Of a stretch of DNA of 64,000 nt, positions 1 through 64,000 are shown piece by piece (the first letter of the stretch is position 1; each line of letters starts with the position of its first letter). The notes beneath the pieces are model-generated. The model worked only from the letters and a program-made list of their open reading frames with translations, was not told the DNA's origin and did no database searches. Location of the stretch: positions 1,054,001-1,118,000 of the forward strand of contig NZ_CP080377.1 of the NCBI RefSeq assembly GCF_019443505.1, read 5' to 3'. Source of the DNA: Janthinobacterium sp. PAMC25594. GTDB lineage: Bacteria; Pseudomonadota; Gammaproteobacteria; Burkholderiales; Burkholderiaceae_D. Both the position numbers and the translations under genes were made by a program.

Positions 1-284
1 ACCTGGGCGGCGGTTTTCAGCTCGCCGGAACTGAGGCTCTTGACCGTATTCAACGCGGCCAGTGCAGCCACGCCGTCTTCGATGCCTTCAAAGGTCTTCA
101 GCTTGGCCTCTGCAATCTCCTTCGCCTCGCGGTGGGTCTTAGCCTCGCCGTTCAGGCGGGTGATTGTGCCCAGCGTGGTGTCCGCGTCGAATGGCGCTTC
201 GGTACCGTTGGGATGAATAAAGATCGGCAGCTTCTTCTCGCCGTCGATTGCAATGGTTCCGTCTGCGTTGAATTTGAATGGCAT
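1..284 (-). CDS. DUF6651-type phage protein, probable scaffold (partial, N-terminal part)
   Basis: This minus-strand frame starts at an ATG at 284 and stays open to the left edge, so only about 94 N-terminal residues are visible. It begins MPFKFNADGTIAIDG and continues with a HPNG-x-E-x-PFDAD segment, then an Ala/Glu/Lys-rich helical part. This matches the N-terminus of DUF6651 proteins, which sit between minor head and major capsid genes in many tailed phages and are taken to be scaffolds. The scaffold role is inferred from position. The C-terminal coiled coil is off the window. Confidence 0.7.
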   Translation of the reverse strand, partial: MPFKFNADGTIAIDGEKKLPIFIHPNGTEAPFDADTTLGTITRLNGEAKTHREAKEIAEAKLKTFEGIEDGVAALAALNTVKSLSSGELKTAAQ

Positions 285-398
285 GGTTGTTTCTTTCTGG
301 GCATCCGCCCTATCAATGACCTTCCGGCCGTGCACCGCGTCGCGTCCGCTGGCGGCAATAAAAAACCGCCTCAAGGGCGGCGTGTGAAATCGTTCGTG

Positions 399-803
399 CT
401 ACATGCGCTCCAAGCGCTCGGCTCTCGACACATCGTCGGGGTGGCTCGATAGCTTGCGCAGCGCGCTGGCCAAGTGGGCGCGGTGTCCGCGCGCCACAGC
501 ATAGTCATCTGCTTCGATTTCCTGTCGGCGCCGGCGCTGCGGCCCAGGCGTCAAAAGCAGGCATCGCAACAGCAGGTTGGTCCAGATATGCAGGTGATGG
601 CCGTGGCCATGCTCGTGTGCCACGACAGCGGCGATCTCAGCCGGCGCCAGCAGCGTCGGCAACGAGGTCGGCAGCCGCGCCCGGAATCCGTCGAAGTGCA
701 CCTGCTGAACCGGTAGGACTGTCGCCGCGAGAGTCACCATAAGCAGGTTGAGGGCGATCCACGCGCCCCATACGGCAGCCGCGACTTGCAGTGCAATTTC
801 CAT
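399..803 (-). CDS. Small membrane-associated M48-like metallopeptidase
   Basis: A 134-residue protein with one predicted membrane helix (about residues 8-31) followed by a zinc-peptidase core. HEHGH at 63-67 is a HExxH motif, and EIEADDYAV from 95 fits the third ligand and AD signature of M48 (HtpX/Ste24-like) peptidases. M48 enzymes are usually 250-300 residues, so this is a minimal version. It sits between the scaffold-like gene and the minor head gene in the same direction. A role in head maturation or in lysogenic conversion is possible; neither is shown. The active-site motifs argue against a chance ORF. Confidence 0.65.
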   Translation of the reverse strand: MEIALQVAAAVWGAWIALNLLMVTLAATVLPVQQVHFDGFRARLPTSLPTLLAPAEIAAVVAHEHGHGHHLHIWTNLLLRCLLLTPGPQRRRRQEIEADDYAVARGHRAHLASALRKLSSHPDDVSRAERLERM

Positions 804-818
804 TCGCCCTCACTTTTG

Positions 819-1904
819 CTATTTGTACTTCGCCTGCAGCTGCTCCAGCGTCAGCTTCCTGCCCTTGAGGTTCATCAGGTCATTCAGCGTAATCTTCCCC
901 GCCTCGTACATCTCGGCGCGGCCCGGCCCCAAGTACTCAGCCCGCCAGGCCTTGTCCTTGCTGGCCAAGAAGTCCCTGAAGTTCATCTTGCTGCTGACCG
1001 CCCCGCCATCGCTGGGTCGCGTGCTCTCGCCCGGTTCGTCCAGCTCGATGCCCAGGTCTTTGAATGACTTGGTGCGCGTGCTGAGCACGCAGCGGCAGCT
1101 GAAATGGATGGCGCCAGGACCGCCCGCCCACTCGTGGGTATGGTTGATCGGCTCCTGGTCGTCCAGCGAGTACTCGTGCAGGTCGCGCATGGCGCACAGC
1201 AGGCAGGTATGCGAATCGAGCGTCGACAGCCACACCAGGCACTCGATCAGGTCCGCATTCTGCTGAAAGGACGCCAGCCGCGCGGCGTTGGCCACGGCCT
1301 GCACCGAGCTGTGCACCAGCGCGCGGGCCTTTGCTGCCGACGTCTGCAATATGCCAGTGACTGCCTCGGTATCGCCGCCCGCAGCCTTAGCACTGGTGCC
1401 GATAACACGCGCAACAATCTGCGAGGTCGTCTCACCCTGCGATGCACCAAGCTCGACTTGTCTTGCAAAATTGAATTGGGTGCTGCCCTCCTGGCGCTTC
1501 CACCATTTAGCAGACGCCGCGCCGTCAATCAATGTATTCCCTACCAACTTTTCGAGATACGCCGCCGGCGGCAACTTGGCGCCCAGTTCAATTTTGAGCG
1601 CCTGCGTAAGCACCTTGGCCGTGTAATTGGCCTCGATTCGGAGCATGCCGCTCAGGTTATGCGCGACCTCGGCCTGCATTCCACTGTAGTGTGACGCAAT
1701 AATGGCATTCGATTCACGCAGCAGCACAGCCATACGCTGCGTACGGAGCGCCGGAATCTCACTTTCCGCCAGTTTGGCGGTCAATTCCTTCGACATGGCG
1801 CCCATGAGCGCGACAATCTTGTCCTGCACGTCCGCCGAGAAACGCAACAGGTTCAAGGAGTGCACGAGAAACATCTCGGCAATCCACTCTTCGAGCGCGC
1901 CCAT
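819..1904 (-). CDS. Phage minor head / head morphogenesis protein (SPP1 gp7 / Mu F-like)
   Basis: A 361-residue protein. The C-terminal third carries the putative metal-binding pattern of the phage Mu gpF / SPP1 gp7 head morphogenesis family: CLLC around residue 236, then a His-containing loop and FSCRC. The N-terminal two thirds are helical and without known motifs. It directly follows the portal gene, with the portal stop at 1905 and this ATG at 1904, the usual order portal then minor head protein. Family members are minor virion components ejected with DNA or needed for head assembly. Family assignment is good; detailed function is inferred. Confidence 0.8.
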   Translation of the reverse strand: MGALEEWIAEMFLVHSLNLLRFSADVQDKIVALMGAMSKELTAKLAESEIPALRTQRMAVLLRESNAIIASHYSGMQAEVAHNLSGMLRIEANYTAKVLTQALKIELGAKLPPAAYLEKLVGNTLIDGAASAKWWKRQEGSTQFNFARQVELGASQGETTSQIVARVIGTSAKAAGGDTEAVTGILQTSAAKARALVHSSVQAVANAARLASFQQNADLIECLVWLSTLDSHTCLLCAMRDLHEYSLDDQEPINHTHEWAGGPGAIHFSCRCVLSTRTKSFKDLGIELDEPGESTRPSDGGAVSSKMNFRDFLASKDKAWRAEYLGPGRAEMYEAGKITLNDLMNLKGRKLTLEQLQAKYK

Positions 1905-3269
1905 TTATGCTCCCATCAGGTCTGGCGGAGCCGACTGGATACGCTCTTGCTCCGTCTCCCAGTCCAGATCCGGCGACAGGATGCCGCGGCGCTGCAACTC
2001 GTTGAAGTAGGTTTCGCCTGAGATTTTCCCGCCGGCGGCGCTCTTGAACAGCAGCTCGGCACTGGCCTCGGCGAGCGATGCGGCGCCGAAGTCTTTGAAA
2101 ATGGTGATGTGACCGCCTTCGCCCTCCCCCACCCATTCAGCCATGAACTGCAGCGCCTGGTCGCCGGCGTCCTCGACGTTGCCCGCGATCTTCTGCAACG
2201 CGCATGCGCCCTGCTCGTTGTCGGCCAGGGTCTGGCTCTCGGTCACGTTGCCTGGCTTGATCACCAGCAGTTCGGCGCCAGCCTGGCGCATGCGATCTTC
2301 CAGGTCGAGAATGGACAAGCGGCCGGCCTCGATGGCCTTGCCGCCGTGTTCCACGAATTTCAGGTCACCGTCCGAGCTCTCCGTCTTGACCGCGCTGCCG
2401 GCGCCGACCGTGATGCCGCCCTCGCCCAGCATCTTGGCAAACAGGATCGGAACGCGCGCGACGTGCAGGATGTTCTGCTGGTCGCTCTTGCTCTGCCAAT
2501 GCTCCACGTTGCTGTGAGCCAGCTCGAGCAGCGGCGGCGTGGCCTGCATGTAGCCCAGGCGCTTGCCGTAGACGGGCACGAATGGGATGATTTTCAGGCT
2601 GGTGATGCCCTCTTCATGCAGCGTCCACTCCTTTTTGCTGCCAGTTTCGCTCTGGCGCCAGGTCTGCCAGGTGCCGCGCCCCAGTACGCGGACCTGCTCG
2701 ATTTCCTTGGTGTCAAAGTCGCCATTCGGCTCGGACACGCTTTCCAGCAACCGCAGCTGGGTCAGCCCGTCAAGGCTGGTTGCATTCTTCGGCAGCCAGC
2801 CCAGGATGTTCTGCACGTGCACCTGGACGAAGTACGGCCGCACGCCAGCGGCCTGCTCGTCGGCCTTCGTGACCAAGTTGCCAGCCTTGGGGAAGTCGAC
2901 CAGGATGCCAGCGAAGCCGTAGCCCATCGCCTCTTGGGTGATTTCCGACAGAAAGCTATGCAGGTCACGGCCGGAGAGGTCAACATTTTGCAGCCAAGGC
3001 TTGAGCCGCTCAGGCACGTCCTCGCCCAGCGTCACCGGCTTGCTGAATGGCTTGGCCGACAGCACGTCGATGGTGCGGGCATAGGCCGGGAACAGCGTGG
3101 CGACGGCCAGGCGCAGATCGTAGCTTTCGCTGTCCTCGCCTGGCCACTGCGGCAAATACTTCTTGCCAGCGGCCCGCATGGTCTTCGTGCCGCCCAGCAG
3201 CGCGGCGATCAGCGCGCAATCCTCGTTCAGCTTGGCGGCTTCGGCTGATTGTGTGCGTACATCGGTCAT
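1905..3269 (-). CDS. Phage portal protein (DUF4055 type)
   Basis: A 454-residue protein lying between terminase and minor head protein, where portal genes sit. The N-terminal part (YLPQWPGEDSESYDLRLA, then a segment naming a channel-clip fold by family) and the C-terminal acidic region fit DUF4055 portal-like proteins. The portal forms the dodecameric vertex through which the terminase pumps DNA into the capsid. An AAGGA ribosome site lies just before the ATG at 3269. The assignment rests on family resemblance plus strong synteny. Confidence 0.82.
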   Translation of the reverse strand: MTDVRTQSAEAAKLNEDCALIAALLGGTKTMRAAGKKYLPQWPGEDSESYDLRLAVATLFPAYARTIDVLSAKPFSKPVTLGEDVPERLKPWLQNVDLSGRDLHSFLSEITQEAMGYGFAGILVDFPKAGNLVTKADEQAAGVRPYFVQVHVQNILGWLPKNATSLDGLTQLRLLESVSEPNGDFDTKEIEQVRVLGRGTWQTWRQSETGSKKEWTLHEEGITSLKIIPFVPVYGKRLGYMQATPPLLELAHSNVEHWQSKSDQQNILHVARVPILFAKMLGEGGITVGAGSAVKTESSDGDLKFVEHGGKAIEAGRLSILDLEDRMRQAGAELLVIKPGNVTESQTLADNEQGACALQKIAGNVEDAGDQALQFMAEWVGEGEGGHITIFKDFGAASLAEASAELLFKSAAGGKISGETYFNELQRRGILSPDLDWETEQERIQSAPPDLMGA

Positions 3270-3283
3270 GGAAATCCTTGTTG

Positions 3284-4570
3284 TTACATGCGCAGCGGCG
3301 CCGTGGTCGTCGTGCTCTTCAAGATCGGGTAGCGCTTCACGAGGAAGTAGCCATTGGCGTCGTTCGGGTGGTCATGGCCGGACTTCTTATCCGGCTGGCC
3401 GTCGGCGCCCCATACCTGCTGCTCCAGCGCCTCGGTGGTGGTCGGGCACTGGTCAGTGTTGATCTTCCAACGGCGCTCGCCCTGGGCGTTCAGGATCATG
3501 CCGTTGTAGGCGTTGACCCGGTCCTTGACCGCAGGGTTTGAGTGGTTCACTTCGAGCAGGAAGCCCGCCTGGCGCAAAATGGACAGGTCGGACTCGCTGG
3601 CGTTCTTGCTGCTGGTGTTCTGCCCGGACGCATCCGGGAAAATCTTCACCTGGTGGCCCTTGTCCTTGAAGTCTTCCTTCAGGATCCGAGCCATGGCTGG
3701 CGTATCGCGCACCTGCACGCGCTCGGCCAGCGTGCGCGGCAGACCTTCCCGGACCACGTTGATGCAGGCAGTCATGTTCTGCACGTTGAAGTCGAGGCCC
3801 ACCATCAGCGGCTCGCCGGGCAGGATGATCTCGTTCGTGTGGTTCAGCGCGCGGTCGAAATCGGCATACACGCTGCCGCTGGTCAGATTGGTGAACTTGC
3901 CCCGCAGATAAGCATCGATCAGCGCCGGCGGATAGCTGGCCATCAGCGACGGGATATAGTCGTCAGGCAAGTTCAGCTCGTTGTCGAAGGTGCTGGCCTG
4001 GATCAGGCCGTACAGACTGGCCAGCTCAGGCTTATCCCGGATGGCCTTCACGAACTGCTGATAGACGAACTTGAAGCCCTCGGGCGTCGTCGTCACGTCA
4101 ATGCCATTCATCAGCCCCGGCACCTTGTAGCGCATACGGGCGATGATCTTGCGCCAGGCCGTCTGCGCCTTTTTCAAAGGCATCACATCCAGCTCATCGA
4201 TCAGCGCGTGACCGATCTTGAAGCCAACGATGGTTTCCGGCTTCTCCATCGAGCGGCAGATGACCGTGCCGCGATATCGCCGGCCCTCGTACACCTCGAC
4301 CTCGTGATCGCCCTGCTTCACCTTGATGCGCAGGCCCATCGCATAGGCCACCTCTTCCATCGTGGGATAGAAGATGTCGCGGATCTGCGGATAGGTCGGC
4401 GCGAAGTAGCCCTGATTGATGCCCGGCCACTGCCAGAAGTGGGCGCAGATGCCGGCGCAGCCCACAAACGTCTTGCCCGAGCCGAAGCCAGCCACGTAGG
4501 CCTTGAACTTGTGCGGCAGCTGCAGGAAGCTCGATTGCGGGACGTTCAGGTCAAACTGGATTGTCGTCAT
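3284..4570 (-). CDS. Terminase large subunit (ATPase and nuclease)
   Basis: A 428-residue protein of typical size for the large terminase. The N-terminal ATPase has Walker A GFGSGKTF near residue 30 and Walker B ALIDELD near 125. The C-terminal RNase H-like nuclease starts at VGLDFN (first catalytic Asp), with a second acidic region around PDASGQ. It cuts concatemeric DNA and drives it through the portal. Its start overlaps the end of the DUF2280 gene by 20 bases, indicating co-translation. The pairing supports DUF2280 as small subunit. Confidence 0.92.
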   Translation of the reverse strand: MTTIQFDLNVPQSSFLQLPHKFKAYVAGFGSGKTFVGCAGICAHFWQWPGINQGYFAPTYPQIRDIFYPTMEEVAYAMGLRIKVKQGDHEVEVYEGRRYRGTVICRSMEKPETIVGFKIGHALIDELDVMPLKKAQTAWRKIIARMRYKVPGLMNGIDVTTTPEGFKFVYQQFVKAIRDKPELASLYGLIQASTFDNELNLPDDYIPSLMASYPPALIDAYLRGKFTNLTSGSVYADFDRALNHTNEIILPGEPLMVGLDFNVQNMTACINVVREGLPRTLAERVQVRDTPAMARILKEDFKDKGHQVKIFPDASGQNTSSKNASESDLSILRQAGFLLEVNHSNPAVKDRVNAYNGMILNAQGERRWKINTDQCPTTTEALEQQVWGADGQPDKKSGHDHPNDANGYFLVKRYPILKSTTTTAPLRM

Positions 4571-5012
4571 GGCGCTTGGCGTCTTTCACGCCGAAGGTAA
4601 TGGCGACAGGTGTGGGCGCCTGGTCGGCCTGCTCGGCCTTGCCCTTGTTCACGTAGATGTCGCCCACTTCCTTGGCTGCCTGCTCGTATAAGCTGGCCAC
4701 CAGCGGCAAATTGCGCATGCTCTCGGCCTTCTGCGCCAGGCGGCCCAGGCCACGCAAGCGGAATGCCTTGCTGGCAATCGGGATTTCCTCAGCGGTGGCG
4801 CGGAACTTGGCGCGCGTCTCTTCGAAAATCGTGCGCCATTTCTGGCTCAGGTTGCGGCCGACATACGTGTTCGGGTCGTAGCAGGACACTTGCTGACGGC
4901 TCACATCGAGGCCGAATTCCTCTTTTACCGCTATCGACACCTGCGTGGGCGCGTCGAAGCAGGCCAGCGCATTGACGATGAACAGCTTCACCTCGTCCTT
5001 GAGTGCGGCCAT
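4551..5012 (-). CDS. DUF2280 protein, probable terminase small subunit
   Basis: A 153-residue protein that matches DUF2280 from its start (MAALKDEVKLFIVNALACFD, then a helix-turn-helix-like stretch around residues 20-45 and YVGRNLSQKW). DUF2280 proteins sit just upstream of the large terminase in many Gram-negative prophages and are considered DNA-recognition small subunits. This gene overlaps the large terminase start by 20 bases, as expected. The DNA-binding role is inferred from the HTH-like segment and position. Confidence 0.75.
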   Translation of the reverse strand: MAALKDEVKLFIVNALACFDAPTQVSIAVKEEFGLDVSRQQVSCYDPNTYVGRNLSQKWRTIFEETRAKFRATAEEIPIASKAFRLRGLGRLAQKAESMRNLPLVASLYEQAAKEVGDIYVNKGKAEQADQAPTPVAITFGVKDAKRHDDNPV

Positions 5013-5042
5013 GTTTTAGTTTCCTGTAAAGCAACGTAAAGG

Positions 5043-5684
5043 CTACGCAGCCTTTAGAAGACACGTTCCGCACGCCCTCGCTATGTTGATTTTCGCCACT
5101 TCTGGCGCTGTCTTTGCTGCGTCGATGATGCGCTGTACGTCCTCGCTTGCGCCGTAGCGCCGGACCACGCCGACGAACTCTTCGACGTCATGCGAGCGCA
5201 TGCACAGCTTCGGCAAGCCGTACTTGTTGAATGCTGGTGCGCCGAATTCATCCTGCTCCTGGGCGATGTGATAAAGCTCGTGCTCGAGCAATGCGCAGAA
5301 TTCGGCATCGCTGCAAGTCAGGCAGTAGGAAGCGTCCAGGGTAATAAGGAAATCAGGTACCGCGCCAAACCAGTCTGCCATCTGCTGTTGCTGGCGCCCC
5401 TTCTGCCACGGCCCGCAGCGGAACGTCACTTCCTCGCACTGGCCCAGCACCGTGCGGCCTGCCTTGTTGAAGCCGTGCGGCGCCCAGAGGAACTGGACGT
5501 CGGCAAATTCCAAGTGGGCGTGGTCTTCGTTGTAGAGTGCGCCGCCTTCGGAGAGGATGGTTGCGCGCGCCCACTTGAGCACCTCGGGTGCGGGCAGATA
5601 TCGATGGTGCAGCGGGTCGGTGAATTCAGCAGGAGGAACCGGGCGCGCAGAGGTGGGCGCTGCGGAATTTCGGCTTTTCTTCAT
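5043..5684 (-). CDS. Putative phage metallopeptidase (PhageMetallopep family)
   Basis: A 213-residue protein with HELYH in the middle (LLEHELYHIAQEQDEFGAPA), a zinc-peptidase HExxH motif, followed by a Glu/His-rich stretch with HDVEEFVGV. This is the pattern of the putative phage metallopeptidase family, which commonly sits just upstream of the small terminase gene. The N-terminal 30 residues are Pro/Ala-rich. The target is unknown. The start at 5684 lies just after a 20-base direct repeat whose minus-strand end AGGTCGGA may act as ribosome site. Confidence 0.78.
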   Translation of the reverse strand: MKKSRNSAAPTSARPVPPAEFTDPLHHRYLPAPEVLKWARATILSEGGALYNEDHAHLEFADVQFLWAPHGFNKAGRTVLGQCEEVTFRCGPWQKGRQQQQMADWFGAVPDFLITLDASYCLTCSDAEFCALLEHELYHIAQEQDEFGAPAFNKYGLPKLCMRSHDVEEFVGVVRRYGASEDVQRIIDAAKTAPEVAKINIARACGTCLLKAA

Positions 5685-5686
5685 TC

Positions 5687-5778
5687 CGACCTACTAGATG
5701 TAGTGTTTGGTAGCAATTCCGGCGGTCTCAGCCCGGTGATTTTTGACACTTTTGCTCGCGACCTACTAAATGTAGTGT
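5687..5778. repeat. Pair of 20-base direct repeats between two late genes
   Basis: The sequence CGACCTACTARATGTAGTGT occurs at 5687-5706 and 5759-5778 with one mismatch (R = G or A), 72 bases apart start to start. Each copy contains a CTAC-N5-GTAG dyad. One copy touches the start of the metallopeptidase gene, the other follows the stop of the upstream small gene. They may be binding sites for a regulator or remains of an insertion; nothing in the window shows which. Confidence 0.7.
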
Positions 5779-5779
5779 C

Positions 5780-6025
5780 TCAAGCGCTTTCGACGCTCAA
5801 ATTGACGGGCGGCATCGACATGCCCAGCACCCAAAGCGCGATAGAGCCGCCGGCATTCAGCACGGCCAGCTCTTCGGCGCTCGGGCACCAGTACGACACC
5901 ACAGCAGGCAGATCGCCGACGTGCGTGCGCGTGATCGGTAGAGCGCCGCACGGCAGCTCGCTCTGGTCCCAGCCCGCTGGCGCGCCCAGCACGCCGTTGT
6001 TCGACAGATGTTGAATTTTATTCAT
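5780..6025 (-). CDS. Conserved-looking small phage protein, function unknown
   Basis: An 81-residue ORF beginning MNKIQHLSNNGVLGAPAGWD and containing CGALPITRT and a YWCPSAEE segment. Its composition and codon use resemble the neighbouring phage genes, and it resembles small hypotheticals found ahead of the metallopeptidase gene in related prophages (recognition from memory, not checked). It is upstream of the late metallopeptidase gene on the same strand and starts about 90 bases from the divergent gene at 6113. No catalytic motif is visible. Confidence 0.6.
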   Translation of the reverse strand: MNKIQHLSNNGVLGAPAGWDQSELPCGALPITRTHVGDLPAVVSYWCPSAEELAVLNAGGSIALWVLGMSMPPVNLSVESA

Positions 6026-6112
6026 TTCGCTTATTCGCCGATATGTTGACGCAAATCAAAGTCCACTCAGGTGGCTTTGACATTATTTGATTTCGAACAA
6101 GGACATGATGCG

Positions 6113-6316
6113 ATGATGAAACATTACCCGTCTGCGCCTGGCCAGAGCAACCGTCCGAAGAGCCGGATCGATGCGATTATTGATACGGCGGTGCGGCTAG
6201 TAATGGAAGAGGGTCTTAGTGCGGCAGAAAGCTATCTTCATGATCAGGGCGTCAGTCGATTCCCTCCAATCCCGCTGGAAAATCCAAATAATCTGACATC
6301 ACCAGTCGCAAGCTAA
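6113..6316 (+). CDS. Small hypothetical protein on the strand opposite to the late genes
   Basis: A 67-residue ORF. The ATG at 6113 is chosen because AAGGA lies about nine bases upstream; a longer frame from 6071 lacks a ribosome site. The centre (SRIDAIIDTAVRLVMEEGLSA) is a clear amphipathic helix and the C-terminus is Pro/Asn-rich. It is transcribed against the late genes, so it probably has its own promoter in 6026-6112 and may be expressed in the lysogen. Function unknown. Confidence 0.5.
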   Translation: MMKHYPSAPGQSNRPKSRIDAIIDTAVRLVMEEGLSAAESYLHDQGVSRFPPIPLENPNNLTSPVAS

Positions 6317-7295
6317 GTATCGCTGCTACAGTGCCACCACCCGCCCACAGCAGGCGCTGCAGTGTGTTGCGGCTGGAGTCCCCTGGATCATTGCTACGTC
6401 GGTGGGTTTAGCCCGTTTTTTAGGTCCTCCCAATGGTGTGCACAGACAGCTGCATATGTGCGGCGTGAGTCCAAGCAGACTGCCGCTGAAATCATTCAGC
6501 AGCGACACCGAATCTGACCACGCCCGCAGGCTTACTCCAGTTCGGCCTGGTGCGCGTTATCATGACGTTCAGGCGTGGAGATCAAAGCCCACTACCTCAG
6601 CAGGGTAAGGCGCCGGCAAACTTGTAAACGGAACCAGTTCATACTCGGCCTGCACGGCGTCGAATCCGGCTGGCACTGCCCTTTATTGTAATAATCTCAG
6701 TAACTGTGAAGCGCAGCTCGAGAGAAATCACATGTTTCAGCAGACCAGTAGCGTTTCAACTGTAGGCCATCGTGTTGGAGGTCATCCGGCAGCTCATGCC
6801 ATCAGGCATTCTGGAAACACCGGCAGCCAGCCAGATGAGGATCCGACGGCAAGCCTATCATGCGTATACCTGTCAGGACGAGTTTTAGCTGCGCAGCGTT
6901 GACATCAGCGGGGATGCGACACAATGGTGTCGTCAGCAGAGTTTCAATCATGGTGCTGCGCTGCTGTGTACCGCAAATGCACCGGAAATATTGGATCAGT
7001 CCATCGGCACTCCTGATCGGGTAATGGCTTCACCGCCCCCCCGTACCAAGCACGCAAGTACGCAGTGCGCACCACCATTTAGCCATACGTTCTTGAACCA
7101 GCCTCGATGCAGATATACCCAGTATGCCAGCATCGGAAGCACGATATCGCTGAAGTAAGCGGAATAATTGGATCGGTCTTACGGCTACCGCCCTTAAATC
7201 GGTACCCAAAATAGCTCCCATCAAAAATGACGGGAACTACTCTGGTGTATGGTCTGCGTTAATTACTGACAGCTCCTAGTTGACGCTTGAAGAAA
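6317..7295. other. 979 bases without a convincing gene
   Basis: No long ORF with a ribosome site and phage-like codon use was found on either strand. Short open stretches on the minus strand near 7030-7240 (for example a VVPVIFDGSYFGYRF-like translation) suggest decayed coding sequence, perhaps tail-fibre or transposon remains, but none is recognisable. There are no obvious terminal inverted repeats. Confidence 0.5.
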
Positions 7296-7592
7296 TTAAA
7301 TATTGCCCATTGCAATAAAACTAAAATTTCGATCAGTATAATTACCTTTAGAATCACCCGTTTGGACTTCCGCGCTGCCGCCAGAAACAGTGGAAAAGAT
7401 GACGTTATCCAAAGTGCTTTGACCGCTACCAAAACCCCATTGCGAACCAACAATTGCTGGGTTATTAGTAAATGGCGTATTGAATAATATTGTGTAATTG
7501 CCGTTGCTTTCGCGCTTTACGCTGAAATTTCCGGAACCAGAGACAATTGTACCATTACTTTGTATGCTTCCAAATAACGTTATGCTGCTCAT
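7296..7592 (-). CDS. Small Gly/Ser/Asn-rich protein, possibly tail-fibre-like
   Basis: A 98-residue ORF with a strong ribosome site (AAGGAG seven bases before the ATG at 7592). The sequence is rich in Gly, Ser, Asn and Thr with alternating hydrophobic residues (GSIQSNGTIVSGSGNFSVKR), typical of beta-rich secreted or fibre-like proteins. It has no signal peptide. The DNA is AT-richer than the surrounding phage genes, suggesting a separate origin. Its place right behind the late promoter region suggests late or constitutive expression. The role is not known. Confidence 0.55.
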   Translation of the reverse strand: MSSITLFGSIQSNGTIVSGSGNFSVKRESNGNYTILFNTPFTNNPAIVGSQWGFGSGQSTLDNVIFSTVSGGSAEVQTGDSKGNYTDRNFSFIAMGNI

Positions 7593-8122
7593 TGAGTTCT
7601 CCTTGGTTGAAGTCTGATTATTTCAATAGGAACATAAACCACTACCGATTAGGGAGACGCTAATTGATTCACTTGACAAAGTTTTTAGTCTTCTCAATCA
7701 AAGACCTATGGGGCGCTGCAAGCCAAAAACATGAGTAAATCAGCGGCTCATTCGGATGAAATGACACCGGCGAGGCTGATTTAATATATCATCAACATCA
7801 ACTAGAAAATGCGTTCTTTGTAACAAAGAGATTATTTGTGCAATGTAATCACTGTGGACGCGAAAACTAGTTTCAGCATCCCCACCGATTGGTTCCAACT
7901 CCCTGACAAATTGGCGCCAGAAAATAAAAAAACCCGCGTCGTTTGCGCGCCGAGCGTAGTGGTTTTGGTGGTATTACTTCCACTCCCATGGGGCGTGGTG
8001 AGCGGAAAATTCAAGGCGTGCAGGTACGGCGCTGGGTCCGGGTACTGTCGCGAGTTCCAGCTATCGGTGGCGCGATGCGCACATTACGATTTCCGGAAGA
8101 ATTTTCTTGAACTGAGGACTGA
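7593..8122 (-). other. Probable late-transcript leader; no convincing gene
   Basis: This stretch follows the candidate late promoter at 8123-8150. It includes a 60-codon minus-strand ORF (7832-8014) with no ribosome site and odd composition, which I reject. A short hairpin with a T7 tract near 7926-7949 may be an early terminator overcome by the Q-like protein. Confidence 0.45.
7926..7949 (-). terminator. Candidate tR'-like early terminator in the late leader
   Basis: On the minus strand a CGCG stem with a seven-base loop is followed by GG and seven T, about 185 bases after the predicted late start site. Lambda tR' lies about 190 bases after pR'. The stem is only four base pairs, so this is tentative. 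Confidence 0.35.
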
Positions 8123-8150
8123 AGTATACCGCAGAAATACTGTTTGTAAA
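8123..8150 (-). promoter_or_regulatory. Candidate late promoter (pR'-like)
   Basis: On the minus strand TTTACA (8150-8145) and TATACT (8128-8123) are separated by 16 bases, a strong sigma-70 match. It lies 23 bases after the stop codon of the Q-like gene and points into the late genes, the place of pR' in lambda. Confidence 0.6.
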
Positions 8151-8173
8151 CACAGGCTTAAAGAAAACCTGCG

Positions 8174-8716
8174 CTACATATCTCCGCCGCGTAACAAACC
8201 TCCCGCCCGGCCGGAATGACTGTCGTGAATGGAGCTCAGTTCGCTCACCATGTCCTTGACGCGCTCCAGCTCCAGGCCGGCCGCACCGAAGACGGGCGCG
8301 ACGCCGGTTCCTTTGCAACTCGTGCAGATGCCATTGCCCAGTAGCACCCTGACACCGGTACCGCTGCAGCCCTTGCACTTGCCGTCGAGCCAGTGCGCCA
8401 GCGACTTCTCTGCCACGCGCCGGTACAGCGCCTGCGCCGCTTGCGCATCCCATGCTGTGTTTTCTGGGAGCCAACGGCGCGTCCGGCCGCGCTTGATCAC
8501 CTCGACAGTCCAGATGCGCAGCAGCTGCGCCAGGTTCTGCTGGTTGCCTTCGAACAAGCGGTTGAGCGTGCCGTCTGCGTACTTCACGCGGCACAGCAGC
8601 GCGCCGATGTCGCCGGCCAGCGCTGCGGCTGCCAGCGGGTCCGTCTGGTGGTGTAGAGCGTCGTCCATCAGGTTGCTCGAACCTATCGATGCGATGTAGC
8701 GGTCAGTAAAGCCCAT
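8174..8716 (-). CDS. Phage antitermination protein Q-like, zinc-finger type
   Basis: A 180-residue protein with two DnaJ-type cysteine motifs in the C-terminal part, CKGCSGTG near residue 113 and CTSCKGTG near 131, forming a likely zinc ribbon. The lambdoid Q family represented by E. coli Qin prophage YdfT has the same CxxCxGxG pairs. Q proteins bind near the late promoter and let RNA polymerase pass terminators. Its place after the replication genes and just before the late promoter and head genes fits Q. Identification is from motif and position; sequence similarity to lambda Q itself is not claimed. Confidence 0.65.
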   Translation of the reverse strand: MGFTDRYIASIGSSNLMDDALHHQTDPLAAAALAGDIGALLCRVKYADGTLNRLFEGNQQNLAQLLRIWTVEVIKRGRTRRWLPENTAWDAQAAQALYRRVAEKSLAHWLDGKCKGCSGTGVRVLLGNGICTSCKGTGVAPVFGAAGLELERVKDMVSELSSIHDSHSGRAGGLLRGGDM

Positions 8717-8814
8717 GGGTGCCTTTCGTTTTATGGCTCCATGTTAACACCCATTTTTGGTTTGCAATAGCCCAGCAGCATTAGCACATTAACTGGTCAG
8801 ACATGTGCCCGCAA

Positions 8815-10542
8815 TTAAAACTCTTCCCACTCTGTGGACGACGATTTGGCAACGACTTTAGCCCGCTGAGAAGAAGGGGCAACATTCTTTTCATGGCCTT
8901 TGACAGCCACTGCACGAGGATGCGCTTTTACCACTTTCGGCGTAACGTTGATTTTAGCTGCATGCCCACGTGTACTTCCGTCAAGCGTTCCCAAAACAAA
9001 CATACTGACAACTTTTTCCAGGCTTGCAGCCTGATCCTGAAGAGACTCAGCAGCAGCCGCTGATTGCTCAACCAAAGCCGCATTTTGTTGAGTAACGCTG
9101 TCCATCTGCATAATCGCTTGATTTATCTGCTCAATTCCAAGTGTTTGCTCACGACCGGCTGCTGAAATTTCACTGATTATATCTCCCACCCGGCGGACGC
9201 TTTCGACGACTTCGGTCATAGTAACGCCAGCCTCATGTACAAGCTTAGAGCCATTGCCAACTTTTTCTACAGAGTTCCCGATCAAAAGTTTAATTTCCTG
9301 AGCTGCAGTCGCACTACGATGAGCCAAGTTGCGAACCTCAGTGGCAACTACAGCGAAGCCCCTTCCCTGCTCGCCAGCACGTGCTGCCTCCACCGCGGCG
9401 TTCAAAGCTAATATGTTGGTCTGGAAGGCGATACCATCAATCACACTAATGATGTCAACTATCTTTTTCGACGACTCATTAATCTCCTCCATCGTGGTAA
9501 CTACCTGTGCAACTACAGCGCCACCCCGGCTAGCGACCTCCGAAGCAGTGACCGCAAGGCTGTTTGCCTGGCGCGCATTGTCAGAATTCTGTTTAACGGT
9601 ACTTGTTAGCTCTTCCATTGAAGATGCAGTTTCCTCTAATGAACTGGCTTGCTCCTCGGTCCTTGATGATAAATCAAGATTTCCGGCAGCGATTTCTTGA
9701 GATGCGGTTGACATGGTCTCGGTACCGCTACGAACATCACCAACAATTTTACGCAAGTTATCGTTCATTACCTTTAGGGCGCCTAGGAGCAACCCAGTTT
9801 CATCAGAGGTCTTCACCTCGATTTCACTTGTGAGATCTCCTGCTGATACGGTCTGCGCGACAACAACAGCTCGATTGATAGGTTCGACAATAGAGCGCGT
9901 GATCAACCATGCAATAATCAGACCAAAAACCACAGCTGCAGCACTTAAGGAATACATCAAAGTCCGTGCAAAAACGTACGTATTCTCAGCAAGCACTGTT
10001 GCCTCGTCGTTCTGCCTTTTTTCGCTAGCGTCCAAAGTCTCGAGGTCTGCATTCCATTTAAGCTGAACTGCCCTCAGGTCGCCCATCAAAACCTTAGTAG
10101 CATCGGCACCCTTATTTGCCAAACCAAGGGCGATTACTTTTTCAATAATTGGCTGGGCGGCGAGGTTTGCCTCGCGAATACTTGCCAGTAGCGCAGTCTC
10201 TTCGGGAAGTACCCCATATTTATCGAGCGTGACTCGGAGAGTTTTTTCTGCATCCGCATAAACCTGAGCTTGGGCTCGTAAACGGTCAACCTCCTTGCTC
10301 ATGCCGGCAATATCTTCTAACAATACGATATTTCTTAGGGCAATCATCCTATCTGCGACGCTGGCGCGCATGGTCGCTGCCATATTTGCCTCAACGTTGT
10401 TTGCTTTCGTTACAGTCTCCATGGAGTCCTGGATCGCAGACATCCGGCTTAACCCCAAAATCGCCACCGCTACGAGCATCAGCAAAACCACACCAAACGC
10501 GCAGCCGAGCCGCAGACCAATTTTCATGTTTCCGATGTTCAT
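8815..10542 (-). CDS. Methyl-accepting chemotaxis protein (prophage cargo)
   Basis: A 575-residue chemoreceptor, apparently complete. It has a transmembrane helix at about 8-30, a periplasmic four-helix-bundle sensor of about 160 residues, a second transmembrane helix near 190-212, a HAMP domain, and a long cytoplasmic signalling hairpin with the conserved tip (GIAFQTNILALNAAVEAARA). The C-terminus ends in EWEEF after a flexible linker, close to the NWETF-type tether for CheR/CheB. A GGGAG ribosome site precedes the ATG. Its DNA is AT-richer than the phage genes on both sides, as expected for acquired cargo. The ligand is unknown. Confidence 0.95.
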   Translation of the reverse strand: MNIGNMKIGLRLGCAFGVVLLMLVAVAILGLSRMSAIQDSMETVTKANNVEANMAATMRASVADRMIALRNIVLLEDIAGMSKEVDRLRAQAQVYADAEKTLRVTLDKYGVLPEETALLASIREANLAAQPIIEKVIALGLANKGADATKVLMGDLRAVQLKWNADLETLDASEKRQNDEATVLAENTYVFARTLMYSLSAAAVVFGLIIAWLITRSIVEPINRAVVVAQTVSAGDLTSEIEVKTSDETGLLLGALKVMNDNLRKIVGDVRSGTETMSTASQEIAAGNLDLSSRTEEQASSLEETASSMEELTSTVKQNSDNARQANSLAVTASEVASRGGAVVAQVVTTMEEINESSKKIVDIISVIDGIAFQTNILALNAAVEAARAGEQGRGFAVVATEVRNLAHRSATAAQEIKLLIGNSVEKVGNGSKLVHEAGVTMTEVVESVRRVGDIISEISAAGREQTLGIEQINQAIMQMDSVTQQNAALVEQSAAAAESLQDQAASLEKVVSMFVLGTLDGSTRGHAAKINVTPKVVKAHPRAVAVKGHEKNVAPSSQRAKVVAKSSSTEWEEF

Positions 10543-11166
10543 GTTTTTACTCCCAATTAGCGTTCACGGTATTGCTAGGCCTTGATTAGAAAACATCAAA
10601 ACCAAGAGAAATTTTTCGTACTGCAATTTATTGGTGCGCGGCGAGGTGGCGACCGCGAGGAGAACAGGTGGTCACAGGCAAAAAATGGCGACCATTAGCG
10701 ACTAATGCTCACTTATAATTACATAGTAGACTAATTTCCCAGTGGAAACATCTGTATTTCCAAGTTGTTACAGATCGCAATCTTCATAAAATGAACCTTT
10801 CGTTAATATTATTAATATTGCATATTTTTCACCTGCTAAACAGAGGCGCTAGCTATCAGCATTTCAGAATAAATTCCGCGGTGCAATACAAAACACATGC
10901 ACATTATCGAGCCACATGACGGCGATGGGCTGAACGCGGCACCAGCCAATGCTGGCAGTTGAGGCCATATTGCCGAAGTTCTCCCGCCTTTCCGTCGGGA
11001 TATAGATTTACAACAAGGGTCGTGCTACTGCACGAGAACGTCGGCCATCCCTTGGTGATAGGTTGGCGAGGCAATGTTAAGGATGCATATTGGCACAGCG
11101 CTGCGGAATTTTCATTTCTTGATTTTTCATTTAAAGCCTTTTAAGCCGTTTTTTCTGATGGGTACG
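10543..11166. other. 624-base AT-rich stretch without a recognisable gene
   Basis: It separates the chemoreceptor from the helicase-loader gene. It is clearly AT-rich, with T runs near 11100-11155. No ORF with a ribosome site stands out. It probably holds the chemoreceptor promoter and a boundary of the acquired segment; I could not point to a definite sigma-70 or sigma-28 promoter. Confidence 0.5.
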
Positions 11167-12060
11167 TCACTTCGTGGCGGCCATGACCCTTGCGCAGTGC
11201 GGCGGTGCCTCAGGCAAATCCTGAGCGGCATTCGCAGCCTGGACGCTCGGACGTTTCCCCCTATGCGATTCCCAATCGAAGACAACCAGCCTGCCACCGC
11301 CCTCGCGCAATCGGTCAAACGCGCGCGCGCCCAGGAACTGCTCCAGGCCGGCCGCGTCTAGGTTGCTGATGACGATGGTCGGGCGCGCCGCCTCGTAGCG
11401 GCCGTTGATGATTTCGAACAGGATCAGCTTTTCCGTGTCGCTACCGTGCTGTACGCCCACCTCGTCGAGAATCAGCAGGTCTGGGTCAACCAGGTCGCGG
11501 ATGGCCTGCGCCTCGGTGCGCCCGGCGCCCTTTGCGTAGGTTTCCTTGACGGAACGCACCGCGCGCATCACCGACGTGAAGACCGCTTGGCAGCCGTGGC
11601 CCATGATGTGATGGGCAATGCCCACGGCCAAGTGCGTCTTGCCGGTACCGACATCCCCAGCGAAAATCAGGCAGGAGCCAGTGGCCCGTGCATCTTCGAA
11701 GTTCTCGGCGTACCGGGTGGCCACGGCCAGCGCGCGCTCGGCGCCTGGGCAGTCCGGCCGGTACGATTCGAGGCGGCGATCAGCAAAACGCTCGGGAATA
11801 GCGGCACGGCCGAGCTTTGCGCTCCATTCGCGCGCCTTGAGCTCCTGGCGCCAGGCGGCGCGCTGCTCGGCCTCGCGTACCTGGTCCTCGACGTTCATGC
11901 AATCCGGGCACCCGGACCAGGCGCCGCGAATCAGCATTGCCGTGTACTCGCCGTGCATTGGGCAGCGCTCGATCTGCGCGCTGGCGAAGCGCTTCTTGCC
12001 TTCAAAAGGTGCCATCTGCCCCAACGCCCTTGTGGTAATCCTGCTTGCCAAAGTTTCCAT
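11167..12060 (-). CDS. DnaC-like helicase loader ATPase
   Basis: A 297-residue AAA+ protein. The frame is open further upstream, but the ATG at 12060 is chosen because AAGGCG precedes it and the upstream part only shadows the replication gene. An N-terminal Cys/His cluster (CPMHGEY, then CPDC) is followed by Walker A GDVGTGKTH and Walker B LLILDEVG. Such proteins deliver the host DnaB helicase to the phage origin, the role of lambda P. It overlaps the end of the initiator-like gene by 59 bases. Confidence 0.85.
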   Translation of the reverse strand: METLASRITTRALGQMAPFEGKKRFASAQIERCPMHGEYTAMLIRGAWSGCPDCMNVEDQVREAEQRAAWRQELKAREWSAKLGRAAIPERFADRRLESYRPDCPGAERALAVATRYAENFEDARATGSCLIFAGDVGTGKTHLAVGIAHHIMGHGCQAVFTSVMRAVRSVKETYAKGAGRTEAQAIRDLVDPDLLILDEVGVQHGSDTEKLILFEIINGRYEAARPTIVISNLDAAGLEQFLGARAFDRLREGGGRLVVFDWESHRGKRPSVQAANAAQDLPEAPPHCARVMAATK

Positions 12061-12808
12061 GAATGACGCCTTTTTGTGTTTGCGTTGCGCTGACTGCCCA
12101 GTCGGCCTTGTAGTGCTCGCCTGGCCCAAAGAACGTGGCAGGCTGTTTCGTGAATTGCGGCTCGGTGCGAGATAGCAGCACGTAGTTCGCATACCGTTGA
12201 ACGCCAGCAAGGAGCGCTTCGGCCGGTACGCCCTCCTTCCGGCGGGCCGTCCAGCCCTTATAAGAATCTTTTTTGCTTGCACCGGGACGTGGCGGGTACG
12301 CTTGCCAGGCCGTTTCGAATTCTTCTGGGTATGGATCGGGAGGCGAAGCCGACGAAGGTTTTAGGTTTACTGGTTTATGGTTATTGGTTATTGGTTCTTG
12401 GTTAGTTGCCGAGCCGTTGAGCGTCTGTTCAACGGTCGTTGCAACGGTCGTTGAATTCCCGTTCATCGCCTGTTGCAATTTCAATGCTCTTTTGGCAGCA
12501 GATGCCTTACCAGCTGCCGATTTCTGGCTATTCGACGCGCGGTATGCCTCCAACTCTTCCTCGCACCGCTGGTGATACCAGCCGGTCGGCGTTTCGATGA
12601 AAAACTCGTTCAACGTCTGTTCAACGGCCGTTGCCTCCTCGTCGGAACGTGCGAGGATTTTTCGGCACAGCGCGGCCCGGTCCAGCGTCAGCGGCTGCTC
12701 AGTGTCATAGTAGGTGTCGAGCAAATCACGGTACACGCTGCGCTCAATGCGCGTCAGGTGCCGGGTCGCGCGGTCAAAATCGCCGATGTGATGGCTGTAG
12801 TAATTCAA
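12002..12808 (-). CDS. DUF1376-containing phage replication initiator (lambda O-like position)
   Basis: A 268-residue protein. The start is a TTG at 12808 in the overlap TTGA with the preceding stop, with GGAGGG a few bases upstream; the longer frame to 12997 only shadows the upstream gene. Residues 1-100 match DUF1376 (YYSHHIGDFDRATRHLTRIE, then YYDTEQPLTLD). The middle is a low-complexity linker whose DNA carries iteron-like repeats, and the C-terminal part resembles primosomal replication proteins. It sits directly before the helicase loader, like O before P in lambda. Initiator function is inferred. Confidence 0.8.
   Translation of the reverse strand: MNYYSHHIGDFDRATRHLTRIERSVYRDLLDTYYDTEQPLTLDRAALCRKILARSDEEATAVEQTLNEFFIETPTGWYHQRCEEELEAYRASNSQKSAAGKASAAKRALKLQQAMNGNSTTVATTVEQTLNGSATNQEPITNNHKPVNLKPSSASPPDPYPEEFETAWQAYPPRPGASKKDSYKGWTARRKEGVPAEALLAGVQRYANYVLLSRTEPQFTKQPATFFGPGEHYKADWAVSATQTQKGVIHGNFGKQDYHKGVGADGTF
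12364..12633. other. Candidate phage replication origin inside the initiator gene
   Basis: Two repeat families lie in the linker-coding part. A roughly seven-base repeat of the type TGGTTAT runs about six times from 12364 to 12405 and is AT-rich. The palindrome CAACGGYCGTTG occurs at 12430-12441, 12442-12453 and 12622-12633, within a 20-base direct repeat CGTCTGTTCAACGGYCGTTG. Lambda has its origin, iterons plus an AT-rich region, in the same place inside gene O. The origin role is inference. Confidence 0.6.
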
Positions 12809-13212
12809 AGCCGGCCCTCCTGCACGCGCGCCGCGCCGAACAGCGCAGCCACCAGCGGGTCGCCCACGGCGCCCGCCTTGCGGATCCAGTACTTGCTGCG
12901 CCAGCGCGCCTTCATCGAATCCCAGCGGCCGTCCTGCTTGGCCTTGGCTTCGAAGCGCAGGCGAACCTGGCGCTTCGTCAGATGCTTCAGCTGGCACGGT
13001 GCGTCCGGCAGATCACCCACGGCATACACCGCCATGGCGGCGCCAGCACGCGGGTGCGGCTTCCAACTTGCGATGTAAATCTTGCGCGCGGAATGCAGCA
13101 GGCGCACCCACCGCAGCACGGCCGCCTGGCTGACGCCCGACTTGATGACGATCTCGGCCTTGGTACCGGGCATCGCGCCCAGCACGAATTCACTGAAATT
13201 TGCGCGCGTCAC
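12805..13212 (-). CDS. Putative winged-helix DNA-binding phage protein
   Basis: A 135-residue protein starting with GTG at 13212, overlapping the stop of the upstream gene (GTGA). The N-terminal 60 residues (TKAEIVIKSGVSQAAVLRWVRLLHSARKI) look like a helix-turn-helix or winged helix; the C-terminal part is basic with RWRSKYWIRK. It is translationally coupled at both ends within the replication operon, so a role in DNA handling is likely, but the family is not one I can name. Confidence 0.65.
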   Translation of the reverse strand: MTRANFSEFVLGAMPGTKAEIVIKSGVSQAAVLRWVRLLHSARKIYIASWKPHPRAGAAMAVYAVGDLPDAPCQLKHLTKRQVRLRFEAKAKQDGRWDSMKARWRSKYWIRKAGAVGDPLVAALFGAARVQEGRL

Positions 13213-15836
13213 TTTGCATTCTCCTCGTCCATCAGTTCCATATCGAACAGCGTAGGCATGCTAACTTCGCGCTCCATAGCTTGGCAGTAGTGCACTTGGT
13301 CAGCGAAATATGCCGGGTTCAGCTCGCTGCCGCGGCCTTGGCGGCCCAGCTTCATTGCGCGTACGGGAACAGTGCCCAGGCCACAGAATGGATCGTAGAT
13401 CACCTCCCCCGGGTTGCTGTAGCGGCCAATCAGGCGGTCAACGATATCGATCTGAAACGGGCAAACGTGCTTTTCGACAGCACGAGCCGACTGCTCGCCG
13501 TTCAGGGTGCGCATGCGCACGATGTCGTGCCACACGGCCGGATCGGCGCTGCCCGGCGCCAGGCTGAGATAATCGGCAGGCAGTGCCTTATTGGCCAGCA
13601 GCGCCTCGCCGACCTCGACGTGGTATTCATAGTTGTAGACGTTGCCCAGCGACATGCTGGTGAACAGCTTAGCCAGCTTGCCCGGGCCGAAACTGGCCAG
13701 CTCGGCCGCGCCCAGCAGGCGATCGCCACTGGAGCGCCAGAACGCATGCGCGTCGACCTGCCAGCGCGCCACGCTGTAGCCAGTACCAGGAATCGGCGCG
13801 GCCTTGCGGTCAAACGGGATCCGGTCGCCGGCATCGTCCAGGCACATTGGCTTGGCCTTGGTCACAGGCGTATCGGCATAGCCACGGCTGCGGTCCGTCT
13901 GCGGCTTGTGGAACAGCAGGATGTATTCCGGCGAGCCGACGCCCATCTTCGTGCCGTCCTTGCACACTTCGGAATAGCCCAGGCGGTAGGTCTGGTTGTT
14001 TTCGCGCACCACGTCGGTCACGACGGTGATCATGCCCATGTAATCGAAACCGTGCTTGATGCCGTGGAACAGCGCCTCGGCGTGGAACGGGCTGACGGTG
14101 GGCACGCCGGCGCCGGTAACGTTGCCAAAATTGATGCGGTCCTTGACGTGGCAGGCGTAGATGCGGCCCGGCTGCAGGATGCGCAGCAGTTCCGGCGTCA
14201 GGAAGTCCATCTGCGCCCAGAAGTGATCGTTGTCCTGGGTGTGGCCAAAGTCGTTATAGCTCGGCGTGTATTCATAATGGTTGGCGAACGGGACGCTGGT
14301 GATGATCATGCCCACCGAGTTATCCAGCTGCTGCATGGCTTCGAGCACGCAGTCGTTATTGGCCACCGAGAAGCGCTCGCCGGCCACCACGGCGCGCTCG
14401 ACGCCGATGGTGCGCGCCAGCGAATCCTGCATGGACAGCTGGTCCAGGCCATAGGCGCGGATGATCTGCCCCATCTTGGCCTGCATTTCGTCGTGGCGGC
14501 GCCATTTTTCCATCAGATCGGCCAGCACCTTGCGCTCGACCTCGGTGTGGATGATGTCGATGCGCACCGCGTGCTGCTGCTGGAAGCGCTGGACGCGGTG
14601 GATGGCCTGGATGAAATCGTTGAACTTGAAGCCGATGCCCGCGAAAATCTCACGGTGGCAATGCACCTGGAAGTTACAGCCGCTGCCGGCGATGATCGGC
14701 TTGGTCGACAGATCCTTGATCTTGCCGTCACTGAAATCGGCAATGCGCTGCTCGCGCTGGTCCAGGTCCTGCGTGCCCCAAACGCTGACCACGCCGGGCA
14801 CGGCCGCCTGGATGGCGTGGCGCTCGTCCTCCAGGTCGTGCCAGATCAGGAAGTGATCGTCAGGATCCGCCGCCATGATTTCGGCAACCTTCACCACGCG
14901 CGCGGCCATGCTGTCGCGCTTCTCGCCGGCGGCGGCCGACAGGCCCATGGCCACGTTCGGAATCAGCAGGCCCTGGCCGTTTTTCTCGGCGCCGGCCGTG
15001 CTGTAATTGCTCGGCACCTCGTGAAAGCGCACATCCAGCGCCGGCAGGTCGTAGCCCTCGTCCGAATGGCCCAGGTCGCTCGGGCGCTGGATGAAAACCG
15101 CCCAGCTGGCCACCCAAAGCCAGAATTCCTGCTCCTTGTGCGGGTACAGCGTCAGGTTGCCCGCCTTCTCGCTGTCTCGCTGGAAAAAGCGCGTCAGGGC
15201 CTGGCCAGTGTCCATCACACCCAGGAATCCGGCATAGTGGATCAATTCCTTGAAGCGGTTCGGCGACGGCGTGGCCGTGTAGACGAATTTGAACTCGACC
15301 TGCTCGAACAGTGGCAGGAACTCTTGATAGGTCTTACTGCCGTAGCTGCGCAGCACGCTGGCCTCGTCCAGACCGACGGCGCGGAACTTGCGCACGTCGA
15401 TCTTGCCCTCGCGTACCGATTCGTAGTTCGTCAGGTAGACGACGTCCTGACCATCGATCTCGGCGTCCGTGCGGATAAACCGCACTTGTACCTCGTATTC
15501 GCCAGTGAAGCGCTTCGCGGCCTCGCGGATGAATTCTTGACGTACGCCCAGCGGCAGCACGATCAGACGCAGGCCCGGCCGGTGGATGCCAATCTGGCGC
15601 ATGACTTCCAGGTTGGTGCTGGTCTTGTGCAGGCCGAACGAGGCGAAGATGGCGCGCTGGCCGCCTGCCAAGGCCCAGCGCACGATGTCACGCGTGTGCG
15701 GCTTGAGGCCGGGATGGATATCGGCCAGCGGCACGTCGAAGCCCTTGCGCTGCGCCAGCTTGATCTTGGCGCGTAGGAATTCGCTGTACGCGGCTTCTTT
15801 CAGGTATTTTTGCTCTTGCGGGCTAAATGCACTCAT
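13209..15836 (-). CDS. Fusion of SF2 helicase-like domain and N6/N4-type DNA methyltransferase
   Basis: An 875-residue protein. The N-terminal half has SNF2/DEAD-like motifs: a Walker A variant FGLHKTS near residue 70, a DEAS box (LDEASVLRS) near 155, TATPSPN, and QAIHRVQRF as motif VI. The C-terminal third is a methyltransferase with motif I DPFCGLGT near residue 815 and, before it, SVPFANHY in the place of the catalytic (D/N/S)PP(Y/F) motif. Similar fusions occur in other phages and probably protect phage DNA from restriction. The altered motif IV (Val for Pro) appears normal for this subgroup as far as I recall. The target site is unknown. Confidence 0.8.
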   Translation of the reverse strand: MSAFSPQEQKYLKEAAYSEFLRAKIKLAQRKGFDVPLADIHPGLKPHTRDIVRWALAGGQRAIFASFGLHKTSTNLEVMRQIGIHRPGLRLIVLPLGVRQEFIREAAKRFTGEYEVQVRFIRTDAEIDGQDVVYLTNYESVREGKIDVRKFRAVGLDEASVLRSYGSKTYQEFLPLFEQVEFKFVYTATPSPNRFKELIHYAGFLGVMDTGQALTRFFQRDSEKAGNLTLYPHKEQEFWLWVASWAVFIQRPSDLGHSDEGYDLPALDVRFHEVPSNYSTAGAEKNGQGLLIPNVAMGLSAAAGEKRDSMAARVVKVAEIMAADPDDHFLIWHDLEDERHAIQAAVPGVVSVWGTQDLDQREQRIADFSDGKIKDLSTKPIIAGSGCNFQVHCHREIFAGIGFKFNDFIQAIHRVQRFQQQHAVRIDIIHTEVERKVLADLMEKWRRHDEMQAKMGQIIRAYGLDQLSMQDSLARTIGVERAVVAGERFSVANNDCVLEAMQQLDNSVGMIITSVPFANHYEYTPSYNDFGHTQDNDHFWAQMDFLTPELLRILQPGRIYACHVKDRINFGNVTGAGVPTVSPFHAEALFHGIKHGFDYMGMITVVTDVVRENNQTYRLGYSEVCKDGTKMGVGSPEYILLFHKPQTDRSRGYADTPVTKAKPMCLDDAGDRIPFDRKAAPIPGTGYSVARWQVDAHAFWRSSGDRLLGAAELASFGPGKLAKLFTSMSLGNVYNYEYHVEVGEALLANKALPADYLSLAPGSADPAVWHDIVRMRTLNGEQSARAVEKHVCPFQIDIVDRLIGRYSNPGEVIYDPFCGLGTVPVRAMKLGRQGRGSELNPAYFADQVHYCQAMEREVSMPTLFDMELMDEENAK

Positions 15837-16306
15837 GGGTGTTCCAATGTAGGTTTGATGGCGGCAGGCGCTGCATCGAGCAGGCCCAGCGACCGTAAAA
15901 TTTCGTGTGTGGTGCTGACGGCCGCGCGAAAGGCAATCTCCAGGCCAGCGAGCGACAGCTCAGTCGGGCGCGGGCGCCGGCCGTCAAGCACGTCGTGGCA
16001 GGCGCTGCAGCCGAACGCCGCGGCCGTGTCCGGCGCCTTCAAGCCCATGCCCTTTCCGTCTGCAAGGAAATTGCTGTGGCAGAGCACGGTGGTGTCAGGG
16101 TCGAAGTTGCAGATGGCCAGGCGCAGCGTGCAGTCCTGGCCGCGCGCGGCGCGCCGGATCGGCGTCGAGCGCGGGCCTTTGGCCTTCAAGCTGGCCTTGC
16201 GCTTCGGTGCCGTGCGCTGGTGCGATTGCACGGAGAGCATGCCGGTGCTGGGCATGGGTGAGGTGCGCTTGAGGCCGGCGCCGGGCTTCATGGGTGAGCG
16301 TTTCAT
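15833..16306 (-). CDS. DUF1364 (YbcO/Rap-type) phage endonuclease
   Basis: A 157-residue protein. A basic Pro/Lys-rich N-terminus is followed by ARGQDCTLRLAICNFDP, then HSNFLADGKGMGLKAPD and CSACHDVLDGR, the zinc-binding Cys/His pattern of DUF1364. E. coli YbcO of this family is a DNA endonuclease thought to act on recombination intermediates. Its stop overlaps the start of the helicase-methyltransferase gene (ATGA). Its start faces the plus-strand gene at 16363 across 56 bases. Confidence 0.82.
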   Translation of the reverse strand: MKRSPMKPGAGLKRTSPMPSTGMLSVQSHQRTAPKRKASLKAKGPRSTPIRRAARGQDCTLRLAICNFDPDTTVLCHSNFLADGKGMGLKAPDTAAAFGCSACHDVLDGRRPRPTELSLAGLEIAFRAAVSTTHEILRSLGLLDAAPAAIKPTLEHP

Positions 16307-16362
16307 TCCCCACCGCCAATACTCGACGTGTTACGATTCCGCCAACCTAAATTGGAGGTGGA

Positions 16363-16944
16363 ATGGCTTGGTACGATAAGTGGGTAGTCATGGTTATCGC
16401 CGCCGCCATAGGCGTAGCTGGATATAGCGGCATACCCTGGCACAAAATGGGCGTCGCGGAGTGGGCGTACTGGGTCGGCGCCGTTGGCTCTATTGGTGCC
16501 ATAATCGGAGCGTTCATTCTTGCCTCGAAGCAGAGCCGAGACAGCGCTGCGCTCCAAGCAGCGACGGCTGCCCAGAAAAAAAAGGAACGCGATCAATCGG
16601 TGCGGCTTGTAATTGATCATTGCTTTGCCGCAATCTGCGGACTGCCAGGGAGATTGCAGCGCCGCGAAGACTATGAGACTCACCTGAAAATTGTCCCCCG
16701 AACCGTATTCACAAACTTGCAAAAGCTGTTGTCTGCCGCTCCCCTCTACGAAGTAGGCGATGAAAAAATTGTCGTCGCGGCAATGCTCATGATGGATGCG
16801 ATGGATAGCACGATGGTTTTGATAAATGAAATTGACAATATGAGTCCGGCACAGCGCATCGCATTCTGGGATAGCCTCTCCACCAGACTTGAAGAACAAA
16901 GGAGTCGGGCCAGAGGCATAAGAGCCAATCTCTACGCTGCCTAA
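16363..16944 (+). CDS. Two-TM membrane protein of unknown function (paralogue A), antisense to early operon
   Basis: A 193-residue protein with a GGAGG ribosome site. Two membrane helices lie near residues 8-26 and 33-55 (WVGAVGSIGAIIGAFILA), followed by a cytoplasmic helical domain of about 130 residues. It is clearly related to the product of 17410-18015: both have the WxxAxGSxxAIxGA second helix and an AxPxxEVG segment followed by xDxM. It lies on the strand opposite to the phage early operon, between two minus-strand genes, so it looks like a moron expressed from the lysogen. Superinfection exclusion or another anti-phage role is plausible but unproven. I know no named family. Confidence 0.8.
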   Translation: MAWYDKWVVMVIAAAIGVAGYSGIPWHKMGVAEWAYWVGAVGSIGAIIGAFILASKQSRDSAALQAATAAQKKKERDQSVRLVIDHCFAAICGLPGRLQRREDYETHLKIVPRTVFTNLQKLLSAAPLYEVGDEKIVVAAMLMMDAMDSTMVLINEIDNMSPAQRIAFWDSLSTRLEEQRSRARGIRANLYAA

Positions 16945-16954
16945 AAATTTTGTT

Positions 16955-17395
16955 TCAACAACCATCGTCATCCTCCATCGCGCGCTTTATGCCAGCGCCA
17001 TCAAGGCCAGCAGCCTTGCAACCCAGGCGGGTAGCGTAAAAATAGGTCATGTCGCCGCATGTACGGCCGGTCGTGGCCAGGCCGGCGGCCACCAGGCGCT
17101 GCATGGCCTCGTGCTGCTGGCCGCTGCTGGCGGCAAAATAATTGCGCCATCCCCACTTGGACTTCGGATACTGCTGCACGGCGCCCAGCATGTGCTGCAG
17201 CTTGGCAAAGTCGCCAGGCATGATCGCGTCGCGGACGGCCGCCAGCGCGCAGGCGGCGCATTTGCCGTGCTGAGCCAGTTGCTTGGCGGTGCTGGCCTTG
17301 CCGCAGGCGCAGAGCTTGCGGATCAGTATCGGTGGCGCCGATTCTGTGGCGATGGCGCGGTGCTGGCGCTCCGCGCGGGATAGGTCATAGATCAT
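16955..17395 (-). CDS. Cys-rich phage protein, function unknown
   Basis: A 146-residue protein with a likely zinc site: KLCACGKAS and HGKCAACALAA (four Cys in CxC...CxxC spacing) near residues 28-52. The C-terminal part (SGQQHEAMQRLVAAGLA) resembles a winged-helix segment. It belongs to the early minus operon but is bracketed by two plus-strand genes: ten bases from the end of 16363-16944, and 14 bases between its start and that of 17410-18015. Function not known; DNA binding is possible. Confidence 0.65.
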   Translation of the reverse strand: MIYDLSRAERQHRAIATESAPPILIRKLCACGKASTAKQLAQHGKCAACALAAVRDAIMPGDFAKLQHMLGAVQQYPKSKWGWRNYFAASSGQQHEAMQRLVAAGLATTGRTCGDMTYFYATRLGCKAAGLDGAGIKRAMEDDDGC

Positions 17396-17409
17396 GCTAT
17401 GATTCCTTT

Positions 17410-18015
17410 ATGGAAACTTTTAAACGATTTAAGATTCAATGGGTTGCGCCTGTTGCTTGCGGAGCGCTCGCGGTCGGCGCACTGATCCAACTCGGGCTGC
17501 ACCAAAAATTCAGCCCCAGCGACTGGGCGGCATGGGTGCAGGCAATTGGCTCGGTTACCGCGATTCTTGGTGCGTATCACCTTGGCCACATACAAGTGGA
17601 AAGAGCAAAGCAGGACCGCCTTAAGGCTTTTTTTGCGATTTGCACCGCAGCTTTCGAGCGCAGCGAACTGGCCTGTGCCATATTTGGAGTTAATGGCGAT
17701 CTGAGTCGGCAATACGCCGACTACGACGATAGCCGTCTTGAAAGCATCATTAACGCCTTGAATGCAATCCCTATACACGAGGTAGGCAACGCCGAGGCTG
17801 TGGCGGCCATTCTCGATTTGCGAGATCAAATGTTCTTCTTGCTTGGGGCAGTGAAAGACTACCGTGCGGAAATTCCTTATTTTGGAGAGACAGACCAGGG
17901 CGCAATGGGGTTGATTCTCGTGCGCACGAAGCAAGTACGAAGTGAAAATGTATCCATGTCTGCTGGAAACGTTCAAAGGTTTTATAAAATCATTAAGTTT
18001 CAAATCGGCCAATAG
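17410..18015 (+). CDS. Two-TM membrane protein of unknown function (paralogue B), antisense to early operon
   Basis: A 201-residue protein. The ATG at 17410 is chosen; the frame extends upstream only through the opposite gene. Helices lie near residues 10-28 and 37-56 (WVQAIGSVTAILGAYHL), then a charged segment HIQVERAKQDRLKAFF and a helical C-terminal domain. It shares the second helix and the AxPxxEVG motif with paralogue A but little else, so the pair is old rather than a fresh duplication. No ribosome site is obvious, and only 14 bases separate its start codon from the divergent gene, so its promoter must lie inside that gene. Confidence 0.78.
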   Translation: METFKRFKIQWVAPVACGALAVGALIQLGLHQKFSPSDWAAWVQAIGSVTAILGAYHLGHIQVERAKQDRLKAFFAICTAAFERSELACAIFGVNGDLSRQYADYDDSRLESIINALNAIPIHEVGNAEAVAAILDLRDQMFFLLGAVKDYRAEIPYFGETDQGAMGLILVRTKQVRSENVSMSAGNVQRFYKIIKFQIGQ

Positions 18016-18026
18016 TCCAAGGTATT

Positions 18027-20372
18027 TCATGCCACCCTCGCAATCTCGCGCTCATGCGCGAAGTTGGCAAGGATCAGCGCCTTGGCCATGGGCGGGCAGA
18101 CTGAATTGCCGCACATGCGCACCTGGGCGCTCTTCGTCAGTTTCAGGCCCTGGGCCGGGTCGTCTCCGATGATGTAATCGTCGGGAAAGCCCTGGGCCCG
18201 GAACAGTTCGCGCGGCTGCAGCATGCGCAAGCCGATGTCCACGATCTGATAGTCCTGGCCGTGGATCGTCACCAGGCCGAAACGGTCGCGGCTCGTGACG
18301 GTGGCCAGCGGCCCGTCAATCTCCGGCGCCTGATCCGTGCCGTAATAGCTCAGCAGGAACGCGCGCACCTCGGCGTGGTGCTGGCCGCCAGCGCTGACCG
18401 TGCCCAGCGGCTCGTCGGTACCGGCCGCCGTGCTGGTGCCGCGCAGCTTGATCATGTTGCTGGTGATGATCGCCGACTTGCCGCCACCGCCGGCCGTGAC
18501 CGTGCCGAGCGGCGCATCGGCGGCGTGGCCGACGCTTGCACCCATGTCGCGCTGGATATGCGCCGTGACGATGCCCAGCGCATGCGGCGCACCAGCTGGA
18601 TTTTCCTTCGGCCCGGCCGTGATCGTCGGCAGCGGCATATTCATATCGCTGCCGGTGGCGCCAGTGCGGAATTTGGTGATGTGCGCCGACACCATGCTGA
18701 AATGGCCGCCCTTGACCTGGGCGCAAATGGTGCGCAGCGGCTCGTCGGCCGGCATCACGCGCTGATTGCTCGCGTTGGCATGCTCCGTCAAAAATGCCGT
18801 CACCAGGCTGTGGTGGTCGCATGCGGTGACCGTGCCAATAGGATCGGTCAGGTCCGAACCAACCACGCCCGTGTAATGCTTGGCCAGGAACGCCGTGGCC
18901 ACTGCCTTGTTGCCGCTGGCCGTAACGGTGCCCAGCGGCGCCTCGACGTCGTGCGCACCCGGTCCCCAGCGCTTAACGCCGCCTGGCGACACCTCGCCGT
19001 GCGCGGCATCGACCAGCACAGCCGTCACCAGCGCCGCGTCGGCCTTCGACGTGGCTGTTGCTGTCGGCTCGTTCAGGTCGCGCGGGCGGCTTTGGCCAGC
19101 ACGGCCGCCGACTCCGGTCAGCAGCGCCGATATCAGCGCCTGGTTGCCAGCGGCGGTGATCGTCGGTACCGGACTGCCCACGCCAGCGCCAGGGTGGCCA
19201 GTGGTGTTGGTCATGACGAATGGCGCAAGCTCGGCCTCGATCAGCGCATGCTTCGACGCCGCGCCTACCACCGTGCCGAGTGGCTTTCCGATGTCGAGCG
19301 CGCGCGGCGCCTGACCCTCACGCTCCCCGTACCCCACTTGGACCAGCGTGGCCACGCCCAGCGCCTTCTCGCCGCGGTGCGCGCCAGTGATGGTGCGGAA
19401 CGGCTCGCCGATGGATTCCGTGCGGTCGCTGCCTTGGTGTGTGACCGGGACAATTGTTGGTGCGCAGAAATAGCTGTCGTTGCGTGCCAGCAGCGTGCCG
19501 AATGGGCGCGCAGTTGGGCGCGGTTCACCTGCGCGCGCCGGTCCGCCGGCACCGACGATGAATGGCTCAGGTGCGTCAACCACGTAGCGCATAATGCCTT
19601 TGGCGATGCGACGCAACGTGGCCGGCGCCAGCGGCCGGTCGCGTTCGAAGATGCTCGGGCATGGCAGGCTGAAGTCGATGCACTCGGCCGCCGTGCGGTA
19701 CGGCAGCAGCTTGCCTGCGCGCACGCCGATGCTGTCGGGCGCGCCGTGGGTTGGCTCCGGCCACTTGATGGCGATGCCGTCGCGGCGCGCCACCAGGAAG
19801 AAACGCTTGCGGATGGTAGGCGTGTCGTGGTCGCAGCCGCGCATTTCGCGGTAGTCGACGGTGTAGCCGTGCGCGCGCAGCTGGCGGATGAAGCTGTCGA
19901 AGGTCTTGCCCTTCTTGGCCGGGTCCGGCTTGGCGCTGCCGTCCGCCTCGACCAGCAGCGGGCCCCACGTTTTGAATTCCTCGACGTTTTCAAGCATGAT
20001 GACGCGCGGCTTGCACTTGGCCGCCCAGCGCAGCGTCACCCAGGCCAGGCCACGGATGCGCTTTTCGACGGGCTTGCCGCCCTTGGCCTTGCTGAAGTGC
20101 TTGCAGTCAGGCGACAGCCAGACCAGGCCGACGGGGCGATTGCCCGTCACCTTGATCGGGTCGATGTCCCACACGCTCTCGCACAGGTGCGTGGTGTGCG
20201 GGTGGTTCGCCGCGTGCATGGCCAGCGCCTCGGGGTCGTGATTGATTGCGATGTCGACTGGGCGGCCGAATGCCTGTTCCAGGCCAGTACTGGTCCCGCC
20301 GCCTCCGGCAAAGTTATCGATGATCAGTTCGCTGCCCAAGTCGAGGGACAAGGTGAAGGCGTCGCGCTTCAT
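18027..20372 (-). CDS. C5-cytosine DNA methyltransferase with a large tandem-repeat insert
   Basis: A 781-residue protein. Motif I FAGGGGTSTG at 21-30, motif IV as SPDCKHFS at 87-94 (catalytic Cys90 in place of the usual PCQ context), ENVEEF at 128, TIRKRFFLVARRD near 186, RAQGFPDDY near 725 and GNSVCPPMAKAL at 755 show a C5 methyltransferase. Between about 290 and 705 lie eleven or twelve imperfect repeats of 25-55 residues, each with a core like APLGTVTA or EPFRTITG. This replaces a normal target-recognition domain. Phage C5 enzymes of this kind presumably shield phage DNA from host restriction. It overlaps the upstream gene by ATGA. Confidence 0.88.
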   Translation of the reverse strand: MKRDAFTLSLDLGSELIIDNFAGGGGTSTGLEQAFGRPVDIAINHDPEALAMHAANHPHTTHLCESVWDIDPIKVTGNRPVGLVWLSPDCKHFSKAKGGKPVEKRIRGLAWVTLRWAAKCKPRVIMLENVEEFKTWGPLLVEADGSAKPDPAKKGKTFDSFIRQLRAHGYTVDYREMRGCDHDTPTIRKRFFLVARRDGIAIKWPEPTHGAPDSIGVRAGKLLPYRTAAECIDFSLPCPSIFERDRPLAPATLRRIAKGIMRYVVDAPEPFIVGAGGPARAGEPRPTARPFGTLLARNDSYFCAPTIVPVTHQGSDRTESIGEPFRTITGAHRGEKALGVATLVQVGYGEREGQAPRALDIGKPLGTVVGAASKHALIEAELAPFVMTNTTGHPGAGVGSPVPTITAAGNQALISALLTGVGGRAGQSRPRDLNEPTATATSKADAALVTAVLVDAAHGEVSPGGVKRWGPGAHDVEAPLGTVTASGNKAVATAFLAKHYTGVVGSDLTDPIGTVTACDHHSLVTAFLTEHANASNQRVMPADEPLRTICAQVKGGHFSMVSAHITKFRTGATGSDMNMPLPTITAGPKENPAGAPHALGIVTAHIQRDMGASVGHAADAPLGTVTAGGGGKSAIITSNMIKLRGTSTAAGTDEPLGTVSAGGQHHAEVRAFLLSYYGTDQAPEIDGPLATVTSRDRFGLVTIHGQDYQIVDIGLRMLQPRELFRAQGFPDDYIIGDDPAQGLKLTKSAQVRMCGNSVCPPMAKALILANFAHEREIARVA

Positions 20373-20773
20373 GGGCGCACCTCCGCAGCTGGCCGGCGAA
20401 CGACCACGACAGGCATTGCGCCCACCGTGCCGCGAAAGTGCGGCGTGGCGACCTGGCCGGACTGATCCGGCCCCGCGCCCAGCAGCGCCGCGCGCGAGGC
20501 ATCTTTCAGCACGTAGCGAATGCCCGCCAGGCGCACATTGCCCTGGATGAAGCGCGAGAAGATCATGCGCAGGCGGTGCTCCATGCCCGCCTCTTCGATA
20601 TCGAAGCCGGCGCGCTCGCAGATTTGATAGAAGGTGCCGGGGCCGGCCAGCATCGCCTGCAGCAACAAATACGAGCGGGAGCCTTGTTTCGGGAGAGTGA
20701 CGCCAGTACGACGGCGTTTTGTCTTATTTACGCCAAAAGTCGGGCGCGCGCGATTGTCAGCTTGGCCAGTCAC
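20369..20773 (-). CDS. Small phage early protein, function unknown
   Basis: A 134-residue protein starting with GTG at 20773, overlapping the KilA-N stop (GTGA), with a strong GGAGGTGG ribosome site; the longer frame to 20896 is a shadow. A basic N-terminus (NKTKRRRTG) precedes a helical region (SYLLLQAMLAGPGTFYQICERAG) that looks like a winged-helix or HTH domain, and a hydrophobic VVVVRR near the end. It is coupled to both neighbours, KilA-N and the C5 methyltransferase. No family recognised. Confidence 0.65.
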   Translation of the reverse strand: MTGQADNRARPTFGVNKTKRRRTGVTLPKQGSRSYLLLQAMLAGPGTFYQICERAGFDIEEAGMEHRLRMIFSRFIQGNVRLAGIRYVLKDASRAALLGAGPDQSGQVATPHFRGTVGAMPVVVVRRPAAEVRP

Positions 20774-21519
20774 AATGCCACCTCCGCCAGGACGGAGTCG
20801 CGCCATTTCACTTGCTGGATGGGCGTGCCGCTGGCGTGCGCCTTGCCGGTATCCATAACGTAGGCATGCTCCCGGCCCTTCTCCGTCGGCACCCAACGGC
20901 CAGCGATGCTCTCCTGCAGGCCGGCCTGGGCCAGCAGCTGATTGAACGCCTTGGCGCTCTTGACGAAGCGGCTGCCCAGCTCCGTCGGCGTGTAGTAAAT
21001 CTCCTGGCTGGGCGTGGCCAGGTGCGTGCGTTCCATCAGCTGCAGCATGTTGACGCCGGTCAGGGCGGCCGTGCCCTGGTTCGCGCTGATGGCCGCGGCA
21101 TTCTTGTCGAGGCCGATCAGACGCGCGATGCCGTAGATGGCTCGGAATTCCTTGGCGGGCGAGACTGCGCTGCGCGCGGGCGCGGCGGCCGGCGCCTGAG
21201 CGGTGGCCACGGCGTCAAAGGTGCGGATGACTTCCAGGTGGAACTTGGCGCTGATCCACATGGCGTACGCGTACACCAATTCCTTGCAGACGTAGGTACC
21301 GCCGTTGCGGCCAGTTTTTTTAACTACCGGAATTCCGGTAGTTTCTAATTCCGCAACCAATTCGATGGCCTGACGGTTTTCCAGCCAATAGCCAGGGACG
21401 TGACGGTCTTCACCACCAGATGCTTTGTGCAGATCGTTCAGGCAAAAACGGCCGTCCTGGTCGGTGGTGATCACCGTTTCCGCGATGTTGATACTTTTGT
21501 GTTGTACAATTTCGGTCAT
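20770..21519 (-). CDS. KilA-N domain protein, putative antirepressor or early regulator
   Basis: A 249-residue protein. ATG at 21519 is chosen over a TTG ten codons earlier that lies against a hairpin. The N-terminal KilA-N domain runs to about residue 95 (GRFCLNDLHKASGG, then YWLENRQAIELV, then GGTYVCKELVYAYAMWIS). The C-terminal part is a separate helical domain of the type seen in phage antirepressors. KilA-N proteins bind DNA and often counter repressors or regulate early genes. It sits after the two Cro/XRE-type regulators in the early operon. Confidence 0.85.
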   Translation of the reverse strand: MTEIVQHKSINIAETVITTDQDGRFCLNDLHKASGGEDRHVPGYWLENRQAIELVAELETTGIPVVKKTGRNGGTYVCKELVYAYAMWISAKFHLEVIRTFDAVATAQAPAAAPARSAVSPAKEFRAIYGIARLIGLDKNAAAISANQGTAALTGVNMLQLMERTHLATPSQEIYYTPTELGSRFVKSAKAFNQLLAQAGLQESIAGRWVPTEKGREHAYVMDTGKAHASGTPIQQVKWRDSVLAEVAL

Positions 21520-21550
21520 AAATTCTTTCGCGAATTTTTGTTGTTTCAAG

Positions 21551-21577
21551 GAAGCCCGCCTGCCAGCGGGCTTTTTT
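21551..21577 (+). terminator. Rho-independent terminator pointing along the plus strand
   Basis: AAGCCCGC, a short loop, GCGGGCTT and a six-T tract form a classic terminator when read on the plus strand. On the minus strand no T tract follows, so the early operon can pass. It would stop antisense transcripts, for example read-through from the plus-strand gene ending at 18015. Confidence 0.6.
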
Positions 21578-21726
21578 CATTTCTGGCCTTGCAGTTCCTG
21601 CAGCATTGCTTCGTAGTGCTGGCGCGTCCGCACGTGGCCGGGGTCGACCGGCAATTCGTGCTCGACGTGCCCTTGATGCTGGGCGTCCTGCTCGGCCTGC
21701 GCCGGCGCGCCGCCTTCCAGCTGCAT
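21577..21726 (-). CDS. Very small phage early protein (49 residues)
   Basis: An ORF starting MQLEGGAPAQAEQDAQHQGH and ending in QELQGQK. It lies just behind the XRE regulator (12-base gap) and ends at the hairpin before the KilA-N gene. It is rich in Gln, Glu, His and Ala. It has no clear ribosome site, but the packing in the operon supports it. Function unknown. Confidence 0.4.
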   Translation of the reverse strand: MQLEGGAPAQAEQDAQHQGHVEHELPVDPGHVRTRQHYEAMLQELQGQK

Positions 21727-21737
21727 CGTCGTCCAGG

Positions 21738-22001
21738 TCAAGCTGCCACCTCGGCGCGCGCGATGCGCTTGAGTTCGCGGATCGACACGTCGAAAACCTC
21801 GTGCATGCGGATCAGCAGCGAGGCGCCGATTGGCAGACGGCCGTGGCGAATCTGGGAAATCACGGGTGGCGCCACTTCCAGCGCACGGGCCAGAGCTGCG
21901 TCGTTCTTCGGGCCCTTGGCGAGCAGCATGTCGAGCAGTTCGTTATTGCCATGAGCGTCGTCCAGCGAGCGGTAAGGCTTAATTGCAGTTGTTTGCGTCA
22001 T
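21738..22001 (-). CDS. XRE-family HTH regulator
   Basis: An 87-residue protein with a helix-turn-helix at about residues 35-60 (AALARALEVAPPVISQIRHG) followed by a dimerisation-type helix. It has the size of Cro/CII-like phage regulators. Located after the Cro-like gene in the early operon, it may play the part of CII or a second repressor, which cannot be decided from sequence. Confidence 0.78.
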   Translation of the reverse strand: MTQTTAIKPYRSLDDAHGNNELLDMLLAKGPKNDAALARALEVAPPVISQIRHGRLPIGASLLIRMHEVFDVSIRELKRIARAEVAA

Positions 22002-22077
22002 GTCATATTCCTAATTGATGGTGATTAAAGTGGCCGAATCCGGCCATGCGATGCTGTAGCTGTCGGGTGCGGGTTCG

Positions 22078-22293
22078 TTATGGCGGCTCGCGCTGCGGCA
22101 CCTCGTATTTCTTCGCCACCCTGTCGGTGGCATCGCGCCATTTCTGGCGCGCCTCCTTGTGCGCGGCCTTTGCCGCGCTCTCACCCTCCCCGTCCTTGGC
22201 GCCCTGCAGGTCTTTCTCGGCCTGGCGGTAGATCATCGAACGCTGGAAGATCAGCTCCTTTTCCTCGGCTGTGACCTCGGCTTGTTTATTCAA
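22078..22293 (-). CDS. Small coiled-coil phage protein, function unknown
   Basis: A 71-residue protein. The TTG at 22293 is chosen because GGAGG lies eight bases upstream; the frame to 22353 overlaps the previous gene. The sequence is strongly charged and helical (EVTAEEKELIFQRSMIYRQ, then HKEARQKWRDATDRVAKKY). Nothing indicates a catalytic function. Confidence 0.5.
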   Translation of the reverse strand: MNKQAEVTAEEKELIFQRSMIYRQAEKDLQGAKDGEGESAAKAAHKEARQKWRDATDRVAKKYEVPQREPP

Positions 22294-22310
22294 TAGCTGC
22301 CTCCATGCCG

Positions 22311-22601
22311 TTAAACCCGCATCCGCACGACGCGCGGGACGACGCCAAAGCACGGGCGCGGCGCCGGCGAAATTTGGGCCCTGTTATTTGTTGATTTGGG
22401 CCTAGCTCCGCTGGAAAACGGCGGCGTATCATTCCGTTTCGGCCTGGCGTCCAGGTGATTGCGGATGATTACGATCGTGCATTCGTTCAGCACGTCACTG
22501 ACGGTCTTGCGCATCGCAGTGCATGCGGCTTGCAAGGCATCCTTGTTGTCGTCCGTGATGTAGCCCTTGACGAGTGCGGTACGTTTTTGCTTCTGTTTCA
22601 T
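22311..22601 (-). CDS. Small phage early protein with ribbon-helix-helix-like N-terminus
   Basis: A 96-residue ORF with AGGAGA before the ATG at 22601. The first 50 residues (TALVKGYITDDNKDALQAAC, then AMRKTVSDVLNECTIVII) resemble short DNA-binding proteins of the ribbon-helix-helix type; the rest is Pro/Arg-rich and probably disordered. DNA binding is inference. Confidence 0.5.
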   Translation of the reverse strand: MKQKQKRTALVKGYITDDNKDALQAACTAMRKTVSDVLNECTIVIIRNHLDARPKRNDTPPFSSGARPKSTNNRAQISPAPRPCFGVVPRVVRMRV

Positions 22602-22671
22602 GGTTTTCTCCTGGTGGTCGGTGTTACAGGGTTTGGGTACAGCGAAATGCAGGTTGGTACTTGGTGCTGTT

Positions 22672-22809
22672 TTACGGTGGGCGCTCGCAGGCTGGCAATG
22701 CGCACTCCTCAAGCTGTACGCCGCGCGGCAACTGGTGCGGTTCGAGCAGCGGGATGCGCGCGAAGTCGGCCGCCGGGCGCGGCGGAGGAATTGGGATCAG
22801 GCGGATCAT
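22672..22809 (-). CDS. Very small Pro-rich protein coupled to the Cro-like gene (45 residues)
   Basis: The ATG overlaps the TGA of the Cro-like gene (ATGA), a strong sign of translational coupling. The product begins MIRLIPIPPPRPAADFARIP and ends CALPACERPP, with two Cys. No known motif. Confidence 0.5.
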   Translation of the reverse strand: MIRLIPIPPPRPAADFARIPLLEPHQLPRGVQLEECALPACERPP

Positions 22810-23126
22810 GGCTTGGCGCCCACGTCGATGCCGACGGCGGCACGCGCAGGCACGGTGTCGAAGATGGCGTTGGTAGTGGGCGGTTGGCGGCCGGCGTGGC
22901 CAGGATCGACAGCGACCAGCTCGGGCCAGATTTTGTGCCAGTCTGCTGGGCGTAGGTCTTTACGGGAAACCTCGCCTCCCGTAGCGCGTTCGATCTCGAC
23001 GCAGCGCTCAGGAGGAACTGGCCGCAACGCATTCGCCCATTGGCTAATAAGCACTGGAGTGATGCCGATCTTGTCGGCTAAGTCGCGCTGGGACCCGCGA
23101 CCTTTGACGTATTCGATGAGTTTCAT
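22806..23126 (-). CDS. Cro/YdaS-like HTH regulator, first gene of the rightward-type early operon
   Basis: A 106-residue protein. ATG at 23126 is chosen (GAGG upstream); a longer frame runs through the operators and is rejected. The HTH lies at about residues 10-40 (GRGSQRDLADKIGITPVLIS, then QWANALRPVP), followed by ERCVEIERATGG, a YdaS/Cro-type pattern. The C-terminal 40 residues are unstructured. It is divergent from the CI repressor across three operator palindromes, so it should act as Cro. Its predicted promoter would start transcription at or next to the ATG. Confidence 0.82.
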   Translation of the reverse strand: MKLIEYVKGRGSQRDLADKIGITPVLISQWANALRPVPPERCVEIERATGGEVSRKDLRPADWHKIWPELVAVDPGHAGRQPPTTNAIFDTVPARAAVGIDVGAKP

Positions 23127-23132
23127 AACCTC

Positions 23133-23197
23133 ACTATAGCAATTTGCTTTTACTCTTGCAATAGCAATTTGCATATTCCTATATAAAGCGTTTTGCT
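23133..23197. promoter_or_regulatory. Immunity operator region OR with PR and PRM
   Basis: Three copies of the palindrome AGCAAWTTGCT lie at 23138-23148 (perfect), 23163-23173 (one end mismatch) and 23187-23197 (AGCGTTTTGCT), centres 24-25 bases apart. TTGCAA at 23156-23161 is its own complement. It serves as -35 for PR on the minus strand (TATAGT at 23138-23133, spacing 17) and for PRM on the plus strand (TATATA at 23180-23185, spacing 18). Repressor bound here would control both genes. Confidence 0.78.
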
Positions 23198-23210
23198 ATT
23201 AAATGCCCAT

Positions 23211-23981
23211 ATGGCTACATCTAAAGAAATCCGCATCGAAAATCTCCGAACGCTCGTCAACGAATTCAGGACGGCGGACGCCGTGGCTCAACGCGCAGCC
23301 ACGGCACCCATGTATCTCAGCCAAATACTGAATAGTGCGAAGTCATCTACCGGTACCGCGCGTGGCGTGGGCGATAAGTTGGCTCGCAAGCTGGAGGCCG
23401 GTTGCGGCAAGCCGGAAGGTTGGATGGATGCCGACCACAGCGACGACCAGATTGAGGATATTCCTCAAGATCACGGCGATCCCGTGTCTACCTCCCCTGC
23501 CCACCCTCTGTTGCCCGGCGCCCGCCGCGTCACCGTAGGCGAAGCCATCCATGCAACGATTCCCATCAAATTGGTCACAATGCACTTGCAGGCCGGGATC
23601 ATGGGATTTGAAGTGGAGCAAAATTTTGAAGATGGCGGCACCTTAGATGTACCATTGCAATGGGTCGAGGAAAATGATTACGTCCCACACTGTCTTATTG
23701 CCATCAAAGTGCGAGGCGATAGCATGCAGCCCCTGCTTTACCAAGGCGATATCGCCGTGGTAAATATCGCAGATAATAAAAAGGTAAGTGGGGGCGTCTA
23801 CGCCATCAATTTCAATGGCGAGCCTGTCATTAAGCGCCTCAAATATGAGGGGCGCGAATGGTACATGACGTCCGAAAATGGCGACCCACGATACGCAAGA
23901 AGGCTTTGCCGTGGCGGTGATTGCATTATTGTTGGGCGCATAGTGCGGTTTGAGGCGCGCAATTTCAAAGACCGCCTCTAA
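23211..23981 (+). CDS. CI-type prophage repressor with S24 (LexA-like) peptidase domain
   Basis: A 256-residue repressor. ATG at 23211 is used; the upstream TTG lies in the operator. The N-terminal 80 residues hold an HTH (AVAQRAATAPMYLSQILN). The C-terminal S24 domain has catalytic Ser171 in RGDSMQP and Lys208 in PVIKRLK, and a likely Ala-Gly cleavage site at 128-129 (HLQAGIMG). This predicts RecA-stimulated self-cleavage and SOS induction. Divergent from the Cro-like gene; its operators recur upstream of the plus-strand operon at 26104. Confidence 0.93.
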   Translation: MATSKEIRIENLRTLVNEFRTADAVAQRAATAPMYLSQILNSAKSSTGTARGVGDKLARKLEAGCGKPEGWMDADHSDDQIEDIPQDHGDPVSTSPAHPLLPGARRVTVGEAIHATIPIKLVTMHLQAGIMGFEVEQNFEDGGTLDVPLQWVEENDYVPHCLIAIKVRGDSMQPLLYQGDIAVVNIADNKKVSGGVYAINFNGEPVIKRLKYEGREWYMTSENGDPRYARRLCRGGDCIIVGRIVRFEARNFKDRL

Positions 23982-23993
23982 TTCACTACTAGA

Positions 23994-24692
23994 ATGATCA
24001 TGAAAAGCTTAGTCTTGGCGCTAGTCGCCCTTGCAGGCCTCCCCGCCCATGCGCAATACGCATCATTGACACAGAATGCCGCCTCGGCAGAAGATATTAA
24101 ACAATCAACGCTGTTGGCGGCGCGTGAAAAAATGGCAGGCGTGACGTTTTGGATCGAGCCGAATGCTTCTGCAATTAGACGAAAGGAATTTATTAGCGCT
24201 GAGGAAGATGGCTCTATTGGCAGTGAAAAGTTCGTGGTGACTGAGGCGACCAGCTTTTCAGTTATTGGTTTCGCAACTAACAGATATCGAAATTACGTTA
24301 AGATAAATTTCCCCGATGGAAAAATTGCATATTTAGCAGAGGGTATATTATTCGATAGCAACCCGAAAAAATATGCTCTTTTTGATGATCTATATGAGAT
24401 TGGGAGGCCTAAGCACAATTTTGTTGAATACATCCTCCCGGTATCGCCAGAAGAACTACGCATTGCGGAAAAAAAGGCTAAAGCCAAGGCGGCAAATGCT
24501 GCTGCCGCTTGGAAAGCGCGCGGCGGAGTTAGCATTGGAATGACCGCAAAGCAGGTTCGTGCATCCAACTGGGGTGGGCCGGAGAGTATCAATCGCAGCA
24601 CTGGATCATACGGCACTCATGAACAATGGGTTTACGGCGACGGCAACTACATTTATTTTGAAAACGGCATCGTATCGTCAATTCAGAATTAG
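23994..24692 (+). CDS. Secreted protein downstream of CI, probable lysogenic-conversion gene
   Basis: A 232-residue protein with a signal peptide (MIMKSLVLALVALAGLPAHA, cleavage after AHA). The middle has an SH3-like beta pattern (FVVTEATSFSVIGF, then YVKINFPDGKIAYL). A Lys/Ala helix leads to a C-terminal SmpA/DUF2845-like segment (GVSIGMTAKQVRASNWG, then HEQWVYGDGNYIYFENG). It begins 12 bases after the cI stop and is probably co-transcribed in the lysogen, the place of rexAB in lambda. Its DNA is AT-richer than the phage average. Function in the periplasm is unknown. Confidence 0.72.
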   Translation: MIMKSLVLALVALAGLPAHAQYASLTQNAASAEDIKQSTLLAAREKMAGVTFWIEPNASAIRRKEFISAEEDGSIGSEKFVVTEATSFSVIGFATNRYRNYVKINFPDGKIAYLAEGILFDSNPKKYALFDDLYEIGRPKHNFVEYILPVSPEELRIAEKKAKAKAANAAAAWKARGGVSIGMTAKQVRASNWGGPESINRSTGSYGTHEQWVYGDGNYIYFENGIVSSIQN

Positions 24693-24807
24693 TAGCATAA
24701 GAACTTCAACAACAGACAATCGCACCACCTCGCCGGCGGTGGGTGTGTTGCTGGTCAGGTGCAGCGTACGTCGCACCAGGTGATGATATGGCCGCCTTGA
24801 CGGGCAC

Positions 24808-25521
24808 CTACACTGCCACATCCGAATCCGGACCGCTGAATCCCAGTTCCAACTGCACATCGCCAGATAGCTCGCGCTTGCTCACGTGCAGTCGTTCCCA
24901 GTCCTCCTGCGTGTCGGTTCCAGTATTGATGCGCAACGCCTGCGGCAGCACGCGCGCAGCCTGTCCTTTTTTCATCGTGCGGTAGTTTGTCGAGCCAGCT
25001 GCCGCGTTGATGGCCGCATAGGTTTGCGGATAGAAAATTCCGGTGCGCGTGAATACATGGTGCGCGACTTCCAGCAGAGGCAGCCGGTCGCGCACAGTGG
25101 TCAACTCGTCGGTGCCACCCTCATTCAGTAGATCCCCGCGAAGGAGTCGATCTATTTGCTCATCGCACCATAACGAGAAATCCATATCAAGCCAGCGCGC
25201 AAATGGCACGGCCAGCTTCGGATGTAGCCAAGTTCCGCCACCACGATCAGCGCGGGCGCGACTGGTTTCTACATGTGTGATTTCCCCATATCTACGCTTG
25301 AAGGCTTCCACGTACTCGATCGTTGCAGGTAGCCGCTGCCATTGAGCTGGCTCCTTGCCATACCGCTGCGCCGCCTCGGTGGCGTTGAACCATCCGTCGT
25401 CACGAAATGAGTAACCCTGGCCTTTGTATTCGGCTGTGATAACGGTCGTGACGCCACTGATACGCGCCGCGTGGCGCCCGGCCGCCTCAGCAAGCAGCTC
25501 TTCGGAAACGCGATCATTCAT
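24808..25521 (-). CDS. KilA-N domain protein in the immunity region
   Basis: A 237-residue protein. The KilA-N domain covers about residues 28-115 (YSFRDDGWFNATEAAQRYG, then TWLHPKLAVPFARWLD). The C-terminal part (YAAINAAAGSTNYRTMKKGQ) resembles the P63C/DNA-binding tails of such proteins. It lies on the minus strand between the cI operon and the PL promoter. Proteins of this kind often act as antirepressors or exclusion factors. It differs from the KilA-N protein at 20770-21519. Confidence 0.8.
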   Translation of the reverse strand: MNDRVSEELLAEAAGRHAARISGVTTVITAEYKGQGYSFRDDGWFNATEAAQRYGKEPAQWQRLPATIEYVEAFKRRYGEITHVETSRARADRGGGTWLHPKLAVPFARWLDMDFSLWCDEQIDRLLRGDLLNEGGTDELTTVRDRLPLLEVAHHVFTRTGIFYPQTYAAINAAAGSTNYRTMKKGQAARVLPQALRINTGTDTQEDWERLHVSKRELSGDVQLELGFSGPDSDVAV

Positions 25522-26103
25522 GTGATTCTCCAGTTGATTTTATTGAGAGCCGGGAGATTGAGAGTAACACGGCCACCAGCCATGCCTGCTACTGCGCGCG
25601 GCATCGCCCGGCGATTTTTTGCGCCAGCGGGGCCGATTTATTTTTAACTATGTGTTCTGCTGTAAAGGGTACTCAAAAAACATTATCTTGCTCTTGAAGT
25701 AAGCTTTTGATCTTGCTTTTCCAAGTTCTAAAGCTACTGTTTTGAAGTCTATGCCCTTGGAGGCTCGGTTCCTGAGCAGCACTCTCCCAGTAGCCAAGCG
25801 ATAAAGCCCAGCTCCGTGAGAACGCTGAATGCCCCTCTTCGACTTCGGGCACTGCGCATAGGGGAGCCTTTGAGCGTTTCCGGCCCCCGACTCGACTCTC
25901 CCCACTATCACCCATCGTCGCCGCCCGTCGTCCTTCTTGCGGCACTTCCACTACGCCCGTTTCGCGTTAATGCCCTGGGTACTGCGTAGCGTTCGCCGGC
26001 TCCATCTATCTGGACTTGCGCTGCCTGGCGTGATTTTGTCCGGGCTTCCGGTCGCCCGAATCCCTGGCGACGAAAACATTTTACATGAAAAGAGAAAAAT
26101 AAA
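25522..26103. other. 582 bases without a firm gene, upstream of PL
   Basis: The region lies between the KilA-N gene and the leftward-type operator. Overlapping short frames on the minus strand (25648-25951) lack ribosome sites. The part from about 25750 to 25900 contains inverted CCCCT/AGGGG and other GC-rich arms and may fold as RNA. Nothing is recognisable. Confidence 0.4.
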
Positions 26104-26144
26104 AGCAATTTGCTCTTGCTATGCTAAAAGCAAATTGCTATAGT
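26104..26144 (+). promoter_or_regulatory. Operator OL and PL-type promoter of the plus-strand operon
   Basis: Two perfect copies of the immunity palindrome, AGCAATTTGCT at 26104-26114 and AGCAAATTGCT at 26129-26139, have centres 25 bases apart. A promoter TTGCTA (26116-26121), 17-base spacer, TATAGT (26139-26144) is interleaved with them. This is the same architecture as PR, so the CI-type repressor should shut this operon off. Confidence 0.78.
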
Positions 26145-26177
26145 TCACTCCATCGAAAGCAAACACAGGAGTACGAC

Positions 26178-26267
26178 ATGTCCCCAGCAGAGCTCGCAGC
26201 ACTCGAAGCGGTCCTCGTCGCCCACGGCGAAGTGATCCCGGCAATCGCAATCCCAGCGCACGGCTGA
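26178..26267 (+). CDS. Tiny leader ORF of the PL operon (29 residues)
   Basis: An AGGAG ribosome site sits five bases before the ATG. The product begins MSPAELAALEAVLVAHGEVI and ends in PAIAIPAHG. It is the first ORF after the PL promoter and lies six bases before the next gene. It may be a regulatory leader peptide or a real micro-protein. Confidence 0.4.
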   Translation: MSPAELAALEAVLVAHGEVIPAIAIPAHG

Positions 26268-26272
26268 TCGTC

Positions 26273-26647
26273 ATGAGTGCCCGCGACCACGACGCCGCCG
26301 AGCTGCGCGAAGAAATGATCACTAGCCTGGCAGCCGAGAAAAATGCAGTCGCACGTACCGTCTTGCTGACAGGCGGCGCCGGCGCCAGCGGGATCGCCAA
26401 CATGCTGCTCGAACGGCTGGCAGCACCTGGCGCCGTGAATGTGCTGGCGCGCACCGCCTTGGCATGCGATGCGGCCACCGCAGGCAACGCGTTCCGGGAA
26501 TTTGTCGCCGGCACGATTTATTCGGACGCGCTGGCGGCAGCCACCAGAGAAGTCGATGGTGCCGCGCAGCTGGCGCGTGACGATCCGGCGAACTGCCAGG
26601 CCAAGACCCGCGCGCAGGCCGTGGGCCTGGAGAAGTTACAGATTTAG
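26273..26647 (+). CDS. Ala-rich helical early protein, function unknown
   Basis: A 124-residue ORF, second in the PL operon. It is almost entirely helical and rich in Ala, Glu and Arg (REEMITSLAAEKNAVARTVL, then GNAFREFVAGTIYSDALAAA). It has no Arg-rich N-terminus, so it is not an obvious lambda N analogue although it occupies a comparable place. Codon use fits the phage. No family recognised. Confidence 0.55.
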   Translation: MSARDHDAAELREEMITSLAAEKNAVARTVLLTGGAGASGIANMLLERLAAPGAVNVLARTALACDAATAGNAFREFVAGTIYSDALAAATREVDGAAQLARDDPANCQAKTRAQAVGLEKLQI

Positions 26648-26792
26648 CGGTCGCCCGCGCCGTAGTTCAAGGCGGGACAGGAATGGCAGCCCGATTAACT
26701 GCCCGATGGCACAGAGTGGCCCGATTGATCTTCGTGAGGATCAGGCGTCCGGGGAAGCCCGGCGCCACAACCAACCTTGAAGGAAATACAGC

Positions 26793-26972
26793 ATGTCGAA
26801 TTTCAAAAAAGACCAGAAAGTGAATGTGAAGGGCACGAAGACCGACCCGGCAGCTCGCCATGGCAAGTTCGTGCAGACGCACCCAGGCGCTCGCGGCGAC
26901 TTCCTGGAAGTGCTGCTGGACGGCTCGACGCAAAGCCAGCGTTTCCGCCCTTCGCAGGTGACGGCAGCCTAA
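26793..26972 (+). CDS. Small basic early protein (59 residues), function unknown
   Basis: An AAGGAA ribosome site precedes the ATG. The product starts MSNFKKDQKVNVKGTKTDPA and continues with HGKFVQTHPGARGDFLEV. It is beta-rich and KOW/SH3-like in pattern (KVNVKG...GKFVQ...FLEVLLDG). Small early proteins of this type sometimes bind nucleic acid or host enzymes; nothing specific can be said. Confidence 0.5.
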   Translation: MSNFKKDQKVNVKGTKTDPAARHGKFVQTHPGARGDFLEVLLDGSTQSQRFRPSQVTAA

Positions 26973-27184
26973 TTTCACCCCGGCCAGTCGCCCTGGCCCG
27001 TTTCGCCGGCGTAACCGGCGGCCAATAAGAGAGGCGTTTGCACTATGCAAGCGGGGCCGAGCCAAAAGCAAATCCCGCCGTCTGACCAAATTCCTCTCTT
27101 GTTGGCGACCCACCAGCCGCAGGAATCACACGCCCGACGGATTGACCGGGTCGTCAACAGCCAATTAACCAGAGGAGCAGAACA

Positions 27185-27499
27185 ATGAATTGCGACTGCG
27201 TCAAAAGAATCGAGACAAACCTGGCCAGCTCGCCATTCATCGTGGCCAAGGCTGGCAGCGATATCAAGGTCGAGTGCCAAGCCACCGGCTTTGCCATGAC
27301 GGATGACATGGGCCTGCGCAGCACGATCAACATCCCGTTCCGCATCCGTGGCACGGGCAAGGGCTTTACCAACGCCAAGGGCAAGGAAATGCCGTGCGTC
27401 GCCAGCCACTGCCCGTTTTGCGGCCGCACGACTGGCCGCTACGTGGTCGGCGAAGACGCTGGCATCGCCGCCGCAGCGCATGTCGTGGGTGTTGTATGA
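27185..27499 (+). CDS. Cys-containing early protein, function unknown
   Basis: A 104-residue ORF preceded by an AGAGGAGCAG ribosome site. It starts MNCDCVKRIE and has CPFCGRTTGRY near residue 75, so two Cys pairs could bind zinc. The middle (IVAKAGSDIKVECQATGFAM) is beta-rich. Its stop overlaps the start of the next gene. Confidence 0.6.
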   Translation: MNCDCVKRIETNLASSPFIVAKAGSDIKVECQATGFAMTDDMGLRSTINIPFRIRGTGKGFTNAKGKEMPCVASHCPFCGRTTGRYVVGEDAGIAAAAHVVGVV

Positions 27500-27744
27500 G
27501 CGAGCACCGAGAAGCACTTGAAAAGGTTCTGCAGCTCTGCGCGGGCAGCACCACCTACACGAACCGAATCCAGCAGATTCATGACGTCGCAATGCGCGGC
27601 CTGGGCATGACGCTGAATCAACGCGCAACGCGGCACAACCGCATCGCACAGAAAAGCAAGGACACCCGTGCCGTGTTACGCGTGGCCGGCTGGCGCGCAG
27701 CACAGGAAAAATTCGCAGAACTTAGCAAGGGAGAGCAGCAGTGA
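27496..27744 (+). CDS. Small helical early protein, function unknown
   Basis: An 82-residue ORF whose ATG overlaps the preceding TGA. It is helical and basic (ALEKVLQLCAGSTTYTNRIQ, then RATRHNRIAQKSKDTRAVLR). Coupling to both neighbours supports it as a real gene. No known family. Confidence 0.55.
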   Translation: MSEHREALEKVLQLCAGSTTYTNRIQQIHDVAMRGLGMTLNQRATRHNRIAQKSKDTRAVLRVAGWRAAQEKFAELSKGEQQ

Positions 27745-27872
27745 GCTACATCATCACCATCCGCACCGCCGAAGGAATGCACAGCTATCCCGCCATTGGC
27801 GACCTGGGCGCCCTGCAGGACGCTGCTTACGACAATGGCGCCCTTGGCGTGACTGCAATGGTGCGCCCATGA
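27741..27872 (+). CDS. Very small early protein (43 residues)
   Basis: A GTG start overlaps the preceding TGA (GTGA), with GGGAGAG upstream. The product, VSYIITIRTAEGMHSYPAIG followed by DLGALQDAAYDNGALGVTAM, has a beta-alpha-beta pattern and is a plausible compact domain. Function unknown. Confidence 0.55.
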   Translation: MSYIITIRTAEGMHSYPAIGDLGALQDAAYDNGALGVTAMVRP

Positions 27873-28114
27873 TCGCCCTCTTCCACCGCCTGATGGCCGC
27901 CCACCGTCACTACCAGGCGCAGCACCAGCACCACATGAACAAGATGCGTCTGGCCGGCGTGCGCCGCGAGTTGGCCGGACTTGAGGAAATGCGCAAGGAA
28001 CTGATCACCGCGCAGATCGAAGCGCTGATCGACCTGGACGCATCCGCCGCGCGCGTGCAGCGCCTGGGCCGCGCCCACCGGGAGGCGCAGTGGACGTCGG
28101 CAGCCAAGCCGTGA
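27869..28114 (+). CDS. Small His-rich coiled-coil early protein
   Basis: An 81-residue ORF overlapping the previous stop (ATGA). A His/Gln-rich N-terminal helix (AHRHYQAQHQHHMNKMRLAG) leads to a Leu/Glu coiled coil. It overlaps the start of the next small ORF. No family recognised. Confidence 0.55.
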   Translation: MIALFHRLMAAHRHYQAQHQHHMNKMRLAGVRRELAGLEEMRKELITAQIEALIDLDASAARVQRLGRAHREAQWTSAAKP

Positions 28115-28230
28115 TTGACGTGGCCAGCCAGGCCCTGCGCAACTGGCATGCCGGCCACGCCATCGTCTACGCCGTCCGCCTGGCGCTGTTGAAGGCAGAA
28201 ATCATAAAACTAACAAGGAAAAAGTCATGA
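28090..28230 (+). CDS. Very small early protein (46 residues)
   Basis: A GTG start at 28090 follows GGAGG; the stop overlaps the ATG of the recombination gene (ATGA). The product begins VDVGSQAVIDVASQALRNWH and has a hydrophobic middle (AIVYAVRLALLKAEI) that could be an amphipathic or membrane-binding helix. Confidence 0.5.
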   Translation: MDVGSQAVIDVASQALRNWHAGHAIVYAVRLALLKAEIIKLTRKKS

Positions 28231-29240
28231 ACGAAGTAATCGAAATGCCACGTCGCGAAAGCGCCGGCCTGGTTGCTGCCGAAGTGCACCGCTACTCGCT
28301 CGCCGAGATTCGCGAGCGCGTCAACCTGGTACAGGAGGTGATGCGCGGGATCATGAAGCTCAACACCCACTACGGGACCATCCCTGGAACGCCGAAGCCG
28401 ACGCTGTACAAGCCGGGCGCCGAAGTGCTGTGTGTGACTTTCCGCATCGCCCCGATCTATCGCATCCTCGATCTCAGCACCGATTTGGTTGCCCGCTTCC
28501 GCGTTACTTGCGTCGGCCAGCACCAGGTATCCGACATCATGTTGGGCGAAGGCGTCGGTGAATGCTCTTCCGCCGAAGAAAAATATAAGTGGCGCGCATC
28601 CGTGTGCGCCGAGGAATTCGATTTGACGCCAGAAACGATGCGCCGTCTGAAATTTGCGAAGTACAACGGCAGTGTCCAGAAGAAAGTTCAAGTACGTACC
28701 GAGGCGGCCGATCTGTCAAATACGGTCCTGAAAATGGCATGCAAGCGCGCCATGATCGCCATGACCTTAAACGTCACAGCAGCATCCGACATTTTCACGC
28801 AGGACATCGAAGACTTGCCGGAAGAATTGCGCGTCCAGGACGCCGGCGACCCAGCAATGTCACCTTTGGCGCTTGAGTGGGTGGCCAAGGCCAACGCTGC
28901 GCCAACCGCTGATGACCTGGCAGCTGTATGGAAGGCTGGCGTCAAGGCGATCAACGAGGCCAAGGATGCGGTTGCATCGAACGCCTTCAAGGCGGCTGTA
29001 ACGGAACGCGGAACGGCACTGACTGCCGCGCAGCCTGCGCCCAAAGCAGAGAAGCCAGAACCACAACCGCTGTCCACTGCTGCGGCCGAAATACTCGCCG
29101 ACATGGAAGTGCTCGCCGACGACGGTGCCGAGGTCTTCGCTGCAAGCTGGGCCAGCCTGTCGAAAACCACGCAGAACATGCTCGCCGCTCACTACGACGG
29201 CCTGATGGCGCGCGCTCAGAAAGCAGGAGGGGCAGCATGA
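28227..29240 (+). CDS. Probable phage recombination (single-strand annealing) protein
   Basis: A 337-residue protein. Residues about 25-200 form the conserved part (MKLNTHYGTIPGTPKPTLYK, then ECSSAEEKYKWR, then ADLSNTVLKMACKRAMIAMT), a pattern I know from phage proteins encoded beside YqaJ exonucleases. The C-terminal 130 residues are Ala-rich and probably a tail. By synteny it is the exonuclease partner, like lambda Bet. The annealing activity is inferred; I cannot place it in RecT, Erf or Sak with certainty. Confidence 0.6.
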   Translation: MNEVIEMPRRESAGLVAAEVHRYSLAEIRERVNLVQEVMRGIMKLNTHYGTIPGTPKPTLYKPGAEVLCVTFRIAPIYRILDLSTDLVARFRVTCVGQHQVSDIMLGEGVGECSSAEEKYKWRASVCAEEFDLTPETMRRLKFAKYNGSVQKKVQVRTEAADLSNTVLKMACKRAMIAMTLNVTAASDIFTQDIEDLPEELRVQDAGDPAMSPLALEWVAKANAAPTADDLAAVWKAGVKAINEAKDAVASNAFKAAVTERGTALTAAQPAPKAEKPEPQPLSTAAAEILADMEVLADDGAEVFAASWASLSKTTQNMLAAHYDGLMARAQKAGGAA

Positions 29241-29893
29241 GATTCATTACCTGCGCCCAAGGCACGCCGGAATGGCACCAGGCCCGCGCCGGCGTCGTAA
29301 CAGCCTCTTGCTTCGTCGATGCAGTGTCCACCCTGTCGCGCACTTCTGGCAAGCGCAAGGCCGGCGATCCTTCCATCGCCTCGGACAAATACGCCGCAGA
29401 CCTGGCCATCGAGCGCATCAGCGGCAAGCCGTACGGTGCACCAGTCAAGGCCTGGGTGCTGGACCGCGGTCACGAAATGGAGCGCCTGGCACGCATGGCG
29501 TACGAGGCGCGCACCGAATCCATGGTGACCGAGGCGGGCCTCGTGCTGACGGACGACGGCTTGTTCGGCTATTCGACGGACGGGTTTGTGGGTAATGAAG
29601 GCCTGATCGAGATCAAGGCGCCAATCGACAGCGTGAAGATCGTCGAGATCCTGGAGACAGGCGACCTGACCGAATACATGCACCAAATGCAGGGCGGCAT
29701 GTGGATCACGGCTCGCAAGTGGTGCGATTTCATCATGTACGTGCCCGACTTGGCCAACGCTGGTAGCGACCTGTACATCAAGCGCGTGATGCGCGACGAC
29801 AACTTTATTGACGCAATGGTGCTGGACCTGGCCGCTTTCGCGCGCCGCGTATCGGATCGCGAAATTCTTTTCAAACTCAAGGAGGCAGCATGA
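29237..29893 (+). CDS. YqaJ/lambda-type 5'-3' exonuclease
   Basis: A 218-residue protein with ATG at 29237 overlapping the previous stop. It shows the lambda exonuclease pattern: EWHQARAGVVTAS near residue 12, then DGFVG and LIEIKAP (Asp and Glu-x-Lys of the PD-(D/E)xK site) in the middle, and YMHQMQGGMWIT. It degrades the 5' strand of double-strand ends, leaving a 3' tail for the annealing partner. Size and motifs are complete. Confidence 0.88.
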   Translation: MRFITCAQGTPEWHQARAGVVTASCFVDAVSTLSRTSGKRKAGDPSIASDKYAADLAIERISGKPYGAPVKAWVLDRGHEMERLARMAYEARTESMVTEAGLVLTDDGLFGYSTDGFVGNEGLIEIKAPIDSVKIVEILETGDLTEYMHQMQGGMWITARKWCDFIMYVPDLANAGSDLYIKRVMRDDNFIDAMVLDLAAFARRVSDREILFKLKEAA

Positions 29894-31161
29894 TCACCGA
29901 AACCACCCAGGCCACGCCGGCTACCGCCGCCCTCACCCTACCGCAGCGCGCTGCCGTCGCGCTGGGCGCCGTGGACTATGAGGCAAAAATCAAGGAACAG
30001 GTTGCCGCCTCGACCGATATTACCGCCGTCATCGATCCCGCCGGCCGCGAGCAGGCGCACCGCATCGGCATGAACCTGCTGAAACTGCGCACCGGCATCA
30101 AGGCCGTCGGCGAGGCCGCACGCAAAGACGCGACAGACTTCAGCAAGGCGGTGATTGCAAAGGAAAAAGACCTGATTGCGCTGATCACGCCAGAAGAAAA
30201 TCGCGTGTTCGAGCTGCGCGACGCCTACGACACCAAGGTCGAGGCCGAAAAGCAAGCTGCGATTGCGAAGGAGCGCGAACGCATTACTGCGATTCAGGCT
30301 GATATTGCGGCAATCCATGATACGCCGCTGGAATTGGTGGGCAAGTCCGCTGCCGATATTCAGGTGGCCGCAGCAACTGTGGCTGCCATCGTCGTGGACA
30401 AGGCACGCTTTGCCGAATTCGAGAAGGACGCTGCCAAGGTCGTTGCCGAAGTGAGCGCCAAGCTGGCCAGCCTGCATGCCGCAGCAGTGGCGAACGAAGA
30501 AGAAGCCACCCGCATTGCCGCCGAGCGCGCTGAGCTGGCGCAACTGCGCGAAGCGGCTGCCGAGGCCCGGCGTATCGCCCAGGTGGAAGCTGACCGCATC
30601 GCTGCCGAACGCCAGGCTGAAGACGACCGCCGGGCGGCGCTGGCCGCCGAGCAGGAAGCGGAGGCGCTGCGCCAACGCGAATCCCATGCCGCTGAATTGA
30701 AAAAGCAGGCAGACGCCCAAGCAGAGCAGAACCGGCTGGAGCAAGCGGAAATCGCACGCCAGCGCCAGGAACTGCTGGATATGCAGGCTGCTGCAGCCGA
30801 AGCCACACGACTGGCTCAGGTCGAAGCCGACCGCCTGGCCAATGATGCTGCGCAATCCGAGCAGGCCGCACAGCTCGCCGTGGCGCGCGCCGCCGAGCAA
30901 GCCGCCCAGGTTGCCGCGCCTGCGCCCTCCGCTCCTATCGGCATCCGCCGCGCGCCCGCCGCCATCGCGCCGGCCGCGAGCCGCCCAGCGCCAGCACCTG
31001 ACCTGCTCGACGCCGCTGCCGATGACCTCTACCCATCCGACAGCGACATCCTCGATGTGATGTTCGAGCAGTTCGGCCTGACGGCAGCCGAGGCCATCGA
31101 ACGCCTGGCCAAGTTCGACTTTGCCGCTGAGTACGCTGCCCTGATCACCAAAGCAGCATAA
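29890..31161 (+). CDS. Long coiled-coil early protein, function unknown
   Basis: A 423-residue protein with start overlapping the exonuclease stop. The N-terminal 100 residues look globular (AGREQAHRIGMNLLKLRTGI); residues about 110-340 are continuous Ala/Glu/Gln/Arg coiled coil with repeated VEADRLA/VEADRIA segments; then a Pro/Ala linker and a C-terminal helical domain. It might organise DNA ends or inhibit a host nuclease, as Gam does next to Exo and Bet, but there is no sequence evidence for Gam. Confidence 0.65.
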   Translation: MITETTQATPATAALTLPQRAAVALGAVDYEAKIKEQVAASTDITAVIDPAGREQAHRIGMNLLKLRTGIKAVGEAARKDATDFSKAVIAKEKDLIALITPEENRVFELRDAYDTKVEAEKQAAIAKERERITAIQADIAAIHDTPLELVGKSAADIQVAAATVAAIVVDKARFAEFEKDAAKVVAEVSAKLASLHAAAVANEEEATRIAAERAELAQLREAAAEARRIAQVEADRIAAERQAEDDRRAALAAEQEAEALRQRESHAAELKKQADAQAEQNRLEQAEIARQRQELLDMQAAAAEATRLAQVEADRLANDAAQSEQAAQLAVARAAEQAAQVAAPAPSAPIGIRRAPAAIAPAASRPAPAPDLLDAAADDLYPSDSDILDVMFEQFGLTAAEAIERLAKFDFAAEYAALITKAA

Positions 31162-31192
31162 ACACCACCTCGCCCACCACCAGGAGAAACCA

Positions 31193-31903
31193 ATGAATAC
31201 AGCAGCCGCAGCACCACAAATCACCCTGCAAGCCATCCAATCCTCGAAGATTGCCGCCATCGGCCACTGCCCCGCGACCGAAACCCTGGCCGTGCAGTTC
31301 TTCCGCAAGGGCGCGCCAGCGGACGTGTACCACTACGCCAACGTCAAGGCCACCGAATACGCGGCCTTTGCCAGCGCCGAGTCCATCGGCAAGCACTTTT
31401 ACGCGCACATCAAGCCGCATGCCGACAAGCACCCATACACGAACATGGGCACGCCGGCCGTCGAGCTGGCGCCGGTCAAGCTGAGCAAGGAACTGCTGGC
31501 CGGCCTGCTGACGGGCCGCGAATACGGTAAGGAAATGGCCAAGGAAGAAGAGCAGCAGGCCGCTGCTGCCGGCCTGATCGTGATTTTCGGCGCCAGCGAC
31601 GACCTGATCGAATTTCGTGGCTTCGTGCACGACGAGCGCGGCGCGCCGACCATCGCACTGCTCGACGCCAAGGGCTTGCTGCCATTCCGCGAGGATATCC
31701 AGCACGACGACGATGCACTCAAGGACTATTTCGCCCGGGCGCCGCAGGTGCGCGCCGTGGATGCCCTGTGGGCCAAGGAAGACGGCTACAGCTGGACCTA
31801 CCGCACTGACGTGCCGCACGCCACGTTCGAAATCGTGGAGGACGGCGAACCGTACTGCCGCGGCATCGTGATCGACGTGGCTGACTTGGGCGGTGCAGCA
31901 TGA
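31193..31903 (+). CDS. KTSC-domain phage protein
   Basis: A 236-residue protein with AGGAG before the ATG. Residues 15-80 fit a KTSC domain (IQSSKIAAIGHCPATETLAV, then YHYANV, then SIGKHFYAHIKP). KTSC domains are short DNA- or RNA-end-associated modules in many phage and nuclease proteins. The C-terminal part (LIVIFGASDDLIEFRGFVHD, then FEIVEDGEPYCRGIVI) is a widespread phage module often found alone. The two together form a fusion. Function unknown. Confidence 0.65.
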   Translation: MNTAAAAPQITLQAIQSSKIAAIGHCPATETLAVQFFRKGAPADVYHYANVKATEYAAFASAESIGKHFYAHIKPHADKHPYTNMGTPAVELAPVKLSKELLAGLLTGREYGKEMAKEEEQQAAAAGLIVIFGASDDLIEFRGFVHDERGAPTIALLDAKGLLPFREDIQHDDDALKDYFARAPQVRAVDALWAKEDGYSWTYRTDVPHATFEIVEDGEPYCRGIVIDVADLGGAA

Positions 31904-32148
31904 CCACCCGCGCCGAGCGTCAGGCACAGGCTACCGCAAAGCTCCAGGCCGCATGCGACAAGTTCAACGCTGCGCACCAGGTCGGCGCCGCCGTCAGCGT
32001 CAAGCTGGATGGTGGCGAGGTCCGCGAGACGGTCACGACCAGCGAGGCGCAGATCATGGGCGGCCACAGCGCAGTCATCTGGCTCGATGGCGTTCGCGGC
32101 TGCTATGACCTGGAACGGGTGACGGCCTTAAAGGCGGAAAAAGCATGA
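31900..32148 (+). CDS. Small conserved-looking phage protein, function unknown
   Basis: An 82-residue ORF overlapping the previous stop (ATGA). A helical N-terminus (RQAQATAKLQAACDKFNAAH) is followed by a beta-rich part (VGAAVSVKLDGGEVRETVTT, then VIWLDGVRGCYDLERV) resembling small SH3-like phage proteins. Overlaps the next gene. No known function. Confidence 0.6.
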   Translation: MTTRAERQAQATAKLQAACDKFNAAHQVGAAVSVKLDGGEVRETVTTSEAQIMGGHSAVIWLDGVRGCYDLERVTALKAEKA

Positions 32149-32783
32149 GCACCTCTTGCGCTGAGGCGCAATTCCTCCTCGACGTGGCAGAGCACAAAAT
32201 GACCGTGCTGCGTGACGATGGCGGCAACGGTCGGCATGTTCGCTTCTCGCGCCCTGGCACTGGCTGCATGCACTTCGATCTGATTACCTGGCCCGGCTAC
32301 CTCTGCTACACCGGCGACATGGGCACGTATGTCTTTCAGCGGCTGACCGACATGTTTGAGTTTTTCCGTACCGACCGGGAATACAAAAAACGCAACGGCG
32401 CTAAATTGGCGGTCAACCTCCCGTACTGGGGCGAAAAGCTCCAGGCGACAGATCGCGACGGTTATCGGAAGTATTCGTCCGAGAAATTCAAGACGAATGT
32501 CATGGACTGGGTTGAACAACGGGGGCTGACCGGAAAGCGTGGGCACGGCCTGCGCGATGAGCTTCAATCCGAAGTGCTGGACCATGCAGACGATGGAGCC
32601 GACACGGCCTACCGCGCGGCAATGGACTTTGTATGGAACGGGAAGCGCGTTTTCCACGATTTTTACGAGGTAGACAGCGAGGATTACTCGCACCGCTTCC
32701 TCTGGTGCTGCTACGCGCTGGCCTGGGGCATCGAGCAATACGACGCGGTCAAGCAGTCGGCGGCCGAGGCGGTGCCAGCATGA
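32145..32783 (+). CDS. Phage protein of unknown function, found in many prophages
   Basis: A 212-residue protein starting in overlap with the previous gene. It contains GGNGRHVRFSRPGTGCMHFD, LITWPGYLCYTGDMGTYVF and FLWCCYALAWGIEQYD, a combination I recognise from hypothetical proteins of many Gram-negative prophages. It is cytoplasmic, with no signal or membrane helix. Function is not known. Confidence 0.7.
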   Translation: MSTSCAEAQFLLDVAEHKMTVLRDDGGNGRHVRFSRPGTGCMHFDLITWPGYLCYTGDMGTYVFQRLTDMFEFFRTDREYKKRNGAKLAVNLPYWGEKLQATDRDGYRKYSSEKFKTNVMDWVEQRGLTGKRGHGLRDELQSEVLDHADDGADTAYRAAMDFVWNGKRVFHDFYEVDSEDYSHRFLWCCYALAWGIEQYDAVKQSAAEAVPA

Positions 32784-32811
32784 TGGCGCGCCGCGCCGCA
32801 GGAGCGCCGCC

Positions 32812-33225
32812 ATGACGAAACAGACCTACTTCCTCGTTCACGACGAGGCGCGACGCCGGGCGGCCGAATTCGCAAAAAACGCGCCGCCCGGCTGGATGGT
32901 CGTGTTTTCCGAGCCGAAGAAAAAGCGGGCCCAGGAAGAAAAATATCACGCAATGATCGGCGAGATCGCCAAGCAGGTGGAACACATCGGGCGCAAGTGG
33001 GATGCGGACGACATGAAGCGGCTGCTGGTGGACGAGTTTGCCGACGAAATGCGCCTGGCCGGCACCCCGCTGCACCACGACGGGCGCGTGACGCCCAGCT
33101 TCGACGGGCGTCGCATCGTGCAGCTGGGCGTCCAGACCAGCGACTTCTACGTGAAGGAAGCCGCTCAGTTCATTGAATTTTTGTATGCCTTCGGTGCCGC
33201 GCGCGGCGTCGTGTTCTCAGAATAA
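32812..33225 (+). CDS. ninB: NinB-like recombination mediator
   Basis: A 137-residue protein of the right size for NinB (lambda Orf). Recognisable segments are GWMVVFSEPKKKRAQEEKYH near residue 27, WDADDMKRLLVDEFADEM and FYVKEAAQFIEFLYAFGAAR. Lambda Orf binds single-strand DNA and replaces RecFOR in recombination. It lies in the recombination module between exonuclease and RdgC-type genes. The ATG is within a short leader ORF (32780-32815) that I regard as incidental. Confidence 0.85.
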   Translation: MTKQTYFLVHDEARRRAAEFAKNAPPGWMVVFSEPKKKRAQEEKYHAMIGEIAKQVEHIGRKWDADDMKRLLVDEFADEMRLAGTPLHHDGRVTPSFDGRRIVQLGVQTSDFYVKEAAQFIEFLYAFGAARGVVFSE

Positions 33226-33234
33226 GGAAGCGCC

Positions 33235-34701
33235 ATGTTTTTCAAGAATTTGCAGATTTACCGCTTACCCATCCCTTGGGCCATGACGGCCGCCCTGCTC
33301 GAGCAGGCACTGGCGCCGCAGCAGTTCACACCCGCCACTAGCATGGACCTGGTACGCCAGGGCTGGGCCGCACCTCGCGGTGCCGGCGCGCCGTTGGTGC
33401 ATGCCGTCGGCGGCCAGTTCCTGCTGCAGCTGAAAACCGAGAAGAAGCTGCTGCCGTCGACCGTGGTCAACCAGGTGGCCGCCGCCCGCGCGCTGGAAAT
33501 GGAAGAAGCCCAGGGCTTCGCGCCCGGCAAGAAGGCCATGAAGGAACTGAAGGAGCGCGTCACCGACGAGCTGCTGCCGCGCGCGTTCGCCATTCTCAGC
33601 ACCACGGCCGTGTGGATTGACCCGGTGAACGGCTGGCTGGTGGTGGACGCGGCCAGCCCGGCCAAGGCCGATGAAGTGATCAAGCTGCTGCTCAAGTCCG
33701 TCGACAAGCTGCCGCTGGAAAGCCTGCGCGTAATGCGCTCGCCGGTCGGCGCGATGACGGAATGGCTGCAGGCGGACGAATCCCCGGCCGGCTTCACGGT
33801 CGACCAAGACGCGATCATGCGCGCCACCGGCGAGAGCAAGGCCCAGGTGGCGTACAAGCGCCACACCCTGGAAGCGGACGATATCCGCCGCCACATTGCC
33901 GCCGGCAAGCAGTGCACGCGCCTGGCCATGACCTGGAGCGACAAGATCAGCTTCGTGCTGGACGAGAGCCTGGCCGTCAAATCGGTGAAGCCGTTGGAGA
34001 TCATCAAGGAGAGCGCCACGCGCAACGACGACGAGCGCTTCGACAGCGATTTCGCGCTGATGTCGGGCGAACTGGCCAAGATGCTGGCCGACCTGGTCGA
34101 GGCTCTGGGCGGCGAGGCCGACGCGGATGCGCCGGCGCCGCGCCAAGCTGCTGCCGGCCAGCAGAAGATCGAGCGCGCCGTGAACTTGACTGCCGATCTG
34201 TACAAGTTGCGCGCACGTTATCGCGATGTGCTCAACGAGCTGTATGAAAGCACCGTGCAGCCGGCCGTTGCCCGCGTGCGCGAGCACATGGCAGAAACTG
34301 CCGAGGGCGCGATTAAATCGGCGCTGACGCTGGCCAAGGAGCTGCCTGGCGGCTCGCAATCCGCCGACCTGCTGCTGGTAGCCGCCGTTGAGATCATGGA
34401 ACCGAGCCCACGACCGGCAGCGGGCGATGCCCCTGTCCGCCAACAGCGCCCGGCGCTGCAGCTGAATGGCGAAGCGGTAGGCGCCGTGCTGCCCGGCGAC
34501 GGCAGCGCGAGCGATCCGTTGTACGAGCAGTCCGTCGAGCTGGTGCGCAGCCGGCAGCGCGCATCGATATCCCTGGTACAGCGGTATTTGGGCATTGGCT
34601 ACAACCGGGCGGCGCGGCTTCTCGAAGCAATGGAGTTGGTCGGCCTCACTGGACCTGTGCAATCTAACGGAAACCGAAATCTCCTGAATGTCATGACTTG
34701 A
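33235..34701 (+). CDS. RdgC-FtsK-gamma fusion protein
   Basis: A 488-residue protein. Residues 1-295 form a complete Rdg[11 protein letters not shown] at the start, LLPRAFAIL near 113, [20 protein letters not shown] near 125 and [20 protein letters not shown] at 268. RdgC is a ring-forming DNA-binding protein that restrains RecA. A helical and Pro/Ala-rich linker (296-425) leads to a C-terminal FtsK gamma winged helix at about 427-486: [20 protein letters not shown] then RLLEAME. Asn457, Arg461 and Glu464 match the residues reported to contact KOPS DNA in FtsK gamma. No FtsK motor domain is present. The fusion predicts sequence-directed RdgC binding. Confidence 0.88.
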
Positions 34702-34996
34702 GATATGCCGTCAGGGTCAGATCGCCCTCCCACAAAGGAGTGCTCTCGTCAACGTGACCAAGAGAAGCAATGGCGCCTGGTCTTTTGCAAAACTCGGAGA
34801 TCGCACGGCGGCAGTACTCCACCCTCTCATTTTCCGTTAATGCAGATCTATAGGAGCTTCGACGGGGCAATTGGAAGGTGCCAATGCGTCTCTCTGACCC
34901 ATATCCGACTGTAACTTCGACGCAATTATTGAATGCATCGTCGCGGAACCAAACAAAACCGCCTTCCGCATCTGGCGCGTTGAAGAAAAATCGCAT
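34691..34996 (-). CDS. Small protein antisense within the recombination operon, function unknown
   Basis: A 101-residue ORF with a GGGGGA ribosome site before the ATG at 34996. The sequence is compact and balanced ([20 protein letters not shown], then [15 protein letters not shown]), unlike a shadow frame. Its end overlaps the end of the fusion gene by 11 bases. The DNA is AT-richer than the operon around it. Like the other reversed genes of this prophage it is a candidate moron. Confidence 0.55.
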
Positions 34997-35033
34997 TTGA
35001 TTCCCCCATCAATGTTACTGGAACAATAATAGC

Positions 35034-35753
35034 ATGAACCATTTCGAACATCCCTTAATCGCCAGAAAAGAGCGCCCTATCCTCTTCAACGCGCCCATGG
35101 TGCGCGTCGTGCTCGACGGCAGCAAGACGCAGACGCGGCGGGTCATGAAGCCGCAGCCGGAACCCAGCCCGCACCGCCCAGGTGACTACCAGTGGCCTTG
35201 CAACGCATTCCAGTCGATGGTGAGCGTTGCGGAGACGCGTGCACCTGGTGCCCACGGCATGGCTGGCGACGCGTGCCCACACGGCGGACATGGTGACGGT
35301 CTGCACGTGCGCGAGACATTCTTCGCCTACGGCCGCTGGGTGACGCGCTACAGCCAGAAGAAGGGCCGCGACGAATGGCACTTCATCGACTTGACGGCCG
35401 AATGCGACCGTACGTACCAGTACGACGCCGATTTCCCAGACGTGCCACTGGCAGCCGGGCGCGGCGGCGCGCTGCCCGGCTGGTACAAGCGCCCTGCTAT
35501 CTTCATGCCGCGCGCGGCCAGCAGGATCCTGCTGGCGATCGTGTCGGTGCGTGTCGAACGCCTGAATGACTGCAGCGACGCCGACGCGCGCGCCGAGGGA
35601 GCACCTGGTGGCCATGGCGTCATCCCGAGCTACAACTACAATGCGACGCCGAGCGAGCACTACAGCCACTTGTGGGAATCCATCAACGGCGCCGGCAGTT
35701 GGGCAGCCAACCCATGGGTGTGGGTGATCGAGTTCAAACGGGTGACGCCATGA
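35034..35753 (+). CDS. ASCH/PUA-like phage protein
   Basis: A 239-residue protein with RPILFNAPMVRVVLDGSKTQ and TRRVMKPQP at residues 14-43, the hallmark of a large phage family with an ASCH/PUA-like fold. Later segments LHVRETF, RPAIFMPRAASRILLAIVSV and NPWVWVIEFKRV complete the domain. ASCH domains are thought to bind RNA or modified nucleotides; the phage role is not known. Some databases call relatives morphogenetic, without proof that I know of. Confidence 0.75.
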   Translation: MNHFEHPLIARKERPILFNAPMVRVVLDGSKTQTRRVMKPQPEPSPHRPGDYQWPCNAFQSMVSVAETRAPGAHGMAGDACPHGGHGDGLHVRETFFAYGRWVTRYSQKKGRDEWHFIDLTAECDRTYQYDADFPDVPLAAGRGGALPGWYKRPAIFMPRAASRILLAIVSVRVERLNDCSDADARAEGAPGGHGVIPSYNYNATPSEHYSHLWESINGAGSWAANPWVWVIEFKRVTP

Positions 35754-36388
35754 AACGCCTGCGTGCCTATGAAGTGCGCGAGCCCGGCGAGGGTCATTGC
35801 GTCATCACCTTCGCAAGCAACAGCGCCACCGCGCGGCGCGAGGGTGGAAATGAACTGGACTGCTCCTTCAGCGAAGTCGAATCCTGCAACCGCCGCCCGC
35901 AGTTCGACCAGTACGCACCCGGCCCGGTGCCGAAGACCGTGCTGATCGAACATGGCTGGTGGTTCGAGTGCCACCACTGCAGCCGGCGAATCAGCGAGGA
36001 CATGCAGCAGGAAGCCGAGGATGAAGGTGAAGAGCACGAGCACCTGGAAGTTGTCACGGATGGCGATGCCGTCTACTGCAGCCAGAGCTGCGTAATGGGG
36101 GAGTTTGTCGAGCGGCGCGCGCAAAAGGCAGCCCAGGCGGCCCTGATCGAGTACTTTGCGGTCAAGTATCCAGACTGCAAGATCGGCAGCATCTGGGTAA
36201 GCCGCGCGCCGCTGCAGGGGCCGGACTGGCTCGGACATGCCCAGGCGCTCCTCTACTTCCGGTTTCCAGGGGCACAGCACGACGCCACCTTTACATTCGG
36301 AGAAGACTGTATGCGCATCTCGCCTGATGACAGGCCAGCCTTCTACGCCTGGCGCGACATCAAGATGCCCACCACGGAGGCAGCATGA
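35750..36388 (+). CDS. Zinc-finger-containing phage protein, function unknown
   Basis: A 212-residue protein with ATG overlapping the previous stop. It has a treble-clef-like pattern: WFECHHCSRR near residue 66 and YCSQSCVMG near 105, two Cys pairs about 40 residues apart with an acidic stretch between. The C-terminal part (QALLYFRFPGAQHDATFTFG) is beta-rich. No family name is certain. Confidence 0.65.
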   Translation: MKRLRAYEVREPGEGHCVITFASNSATARREGGNELDCSFSEVESCNRRPQFDQYAPGPVPKTVLIEHGWWFECHHCSRRISEDMQQEAEDEGEEHEHLEVVTDGDAVYCSQSCVMGEFVERRAQKAAQAALIEYFAVKYPDCKIGSIWVSRAPLQGPDWLGHAQALLYFRFPGAQHDATFTFGEDCMRISPDDRPAFYAWRDIKMPTTEAA

Positions 36389-36507
36389 CCGATGACGACG
36401 AAGTGCCGAACAGCGAACGCAGCCCCGGCGCCGCGCGAGTGGCGGCAGCCCTGATCCTGATTTACGTGGCGGCGACCCTGGCGGGCGTCCTGGCCGCGAC
36501 AACCTGA
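36385..36507 (+). CDS. Very small single-TM protein (40 residues)
   Basis: The ATG overlaps the preceding TGA. An acidic N-terminus (MTDDDEVPNSERSPGA) precedes one transmembrane helix (VAAALILIYVAATLAGVLAA), giving the look of a small inner-membrane phage peptide. Function unknown. Confidence 0.55.
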   Translation: MTDDDEVPNSERSPGAARVAAALILIYVAATLAGVLAATT

Positions 36508-36516
36508 AAGGTGAAT

Positions 36517-36843
36517 ATGAAAAAGACAATTGAAGCGGCGCCAGTCATGCGCGATGCTCAAGGCTGGTATGAGCATCCTGATCTGCCATCCTTTGACGAA
36601 GGCGATACCGCCAAATTCAAGGAATGGATAGACGCCCAAGGGCTGGAGGTCCAGCGCATCTGGATGGATGGCGACGCACCCGACTTGGCAGAACGCTACC
36701 TCGATGGCAATGGCGATCCGAGCGCATTGGTCGACTGGCAGCCCACGGCGCCAGCCCCAGGCTGGTTCCTGCTCGCGCTGTACGACGAAGAGAACGATGG
36801 CCCAGTGGCATGGTTCGCGCGCCGCGCGTCGGCGGCGCAATGA
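36517..36843 (+). CDS. Acidic phage protein, function unknown
   Basis: A 108-residue ORF; ATG at 36517 is preferred over GTG at 36511 because AAAGGTGA fits as ribosome site. It is strongly acidic and Trp-rich (DEGDTAKFKEWIDAQGLEVQ, then PGWFLLALYDEENDGPVAWF). Acidic small phage proteins are often inhibitors, but nothing specific is visible. Overlaps the next start. Confidence 0.6.
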   Translation: MKKTIEAAPVMRDAQGWYEHPDLPSFDEGDTAKFKEWIDAQGLEVQRIWMDGDAPDLAERYLDGNGDPSALVDWQPTAPAPGWFLLALYDEENDGPVAWFARRASAAQ

Positions 36844-37082
36844 GCAGCCGCAGTCCAGCGCCCGCGCCGGAAACCCCGGCCGAGGCCGCCTACAAGTTGG
36901 ACCGGGCCGTGCTGCGCGCGATCCACACCTGCCAGCCAGTGTTGTTCGAGGGCAAGCAGCAGCACCTGCGCGGGATGAGCGCCCAGGTCTTGGGCGGCGG
37001 CGTGTCTTCCGTGATTTACCTGATGGGCGACGCGACACCGCATCAGCCGAACGAAATAACTTTTTTGGAGAAAGCAGAATGA
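36840..37082 (+). CDS. Small phage protein, function unknown
   Basis: An 80-residue ORF with ATGA overlaps at both ends. A Pro/Ala-rich N-terminus is followed by AAYKLDRAVLRAIHTCQPVL and a small beta-rich domain (GMSAQVLGGGVSSVIYLMGD). Real by coupling. No family known. Confidence 0.55.
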   Translation: MSSRSPAPAPETPAEAAYKLDRAVLRAIHTCQPVLFEGKQQHLRGMSAQVLGGGVSSVIYLMGDATPHQPNEITFLEKAE

Positions 37083-37618
37083 TCGATCTCTTGGACCTGG
37101 TACGCAGCATTGCCGCCGCCGCGGCGCGCGCTGCCGAAAACAAGCACTCCCCGTCCCCCTGCAGCCAAGGCTCGCCACTGCTGGCCATCGTGCGTCAGGC
37201 CTGCGTAGAGCGCGGCTATACCGGCGATGGCCTGGCCGTTCTGGGCATGGCTGCCCCGACGGCGCAGCCCGCCGCCGTACCGGATGGTTGGAAGCTGGTG
37301 CCGGCCGAGCCAAATGACGCAATGCAAACCGCTGGCGCACAGGCCGTACGCATCGACACCACGGCCATCAATAAAATCTGGACTGGCAATGCAGTATTTC
37401 GGGCCATGATTGCCGCAGCGCCGGCCGCCCCAGCGATTCAGGGCGAAGCAAACGCGCATGCCGTCCTTTACGCCGCGTTAGATCTGAATGCCCGCGTCGT
37501 CTACAGCCACGAGAGCCTGGAAAACGTGGAAATGAACAGCGGGTACATCAAGACGCCAACGCGAGTTGTTGGCTTAGCCGCTATCGCTGTCAGTAAGGCG
37601 GATGGGAGCGCGCTATGA
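37079..37618 (+). CDS. Phage protein with repeated PDGWKLVP-type module, function unknown
   Basis: A 179-residue protein starting in overlap with the previous gene. Residues about 65-115 (VPDGWKLVPAEPNDAMQTAG, then AMIAAAPAAP) match a short module common in hypothetical phage proteins. The C-terminal part (VVYSHESLENVEMNSGYIKT) is separate. Overlaps the excisionase start by ATGA. Confidence 0.6.
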   Translation: MIDLLDLVRSIAAAAARAAENKHSPSPCSQGSPLLAIVRQACVERGYTGDGLAVLGMAAPTAQPAAVPDGWKLVPAEPNDAMQTAGAQAVRIDTTAINKIWTGNAVFRAMIAAAPAAPAIQGEANAHAVLYAALDLNARVVYSHESLENVEMNSGYIKTPTRVVGLAAIAVSKADGSAL

Positions 37619-37917
37619 ACATGAGCGAGCACGACGTGGTGGCCAGGATGGTTGCCGCAATCGAGCGTGCGCACCAGCCCCTTACTTGGGTAAAGCTCGA
37701 GCGCTACGTCGAAATATCAGGCGATTCCGTCGATTCCGTGCAGGCCCGCCGCAAGGCTGGCAAGTGGCTCGATGGCAATCAATGCAAAATTGTAGATGGC
37801 CGGCTGTGGATCAACCTGCCGGCGGTAGAAGAATGGGTAGCAAAATGGGAACAAACAAGTCCAGCCCGCCAGGCGTCGAACTCCGGTCGGGCGTCCAAAG
37901 CGAATCGATCCGCATAA
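37615..37917 (+). CDS. xis: Excisionase-like protein
   Basis: A 100-residue protein just upstream of, and overlapping, the integrase gene. The centre (WVKLERYVEISGDSVDSVQA, then RRKAGKWLDGNQCKIVDGRL) has the Xis winged-helix pattern, in which a short basic helix selects DNA and a wing follows. Excisionases bend attachment-site DNA and turn integrase toward excision. Gene symbol by position and fold only. Confidence 0.72.
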   Translation: MNMSEHDVVARMVAAIERAHQPLTWVKLERYVEISGDSVDSVQARRKAGKWLDGNQCKIVDGRLWINLPAVEEWVAKWEQTSPARQASNSGRASKANRSA

Positions 37918-39032
37918 AATTTATGTACCGTGGCACCGAGTGCAGGGAAACGCTGAAGCTCGCGCACAGCAAGGCAAACATAAAATACGCCGAGCGGCTT
38001 CGCGGCGAGATCCTGAACGCCATTGCGCTGGGTAATTTCAGCTATGCCAAGTACTTCCCCGAATCGACGCAGCTGAAGAAGTTCGGTTTGCAACCTCGGG
38101 GCAAGGATGTAACCGTTGGCGACCTGCTTAAACAGCAATTCGAGATCTACGAGCGTATCCTCGCGCCCAGCACGTTGAAAAGCTACAAGCGCGTGCTCAA
38201 CAAAATACTGATGGGGCAATGGGGCGACACGCTGCTCACCGAGCTTACGCCGGCGGCGCTGCGCACGTGGATTGTCGATCTGTCGTTGAAGGCCACCTCC
38301 GTCAGACAAATTCTCATCCCGCTGCGCGGCGCGCTGGAGCTTGCGATAAACGACGACCTGATTGATAGTAACCCGCTCGACCGGGTGAAATTGCAAAAAA
38401 CGTTGGACCGCGACGCCTACAAGGCTGAATACGAAGTGGATCCTTTTTCCGCGCAGGAGATTGCGGCCATCCTCGATGCTGCCCAGGGCCAGGCCCGCAA
38501 TGTCTTTCAGTTTGCCTTCTACACGGGCATGCGCCCGAGTGAATACATCGCGTTACGCTGGGAATCGATCGACTGGGCCGGATTCAAGGCGAAGGTGGAG
38601 CGTTCGCGTGTGATGGGTGAATCGCGCGAGGAACTAAAGACGCGCGCCGGCCGCCGCTTGGTCGACCTGCGGCGCGGCGCTGTCGCGGCGCTGGTTGCAC
38701 AGAAGCAACATAGCTGCCTTGCTGGTGGCCTGGTGTTCCTTGATCCGGCTACCGGCCAGGGCTGGGACAACACGCAGCGCTTGAGCCTCTTCTGGGCGGC
38801 AATGATCAAGAAGGCCCAGGTCCGCTACCGAAATCCGTATCAAACGAGGCACACATTCGCGTCGACGCTGCTATCGACGGGCGCCAACTCGATGTACGTG
38901 GCAAAGCAAATGGGGCATACCGATACGACCATGATCACCCGAACGTATGGCCGCTGGGTTGAGCAGGAAGGTGGCGTGTTGCCTGATCAGTATTGCAAAA
39001 TGACTGATGGGCTAAAGGCAGGGGCAGCCTAG
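37833..39032 (+). CDS. int: Tyrosine-recombinase phage integrase
   Basis: A 399-residue integrase; starts at 37833 or 37845 are both possible. An N-terminal arm-binding domain (FMYRGTECRETLKLAHSKAN) leads to a core-binding domain and the catalytic domain. Catalytic residues: Arg in GMRPSEY, the box PYQTRHTFAS (Tyr in the first His place, with the Arg), His in QMGHTD, and the nucleophile Tyr in TRTYGRW. It overlaps the excisionase by 85 bases. It is the last prophage gene, next to host rnfH-ratA, so the attachment site should be in the following 190 bases. Confidence 0.93.
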   Translation: MGSKMGTNKSSPPGVELRSGVQSESIRIKFMYRGTECRETLKLAHSKANIKYAERLRGEILNAIALGNFSYAKYFPESTQLKKFGLQPRGKDVTVGDLLKQQFEIYERILAPSTLKSYKRVLNKILMGQWGDTLLTELTPAALRTWIVDLSLKATSVRQILIPLRGALELAINDDLIDSNPLDRVKLQKTLDRDAYKAEYEVDPFSAQEIAAILDAAQGQARNVFQFAFYTGMRPSEYIALRWESIDWAGFKAKVERSRVMGESREELKTRAGRRLVDLRRGAVAALVAQKQHSCLAGGLVFLDPATGQGWDNTQRLSLFWAAMIKKAQVRYRNPYQTRHTFASTLLSTGANSMYVAKQMGHTDTTMITRTYGRWVEQEGGVLPDQYCKMTDGLKAGAA

Positions 39033-39219
39033 ATTTTCGCCCACGTTTCGCCCATGGAAAAGGGGAAACGACTGGAACCCGCATGTATGCTTGCTTGTGG
39101 TGGCTAAAAGCAAGTTATACAGAAAAAAGTGCCCTCCGTCCTTGCAGCATAGAAAAGATATTTGGAACTAGCAAAAAATGAAGCTCGCCAGGCAGCGGTC
39201 ACGCCGCCGCCCTGCCCGC

Positions 39220-39516
39220 TCAACCCTTCGCAGGCTTGCCGCTGGCACGGCGTCGGCGCGCCTCTTTCGGGTCGGCCTGCAAGGGGCGATACACTTCCAC
39301 CCGGTCATGCTCGTGCAAGACCGTATCGAGCGGCTTTCTCTTGCCATAGATGCCCACCATATTGCTGGCCAGGTCGATGCCAGGGATAGCCTGCAGCAAG
39401 CCGCTCCGCGCCACTGCCTGCTCGATGGTGGCGCCTGCAGGCACGCTCAGGGAACGCAGGAAGCTGCTATCGGGCAAGGCGTAGCAAACTTGCACCTTGA
39501 TGTTGGCCTCAGCCAT
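39220..39516 (-). CDS. rnfH: RnfH family (UPF0125) ubiquitin-like protein
   Basis: A 98-residue protein beginning MAEANIKVQVCYALPD and containing VPAGATIEQAVARSG and VEVYRPLQADPKEARRRRA, the typical RnfH/UPF0125 pattern with a beta-grasp fold. It is encoded with ratA, overlapping by eight bases, an arrangement widespread in Proteobacteria. Precise function is not settled. It is the first host gene next to the prophage. Confidence 0.88.
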   Translation of the reverse strand: MAEANIKVQVCYALPDSSFLRSLSVPAGATIEQAVARSGLLQAIPGIDLASNMVGIYGKRKPLDTVLHEHDRVEVYRPLQADPKEARRRRASGKPAKG

Positions 39517-39940
39517 ATACGGTCTCCGCGCGCTTGCAGAAGGAGTCGACCATGCTGTTGGCGATCATGCCGAAGACGGGGCCGATGATCTGTTCGAGCA
39601 CGCGGCTGGAAAACTCGTAGTGCAGGTCCAGTTCGATCTTGCAGGCATCTTCGCGCAGGGCCTTGAAGGTCCACACGCCATCGAGGGTCTTGAAAGGACC
39701 GTCCACCAGCTTCATCTTGATGGAGGTCGGCGGCACGTTCTCGTTGGACGTGGTGAAGCTTTGGCGCACGCCGTGGTAATGTATGCCCACGCTGGCGACA
39801 ACCGTGTTCTCGCCCCGCTCGCGAACCTCGACCGCACCGCACCAGGGCAGGAATTTGGGATAATCCTCCACCGCCGCCACCAGCGCAAACATTTGTTCGG
39901 CGCTATAACCGAGAAAAACTGATTTATGTACTACTGCCAT
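39509..39940 (-). CDS. ratA: RatA / COQ10-type START domain protein
   Basis: A 143-residue protein; ATG at 39940 gives the normal family length. It starts AVVHKSVFLGYSAEQMFALV and shows the SRPBCC/COQ10 pattern (VEDYPKFLPWCG, then VASVGIHYHGVRQSFTTSNE). In E. coli RatA was described as a ribosome association toxin; related proteins bind coenzyme Q. The conserved pairing with rnfH and divergence from smpB mark it as chromosomal core, not a prophage toxin. Confidence 0.9.
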   Translation of the reverse strand: MAVVHKSVFLGYSAEQMFALVAAVEDYPKFLPWCGAVEVRERGENTVVASVGIHYHGVRQSFTTSNENVPPTSIKMKLVDGPFKTLDGVWTFKALREDACKIELDLHYEFSSRVLEQIIGPVFGMIANSMVDSFCKRAETVYG

Positions 39941-40033
39941 TGAAGAACCATTTGCTATGATGTTGGATACATTTGATTTTATCGCGCTTGCGCGAGACAG
40001 TAGTTTAACCGACCCGCGCACATTTACCATCTC

Positions 40034-40483
40034 ATGACCATAGCAGACAACAGAAAAGCCTTCCACGACTACTTTATCGAGGATCGCTACGAAGCGGGCA
40101 TCGTGCTGGAAGGCTGGGAAGTCAAAGCCATCCGCGACGCTCGCGTACAAATCAAGGAAGCCTACGTCGTCGTCCGCGGCGATGAACTCTTCCTGTTCGG
40201 CGCGCATATCAGCGCCCTGCCGACCGCCTCCACCCATATCCATCCGGAAGCCGTACGCACACGCAAGCTGCTGCTGCACCGCACGGAAATGGATAAACTG
40301 ATCGGCAAGGTGGAACGCTCCGGCTACACGCTGGTGCCGCTCAACCTGCACTACAAGGGCGGCCGCGTGAAATGCGAAATCGGCCTGGCCAAGGGCAAGA
40401 AACAGCACGACAAGCGGGCAGCCGAGCGCGACCGCGATGGCGCGCGCGAAGTGCAGGCGGCAATGAAGTCACACCGCCGTTGA
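40034..40483 (+). CDS. smpB: SsrA-binding protein SmpB
   Basis: A 149-residue protein of normal length. The start [28 protein letters not shown], the central [12 protein letters not shown] and the basic C-terminal tail ([15 protein letters not shown]) are diagnostic. SmpB delivers tmRNA to stalled ribosomes for trans-translation. Divergent from ratA. No tmRNA gene was seen in the window. Confidence 0.97.
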
Positions 40484-40800
40484 TCCGTCATGACACGCAG
40501 CGTGCTGCGAGCAGATCAACAAGCCCGGCTATATGCCGGGTTTTATTTTGCCACTATCTGCGGCAAACGGAAAAAAGCGCGGCGCGGAGGACTACAACAG
40601 GGAGGGAATCGGATAAGGCGGGGGAAAAGACTGGCATTAACAAAAATACCATGGAGATAAGCCGAGGTAAATCATCTTGGCCGACCTGGCCAACGAGAAT
40701 GAATCAACAAAGTTCCGGATGCTTGCATGCTGCCTTGTACTACACCTGTACCACTTCACAGGACAAGCATCCGAATGAACGGTTTTTTAAACCTTCAGGA
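40484..40800. other. Intergenic region between smpB and the H-NS gene
   Basis: Apart from the smpB terminator nothing is recognisable; short frames here have no ribosome site. The two flanking genes converge. Confidence 0.5.
40521..40549 (+). terminator. smpB terminator
   Basis: CCCGGC, a five-base loop and GCCGGG followed by TTTTATTTT, 40 bases after the smpB stop. Confidence 0.85.
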
Positions 40801-41109
40801 TTACACCTTCAGCAGATCGCGCGACTTACCCGAATCGGTCCACTCTTTGACCCATTTCGGTTGACGGCCACGGCCAGTCCATTGCTGCGTCGCATCATCC
40901 GGATTGCGATAGCGCACAGCGACCGTACCCGTTTTAGCGCGAATCCCTGTACCAACCAGATCTTTTACGGAAACGCCGACGCTCTGGGCAATCGCCAGGA
41001 TTTGCTCGCGTGCTTTGGACAGATCATCCTGTTCGCGCTTCTTCATTTGCTTCTTGATGTCGTCCTGCAAGGTGCGCAGTTCGGACAGGGATAAGTTCGA
41101 CAGATCCAT
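40801..41109 (-). CDS. H-NS family nucleoid-associated protein
   Basis: A 102-residue protein with an N-terminal oligomerisation coiled coil (SELRTLQDDIKKQMKKREQD) and a C-terminal DNA-binding domain ending in TGRGRQPKWVKEWTDSGKS. The TGRGRQPKW loop is the minor-groove-reading element of H-NS-like proteins in betaproteobacteria. It probably silences AT-rich acquired DNA, which could include the AT-rich cargo genes of the nearby prophage. Confidence 0.94.
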   Translation of the reverse strand: MDLSNLSLSELRTLQDDIKKQMKKREQDDLSKAREQILAIAQSVGVSVKDLVGTGIRAKTGTVAVRYRNPDDATQQWTGRGRQPKWVKEWTDSGKSRDLLKV

Positions 41110-41701
41110 AATATTTCCTTGTGTGAGTTGAAAAATATAACTGAACAGTTAGATTCTATCCAATTGTAACGCGACTGAGGTGATTTTTCTTGAAATTTGA
41201 TTGTTTTTTACAATTCTTTTACCAAAAAAACCTGCTTTCCGGGCTTTCAAACGATGCAAGTCTTCAATCATGGGAGCGCACATCGGCCATGAATGGCCCG
41301 CGCGATACCCCTGCTTTGTGCGGCTGCGATTCAATACAGCGCCATCGGCTGTATTTATTTTGCGGTACTTTCTGTTTCATTGCAATTTATAGCAATTGCA
41401 ATTCAAAATATACATGGGTTCAATACTATCGCCAATCGCACATCGCCTGCAACCGCTATCCGGGATCCTGCGCGGCAGATGTTACGTCAATCAAAGAAAT
41501 AAGCGCCGCATGACAGCACATAATCATCAAAGTGCGCATAGCATAGCATGAAGAAAAAACTTCAATGTAATTCATTCAGCCGCCGATACTCCGGCCTGCC
41601 GCCGCCACATATTCCCAGCCCATAAATGCAAACTGCCCGCTATACAGCGGGCAGTATTGATGAAACCTTGCTACTAGCTTGCTATTCACCCAGCCTGGTA
41701 A
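41110..41701. other. 592-base intergenic region upstream of the H-NS gene
   Basis: AT-rich (T and A runs near 41180-41230 and 41380-41420), probably holding the H-NS promoter. No gene is evident on either strand. A hairpin near 41633-41654 ends the operon on its right. Confidence 0.55.
41628..41656 (-). terminator. Terminator-like hairpin after the SPFH gene
   Basis: CTGCCCGC and GCGGGCAG with a six-base loop; on the minus strand followed by TTTGCATTT. Confidence 0.65.
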
Positions 41702-42646
41702 TCAGGGGATAGTCACGCTGCCTTTCGGCTTCTGCGTTTTCACCACCTGCATCGCCGTGGCGATCAAACTACTCATATCGCCCAGATTGGCCGGCACGAT
41801 AATCGAGTTATTCGTTTTCGCCAATTGCGCGAACGCGCCCACATACTGTTCGGCCACTTTCAGATTGACGGCATCTTCACCGCCCGGCTCGCGGATGGCG
41901 GCGCCCACCTGGCGCAGCGCCTCGGCACTGGCTTGCGCCAGCGCGACGATGGCCGTAGCCTGACCTTCTGCGCGGTTGATCGACGCCTGCTTTTCGCCTT
42001 CCGAGCGGGCAATGTTCGCTTCGCGCTCGCCGCTGGCAATATTGATCTGCTCCTGCTTGCGCCCTTCCGAAGCGGCAATCAGTGCGCGCTTTTCGCGCTC
42101 GGCCGTAATCTGCGCCTGCATCGCATGCAGAATCTCCTTGGGCGGCGTCAAATCCTTGATTTCATAACGCAATACCTTGACTCCCCAATTCGCCGCCGAT
42201 TCATCAATAGCATTCACGATGGCCGTATTGATATGGTCGCGTTCTTCAAATGTCTTGTCGAGTTCCATTTTACCGATCACCGAACGCAAGGTCGTTTGCG
42301 CCAGTTGCGTAATGGCGGCAATATAATTCGACGAGCCATACGAAGCACGCATGGCGTCGGTAATCTGAAAATACAGAATGCCATCGACCTGTAATTGCGT
42401 ATTGTCACGCGTAATGCATACCTGCGGCGGCACGTCGAGCGGAATTTCCTTGAGCACGTGCTTGTAGGCGATACGGTCGACAAAAGGCACGACGATATTC
42501 AGGCCCGGCCCCAATACCGCGTGGAACTTGCCCAGGCGCTCCACCACCCAGGCATGCTGCTGCGGCACCACATTGACCGTCTTGAAGACAAATACCAATG
42601 CCAGCAATAACAAGATCAGCGACATGCTTCCGATGCTTACTTCCAT
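41702..42646 (-). CDS. qmcA: SPFH/Band-7 membrane protein, QmcA/stomatin-like
   Basis: A 314-residue protein. One N-terminal membrane helix (MSLILLLLALVFVFKTV) is followed by the SPFH domain (VPQQHAWVVERLGKFHAVLG, then GLNIVVPFVDRIAYKHVLKE) and a coiled coil (QITAEREKRALIAASEGRKQ). Such proteins form large oligomers in membrane microdomains. The pairing with a NfeD partner directly upstream (15 bases) is the usual one and suggests a role in membrane-protein quality control. Confidence 0.9.
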   Translation of the reverse strand: MEVSIGSMSLILLLLALVFVFKTVNVVPQQHAWVVERLGKFHAVLGPGLNIVVPFVDRIAYKHVLKEIPLDVPPQVCITRDNTQLQVDGILYFQITDAMRASYGSSNYIAAITQLAQTTLRSVIGKMELDKTFEERDHINTAIVNAIDESAANWGVKVLRYEIKDLTPPKEILHAMQAQITAEREKRALIAASEGRKQEQINIASGEREANIARSEGEKQASINRAEGQATAIVALAQASAEALRQVGAAIREPGGEDAVNLKVAEQYVGAFAQLAKTNNSIIVPANLGDMSSLIATAMQVVKTQKPKGSVTIP

Positions 42647-42661
42647 AATCTACTCTCCAGG

Positions 42662-43078
42662 TTATCCAACAATCAAACGGCTGCCACGCACGGCACGGAT
42701 GGTGTAATGACCTGCCTGCGTATCGCTGCCGGGAATCAGTTCCACATCCCACAAGGCGCCGCGGTACATCACGCGCGCCGCGCCATCGACCCAATGCGCG
42801 ACCGCCACGCTTTGGCCGATATCGAGGTTCACATTCGGATCCTGCGCCGCATCGCGCCGCGCCGCCCTGCCAAAACGGCTGCGCCGCAATAACAGCGTGG
42901 CCGCCACGCCGACAATAGCGGCCGTCACGGCTTGCCAGCCGCCATTGCCGCCCGCCAGCGCCACCAATCCTCCGGCACTGATGCCGATGGCGATCATCAG
43001 CAAATAAAACGTGCCCGTAAACAGTTCCAAGATCAATACCGCGCCAGCCGCCACAAACCAGCCTACCCATTCAGCCAT
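42662..43078 (-). CDS. NfeD-family membrane protein
   Basis: A 138-residue protein; ATG at 43078 follows GGAGG. Hydrophobic helices lie near residues 5-30 and 45-63, followed by a basic RRSRFGRAARRD and an OB-fold NfeD domain (NLDIGQSVAVAHWVDGAARV). It matches the short (NfeD1b-like) form without a protease domain. It is co-transcribed with the SPFH gene. Confidence 0.88.
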   Translation of the reverse strand: MAEWVGWFVAAGAVLILELFTGTFYLLMIAIGISAGGLVALAGGNGGWQAVTAAIVGVAATLLLRRSRFGRAARRDAAQDPNVNLDIGQSVAVAHWVDGAARVMYRGALWDVELIPGSDTQAGHYTIRAVRGSRLIVG

Positions 43079-43105
43079 GATGCCTCCATCCTTGTGAATC
43101 CGAAA

Positions 43106-43142
43106 ATAAAAAACCCCGCAGCCTATATAAGCGACGGGGTTT
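43106..43142 (-). terminator. dps terminator
   Basis: On the minus strand AAACCCCGTCGC, a short loop and GCGGGGTTTTTTATTTT form a GC-rich hairpin with a T tract, 115 bases after dps. Confidence 0.8.
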
Positions 43143-43255
43143 AATGCGCAGTACAGCCTGATATTCTTCTTGCCAAACACCTATATACAAGCAGTCTAAC
43201 GCAATTCCTGATGGCGTCAATAGCCGGGGGCGAATTAGCGCCGCCGGCCTGGCAA

Positions 43256-43753
43256 TTACTCTTCCAGCAGGCTGCGCAACATCCATGCCGTCTTTTCATG
43301 CACATCGAGGCGCTGCGTGATCAGGTCGGCCGTCGGCTGGTCATTGGCTTTTTCCAGCAGCGGGAACAAGCGGCGCGCCGTGCGCGCGGTCGCTTCCTGT
43401 GCCGATACCAGGTGGCTGACCATGTCCAGCGCCGGCGGCACGCCGTCGATTTCCTTGATCGAGGCCAGCTTGACGAATTCCTTGTAGGTGCCCGGCGCCG
43501 GATAGCCGAGGGCGCGGATGCGCTCGGCGATCAGGTCCAGCGCGCCCCACTGCTCCGTGTATTGCGTCATGAACATCAGGTGCAGGGTGTTGAACATCGG
43601 CCCCTTGACGTTCCAGTGGAAATTATGCGTCATCAGGTACAGGGTATAGCTGTCGGCCAGCAGGCCGGACAGGCCTTCCGCGATCTTCGCGCGGTCCGCC
43701 TCGGAAATGCCGATGTCGATCTTTGCAACTTTGCTCGGTTTCTTGCTTGCCAT
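43256..43753 (-). CDS. dps: Dps ferritin-like DNA-protection protein
   Basis: A 165-residue protein of typical length. The ferroxidase motif HNFHWNVKGPMFNTLHLMF is followed by QYTEQWGALDLIAERIRALG, giving the intersubunit His/Asp/Glu iron site. The N-terminal tail is Lys-rich (MASKKPSKVAK) and could bind DNA. Dps stores iron and protects DNA in oxidative stress and stationary phase. It is monocistronic between two terminators. Confidence 0.95.
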   Translation of the reverse strand: MASKKPSKVAKIDIGISEADRAKIAEGLSGLLADSYTLYLMTHNFHWNVKGPMFNTLHLMFMTQYTEQWGALDLIAERIRALGYPAPGTYKEFVKLASIKEIDGVPPALDMVSHLVSAQEATARTARRLFPLLEKANDQPTADLITQRLDVHEKTAWMLRSLLEE

Positions 43754-43842
43754 GAGAACTCCCGTTTCAATGTATTGGTGGAATCATTTTAGCTGATCTG
43801 GCGCAAGCCCATCGAATACTGCCGTGCGCCGCATGGCAGGCG

Positions 43843-43880
43843 TAAAAAAACCCGCTGCCAGGTGAGCGGCAGCGGGTTTT
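43843..43880 (-). terminator. ppsA terminator
   Basis: AAAACCCGCTGCC, loop, GGCAGCGGGTTTTTTTACG on the minus strand, just after the ppsA stop. Confidence 0.9.
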
Positions 43881-43894
43881 CAGAGGGCAGATGC

Positions 43895-46327
43895 TTACGC
43901 TTTCAGCGCGGCTAGCTTTTGCCAGGTGTCGATCACCGAGTCGGGATTCAGGGACATCGATTCGATGCCCTGCTCCATCAGCCAGACGGCGAAGTCGGGG
44001 TGATCCGAAGGACCCTGACCGCAAATGCCGATGTACTTGCCGCGCGCCAGGCAAGCCTTGATGGCCAGCGACAGCAGGGCTTTCACGGCTGGGTCGCGTT
44101 CGTCGAAGTCGGCGGCCAGCAATTCCATGCCGGAATCGCGGTCCAGGCCCAGGGTCAGCTGGGTCAGATCGTTCGAACCGATCGAGAAGCCGTCGAAATG
44201 GTCGAGGAACTGGTCGGCCAGAATCGCGTTCGATGGCACTTCGCACATCATGATGACGCGCAAGTCGTTCTCGCCGCGCTTCAAGCCATTTTTCGCCAGC
44301 AGGTCGATGACTTTCTCGGCCTGGCCCAGGGTGCGCACGAATGGCACCATGATTTCCACGTTCGTCAGGCCCATGTCATTGCGCACGCGCTTCATCGCTT
44401 CGCATTCCATGTTGAACGCTTCGGAGAAGTCGGCCGACAGGTAGCGCGCCGCGCCGCGGAAGCCCAGCATCGGGTTTTCCTCGTCCGGCTCGTAGCGCGA
44501 ACCGCCGATCAGCTTCTTGTACTCGTTCGACTTGAAGTCGGACAGGCGCACGATGACTTTTTTCGGCCAGAATGCGGCGGCGATGGTGGCGATGCCTTCG
44601 GCCAGCTTGTCGATGTAAAACGCTTTCGGCGAAGCGTGGCCGCGCGCCACCGATTCCACGGCCTTTTTCAGGTCGGCGTCGATGTTCGGGTATTCCAGGA
44701 TCGCGCGCGGGTGCACACCAATATTGTTATTGATGATGAATTCCAGGCGCGCCAGGCCCACGCCCGCATTCGGCACGGACTGGAAGTCGAACGCCAGTTG
44801 CGGATTGCCCACGTTGAGCATGATCTTGGTGTCGAGCTTCGGCAATTCGCCACGCGACACTTCCGACACTTCCGTTTCCAGCAAGCCATCGTAGATCTTG
44901 CCTTCGTCGCCTTCGGAGCACACCACGGTGACAAAGGTGCCGTCTTTCAGCACGTCGGTGGCGTTGCCGCAGCCGACGACAGCAGGCACACCGAGTTCAC
45001 GCGCAATAATTGCTGCGTGGCAAGTACGACCGCCACGGTTGGTGACGATGGCCGCAGCGCGCTTCATGACCGGCTCCCAGTTCGGGTCCGTCATGTCGGC
45101 AACGAGGACGTCGCCTGGCTGCACGCGCTCCATGTCGGCCGGATCGTGGATCACGCGCACGGGGCCGGCGCCGATCTTCTGGCCGATGGCGCGGCCGGAC
45201 GTCAGCACGGTACCCGTGCTTTTCAGCTTGAAGCGTTCCTGCACGTCCGTCGCCTTTTGCTGCGACTTGACGGTTTCAGGACGCGCTTGCAGGATGTACA
45301 GCTTGCCGTCGCGGCCATCCTTGCCCCACTCGATGTCCATCGGACGGCCGTAGTGGTTCTCGATGATGACGGCGTACTTTGCCAGTTCCACCACTTCGCT
45401 GTCGTTCAGCGAGTAGCGGTTGCGCATTTCGACGGGCACGTCGACGGTTTTCACGGAACGGCCGGCTTTCGCTTCGTTCGTAAATTCCATTTTCAGCAGC
45501 TTGGAGCCGATATTGCGGCGGATCACAGGCGACTTGCCTTTTTCCAGCATCGGTTTGTGCACATAGAATTCGTCGGGATTGACGGCGCCCTGCACCACGG
45601 TCTCGCCCAGGCCATAGCTGGAGGTGACGAAGACCACGTCCTTGAAGCCCGATTCCGTGTCGATGGTGAACATCACGCCGGCCGCGCCCAGGTCGGAACG
45701 CACCATGCGCTGCACGCCGGCCGACAAGGCCACTTCCGCGTGCGTAAAGCCCTTGTGCACGCGGTACGAGATGGCACGGTCGTTGTACAGCGAGGCGAAC
45801 ACCTGTTTCATGGCGTCGAGCACGTTGTCGATGCCGACCACGTTCAGGAAGGTTTCTTGCTGACCAGCAAACGACGCGTCCGGCAAGTCTTCCGCCGTGG
45901 CCGAGGAACGCACGGCAAACGACATTTCCGTGTCGGAATCGGCCACCAGCTTGGCATAGAACTGGTCGATTTCAGCGGCCAGGCGTGGCTGGAATGGCGT
46001 TTCCACGATCCATAGCCGGATCTCGGCACCGGCTTGCGCCAGCGAGCGCACGTCATCGATGTTCAGCCCTTCGAGGCGCTGGGCGATGCGTTCGGCCAGC
46101 GGCAAGCCGCCGTTGGCGCTATACGACAGGAAATCGCGGAATGCCTGCGCCGTGGTGGCAAAGCCACCGGGCACGCGCACGCCGGCTTCCGCCAGCTGGC
46201 TGATCATTTCGCCCAGGGAGGCGTTCTTGCCGCCGACGGATTCGACATCCGTCATGCGCAAATGCTCGAACGAGGCAACATACACCGCGTCCTTGTCTTC
46301 CTGCTGTTGCGATACTGCGTTGGTCAT
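43895..46327 (-). CDS. ppsA: Phosphoenolpyruvate synthase
   Basis: An 810-residue enzyme; ATG at 46327 fits the family, a longer frame to 46414 is rejected. The N-terminal ATP-binding domain begins [15 protein letters not shown]; the swivelling domain has the phosphorylated His in [17 protein letters not shown]; the C-terminal PEP domain contains [17 protein letters not shown] and the Cys of [11 protein letters not shown]. It makes PEP from pyruvate and ATP for gluconeogenesis. Divergent from its regulator gene. Confidence 0.97.
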
Positions 46328-46479
46328 AATGACACCCTTACTGATGATAGAAATCTTTACGCGCGGTGCACGGACAGTCTTCTTGTTATTCTTGGCGTCG
46401 TGCAGCACAATCATACCGTTGCAGCCATTTTACCTTGTGCGGCGCAAATTGACGACGCACAATCTTGATCCGAAAACCC

Positions 46480-47328
46480 ATGACACAAGATCCACGCCCC
46501 CCCCTGCCCTCCGCGGCCCGCACCGTCTTCTTCGTTTCCGACGGCACCGGCATTACCGCCGAGACCTTCGGCCACTCGGTGCTGACGCAGTTCGATCTGC
46601 GTTTCCGCCAGATCCGCCTGCCCTTCATCGATACCATGGACAAGGCCTACGAGGCGGCGCGCAAGATCAACGAAGCCTTCGTCACCGATGGCCAGCGCCC
46701 GATCATTTTCTCCACCCTGGTGAAGAACGACCTGTCGGCCGTGATCCGCAAGTCCAGCGGCATGCACATGGACCTGATCCAGACCTTTGTCGCCCCGCTG
46801 GAGCAGGAACTGGGCGTGATGTCGACCCACACCATCGGGCGCTCGCACAATATCGTCGACAGCGAAGAATACAAAAATCGCATCGAGGCGATCAACTATT
46901 CGCTGGCGCACGACGATGGCCAGTCGCACAAGAACCTGTCCTCGGCCGATGTCATTCTGGTGGGTGTTTCGCGCTCTGGCAAGACCCCGACCAGCCTGTA
47001 CCTGGCCATGCAATACGGCATCAAGGCAGCCAATTATCCGCTGATTCCCGACGATTTCGAGCGCGACAAGCTGCCATCGGCCCTGCTGGAATTTAAGAAT
47101 AAAATTTTTGGATTAAGCATTACGCCCGAACGTTTGTCGGAAATACGCAACGAAAGACGCGCCGGAAGCAAGTATGCGGCCATCGAAAATTGCCGTTACG
47201 AGGTCAACGAGGCGGAAAAAATGATGAAACGCGAAGGTATCCGCTGGCTCTCCTCGACCACCAAGTCGATCGAAGAAATCTCCACGACGATCCTGCAAGA
47301 AATCAAGCCGAACCGCCGCGAGTATTGA
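46480..47328 (+). CDS. ppsR: PEP synthase regulatory protein (bifunctional kinase / pyrophosphorylase)
   Basis: A 282-residue protein; ATG at 46480. It starts [20 protein letters not shown] and has the P-loop [15 protein letters not shown] near residue 155, the signature of the DUF299 family. PpsR switches PEP synthase off by ADP-dependent phosphorylation and on by phosphate-dependent reversal. Its divergent placement next to ppsA supports this. Confidence 0.95.
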
Positions 47329-47738
47329 CACAGAAGGCTCCGCCGCGTAGCGCAGGCATCACGTCGAAAGCAAGGTGTCTGCAATAAAACGTGAGGTGGC
47401 CCAGGCTATCGCCTGTTGAAGTGGCACTGCCGCTGGCCGAGGTCTTGCCAGTGGCTTGCTCTTAAAATATCTTTCGCACTTTCCACGACCTTACTCTCTG
47501 CTGCAGTCATCCCCGACTGGCCAGTGATCAAAAACTCCCTTTCGATGTCCCTGACCAAACTGCGGTGATCCGGCGTGGCCGATAGCAGGCCAGGTCGCAG
47601 CTGGCTGAAAACTCAATCTTTACACTTTCTTATTTATCAGAAATGCATTATTATTTTATTTCTTAAAAGCAAATAAGAGTTCTCCACCGCGCGGACATTA
47701 TTTTTGCTCGATCACGTTACCACCAAGGCCATCATAGT
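47329..47738. other. 410-base region after ppsR with a possible gene remnant
   Basis: No intact gene. AT-rich from 47620 to 47720, probably the promoter of the following lipoprotein gene. A minus-strand frame inside it is described separately. Confidence 0.5.
47406..47612 (-). pseudogene. Possible coding remnant on the minus strand
   Basis: An open stretch of 68 codons without a start codon reads FSQLRPGLLSATPDHRSLVR, then DIEREFLITGQSGMTAAESK and VVESAKDIL. It has protein-like composition with amphipathic helices, unlike random frames. It could be the end of a lost gene. The family is not recognised and the call is weak. Confidence 0.25.
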
Positions 47739-48194
47739 ATGTTTAAACGTAATACCCTTTCCGTTTTTGCGTCAAGCTGCACTATGTTGGCGGCCCTGTC
47801 ACTGACCGGCTGCGCTGTCAATAAAGCCACCAGCTCGCTCAGCCCGGGAACCGATCTGAACAGCATCAAAAGCGTCTACGTGGTGAAGTTGCCGCAAGAC
47901 GGGCGCCATATCGACAAGATCATCAAGGCTAATCTGGAAAAGCGCGGCTATGTGGTGACCAACGGTCCTGTATTGGCGGGACCGTACAACGCCGATGTCG
48001 CCGTCACGTACGCCGACAAGTGGGTGTGGGATATCACCATGTACATGGTGGAACTGAGCGTCAACTTGCGCGACCCGAAAACCGGCTTCCCGCTTGCCAC
48101 TGGCAATTCCTTCCATACCTCGATGGCGCGCAAGTCGCCCGACGAAATGGTCGATGAAGTGCTGAATAATATTTTTTCCGCCTCGCCGCAGTAA
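47739..48194 (+). CDS. Small outer-membrane-type lipoprotein, function unknown
   Basis: A 151-residue protein with a lipoprotein signal: hydrophobic helix then LTGC, lipidated Cys at about residue 25. The mature part (LNSIKSVYVVKLPQDGRHID, then KIIKANLEKRGYVVTNGPVL) has an alpha/beta pattern like small lipoproteins that form pairs with similar ones. It precedes another lipoprotein gene by 60 bases; both are likely one operon. Function unknown. Confidence 0.8.
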   Translation: MFKRNTLSVFASSCTMLAALSLTGCAVNKATSSLSPGTDLNSIKSVYVVKLPQDGRHIDKIIKANLEKRGYVVTNGPVLAGPYNADVAVTYADKWVWDITMYMVELSVNLRDPKTGFPLATGNSFHTSMARKSPDEMVDEVLNNIFSASPQ

Positions 48195-48254
48195 ATCCTG
48201 CGGTTTGCTGCCTGCGGCAAACCGCGCCGTGTTCACTCATCCACGACCCATATC

Positions 48255-48806
48255 ATGAAAAAAATTCTGCCATTCCATGCAGCGCGCCTGCTCGCCATCC
48301 CTGTCGTTGCCACTCTGCTGGCACTGGGCGGTTGCGCATCACCCGTCACCTATCAGGCAATGGTGCCGGTGACACTGAAAGTAAGCCAGCAACACCCACA
48401 ATCGGTGTCAGTGGCGGCGCTCGGCGGCAGCGGCACCGACACCCTGGGTAAATCGCAGATCGACAACGCGGAACTGGCGAAAGCGGTCACCGAAGCGATC
48501 AACCAGACCAAGACCTTTTCGCGCGTGGTGCCCGGCAAGGGCGGCGACTACCTGCTGACCGTCAACATCGTCAACGTCGTCCAGCCCAATTTCGGCTTTT
48601 CCTTCACTGTGGGCCTGGAAATGGGCTGGACACTGATACGCGCCAGCGACAGCGGCAAGGTATGGCAGGAAGCCATCAAGTCGGAATACACGGCCAGCGC
48701 CACCGACGCCTTCGCAGGAACCACACGCCTGCGCCTGGCGACGGAAGGTGCGGCACGTAACAATGTCGAGCAGGGCCTGCGCAAAATCGCTGAGCTGAAA
48801 CTGTAA
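48255..48806 (+). CDS. Lipoprotein of unknown function, second of a pair
   Basis: A 183-residue protein with lipobox ALGGC at about residue 27. The mature part (NAELAKAVTEAINQTKTFSR, then DYLLTVNIVNVVQPNFGFSF) resembles YajG-like and other small alpha/beta lipoproteins with a conserved pattern of a helix, then strands. Ends converge with the aminotransferase gene. No function assigned. Confidence 0.8.
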   Translation: MKKILPFHAARLLAIPVVATLLALGGCASPVTYQAMVPVTLKVSQQHPQSVSVAALGGSGTDTLGKSQIDNAELAKAVTEAINQTKTFSRVVPGKGGDYLLTVNIVNVVQPNFGFSFTVGLEMGWTLIRASDSGKVWQEAIKSEYTASATDAFAGTTRLRLATEGAARNNVEQGLRKIAELKL

Positions 48807-48842
48807 GTCACCGCACAGCCGGCTTTCCTGGCGGACCTGCCG

Positions 48843-50039
48843 CTATGCCTCGTTGCCCAGCACCTCCAGCGCCGCCACCAGCCGGTCCAGCTCTGCAGTG
48901 GTGGTGGTGACGGCCACCGTGGCGCGTACGATATCGGTGTCGCCGATATTGCGTTCCACCGTGAAGATGCCAAAGCGCTGCAGCAAGGCCTGCTGCAGCG
49001 CGCGCGCGTCCATGCCGTCGATGGCGAACGCCACCAGCGCCGTGCCGCGCACCGCATCCAGTGGCGACAAGATTCGCACGCCGGGCAACTGCGCCACCCG
49101 TTCGACCCAGTAATTGCGCAGCCAGGCCAGGCGTTCGTTCTTGGCTGGCGTGCCACCCAGGCGCTCATGAAAGTCGAGCGCGGCGGGTGCGGCCAGGATG
49201 GCGCTGATCGGCGGCATGCCCATGTGCAGACGACAGCGGATATCGTCCAATGGATAATCGTCGTCGCCAAAATGCGGCTCGATCTTGTGCAGCTGCGCGG
49301 CGCGGATATACACAAAGCCCAGCCCCGGCGGAGCACCCAGCCATTTATGTAAATTAAAACCGGCAAAATCGACATCCATCGCGCGCACATCGAGCGCCAC
49401 CTGCCCCAAGGCATGGGCGCTGTCGAGCACGACATCGATGCCGTGTTCGCGCGCCAGCGCAATCAAGGCGCGCAGCGGCAACTGCTGGCCATTGGCCGGC
49501 GTCACCTGCGACAGCAACAGCAGTTTCGGCCTGACGGCCTGGCGCATGGCTTGCGCGTAACAGGCGATGATCTCGTCATCGCCGATGGGCAAGCGCAATG
49601 TGACTTGCGTGCTGGTGACGCCACGGCGCTGCGCCAGCCAGCGCATGGCCGTGCGCGTGGCCGGATAATCGAGATTACTCCACAACACCGTATCGCCGGG
49701 CGCCAGGCCATGGTATTGCGTGATCAGCACCTGCATGGACTCGGTGCCGCTGCGGGTCAGCAGGATCTCGTGCGGTTCGGCGTGGATCAGCGCGGCCAGG
49801 CGCTGGCGCAGGATATCCACATGCGTGCGCGTGAATTCGCCGCGCACGAAGGGACTCAGCTGCTCATTCGTGTAGCGCACGGCCTGCTCGAAGGCGGCTT
49901 GCACGGGCGCGGCCATGGCGCCGAAATAGCCATGCTCCAGATTGACGATGGCGTCCGGCGGCGCGGGATACAACGCGGCGACCTGGCGCCACCAGGCCTC
50001 GTCACGTGCGGCACCGTCGGCGAGCACAGGGAAAGACAT
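48843..50039 (-). CDS. Class V aminotransferase-fold PLP enzyme (isopenicillin N epimerase-like)
   Basis: A 398-residue protein. It begins near NLEHGYFGAMAAPVQAAFEQ; the middle has DVVLDSAHALGQVALDVRAM, with the Asp that pairs with the PLP ring, and the lysine in FNLHKWLGAPPG binds PLP. The overall pattern resembles isopenicillin N epimerase-like and cysteine-desulfurase-like enzymes. Substrate unknown. Its gene starts 12 bases after the end of the RNA methyltransferase gene. Confidence 0.85.
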   Translation of the reverse strand: MSFPVLADGAARDEAWWRQVAALYPAPPDAIVNLEHGYFGAMAAPVQAAFEQAVRYTNEQLSPFVRGEFTRTHVDILRQRLAALIHAEPHEILLTRSGTESMQVLITQYHGLAPGDTVLWSNLDYPATRTAMRWLAQRRGVTSTQVTLRLPIGDDEIIACYAQAMRQAVRPKLLLLSQVTPANGQQLPLRALIALAREHGIDVVLDSAHALGQVALDVRAMDVDFAGFNLHKWLGAPPGLGFVYIRAAQLHKIEPHFGDDDYPLDDIRCRLHMGMPPISAILAAPAALDFHERLGGTPAKNERLAWLRNYWVERVAQLPGVRILSPLDAVRGTALVAFAIDGMDARALQQALLQRFGIFTVERNIGDTDIVRATVAVTTTTAELDRLVAALEVLGNEA

Positions 50040-50050
50040 GGCGACCCTGT

Positions 50051-50836
50051 TCAGGCCTGGCCCTGGCGCAGCTGCTCGAAGAAGCAGACGGCGGCGCAGG
50101 CGGCCACGTTCAGCGATTCGATCTGGCCCAGGTGCGGAATGACCACCTGGTGCGTCGCCATCGACAGCAGGTCGTCGGCCACGCCCTGCCCTTCATGGCC
50201 GAACAGCCAGGCGACGGGCTGGCGCAGGTCGACGTCGTACAGCTGCTTCGTGGCGTAGCCGCTGGTGGCGAGTGTCGCCACCTTCGCGTCGGCGACCAGT
50301 GCCGCCAGATCGACGTTTTCAAAGATGTCGAGCACGAAGTGCGCGCCCATCGCCGCGCGCAGCACCTTCGGCGACCAGCAGAAGGCCGTGCCGGCGCTGC
50401 AGTACACCTGCGTGATGCCGGCTGCCGCCGCGCTGCGCAGGATGGAGCCGACATTGCCCGGGTCTTGCAGGTTATCGAGCAGCACGGCCGATACGCTCAG
50501 GGGCTGCGTGACGGCCCGTTCAGGCGTCTCGATGAGGAACATCACGCCCACGCCGTGTTCGACCTGGCTCACCGCGTGGTACAGCGCGTCGGGCAAGCCC
50601 AGTACATGCGCGCGCTGGCTTTCCAGCTGGCCGACGATCTCCATCACTTCCGGATTGCGCAAGGCGCCTTCGCTGACGATGCACTGCTCCGGCATGCCGC
50701 GCAGCTGCAGATACGACTGGCACAGGTGCACGCCGTCGAGCAGGGTGCGGCCGGACTTGCGGCGCGCCTGCGAACTGCCCGCCAGTTTCAACAGCTCCTT
50801 GTATTGCGCGTTGTCGCGCGAGGTAATCGTCTTCAT
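50051..50836 (-). CDS. SpoU/TrmH-family RNA methyltransferase
   Basis: A 261-residue protein. The N-terminal 100 residues are a substrate-binding domain; the C-terminal SPOUT domain has [31 protein letters not shown] and [20 protein letters not shown], the three conserved motifs. It forms a knot and methylates a ribose 2'-OH in rRNA or tRNA; the exact site is not known. It overlaps rnhB by four bases. Confidence 0.9.
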
Positions 50837-51471
50837 GCCACCACCTCCTGCGCGCCAAACAGGGCGATCACATTGCGCACGGGCGCGAACGAGCGGCGGT
50901 GCACGGGCGAGGCGCCGTGCAGGTGCAGGCGTTCCAGGTGCAGCTTGGTGCCATAGCCCTTGTGCTGGTCGAAGCAGTACTCGGGATAGGCCGCGTGCAG
51001 GTGCACCAGGGCCGCGTCGCGCGCCGTCTTGGCCAGGATCGAGGCGGCGGAAATCGAATCGACCTTGTCGTCGCCACCGATGATGGCCATGCCGCGTATC
51101 GGCATCACGGGGCAGCGGTTGCCGTCGATCAGGGCCAGGGTCGGCACGGTACTCAACGCCTCGACGGCGCGGCGCATGGCCAGCATCGACGCCTGCAAAA
51201 TGTTCAGGCGGTCGATTTCCTCTTCCGACGCTTCGGCGATGGCCCAGGCCAGGGCCTTGGCCTTGATTTGCGGCGCCAGCAGGTCGCGCTTGGCTTCGCT
51301 GAGTTTTTTCGAGTCGCGCAAGCCGTCGATCGGCTGACTCGGGTCGAGGATCACGGCGGCGGCGAAGACGGGGCCGGCCAGCGGACCGCGGCCTGCCTCG
51401 TCGACGCCGCAGATGATTTCATCGAGCGAGAATGGCAAGTCGTCAAACAGGCCGGGATAGATATTTTTCAC
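50833..51471 (-). CDS. rnhB: Ribonuclease HII
   Basis: A 212-residue protein. [20 protein letters not shown] near residue 20 contains the first two catalytic residues (Asp, Glu); ALIDGNRCP and later [12 protein letters not shown] supply the others. It removes single ribonucleotides and RNA-DNA hybrids. Downstream of lpxB, as in many betaproteobacteria. Confidence 0.96.
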
Positions 51472-51514
51472 GTTGAATCTTTGGTTGGTAATGCGCTTGG
51501 AGCGGTGATTGGAG

Positions 51515-52705
51515 TTACTTGCGGTTGGCGGCGATGACTTGCATGACGGCGTTGGCGCTCTCGCGCGCGCTGTCGCGCAGCAGGCTGTGGTGCATGTCCG
51601 TGAAGCGCTGCACCAGGCGCAAACGGCCCGGCACGTCGCTCAGCTGCTGCCACATGGCCTCGGCCAGTGCTTCCGGGCTGGCCGCGTTTTGCAGCAGCTC
51701 GGGCACCAGGTAGTCGCGCGCCAGGATGTTGGGCAGCCCAATCCACGGCTGGTAGCCCATGTGGCGCATGATTTCCCACGAGGCGCGCATCATCTTGTAG
51801 GCGATGACCATCGGCTTCTTGTACAGCGCCACTTCCAGCGAGGCCGTGCCGGACGCCACCAATACCGCATCGGCGGCGCAGATGGCCGTGTGCGAGCCGC
51901 CGTCGGTGAGCAATATCTCGACGTCCTGCAGGCCAGCTTCACGTACCAGTTGCAGGAAGTACTGGCGCTGCTTCTCGCCGGCCATGGGCGCGACGAAACG
52001 CAGGGAGCGGTCGCGCGCCAGCAGCAGCTTGCAGGCGCCGACAAAGGCCACCGCATTGTATTTGAGTTCCCCCATGCGGCTGCCCGGCATCAGGGTCACG
52101 ACATTCGCGTCTTGCGGCAAGCCCAGGGTGCGGCGCGCGGCCGCTTCGTCGGGCTGCAACGGAATCATCTCGGCCAGCGGATGGCCGACATAGGTGACGG
52201 GCACGCCCGCCTTGCGGTAGATTTCTTCCTCGAACGGGAAGATCACCAGCATGTGCGAGACGGCCTTGATGATTTTCTTGATGCGGCCACCGCGCCAGGC
52301 CCAGATCTGCGGCCCGATGTAGTGCACGGTGGGGATGCCGCCTTCCTTGAGCTGCTGCTCCAGCCCCAGGTTGAAACCGGGATAGTCGGCGCCGATGAAA
52401 ACGGCGGGACGCTCCGCCAGCAGCTGGTCGCGCAGCGCGTTCTGGATGCCCTTGATTTCGCGGTAGCGGGGAATGATCTCAAACAGGCCGCGCACGGTCA
52501 GCTTGTCGAGCGGCCAGTCGGACACAAAACCCTGCCTGGCCATGTGCTCGCCGCCGATGCCATGGAAGCGCGCGCCGGGCAGCTGCGGCACCAGGCCGGA
52601 CAGCAGCCGGCTGGCCAGCAGGTCGCCCGACACCTCGCCGGCGACGATGGCGACCGACAGGTCGCTGGACCGGTCAGCGGACGATGCCACGCGATGCCAC
52701 GCCAA
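51515..52705 (-). CDS. lpxB: Lipid-A-disaccharide synthase
   Basis: A 396-residue glycosyltransferase. [17 protein letters not shown] is near residue 20, [17 protein letters not shown] near 132, and [20 protein letters not shown] near 285, the last a typical LpxB motif. It joins UDP-diacylglucosamine and lipid X in lipid A synthesis. It begins inside the end of lpxA, overlapping by 32 bases. Confidence 0.97.
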
Positions 52706-53465
52706 GGAATTCGCGCATGGCGCGAATGTGTTGCGCCACCTCGGGCGACGATGCCGCTTCTTCTTCGAACAGGGCCGCCTTGGATTCTTCCAGGGTCAGT
52801 CCCGCGCGGTAGATGAGTTTATACGCGGTGCGGATGCCGTTGATCTGCTCGCGCGTAAAGCCGCGGCGCTTCAAGCCTTCGATATTCACGCCATGCGCCT
52901 GCGCCGGATTGCCGTTCAAGAGCACGAACGGCGGCACGTCCTGCGTCAGGCTGGTGCTCATGCCGACAAAGGCGTGCGCGCCGATCTTGCAGAACTGGTG
53001 CACATTGGCGAAACCGCTCATGATGACCCAGTCGCCGATCTCCACGTGGCCCGCCAGCTGGGCGTTGTTCGAGAAAATCGTGTTGTTGCCCACCAGGCAG
53101 TCGTGCGCCAGGTGCACATACGCCGAGATCCAGTTGTCATTGCCCAGGCGCGTCACGCCGCCACCTTGCACGGTGCCCGTGTTGAAGGTGCAGAATTCGC
53201 GGATAGTGTTGCGGTCGCCGATGTCCAGGCGCGTCGCCTCGCCCGCCCATTTTTTATCCTGCGGCTGCGCGCCGATGGAAGAAAACTGGAACAGGTGGTT
53301 GTCGCTGCCGATCGTCGTGTGGCCGTCGATGACCACGTGCGGGCCAACTTTGGTGCCGGCACCGATGCGCACGTGCGGACCGATGATGGTGTACGGACCC
53401 ACTTCGACCGAGCTGTCGAGCTCAGCCTTCGGATCGATGACTGCCGTGGAGTGGATCGCCGCCAT
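52674..53465 (-). CDS. lpxA: UDP-N-acetylglucosamine acyltransferase
   Basis: A 263-residue left-handed beta-helix enzyme beginning AAIHSTAVIDPKAELDSSVE. It has hexapeptide repeats to about residue 190, and GGVTRLGNDNWISAYVHLAH with the catalytic His region near 125. It adds the first acyl chain in lipid A synthesis. The start is ATG at 53465; GTG at 53468, overlapping the fabZ stop as GTGA, is an alternative. Confidence 0.97.
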   Translation of the reverse strand: MAAIHSTAVIDPKAELDSSVEVGPYTIIGPHVRIGAGTKVGPHVVIDGHTTIGSDNHLFQFSSIGAQPQDKKWAGEATRLDIGDRNTIREFCTFNTGTVQGGGVTRLGNDNWISAYVHLAHDCLVGNNTIFSNNAQLAGHVEIGDWVIMSGFANVHQFCKIGAHAFVGMSTSLTQDVPPFVLLNGNPAQAHGVNIEGLKRRGFTREQINGIRTAYKLIYRAGLTLEESKAALFEEEAASSPEVAQHIRAMREFLGVASRGIVR

Positions 53466-53959
53466 CACTGCCCCGCTGGTTGGCTCGCAGACTGGCTCGC
53501 ATCCTGCGCGCTACGGATGGTGCACATCAATTCCGCTTCCAGCGCCACTTTGCCGTCGACCGAGCCGACCGCCTTGTATTTCCAGATGCCGCGCGAGACG
53601 CGCAGGATTTCCACGTCCATCTTCAGCTGGTCGCCCGGTTCGACAGGACGCTTGAAACGCGCATTGTCGATGCCGACAAAGTACACCACCGAGTTCTCAT
53701 CCGGTTTCACGCCCATCGACAGGAACGACAGCAAGGCCGCCGTTTGCGCCAGCGCTTCGATCATCAGCACGCCAGGCATGACCGGCTTGTGCGGGAAATG
53801 GCCCTGGAAGAACTCTTCATTGACCGTCACGTTCTTGATGGCGGTGATGGTTTTGTTCGCTTCCCAGTCCAGCACGCGGTCAACCAGCAGCAGCGGATAG
53901 CGGTGCGGCAGCAGCGATTTGATGGCGAGGATGTCGAGGGTCTTTTTTTCAGTAGTCAT
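53465..53959 (-). CDS. fabZ: 3-hydroxyacyl-ACP dehydratase FabZ
   Basis: A 164-residue hot-dog fold dehydratase. [18 protein letters not shown] is near residue 15; [20 protein letters not shown] near 53 contains the catalytic His and Glu. It lies between lpxD and lpxA, the common arrangement that balances fatty acid and lipid A synthesis. The C-terminal Gln/Ser-rich tail is longer than usual. Confidence 0.97.
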
Positions 53960-55011
53960 TTTTCGTCTTGCGTGGTCAGTGTTTTAATTGTTTTTTCAAG
54001 CGTGCGTATCTTCTCGCGCATGCTTGACAGGTTGCGCACGATGGCGGCGCTCTTTTCCCAGTCGGCGTTCTTGGCCAGCGGATAAAACCCCGTGTACTGG
54101 CCCGCTTCCGCGATCGAGCGCGAGACCATGCTGCCCGAGCCCACGTGGACGCGGTCGGCGATCGTCAAATGGCCGAGCACCATGGCGGCGCCGCCAAAGG
54201 TGCAATACTTGCCGATGACGGCGCTGCCGGCCACGCCGACGCAGCCGGCCATGGCCGTATGCGCGCCGATATGGCAGTTGTGGCCGATCTGGATCTGGTT
54301 GTCGAGCTTGACGCCATCTTCGATGATGGTGTCGGCCAGTGCGCCACGGTCGATGGTGGTATTGGCGCCGATATCGACATCGTCACCGATCACCACCCTG
54401 CCCGTCTGCGGAATCTTGATGTAGACGCCGCCTTCGTTGGCGAAGCCGAATCCGTCGGTGCCGATCACGGCGCCGGAATGGATGATGCCGCGCTGACCGA
54501 TCACGCAACGCGCATGGAAGGTCACGTTGGCGAGCAATTGCGTGCCCGCGCCAATGACGGCGTCGCGCCCCACCACGCAGCCGGGACCGATGACGCAGCC
54601 GGCACCGATCACGGCGCCCGCCTCGATCACCGCGTGCACGCCGACTGAGGCGCTGGCATCGACCTGCGCGCTGGCATCGACAAAGGCGGCCGGATGGATG
54701 CCGATCGGCGCCTTGATCTCGTGCAGGGCGGCGAAATACTGCGCCGCGCGCGCGAAATACACATAGGGATTCGGTGTGACGATGCGCGCGCCGGTGTATT
54801 CAACGCCGATCAGCGCGTCGTCGGCCGGCGTGAGTATCAGCGCCGCGGCGCCGCTCTGGGCGGCCTGCGCGCGGAATTTGCTATTGCTGAGAAAGCTGAT
54901 GTGCGAAGCGCCGGCGTCGGCCAGCGGCGCGATCCCTGTGACTTCCAGGTTGGGATCGCCCGCCAATTGACCACCGAAGCGTTCGACCAAGTCTCCTAGT
55001 CGAGTGCCCAT
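53956..55011 (-). CDS. lpxD: UDP-3-O-acylglucosamine N-acyltransferase
   Basis: A 351-residue protein. An N-terminal uridine-binding domain ([20 protein letters not shown]) is followed by hexapeptide repeats (residues about 110-290) with [20 protein letters not shown] and the catalytic [11 protein letters not shown]-terminal helix ([20 protein letters not shown]) completes the trimer. It adds the second acyl chain in lipid A. Overlaps fabZ by four bases. Confidence 0.97.
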
Positions 55012-55036
55012 CTTGATAACCCTTATTTTGTTACTG

Positions 55037-55555
55037 TTACTTGTCCAGCGCCTTCAAGACCTTGTCGGTGATGTCGATGCGCGGGCTGGCCCACAGGGCT
55101 TCCTGCAGCACGATGTCATATCCTTCGATATGCGCCATCTGCTGGATGATGGTGTTGGCTTTTTCCGCGATGGCGCTGCGCTCTTCGTTCGTGCGCTGGC
55201 TCAGGTCTTCGCGAAATTCGCGCTGGCGGCGTTGCAGCTCCTTGTCCAGCTCGAAAAACTCGCGCTGGCGCTTGGCGCGCTCGGCTTCGCTCAGGGTGGG
55301 CATGTCCTTTTCCAGGGCTTCGTTGGCCACCTTGAAGCGGCTGCCCAGTTCCTGCACGGCTTTTTCGCGCGAGCGGAACTCTTCGGCCAGCTTGGCGCTG
55401 GCCGCTTTGGCCAGCTTCGATTCGTTATAAATACGTTCGCTGCTGATCCAGGCGATTTTCGACTCCTGAGCCTGCGCCTGCACCGGCAACAGCGAACTCC
55501 AGCACAATGCGATCACGGCAAGGGACTTGGGCAGGGTAGCGGATGCGGTGTTCAT
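55037..55555 (-). CDS. skp: OmpH/Skp periplasmic chaperone
   Basis: A 172-residue protein with a signal peptide ([20 protein letters not shown]) and the jellyfish-like charged coiled-coil body ([20 protein letters not shown]). It holds unfolded outer-membrane proteins on the way to BamA. It is encoded directly after bamA, as usual. Confidence 0.94.
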
Positions 55556-55606
55556 GATACTCCATGGTCAAAAGGTAAAAGCTGTCGCCCCGGTTCAGAT
55601 GGCCGG

Positions 55607-57943
55607 TCAGAAACCGGTGCCCATCTGGAACTGGAAGCGCTCCAGGCGGTCCGTCGGCTTGGCGTTCAGCGGCTTGGCATAGCTCAGCTTGAGCGGGCCC
55701 ACCGGTGAAATCCAGCTGATGCCCAAGCCAGCAGAATAGCGCAATTGCGAGATCCGCATTTTTTCGCCTTCCTGGTAGACCTGGCCGCCGTCAAGAAAAC
55801 CGAACCAGCGCAGGCTGCGGTCATTGCCCGAACCGGGGAATGGCATCTGCAGTTCGGCGTTACCGATCAGGCGTGAAGCGCCGCCCAGTGCATCGTTGGT
55901 GCTCGGTTCGACCGCGCCCAGCGAGGAACTCAGGTAGCCGCGCACGGAACCGATGCCGCCGCCGTAGAAGTTCTTGAACACCGGGTACACGTGCTTGCCG
56001 ATGCCGTGGCCGTAATCGAGTTCACCCTTCAGCGCCAGGGTGACCTTGCTGAACAGCGGACGGAAATACTGGTGCTCATAGATGGCACGGAAGTATTTCT
56101 GGTCGCCGATCAGGTCAGCCTCCAGGTTGACGCGCTGGTAGCGGCCGATCGATGGCGTCAGGGCGCTGTCGCGGCTGTCGCGCTGCCATGCCGCCGTCAG
56201 CGGGATGGAATTGGTCGTGGCCGAACCGATACCGTCCGACGGGCCGCCATTGTCGATCACGTACTGCTTGAAGCGGATCGGGCTGGTGATGTCGGTTTCG
56301 ATGCGCGAACGCTCGGCGCCGATGCCGAAGAAGATGGTGTCGACTTCCGAGAACGGCACGCCGAAACTGACGCGGCCACCGGTTTGCTTGATCTTGTAGC
56401 TGCCGATGTTCAGCGCCGGCGGTTCCGTCGTACGCAGGTAAACTTCAAAGCTGCGCGAAATGCCATCGTCCGTAAAGTACGGATTGGTTTGCGAGAACGC
56501 AATCGTGCGGCTGTAATGGCTGGTATTGAGTTCAATGCCGACCGTGTTGCCGCTACCGGCGAAGTTGGCCTGCGAAATCGATGCCGACAGGGTGAACTTC
56601 TCCGATTGCGAGAAGGCGCCACCGATCAGGAAGTTACCCGTTGGTTTTTCCACCACCGTCACGTTGACGTCGACCTGGTCGGTCGAGCCCTGCGCTTCCG
56701 GCGTGTCGATGGTCACGTCCTTGAAGTAGCCGAGGCGGTCGACACGGTCGCGCGACAGCTTGATCTTGTTGCTGTCGTACCAGGACGATTCGAACTGGCG
56801 GAATTCGCGGCGGATGACTTCATCGCGCGTAGTGGTGTTGCCGGCGATATTCATGTGGCGCACGTACACGCGCTTGCCCGGATCGATGAAGAAAGTAAAA
56901 CCTACTTCATGCTTGTCACGGTTGATTTCCGGATTGGCGTTGACGTTGGCAAAGGCATAGCCGAACGTGGCCAGGCGGTCCTGGATGCGTTTATTCGTGG
57001 CAGTCAGGCGCGCGCCCGAGTAGATCTCGCCTTCGCGCATCAGGTTCAGCGCCTTCAGCTCTTCTTCGCGGCCGAACATCTCGCCTTCGAACTTGGTGCC
57101 GGCGATCTTGTACTTTTCACCTTCGGTGATATTGATCGTCAGGTAAATGTCTTTTTTATCGGGCGTGATCGACACTTGCGTGGAATCGACCTGCATCTCG
57201 ATATAGCCGCGGTCCAGGTAGTAGGACTTCAGCGCTTCGATGTCGCCCGTCAGCTTGGTCTTCGAATACTGGTCGGCCTTGGTGTACCAGCTGAACCAGC
57301 CACCCGTGTTCAGGGCCAGCTGTTCGCGCAGTTCCTTGTCCGTGAAGGCCTTGTTGCCGACGATGTTGATCTGCTTGATGCGGGCCACGTCGCCCTCGTC
57401 GACGGCGAACACCACGTTGACGCGGTTACGCTCGATCGGCGTGACGGTGGTGGTGATCTTCACGCCGTACAGGCCATGCGACAGATACTGGCGCTTGAGC
57501 TCCTGTTCCGCGCGGTCGACCGAAGCCTTGTCGAAAATCTTGGCTTCGCCGACGCCGATTTCCTTCAAGGCCTTGACCAGCACATCTTTTTCAAATTCCT
57601 TGGTGCCCGTGAATTCCACGGCAGCGATGGCCGGGCGCTCCTCGACCAGTACCACCAGCACGTCGCCATCGACTTCCAGGCGCACGTCCTTGAAAAAACC
57701 CGTCGCGTACAGGGCTTTGATGGCGGCGATACTCTTCTCGTCGGAGAACGTTTCGCCGACGCGCACCGGCAGGTAGCTGAAAACAGTACCCGCTTCAGTA
57801 CGCTGGATCCCTTCGACCCGGATGTCCTTGACAGTAAATGGCTGGACGGCCAGCGCATGGCCGGCACAGAAGGCCATGACGGCGGCGCCGATCAGGCTGC
57901 GACGAAAGGAAGGCAAGGCAAAACGAGCAGAATGTAATTTCAT
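55607..57943 (-). CDS. bamA: Outer-membrane protein assembly factor BamA
   Basis: A 778-residue protein. A signal peptide (FRRSLIGAAVMAFCAGHALA) precedes five POTRA domains up to about residue 430 (first one FTVKDIRVEGIQRTEAGTVF) and a 16-strand barrel ending in the aromatic FQFQMGTGF. GSVRGYLSSS near residue 670 is the VRGF/Y motif of loop 6. It inserts beta-barrel proteins into the outer membrane. Between rseP and skp in the standard order. Confidence 0.98.
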   Translation of the reverse strand: MKLHSARFALPSFRRSLIGAAVMAFCAGHALAVQPFTVKDIRVEGIQRTEAGTVFSYLPVRVGETFSDEKSIAAIKALYATGFFKDVRLEVDGDVLVVLVEERPAIAAVEFTGTKEFEKDVLVKALKEIGVGEAKIFDKASVDRAEQELKRQYLSHGLYGVKITTTVTPIERNRVNVVFAVDEGDVARIKQINIVGNKAFTDKELREQLALNTGGWFSWYTKADQYSKTKLTGDIEALKSYYLDRGYIEMQVDSTQVSITPDKKDIYLTINITEGEKYKIAGTKFEGEMFGREEELKALNLMREGEIYSGARLTATNKRIQDRLATFGYAFANVNANPEINRDKHEVGFTFFIDPGKRVYVRHMNIAGNTTTRDEVIRREFRQFESSWYDSNKIKLSRDRVDRLGYFKDVTIDTPEAQGSTDQVDVNVTVVEKPTGNFLIGGAFSQSEKFTLSASISQANFAGSGNTVGIELNTSHYSRTIAFSQTNPYFTDDGISRSFEVYLRTTEPPALNIGSYKIKQTGGRVSFGVPFSEVDTIFFGIGAERSRIETDITSPIRFKQYVIDNGGPSDGIGSATTNSIPLTAAWQRDSRDSALTPSIGRYQRVNLEADLIGDQKYFRAIYEHQYFRPLFSKVTLALKGELDYGHGIGKHVYPVFKNFYGGGIGSVRGYLSSSLGAVEPSTNDALGGASRLIGNAELQMPFPGSGNDRSLRWFGFLDGGQVYQEGEKMRISQLRYSAGLGISWISPVGPLKLSYAKPLNAKPTDRLERFQFQMGTGF

Positions 57944-58026
57944 TGGGGTTATTCAATGGGTAAATCAATGGACAACATACACAAAAGATTGCTTGTGCGA
58001 CTCACGCAATGGCATCAACCACCGCC

Positions 58027-59388
58027 CTAATTCAGCAATCGCAACACGTCATTAAAGACGGCAAGCACCATCAAGGTCAGCAACAAACCGATCCCCAGGC
58101 GCTGGGCAATCTCGCCTACGCGCTCCGGCAAGGGGCGTCCGGTCAAAACTTCCAGCGAATAATACAGCAAATGCCCGCCATCCAGAACAGGAATGGGTAG
58201 CAAATTCATCACGCCCAGACTGATACTGATGAAGGCGATGAAGCTCAGGTAGCTTACCAGGCCGGTGCGCGCCGTCTGGCCCGCGTAATCGGCGATGGTA
58301 ATGGGTCCCGTCACATTCTTCAGCGAGACCTGGCCGGTAATCATTTTACCCAGCATTTTCAGGCTCATGACACTCGTGTCCCAGACCTTGGTGGACGCCT
58401 TGCCCACGGCAGAGAACGGTCCGGATGCCACGGTAATCATATCCGGCACCTGCCCCAGCTTTGCCTGGATCTTACCAACTGTTACAGCTCCCGCTGTCCC
58501 CGCACCCGGCACGGCCTCCGGCGTAATGGGCAAGGTCAGGTCCTGGCCCTGGCGCAAGAGTTGCAATTGCAAGGTCCGGCCAGGCGCCTGGCTCAGGGTG
58601 GCGATGACGGACGCCACGTCGTGCACGGGCTGCTCGTCGATGGCCAGGATCTGGTCGTTTTTCTGCAGGCCGGCGCGCGCGGCGGCGCCGCCGGGCATGA
58701 TTTCCATCAGGGTCGGCGCGGAACGGGCCAGGGTCAGGCCCAGCTTGCCCAGCACGTCGCCTTCCAGGTCCGTCTCCGTCAGGCTGGCCGTCGGCAAGGT
58801 CGCTTCCTGCTGGCCACGGTCGGGACGGCGCACTTCGATGCGCGCCGGCTGCTTGTCGAGGGTGGCCTGGATCAGTTCCCAGCGCAGCTCGGACCAGCTG
58901 GCCACGGCCTTGCCATTCACCGTTTCAACCGTATCGCCGCTGCGCAAGCCGGCCGCGTAGGCGGCCGTCTGCTCGGCCACGGGACCGAGCTTGCTCGACG
59001 GCTCTTCGATGCCATGCATGAACAGGCCCGCATACAGCACGATGGCGACGAGGAAATTGGCCAGCGGACCGGCGGCCACGATGGCGATGCGGCGCCACAC
59101 GCTCTGGCGCGTGAATTCGCGGCGCAATTCGCTTTCCGGCAAGTCACTGAGGTCTTGCGCGCGGCTGTCGAGCATGCTCACATAGCCGCCCAACGGCAGC
59201 GCGGAAATCGCCCATTCCGTCTGGTCCTTGCCAAACTTGCGCGAATACACCACTTTCCCCATGCCGATCGAGAAGCGCAGCACTTTCACGCCGCACCAGC
59301 GCGCCACCAGGTAGTGGCCCAGCTCGTGCAGGGTAATCAGTGAACCGAGCGCGACGATAAAGGCCAGCAAGGTGGTAATCAAGGTCAT
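58027..59388 (-). CDS. rseP: RIP metalloprotease RseP
   Basis: A 453-residue site-2 protease. HELGH at residues 21-25 is the zinc motif, two PDZ domains lie in the middle ([20 protein letters not shown] and [20 protein letters not shown]), and [15 protein letters not shown] near 390 gives the third ligand. It cleaves anti-sigma factors in the membrane, including RseA-type, in envelope stress. It overlaps dxr by four bases. Confidence 0.96.
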
Positions 59389-60569
59389 GCGGCCAGCCTC
59401 TGGGCGATATACGCGTGCGCGGCCGCTCTGGCCAGGCGGTCCTGCTCCATCACGGCCTCGATGCTCGAGGCGGCGCCATGCGGCACCGTCTCGATCACGT
59501 GGGAGATGACTCTGTCGATCTGGCGGAAGCCGATCTGCTCGTCAAGAAACGCTTGCACGGCCACTTCATTGGCTGCATTGAGCAGGGCCGGCGCCGTGCC
59601 GCCCGCGCGCAAGGCGTCGAACGCCAGCGCCAGGCAAGGGAAACGGCGGAAATCGGGACGTTCGAACTGCAAGGTGGCCACTTGCGCCAGATCCAGCTGC
59701 GCCACGCCGGAAGCGATGCGCCGCGGATACGCCAGCGCATGCGCGATCGGCGTGCGCATGTCCGGATTGCCCAGCTGGGCCAGCACGGAACCGTCGATAT
59801 ACGAGACCATCGAATGGATCACGCTTTGCGGATGGATCAGCACCTCGATCTGGTCGGCCGGCGCGCCGAACAGCCAGTGCGCTTCGATCACTTCCAGGCC
59901 CTTGTTCATCATGGTGGCCGAATCGACGGAAATCTTGCGTCCCATGGCCCAGGTCGGATGCTTGCATGCCTGGTCCGGCGTGACCGTGTCGAGCGTCTCG
60001 ACGTCGCGCGTGAGGAAGGGGCCGCCGGAAGCCGTCAGCACGATTTTCGCCACGCCCGCGGCGCCTGGCGCGCGGCCATGCGCGTGCGGCATGCATTGGA
60101 AGATGGCGTTATGTTCGCTGTCGATGGGCAGCAGCACGGCGCCGTTATCGTGCACGGCATCGATGAACAGCTGGCCCGACATGACCAGCGCTTCTTTATT
60201 GGCCAGCAATACTTTCTTGCCGGCGCGTGCCGCCGCCAGGGTGGGCGCCAGGCCGGCCGCGCCGACGATGGCCGCCATCACGCCCGTCACTTGCGGCGCG
60301 CTGGCGATGGCGCACAGGGCTTCCACGCCGTACTCGACTTGCGTAGCGACGCCCTGCCCGCGCAGCAAGCGCGTCAGTTCAAGGGCGGCGTCGGCCGTAC
60401 CGACGACGGCGCGCTGCGGACGGAATTGCAGACACTGGGCGGCCAGTTCGGCCACGCGGCTGTGGGCGCTCAGCGCATACACGCTGTATTGCTCGGGATG
60501 ACGCGCGAGCACGTCCAGGGTGGACACGCCGACCGAGCCGGTCGCGCCAAGAATGGTGATGTATTGCAT
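59385..60569 (-). CDS. dxr: 1-deoxy-D-xylulose 5-phosphate reductoisomerase
   Basis: A 394-residue enzyme with NADPH-binding [20 protein letters not shown] at the start and the metal/substrate region [12 protein letters not shown] and [13 protein letters not shown]. It commits the MEP pathway to isoprenoids, supplying undecaprenyl phosphate made by UppS nearby. Follows cdsA after nine bases. Confidence 0.97.
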
Positions 60570-60577
60570 GAGTTTCC

Positions 60578-61411
60578 TTAAAGCCAGCTGGCCACGAGGG
60601 CGGCAAATGGCAGGACCGGGATCAGCGCGTCGATACGGTCGAGTACGCCGCCATGGCCAGGCAACAGGTTGCTGCTGTCCTTGATGCCGGCGCGGCGCTT
60701 CAATTGGGATTCGAACAGGTCGCCGACGATGCTGGCGGCGACGATCAGCAACAGCACCAGCAAGGCCACCAGCCAGCCACGGCGCAGTTGCAGCTGCACG
60801 GCGAAGGTGTCTTGCAAGACCGGCAGCGATGGCGCGGCGACGATGGTGATGGCGGAGATCAGCAGCACGGCGATGCCGCCGCCGATCGCGCCTTCCCAGG
60901 ATTTACCTGGGGAAATGCTGGGCGCCAGCTTGCGCTTGCCGAACGCCTTGCCCGAGAAGTAGGCGCCGATATCGGCGATCCACACGAGGGCCATCACGGA
61001 CAGCAGGTACAAGGGGCTGTGCAGGAACAAGGCGATGATGGCGACGAAGCAGCCGACGATGGTCACCGGGTACACCAGGCTGAGCAAGGTATTGCCCAGG
61101 CCTTCGGTAGGTGGCAAGCCCGTCGCCAGCGAGGGCACGAAGCGGATCAGCCAGATGGCCACGCACAGGGCGAACCAGAAATTGAGCTGCGCCATGCCGT
61201 TACCGACAAAAAACGTATACGCGAAGGCGGCAGTCCAGACGGCGGCAATCAAGAGCGCCTGGCGATTTTTGAAAATGCGGAAGCTTTCCCAGACGGCGGC
61301 GCCGAAGAACGCCGTGGCGATCACGGCGAAGGCGGGGAAATAATTCAGATACAGAACCGGCAGCAAGACCGCCAAGAGGACCAGGGCGGTGATTATCCGT
61401 GTTTTCAGCAT
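60578..61411 (-). CDS. cdsA: Phosphatidate cytidylyltransferase
   Basis: A 277-residue membrane protein with about eight helices. The CDP-transfer signature [20 protein letters not shown] near residue 238, followed by GVLDRIDAL, is complete. It makes CDP-diacylglycerol for phospholipids. It overlaps uppS by one base. Confidence 0.96.
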
Positions 61412-62178
61412 CAGTTTGTCTTTTCAGTTAATTGCGCGCTGGTACGGCCAAAGCGCCGTTCGCGCTGCTGGTAAGACGCGATTGCCGCGTCGAGGCACTC
61501 GTCATTGAAGTCGGGCCAGAAAGTCTCGGTGAAAAACAGCTCAGTGTACGCCAGTTGCCACAGCAGGAAATTGGAAATGCGCTGCTCGCCGCCCGTGCGG
61601 ATGAACAGGTCAGGCTCGGGCGCATAGGCCATGGCCAGGTGCGGCGCCAGTTGCTCTTCCGTGTAAGCCTGCCCGGCAGGCTGGCCGTTGGCGGCGGCCT
61701 CGGCCGTCATTTTGTTGACTGCCTGCATGATGTCCCAGCGCCCGCCGTAATTGGCGCAGATCGTCACGGTCAGGCGCGTGTTGTGCGCCGTCTTGCGTTC
61801 CGCATTGGCGATCAGGGTTTGCAGCTGCTCGTTGAAGCGCGACAGGTCGCCCACCACTTTCAGGCGGATGTCGTTGGCATGCATCTTGACCACTTCGCGT
61901 TCCAGCATGGTGACGAACAGGCGCATCAGCATCGACACCTCTTCTTCCGGGCGGCGCCAGTTTTCAGAACTGAAGGCAAACAGGGTCAGATATTCGACAC
62001 CCCGCTCGAGGCAGGTCTCGACGACACCGCGCACGGCGTCAGCGCCCTTGACGTGGCCAGCCACGCGCGGCAGGAAGCGTTTGGTTGCCCAGCGGCCATT
62101 GCCATCCATAATGATTGCCACATGGCGCGGCACAGTGCCAACCTCAGGTACTGCCGTTGTCGAACTCGAATAGATCAT
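61411..62178 (-). CDS. uppS: Undecaprenyl diphosphate synthase
   Basis: A 255-residue cis-prenyltransferase. [20 protein letters not shown] near residue 19 contains the catalytic Asp, [10 protein letters not shown] follows, and [20 protein letters not shown] near 188 is the C-terminal signature. It makes the carrier lipid for peptidoglycan and O-antigen. Confidence 0.97.
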
Positions 62179-62226
62179 GAAAACACGAATACCAAAAATA
62201 AAAGATAACTATTATGCGCCAAATAG

Positions 62227-62264
62227 CACTGCCCGGAAAAGCCATGCTTTCCCGGGCAGCGTCA
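62227..62264 (-). terminator. Hairpin between frr and uppS
   Basis: CTGCCCGG and CCGGGCAG enclose a second small stem (AAAGC/GCTTT). Only a weak T-rich tail (TGCTATTTGG) follows on the minus strand, so termination may be partial. Confidence 0.5.
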
Positions 62265-62277
62265 AAAGGACTGAAAA

Positions 62278-62838
62278 CTAGACCGTCAGCACTTCTTTTT
62301 CTTTATCGACCACCATCTTGTCGATGTCGGCAATAAACTTGTCCGTCAGTTTCTGCACTTCTTCCGACGAGCGGCGCTCATCGTCCTCGGAGCAGGCTTT
62401 TTCCTTGACCAGTTTCTTCAGCGACTCGTTCGCATCGCGGCGAATGTTACGCACGGCAATCTTCGCGTCTTCCGCTTCGGTCTTGACCAGCTTGACCATT
62501 TCCTTGCGACGCTCTTCCGTCAGCGGCGGCGTCGGGACGCGGATCATGTCGCCCTGCGCCGATGGGTTCAAGCCCAGGTCGGCGTCGCGGATGGCTTTTT
62601 CAACGGTCGAAGCCATTTTCTTTTCGTACGGCTGCACACCGATGGTGCGCGCGTCGATCAGGGTCACGTTGGCCACCTGGGTCAGTGCCGTCGGCGAACC
62701 GTAGTAATCGACCATCACGTGGTCCAGGATACCCGTATGGGCGCGGCCGGTACGCACTTTGGCCAGGTCGGCCCGCAGTGTTTCCAGCGACTTCGTCATG
62801 CGTTCCTGGGTGTTCTTTTTAACGTCAGCTAAGGACAT
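62278..62838 (-). CDS. frr: Ribosome recycling factor
   Basis: A 186-residue protein. [40 protein letters not shown] and [20 protein letters not shown] are diagnostic. It splits post-termination ribosomes with EF-G. In the conserved order tsf-pyrH-frr. Confidence 0.98.
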
Positions 62839-62979
62839 TGCTGTACTCCTTGTCTTGATAATAATGAATATTGCTACTTCGCTTGCGATGGGAACACTAG
62901 CGCAATCGGGAGTGCCGAAAACCGTTCAGGGCGAGGCGCTGCAACGCAGCCATGGACGGTTTCTCGGTGCTCCTTATTT

Positions 62980-63696
62980 CTATACGTGAACCAGCGTGCC
63001 TTCATCTTCGCCCATGATGACGCGCATCAGCGCGCCTGGCTTGGTGATCGAAAACACCTTGATCGGCAGTTTCTGGTCGCGGCACAGGGCGAATGCGGTG
63101 GCATCCATCACTTGCAGGTGCTTGGCGATGGCGTCGTCGAACGTAATCGTGTGGAACAGGGTGGCGTTCGGATCCTTCTTCGGATCGGCCGTGTAGACGC
63201 CGTCGACCTTGGTGGCCTTCAGGACGATCTCGGCACTGATCTCGGAACCGCGCAGGGCGGCTGCCGTGTCGGTGGTGAAGAACGGATTGCCGGTACCGGC
63301 GGCGAAGACCACCACTTTGCCTTCTTCCAGGTATTGCAGGGCTTTCGGGCGGACGTACGGCTCGACGACTTGCTCGATGCCGATCGCCGACATGACGCGC
63401 GCGACGATGCCGACGTGGCGCATGGCATCGGCCAGGGCCAGTGCATTCATCACGGTGGCAAGCATGCCCATGTAGTCGGCGGTGGCACGGTCCATGCCTT
63501 GCGCGCCAGGCGCGACGCCACGGAAGATATTGCCGCCGCCAATCACGATTGCCAGTTCCACACCCAATTTCGCCACCTCGGCCACATCGGCCACCATGCG
63601 CTCGATCGTGGCGCGGTTGATGCCGTAGGGATCATCGCCCATCAGGGCTTCGCCGGACAACTTGAGGAGGACGCGCTTGTAGGCTGGTTTTGACAT
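62980..63696 (-). CDS. pyrH: UMP kinase
   Basis: A 238-residue amino-acid-kinase-fold enzyme; ATG at 63696, upstream frame rejected. [20 protein letters not shown] is the N-terminus, [10 protein letters not shown] the phosphate loop, and [20 protein letters not shown] with [15 protein letters not shown] the nucleotide-binding part. It makes UDP and is regulated by GTP and UTP in the family. Between tsf and frr. Confidence 0.97.
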
Positions 63697-63814
63697 GAGC
63701 TGGGGCTCCATAAATGAGGTTATTCGAGTATGACATGGCGCAGCGCCTTGCAGCGCCGGATAGGCGCGCGGGGCTGCCCATGTCGCCGCCCGGCACGACA
63801 GGTGCGGGCGGGCC

Positions 63815-63842
63815 AAAAAAACGGGCCTCTCGGCCCGCTTTA
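63815..63842 (-). terminator. Terminator between tsf and pyrH
   Basis: AAAGCGGGCC, a short loop and GGCCCGTTTTTTT on the minus strand directly after the tsf stop. pyrH therefore probably has its own promoter. Confidence 0.85.
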
Positions 63843-63843
63843 C

Positions 63844-64000
63844 TTACGCTCCCTGGGAGGCAGCCATCTGTGCTGCGACTTCTGCTGCGAAGTCGTCTTG
63901 CTTCTTCTCGATGCCTTCGCCTACCACGTACATGGCAAAACCTTTGACGCTGGTGTTAGCCGCCTTCAGCATTTGCTCAACCGACAGCTTGTCGTTTTTC
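63844..64000 (-). CDS. tsf: Elongation factor Ts (partial, C-terminal end)
   Basis: Only the last 51 residues are in the window: [20 protein letters not shown], then [20 protein letters not shown], ending MAASQGA. EF-Ts exchanges GDP on EF-Tu. The order tsf-pyrH-frr is conserved. The rest lies beyond the right edge. Confidence 0.93.

Follow-up and report, generated by a model that had tools for sequence, protein, structure and literature searches.

The 64-kb window analysed here (the whole stretch of Janthinobacterium DNA, at its full length) contains part of a prophage, and within the prophage lies a single uninterrupted open frame of 488 amino acids (33235-34701, plus strand), which we refer to as rdgC-gamma. 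Its neighbours bear out the recombination-operon setting described in the first-pass annotation of this DNA. A NinB/Orf-like recombination mediator (32812-33225, plus strand; PF05772, E = 4.5e-19; phrog_72) sits directly upstream, only 9 bases away, and the same operon holds a YqaJ-like exonuclease (29228-29893, plus strand, with the start chosen in this analysis; PF09588, E = 2.7e-14; phrog_149), a KTSC-domain protein (31193-31903, plus strand; PF13619, E = 1.1e-14) and two proteins that match phrog_10048 (28227-29240, plus strand) and phrog_4657 (32145-32783, plus strand). A tyrosine integrase of the prophage follows at 37602-39032 (plus strand; PF00589, phrog_1), and an smpB-like gene, its identity read from the translation, lies near the right end of the prophage at 40034-40483. 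To the left of the operon are genes for a phage helicase and a large DNA methyltransferase (13209-15836 and 18027-20372, minus strand). No tmRNA or tRNA was found within the 64-kb window, and the integrase end shares no att repeat of at least 15 bases with the 48 kb searched leftwards; judged from kin records of 60-69 kb, the prophage probably extends some 26 kb beyond the window.

The encoded protein joins RdgC to FtsK gamma. Residues 1-294 (33235-34116, plus strand) match Pfam RdgC (PF04381) with E = 3.6e-109 and 365 bits against a cut-off of 25, the NCBIfam scan returns an RdgC subfamily at 440 bits, the family match being full length and over the Pfam and NCBIfam cut-offs, and a sequence search of the PDB finds the RdgC structure 2owl (E = 1.1e-57). 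Residues 425-484 (34507-34686, plus strand) match FtsK_gamma (PF09397; E = 1.9e-19), and residues 421-484 find the P. aeruginosa FtsK gamma structures 2ve8/2ve9 (E = 6.5e-17). The first-pass annotation had placed an RdgC at residues 1-295 and a gamma winged helix at 427-486, and had named a profile search as the check; at 69.5 bits against a cut-off of 30.6, that search gives a strong FtsK gamma match. No FtsK_SpoIIIE motor (ATPase) family appears among the Pfam matches up to E = 0.1. In the predicted structure of the monomer (mean pLDDT 83) the RdgC fold, with base, centre and tip, and the winged-helix fold of gamma are both present. Confidence falls below pLDDT 50 at residues 298-316 and 395-417, and only there; the "linker" that had been proposed between the two domains is predicted to form helices at 309-355, 359-368 and 375-388. 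This middle helical segment (residues 309-388; 34159-34398, plus strand) has no family match in whole-protein scans of Pfam, PHROGs and NCBIfam, apart from a weak FAM25 match below cut-off.

The three residues that had been singled out in the recognition helix, Asn457, Arg461 and Glu464, are indeed there and align to E. coli FtsK Asn1296, Arg1300 and Glu1303, which we take to be the readers of the KOPS octamer, with Arg1300 presumably reading KOPS only. The recognition helix, YNRAARLLE, is identical between the phage protein and the host's own FtsK. The E. coli numbering was set through the XerD-contact table of PMC5052618. Three of the four XerD-contact residues Gln1288, Arg1289, Arg1292 and Asn1296 are kept as well, while the position of Arg1292 (residue 453) is Gly, a position at which Arg or Lys stands in all 61 of the FtsK gammas in the comparison.

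How well these positions are held across the family was assessed by setting 128 unique fused gammas against 61 unique gammas taken as FtsK's. The E. coli residue is retained at position 1288 in 128 of the 128 fused gammas, at 1289 in 125, at 1294 in 126, at 1296 in 125 and at 1297 in 127; all 61 FtsK gammas retain each of the five. Position 1303 is Glu in 118/128, whereas at the position of Arg461 (1300) 98 gammas have Arg and 20 have Asn, with Arg replaced in 30 overall. Position 1292 is Arg or Lys in 102 and something else in 26, including Gly in 10, the present protein among them. The wing is missing in 39/128. Asn, Arg and Glu occur together at 1296/1300/1303 in 88/128 fused gammas as compared with 57/61 FtsK gammas. 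According to PMC5052618, the XerD contacts of gamma are a subset of its KOPS contacts, positions 1288, 1289, 1294 and 1296 touch XerD, and Arg1297 was used as a control position without effect on XerD. Because the one set of contacts is contained in the other, conservation of 1288, 1289, 1294 and 1296 cannot separate a KOPS job from a XerD job.

This is a genuine and recurrent fusion. Among the best 120 of 4732 homologues at E <= 0.001, 113 carry both Pfam domains; with the fusion conserved in relatives, the profile match strong and the three contact residues in place, none of the grounds on which the first-pass annotation said it would fall applies. They come in two forms, of ~405 and ~488 amino acids, the difference being the middle helices, which are a gap in the shorter form. 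A search with the family alignment finds the fused frame in 33 of the best 80 viral loci and in 2 of the best 80 genome loci, the remainder of the latter being plain RdgC or gamma-only frames, mostly FtsK-sized. Fusions occur in Achromobacter, Pseudomonas and Vibrio phages and on Burkholderia, Pseudomonas, Chromobacterium and Variovorax plasmids, and in the genus Janthinobacterium 7/13 genomes have a full-length match besides plain RdgC. A tree of 131 RdgC domains, built by a quick method and with some long branches, requires at least 15 changes of the gamma label, nine or more of which cross well-supported branches. This topology points to repeated gain or loss of gamma, and at several points on it fused RdgCs adjoin chromosomal RdgCs of the same bacterial families. 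In one kin contig (L143) an RdgC with the middle helices (6001-7236) is followed by gamma in a separate frame (7309 onwards), either because the fusion has come apart or through an error in sequencing; another phage RdgC (L169:6001-7248) has a C-terminal extension of ~120 residues of another kind in place of gamma. The fusion is already visible in domain databases (Pfam). In the open-licence literature we found no published account of it; a single paper there, on the SOS regulon, mentions RdgC, FtsK and phage together.

The company that the fusions keep is that of phage homologous recombination. The 139 proteins flanking 37 fused loci include (Pfam) YqaJ 9, RecT 8, KTSC 6, NinB 4, ERF 3 and SSB 1, as opposed to YqaJ 3, NinB 1, SSB 5 and ParB-HTH 5, with RecT and ERF at most 1 each, among the 142 proteins flanking 37 viral loci with gamma-less RdgC. 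These counts are rough, the flanking frames having been picked mechanically, and PHROGs assignments agree with them. Operon structure is plainest on pBVIE05 (ERF-exonuclease-RdgC-gamma) and in phage D14I (exonuclease-SSB-RdgC-gamma).

Gamma is maintained by selection. Across all fused loci it is under purifying selection like RdgC itself (0.45 versus 0.51; 458/903 pairs), and within the Janthinobacterium phage group (nine fused loci) pS and pN are 0.28 and 0.05 for RdgC and 0.47 and 0.16 for gamma. At the DNA level close kin are mostly 90-96% identical to the present gene over the RdgC core and 67-97% over the first parts of gamma, but only 29-48% over its last 18 residues. With the RdgC core differing little while the end of gamma diverges, gamma segments look swapped between phages, though gamma is not the sole variable part: identity also drops, to 61-93%, over the first 60 residues of RdgC. 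A match between each gamma and its host's FtsK was considered and dropped as a trend only. The gammas of two Pseudomonas phages (L046, L300) are nearest to P. aeruginosa FtsK, and two Vibrio loci (L047, L048) are 1-3 points closer to E. coli, which L298 is not; L296 ties, and the nearest match of L050, a Pseudomonas plasmid, is a betaproteobacterial FtsK.

If gamma reads KOPS, one might look for its mark in the DNA. A motif scan of the prophage part of the window finds four GGGNAGGG octamers, at 2122-2129, 9360-9367, 22184-22191 and 23495-23502 (GGGCAGGG), all on the minus strand, which is the polarity of the surrounding chromosome arm; KOPS in the host are polarised, and the side switches near a dif-like site at 649071 of the host genome. 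The KOPS majority lies on the strand opposite rdgC in 24/25 tailed-phage records (two named phages and 23 virus contigs, of which one has a split gamma), the other being a tie, while four further records give none, one opposite, 7:6 and 5:2. Over 39 RdgC-gamma records, which include four named phages or plasmids outside the tailed-phage set and one split gamma, the majority and minority counts are 279 and 27, compared with 150:60 for the reversed-motif control (p = 8e-9). Majority-strand KOPS are also more numerous, in six phage sequences, than a third-order Markov model predicts on average, an excess that says these phages are polarised and nothing about the cause.

This polarity, striking at first as a mark of RdgC-gamma elements, had to be given up as one, for phages with plain RdgC are equally polarised: 32 viral contigs with gamma-less RdgC give 221:22 (control 180:39, p = 0.006), and the 39 and the 32 records do not differ in strand ratio (p = 1.0). 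Portal-gene kin that lack RdgC-gamma, six in number and including one (G308) with gamma on another protein, give 43:10 (control 27:12), for which the comparison with the fused set yields p = 0.046 from small numbers of related, non-independent records. Relative to the control, fused records hold slightly more KOPS than those with plain RdgC (p = 0.015 to 0.039) and no more than the portal kin (p = 0.58 to 0.82). Prophages adapt generally to host chromosome polarity. Since plain-RdgC phages are equally polarised, coding-strand bias together with such adaptation may explain the KOPS polarity, and no evidence links KOPS to the fusion.

Both folds, the flexible joint, the purifying selection on gamma, the recurrence of the fusion and its recombination-operon setting we take as established. 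The reading that we prefer, and to which we would give about an even chance, is that of a phage RdgC whose C-terminal gamma winged helix tethers the RdgC ring on double-stranded DNA, and probably helps to load it there, in the course of phage homologous recombination. RdgC would form its known dimeric ring, and gamma would bind GC-rich KOPS-like octamers, of the host type here and perhaps of other sequence in kin with changed reading residues. The two gammas of a dimer could then help the ring to form around DNA, much as the FtsK hexamer is helped by its gamma, and the loaded ring might restrain RecA or set where the phage annealase/exonuclease pair works. Several observations weigh against this reading. 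The KOPS strand bias is the same with the fusion as with plain RdgC; the specificity residues drift, in that Arg461 is replaced in 30/128 and the wing missing in 39/128; the divergent end of gamma beside a conserved RdgC core speaks against one fixed target; and no iteron-like repeats stand out beside rdgC-gamma, where there are only short GC-rich matches in two to four copies. Moreover, RdgC is reported to bind DNA without gamma, so a loader is not needed. The putative sequence specificity of gamma in these fusions seems to have diversified. The first-pass annotation had the phage direct its RdgC to polarised motifs to ends of the phage's own, which neither the strand bias (39 versus 32 records) nor the loss of Arg461 or the wing in kin supports; its suggestion that phage ends are guarded finds nothing in its favour among these results; its molecular description was correct, and its functional sketch, partly supported, exceeds the evidence.

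The same drift lends itself to another account, in which gamma is a plain DNA-binding add-on that raises the affinity of RdgC with little or no sequence choice. Loss of Arg461 and the wing in many kin, allele swapping, and a KOPS bias not particular to records with the fusion would all fit, but the near-invariance of the core contact residues and the purifying selection on gamma do not, and we consider this account unlikely.

Alternatively, gamma might act on the host's XerD, so that RdgC-gamma would activate or block XerCD, resolving phage or plasmid multimers or disturbing chromosome dimer resolution. The XerD-touching residues are among the best kept (equivalents of Gln1288, Arg1289 and Asn1296 in 128, 125 and 125 of 128), nine FtsK residues, 1289-1297, fused to XerC are enough to stimulate dif recombination (PMC5052618), and fusions are also found on plasmids. 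The conservation, as set out above, is non-discriminating, and position 1292 is Gly here and not Arg/Lys in 26/128. A search with shuffles over part of the present prophage and five other phage sequences shows no dif-like site that stands out, the best arm matches being 14-17 of 22 compared with 14-16 in shuffled sequence, and thus within one base of it. Interference with dif/XerCD, as suggested in the first-pass annotation, has the conserved Gln449, Arg450 and Asn457 in its favour and lacks a site that stands out in these six phage sequences. The phage has its own integrase (37602-39032), a feature that sets it apart from Xer-exploiting phages (IMEX). Finally, host XerD (C1:4979607-4980473) reads GEQARLW, by an alignment made by eye, where E. 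coli XerD has Glu183-Glu184 to Trp188; the partners of FtsK gamma established in E. coli, Glu184 and Tyr187, appear changed. This is a weaker explanation than tethering or loading, and we doubt it.

A host-takeover decoy, which would disturb chromosome segregation or division by sitting on the host's KOPS or by mixing with its FtsK, would make sense of a recognition helix shared with host FtsK; given a gene that sits in a recombination operon and gammas of kin that diverge from the host reader, we find it quite improbable. Chance similarity, misassembly or read-through of two genes, for which one could cite the separate gamma frame of L143, is refuted by conservation of the fused frame (113 of the best 120 of 4732 homologues, 33 of the best 80 viral loci, 7/13 same-genus genomes) and has next to no probability left.

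RdgC has been described as a ring with no preference for sequence in the DNA that it binds; a natural RdgC with a built-in putative sequence reader offers a handle on how and where that ring gets onto DNA. The same gamma reader is found on RdgC and on a sliding-clamp-like phage protein, a hint that phages reuse gamma to place such proteins on DNA. Taken further, FtsK gamma might be a mobile adaptor. Phages would attach it to unrelated proteins that encircle DNA or form rings (RdgC, a two-domain sliding clamp, small terminase), which would load at chosen oriented octamers without an ATP-driven loader; on RdgC the reader would be exchanged between alleles, giving related phages different target sites. 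This we offer tentatively, and think it more apt to be wrong than right. How gamma nucleates a ring at KOPS is called arguable in PMC5357621. If gamma loads rings in general, that step could be examined on partners without a motor, and the Gordonia clamp-gamma proteins might be clamps that need no clamp loader.

Among known systems, the phrog_6576 protein (phi297_00012) likewise carries gamma in a RecT-exonuclease operon, but at residues 163-223 of 323 and behind an unrelated N-terminal part. Two such proteins (L296:4509-5477, of phi297, and L295:1480-2337, minus strand) have FtsK gamma without a motor beside RecT; a PD-(D/E)XK nuclease also adjoins the phi297 locus, and the L295 version has a weak ribosome-modulation-factor-like match. 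The small terminase of Bacillus phages Sam46/Sam112 (PMC8190038) is likewise a non-translocase phage protein with FtsK gamma; it differs in being a packaging protein with FtsK_gamma at its N-terminus. The clamp-gamma protein of Gordonia phage Kiko (gp52, L302:2197-3231) and kin also joins a DNA-ring fold to a C-terminal gamma, though the fold is that of a sliding clamp and the gamma of actinobacterial type. This two-domain beta-sliding-clamp-like protein has kin in 39 other actinophage records and ends in gamma in Kiko and other Gordonia phages, where records are inconsistently annotated as FtsK-like translocase, RusA-like resolvase or sliding clamp; these gammas carry, by eye, the actinobacterial FtsK signature, with FtsK matches of 56-69% identity over gamma. 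Compared with FtsK/SpoIIIE gamma (PF09397; KOPS complex 2ve9, XerD complex 5dcf), the Janthinobacterium phage protein has the fold, the recognition helix and most KOPS/XerD contact residues in common, but its gamma sits on RdgC, no motor family was found up to E = 0.1, and the Arg1292 position is Gly. Compared with RdgC (PF04381; E. coli and P. aeruginosa structures 2owl, 2owy), and with the host's own chromosomal RdgC, a 305-aa frame without gamma, it has ~190 extra residues that end in FtsK gamma.
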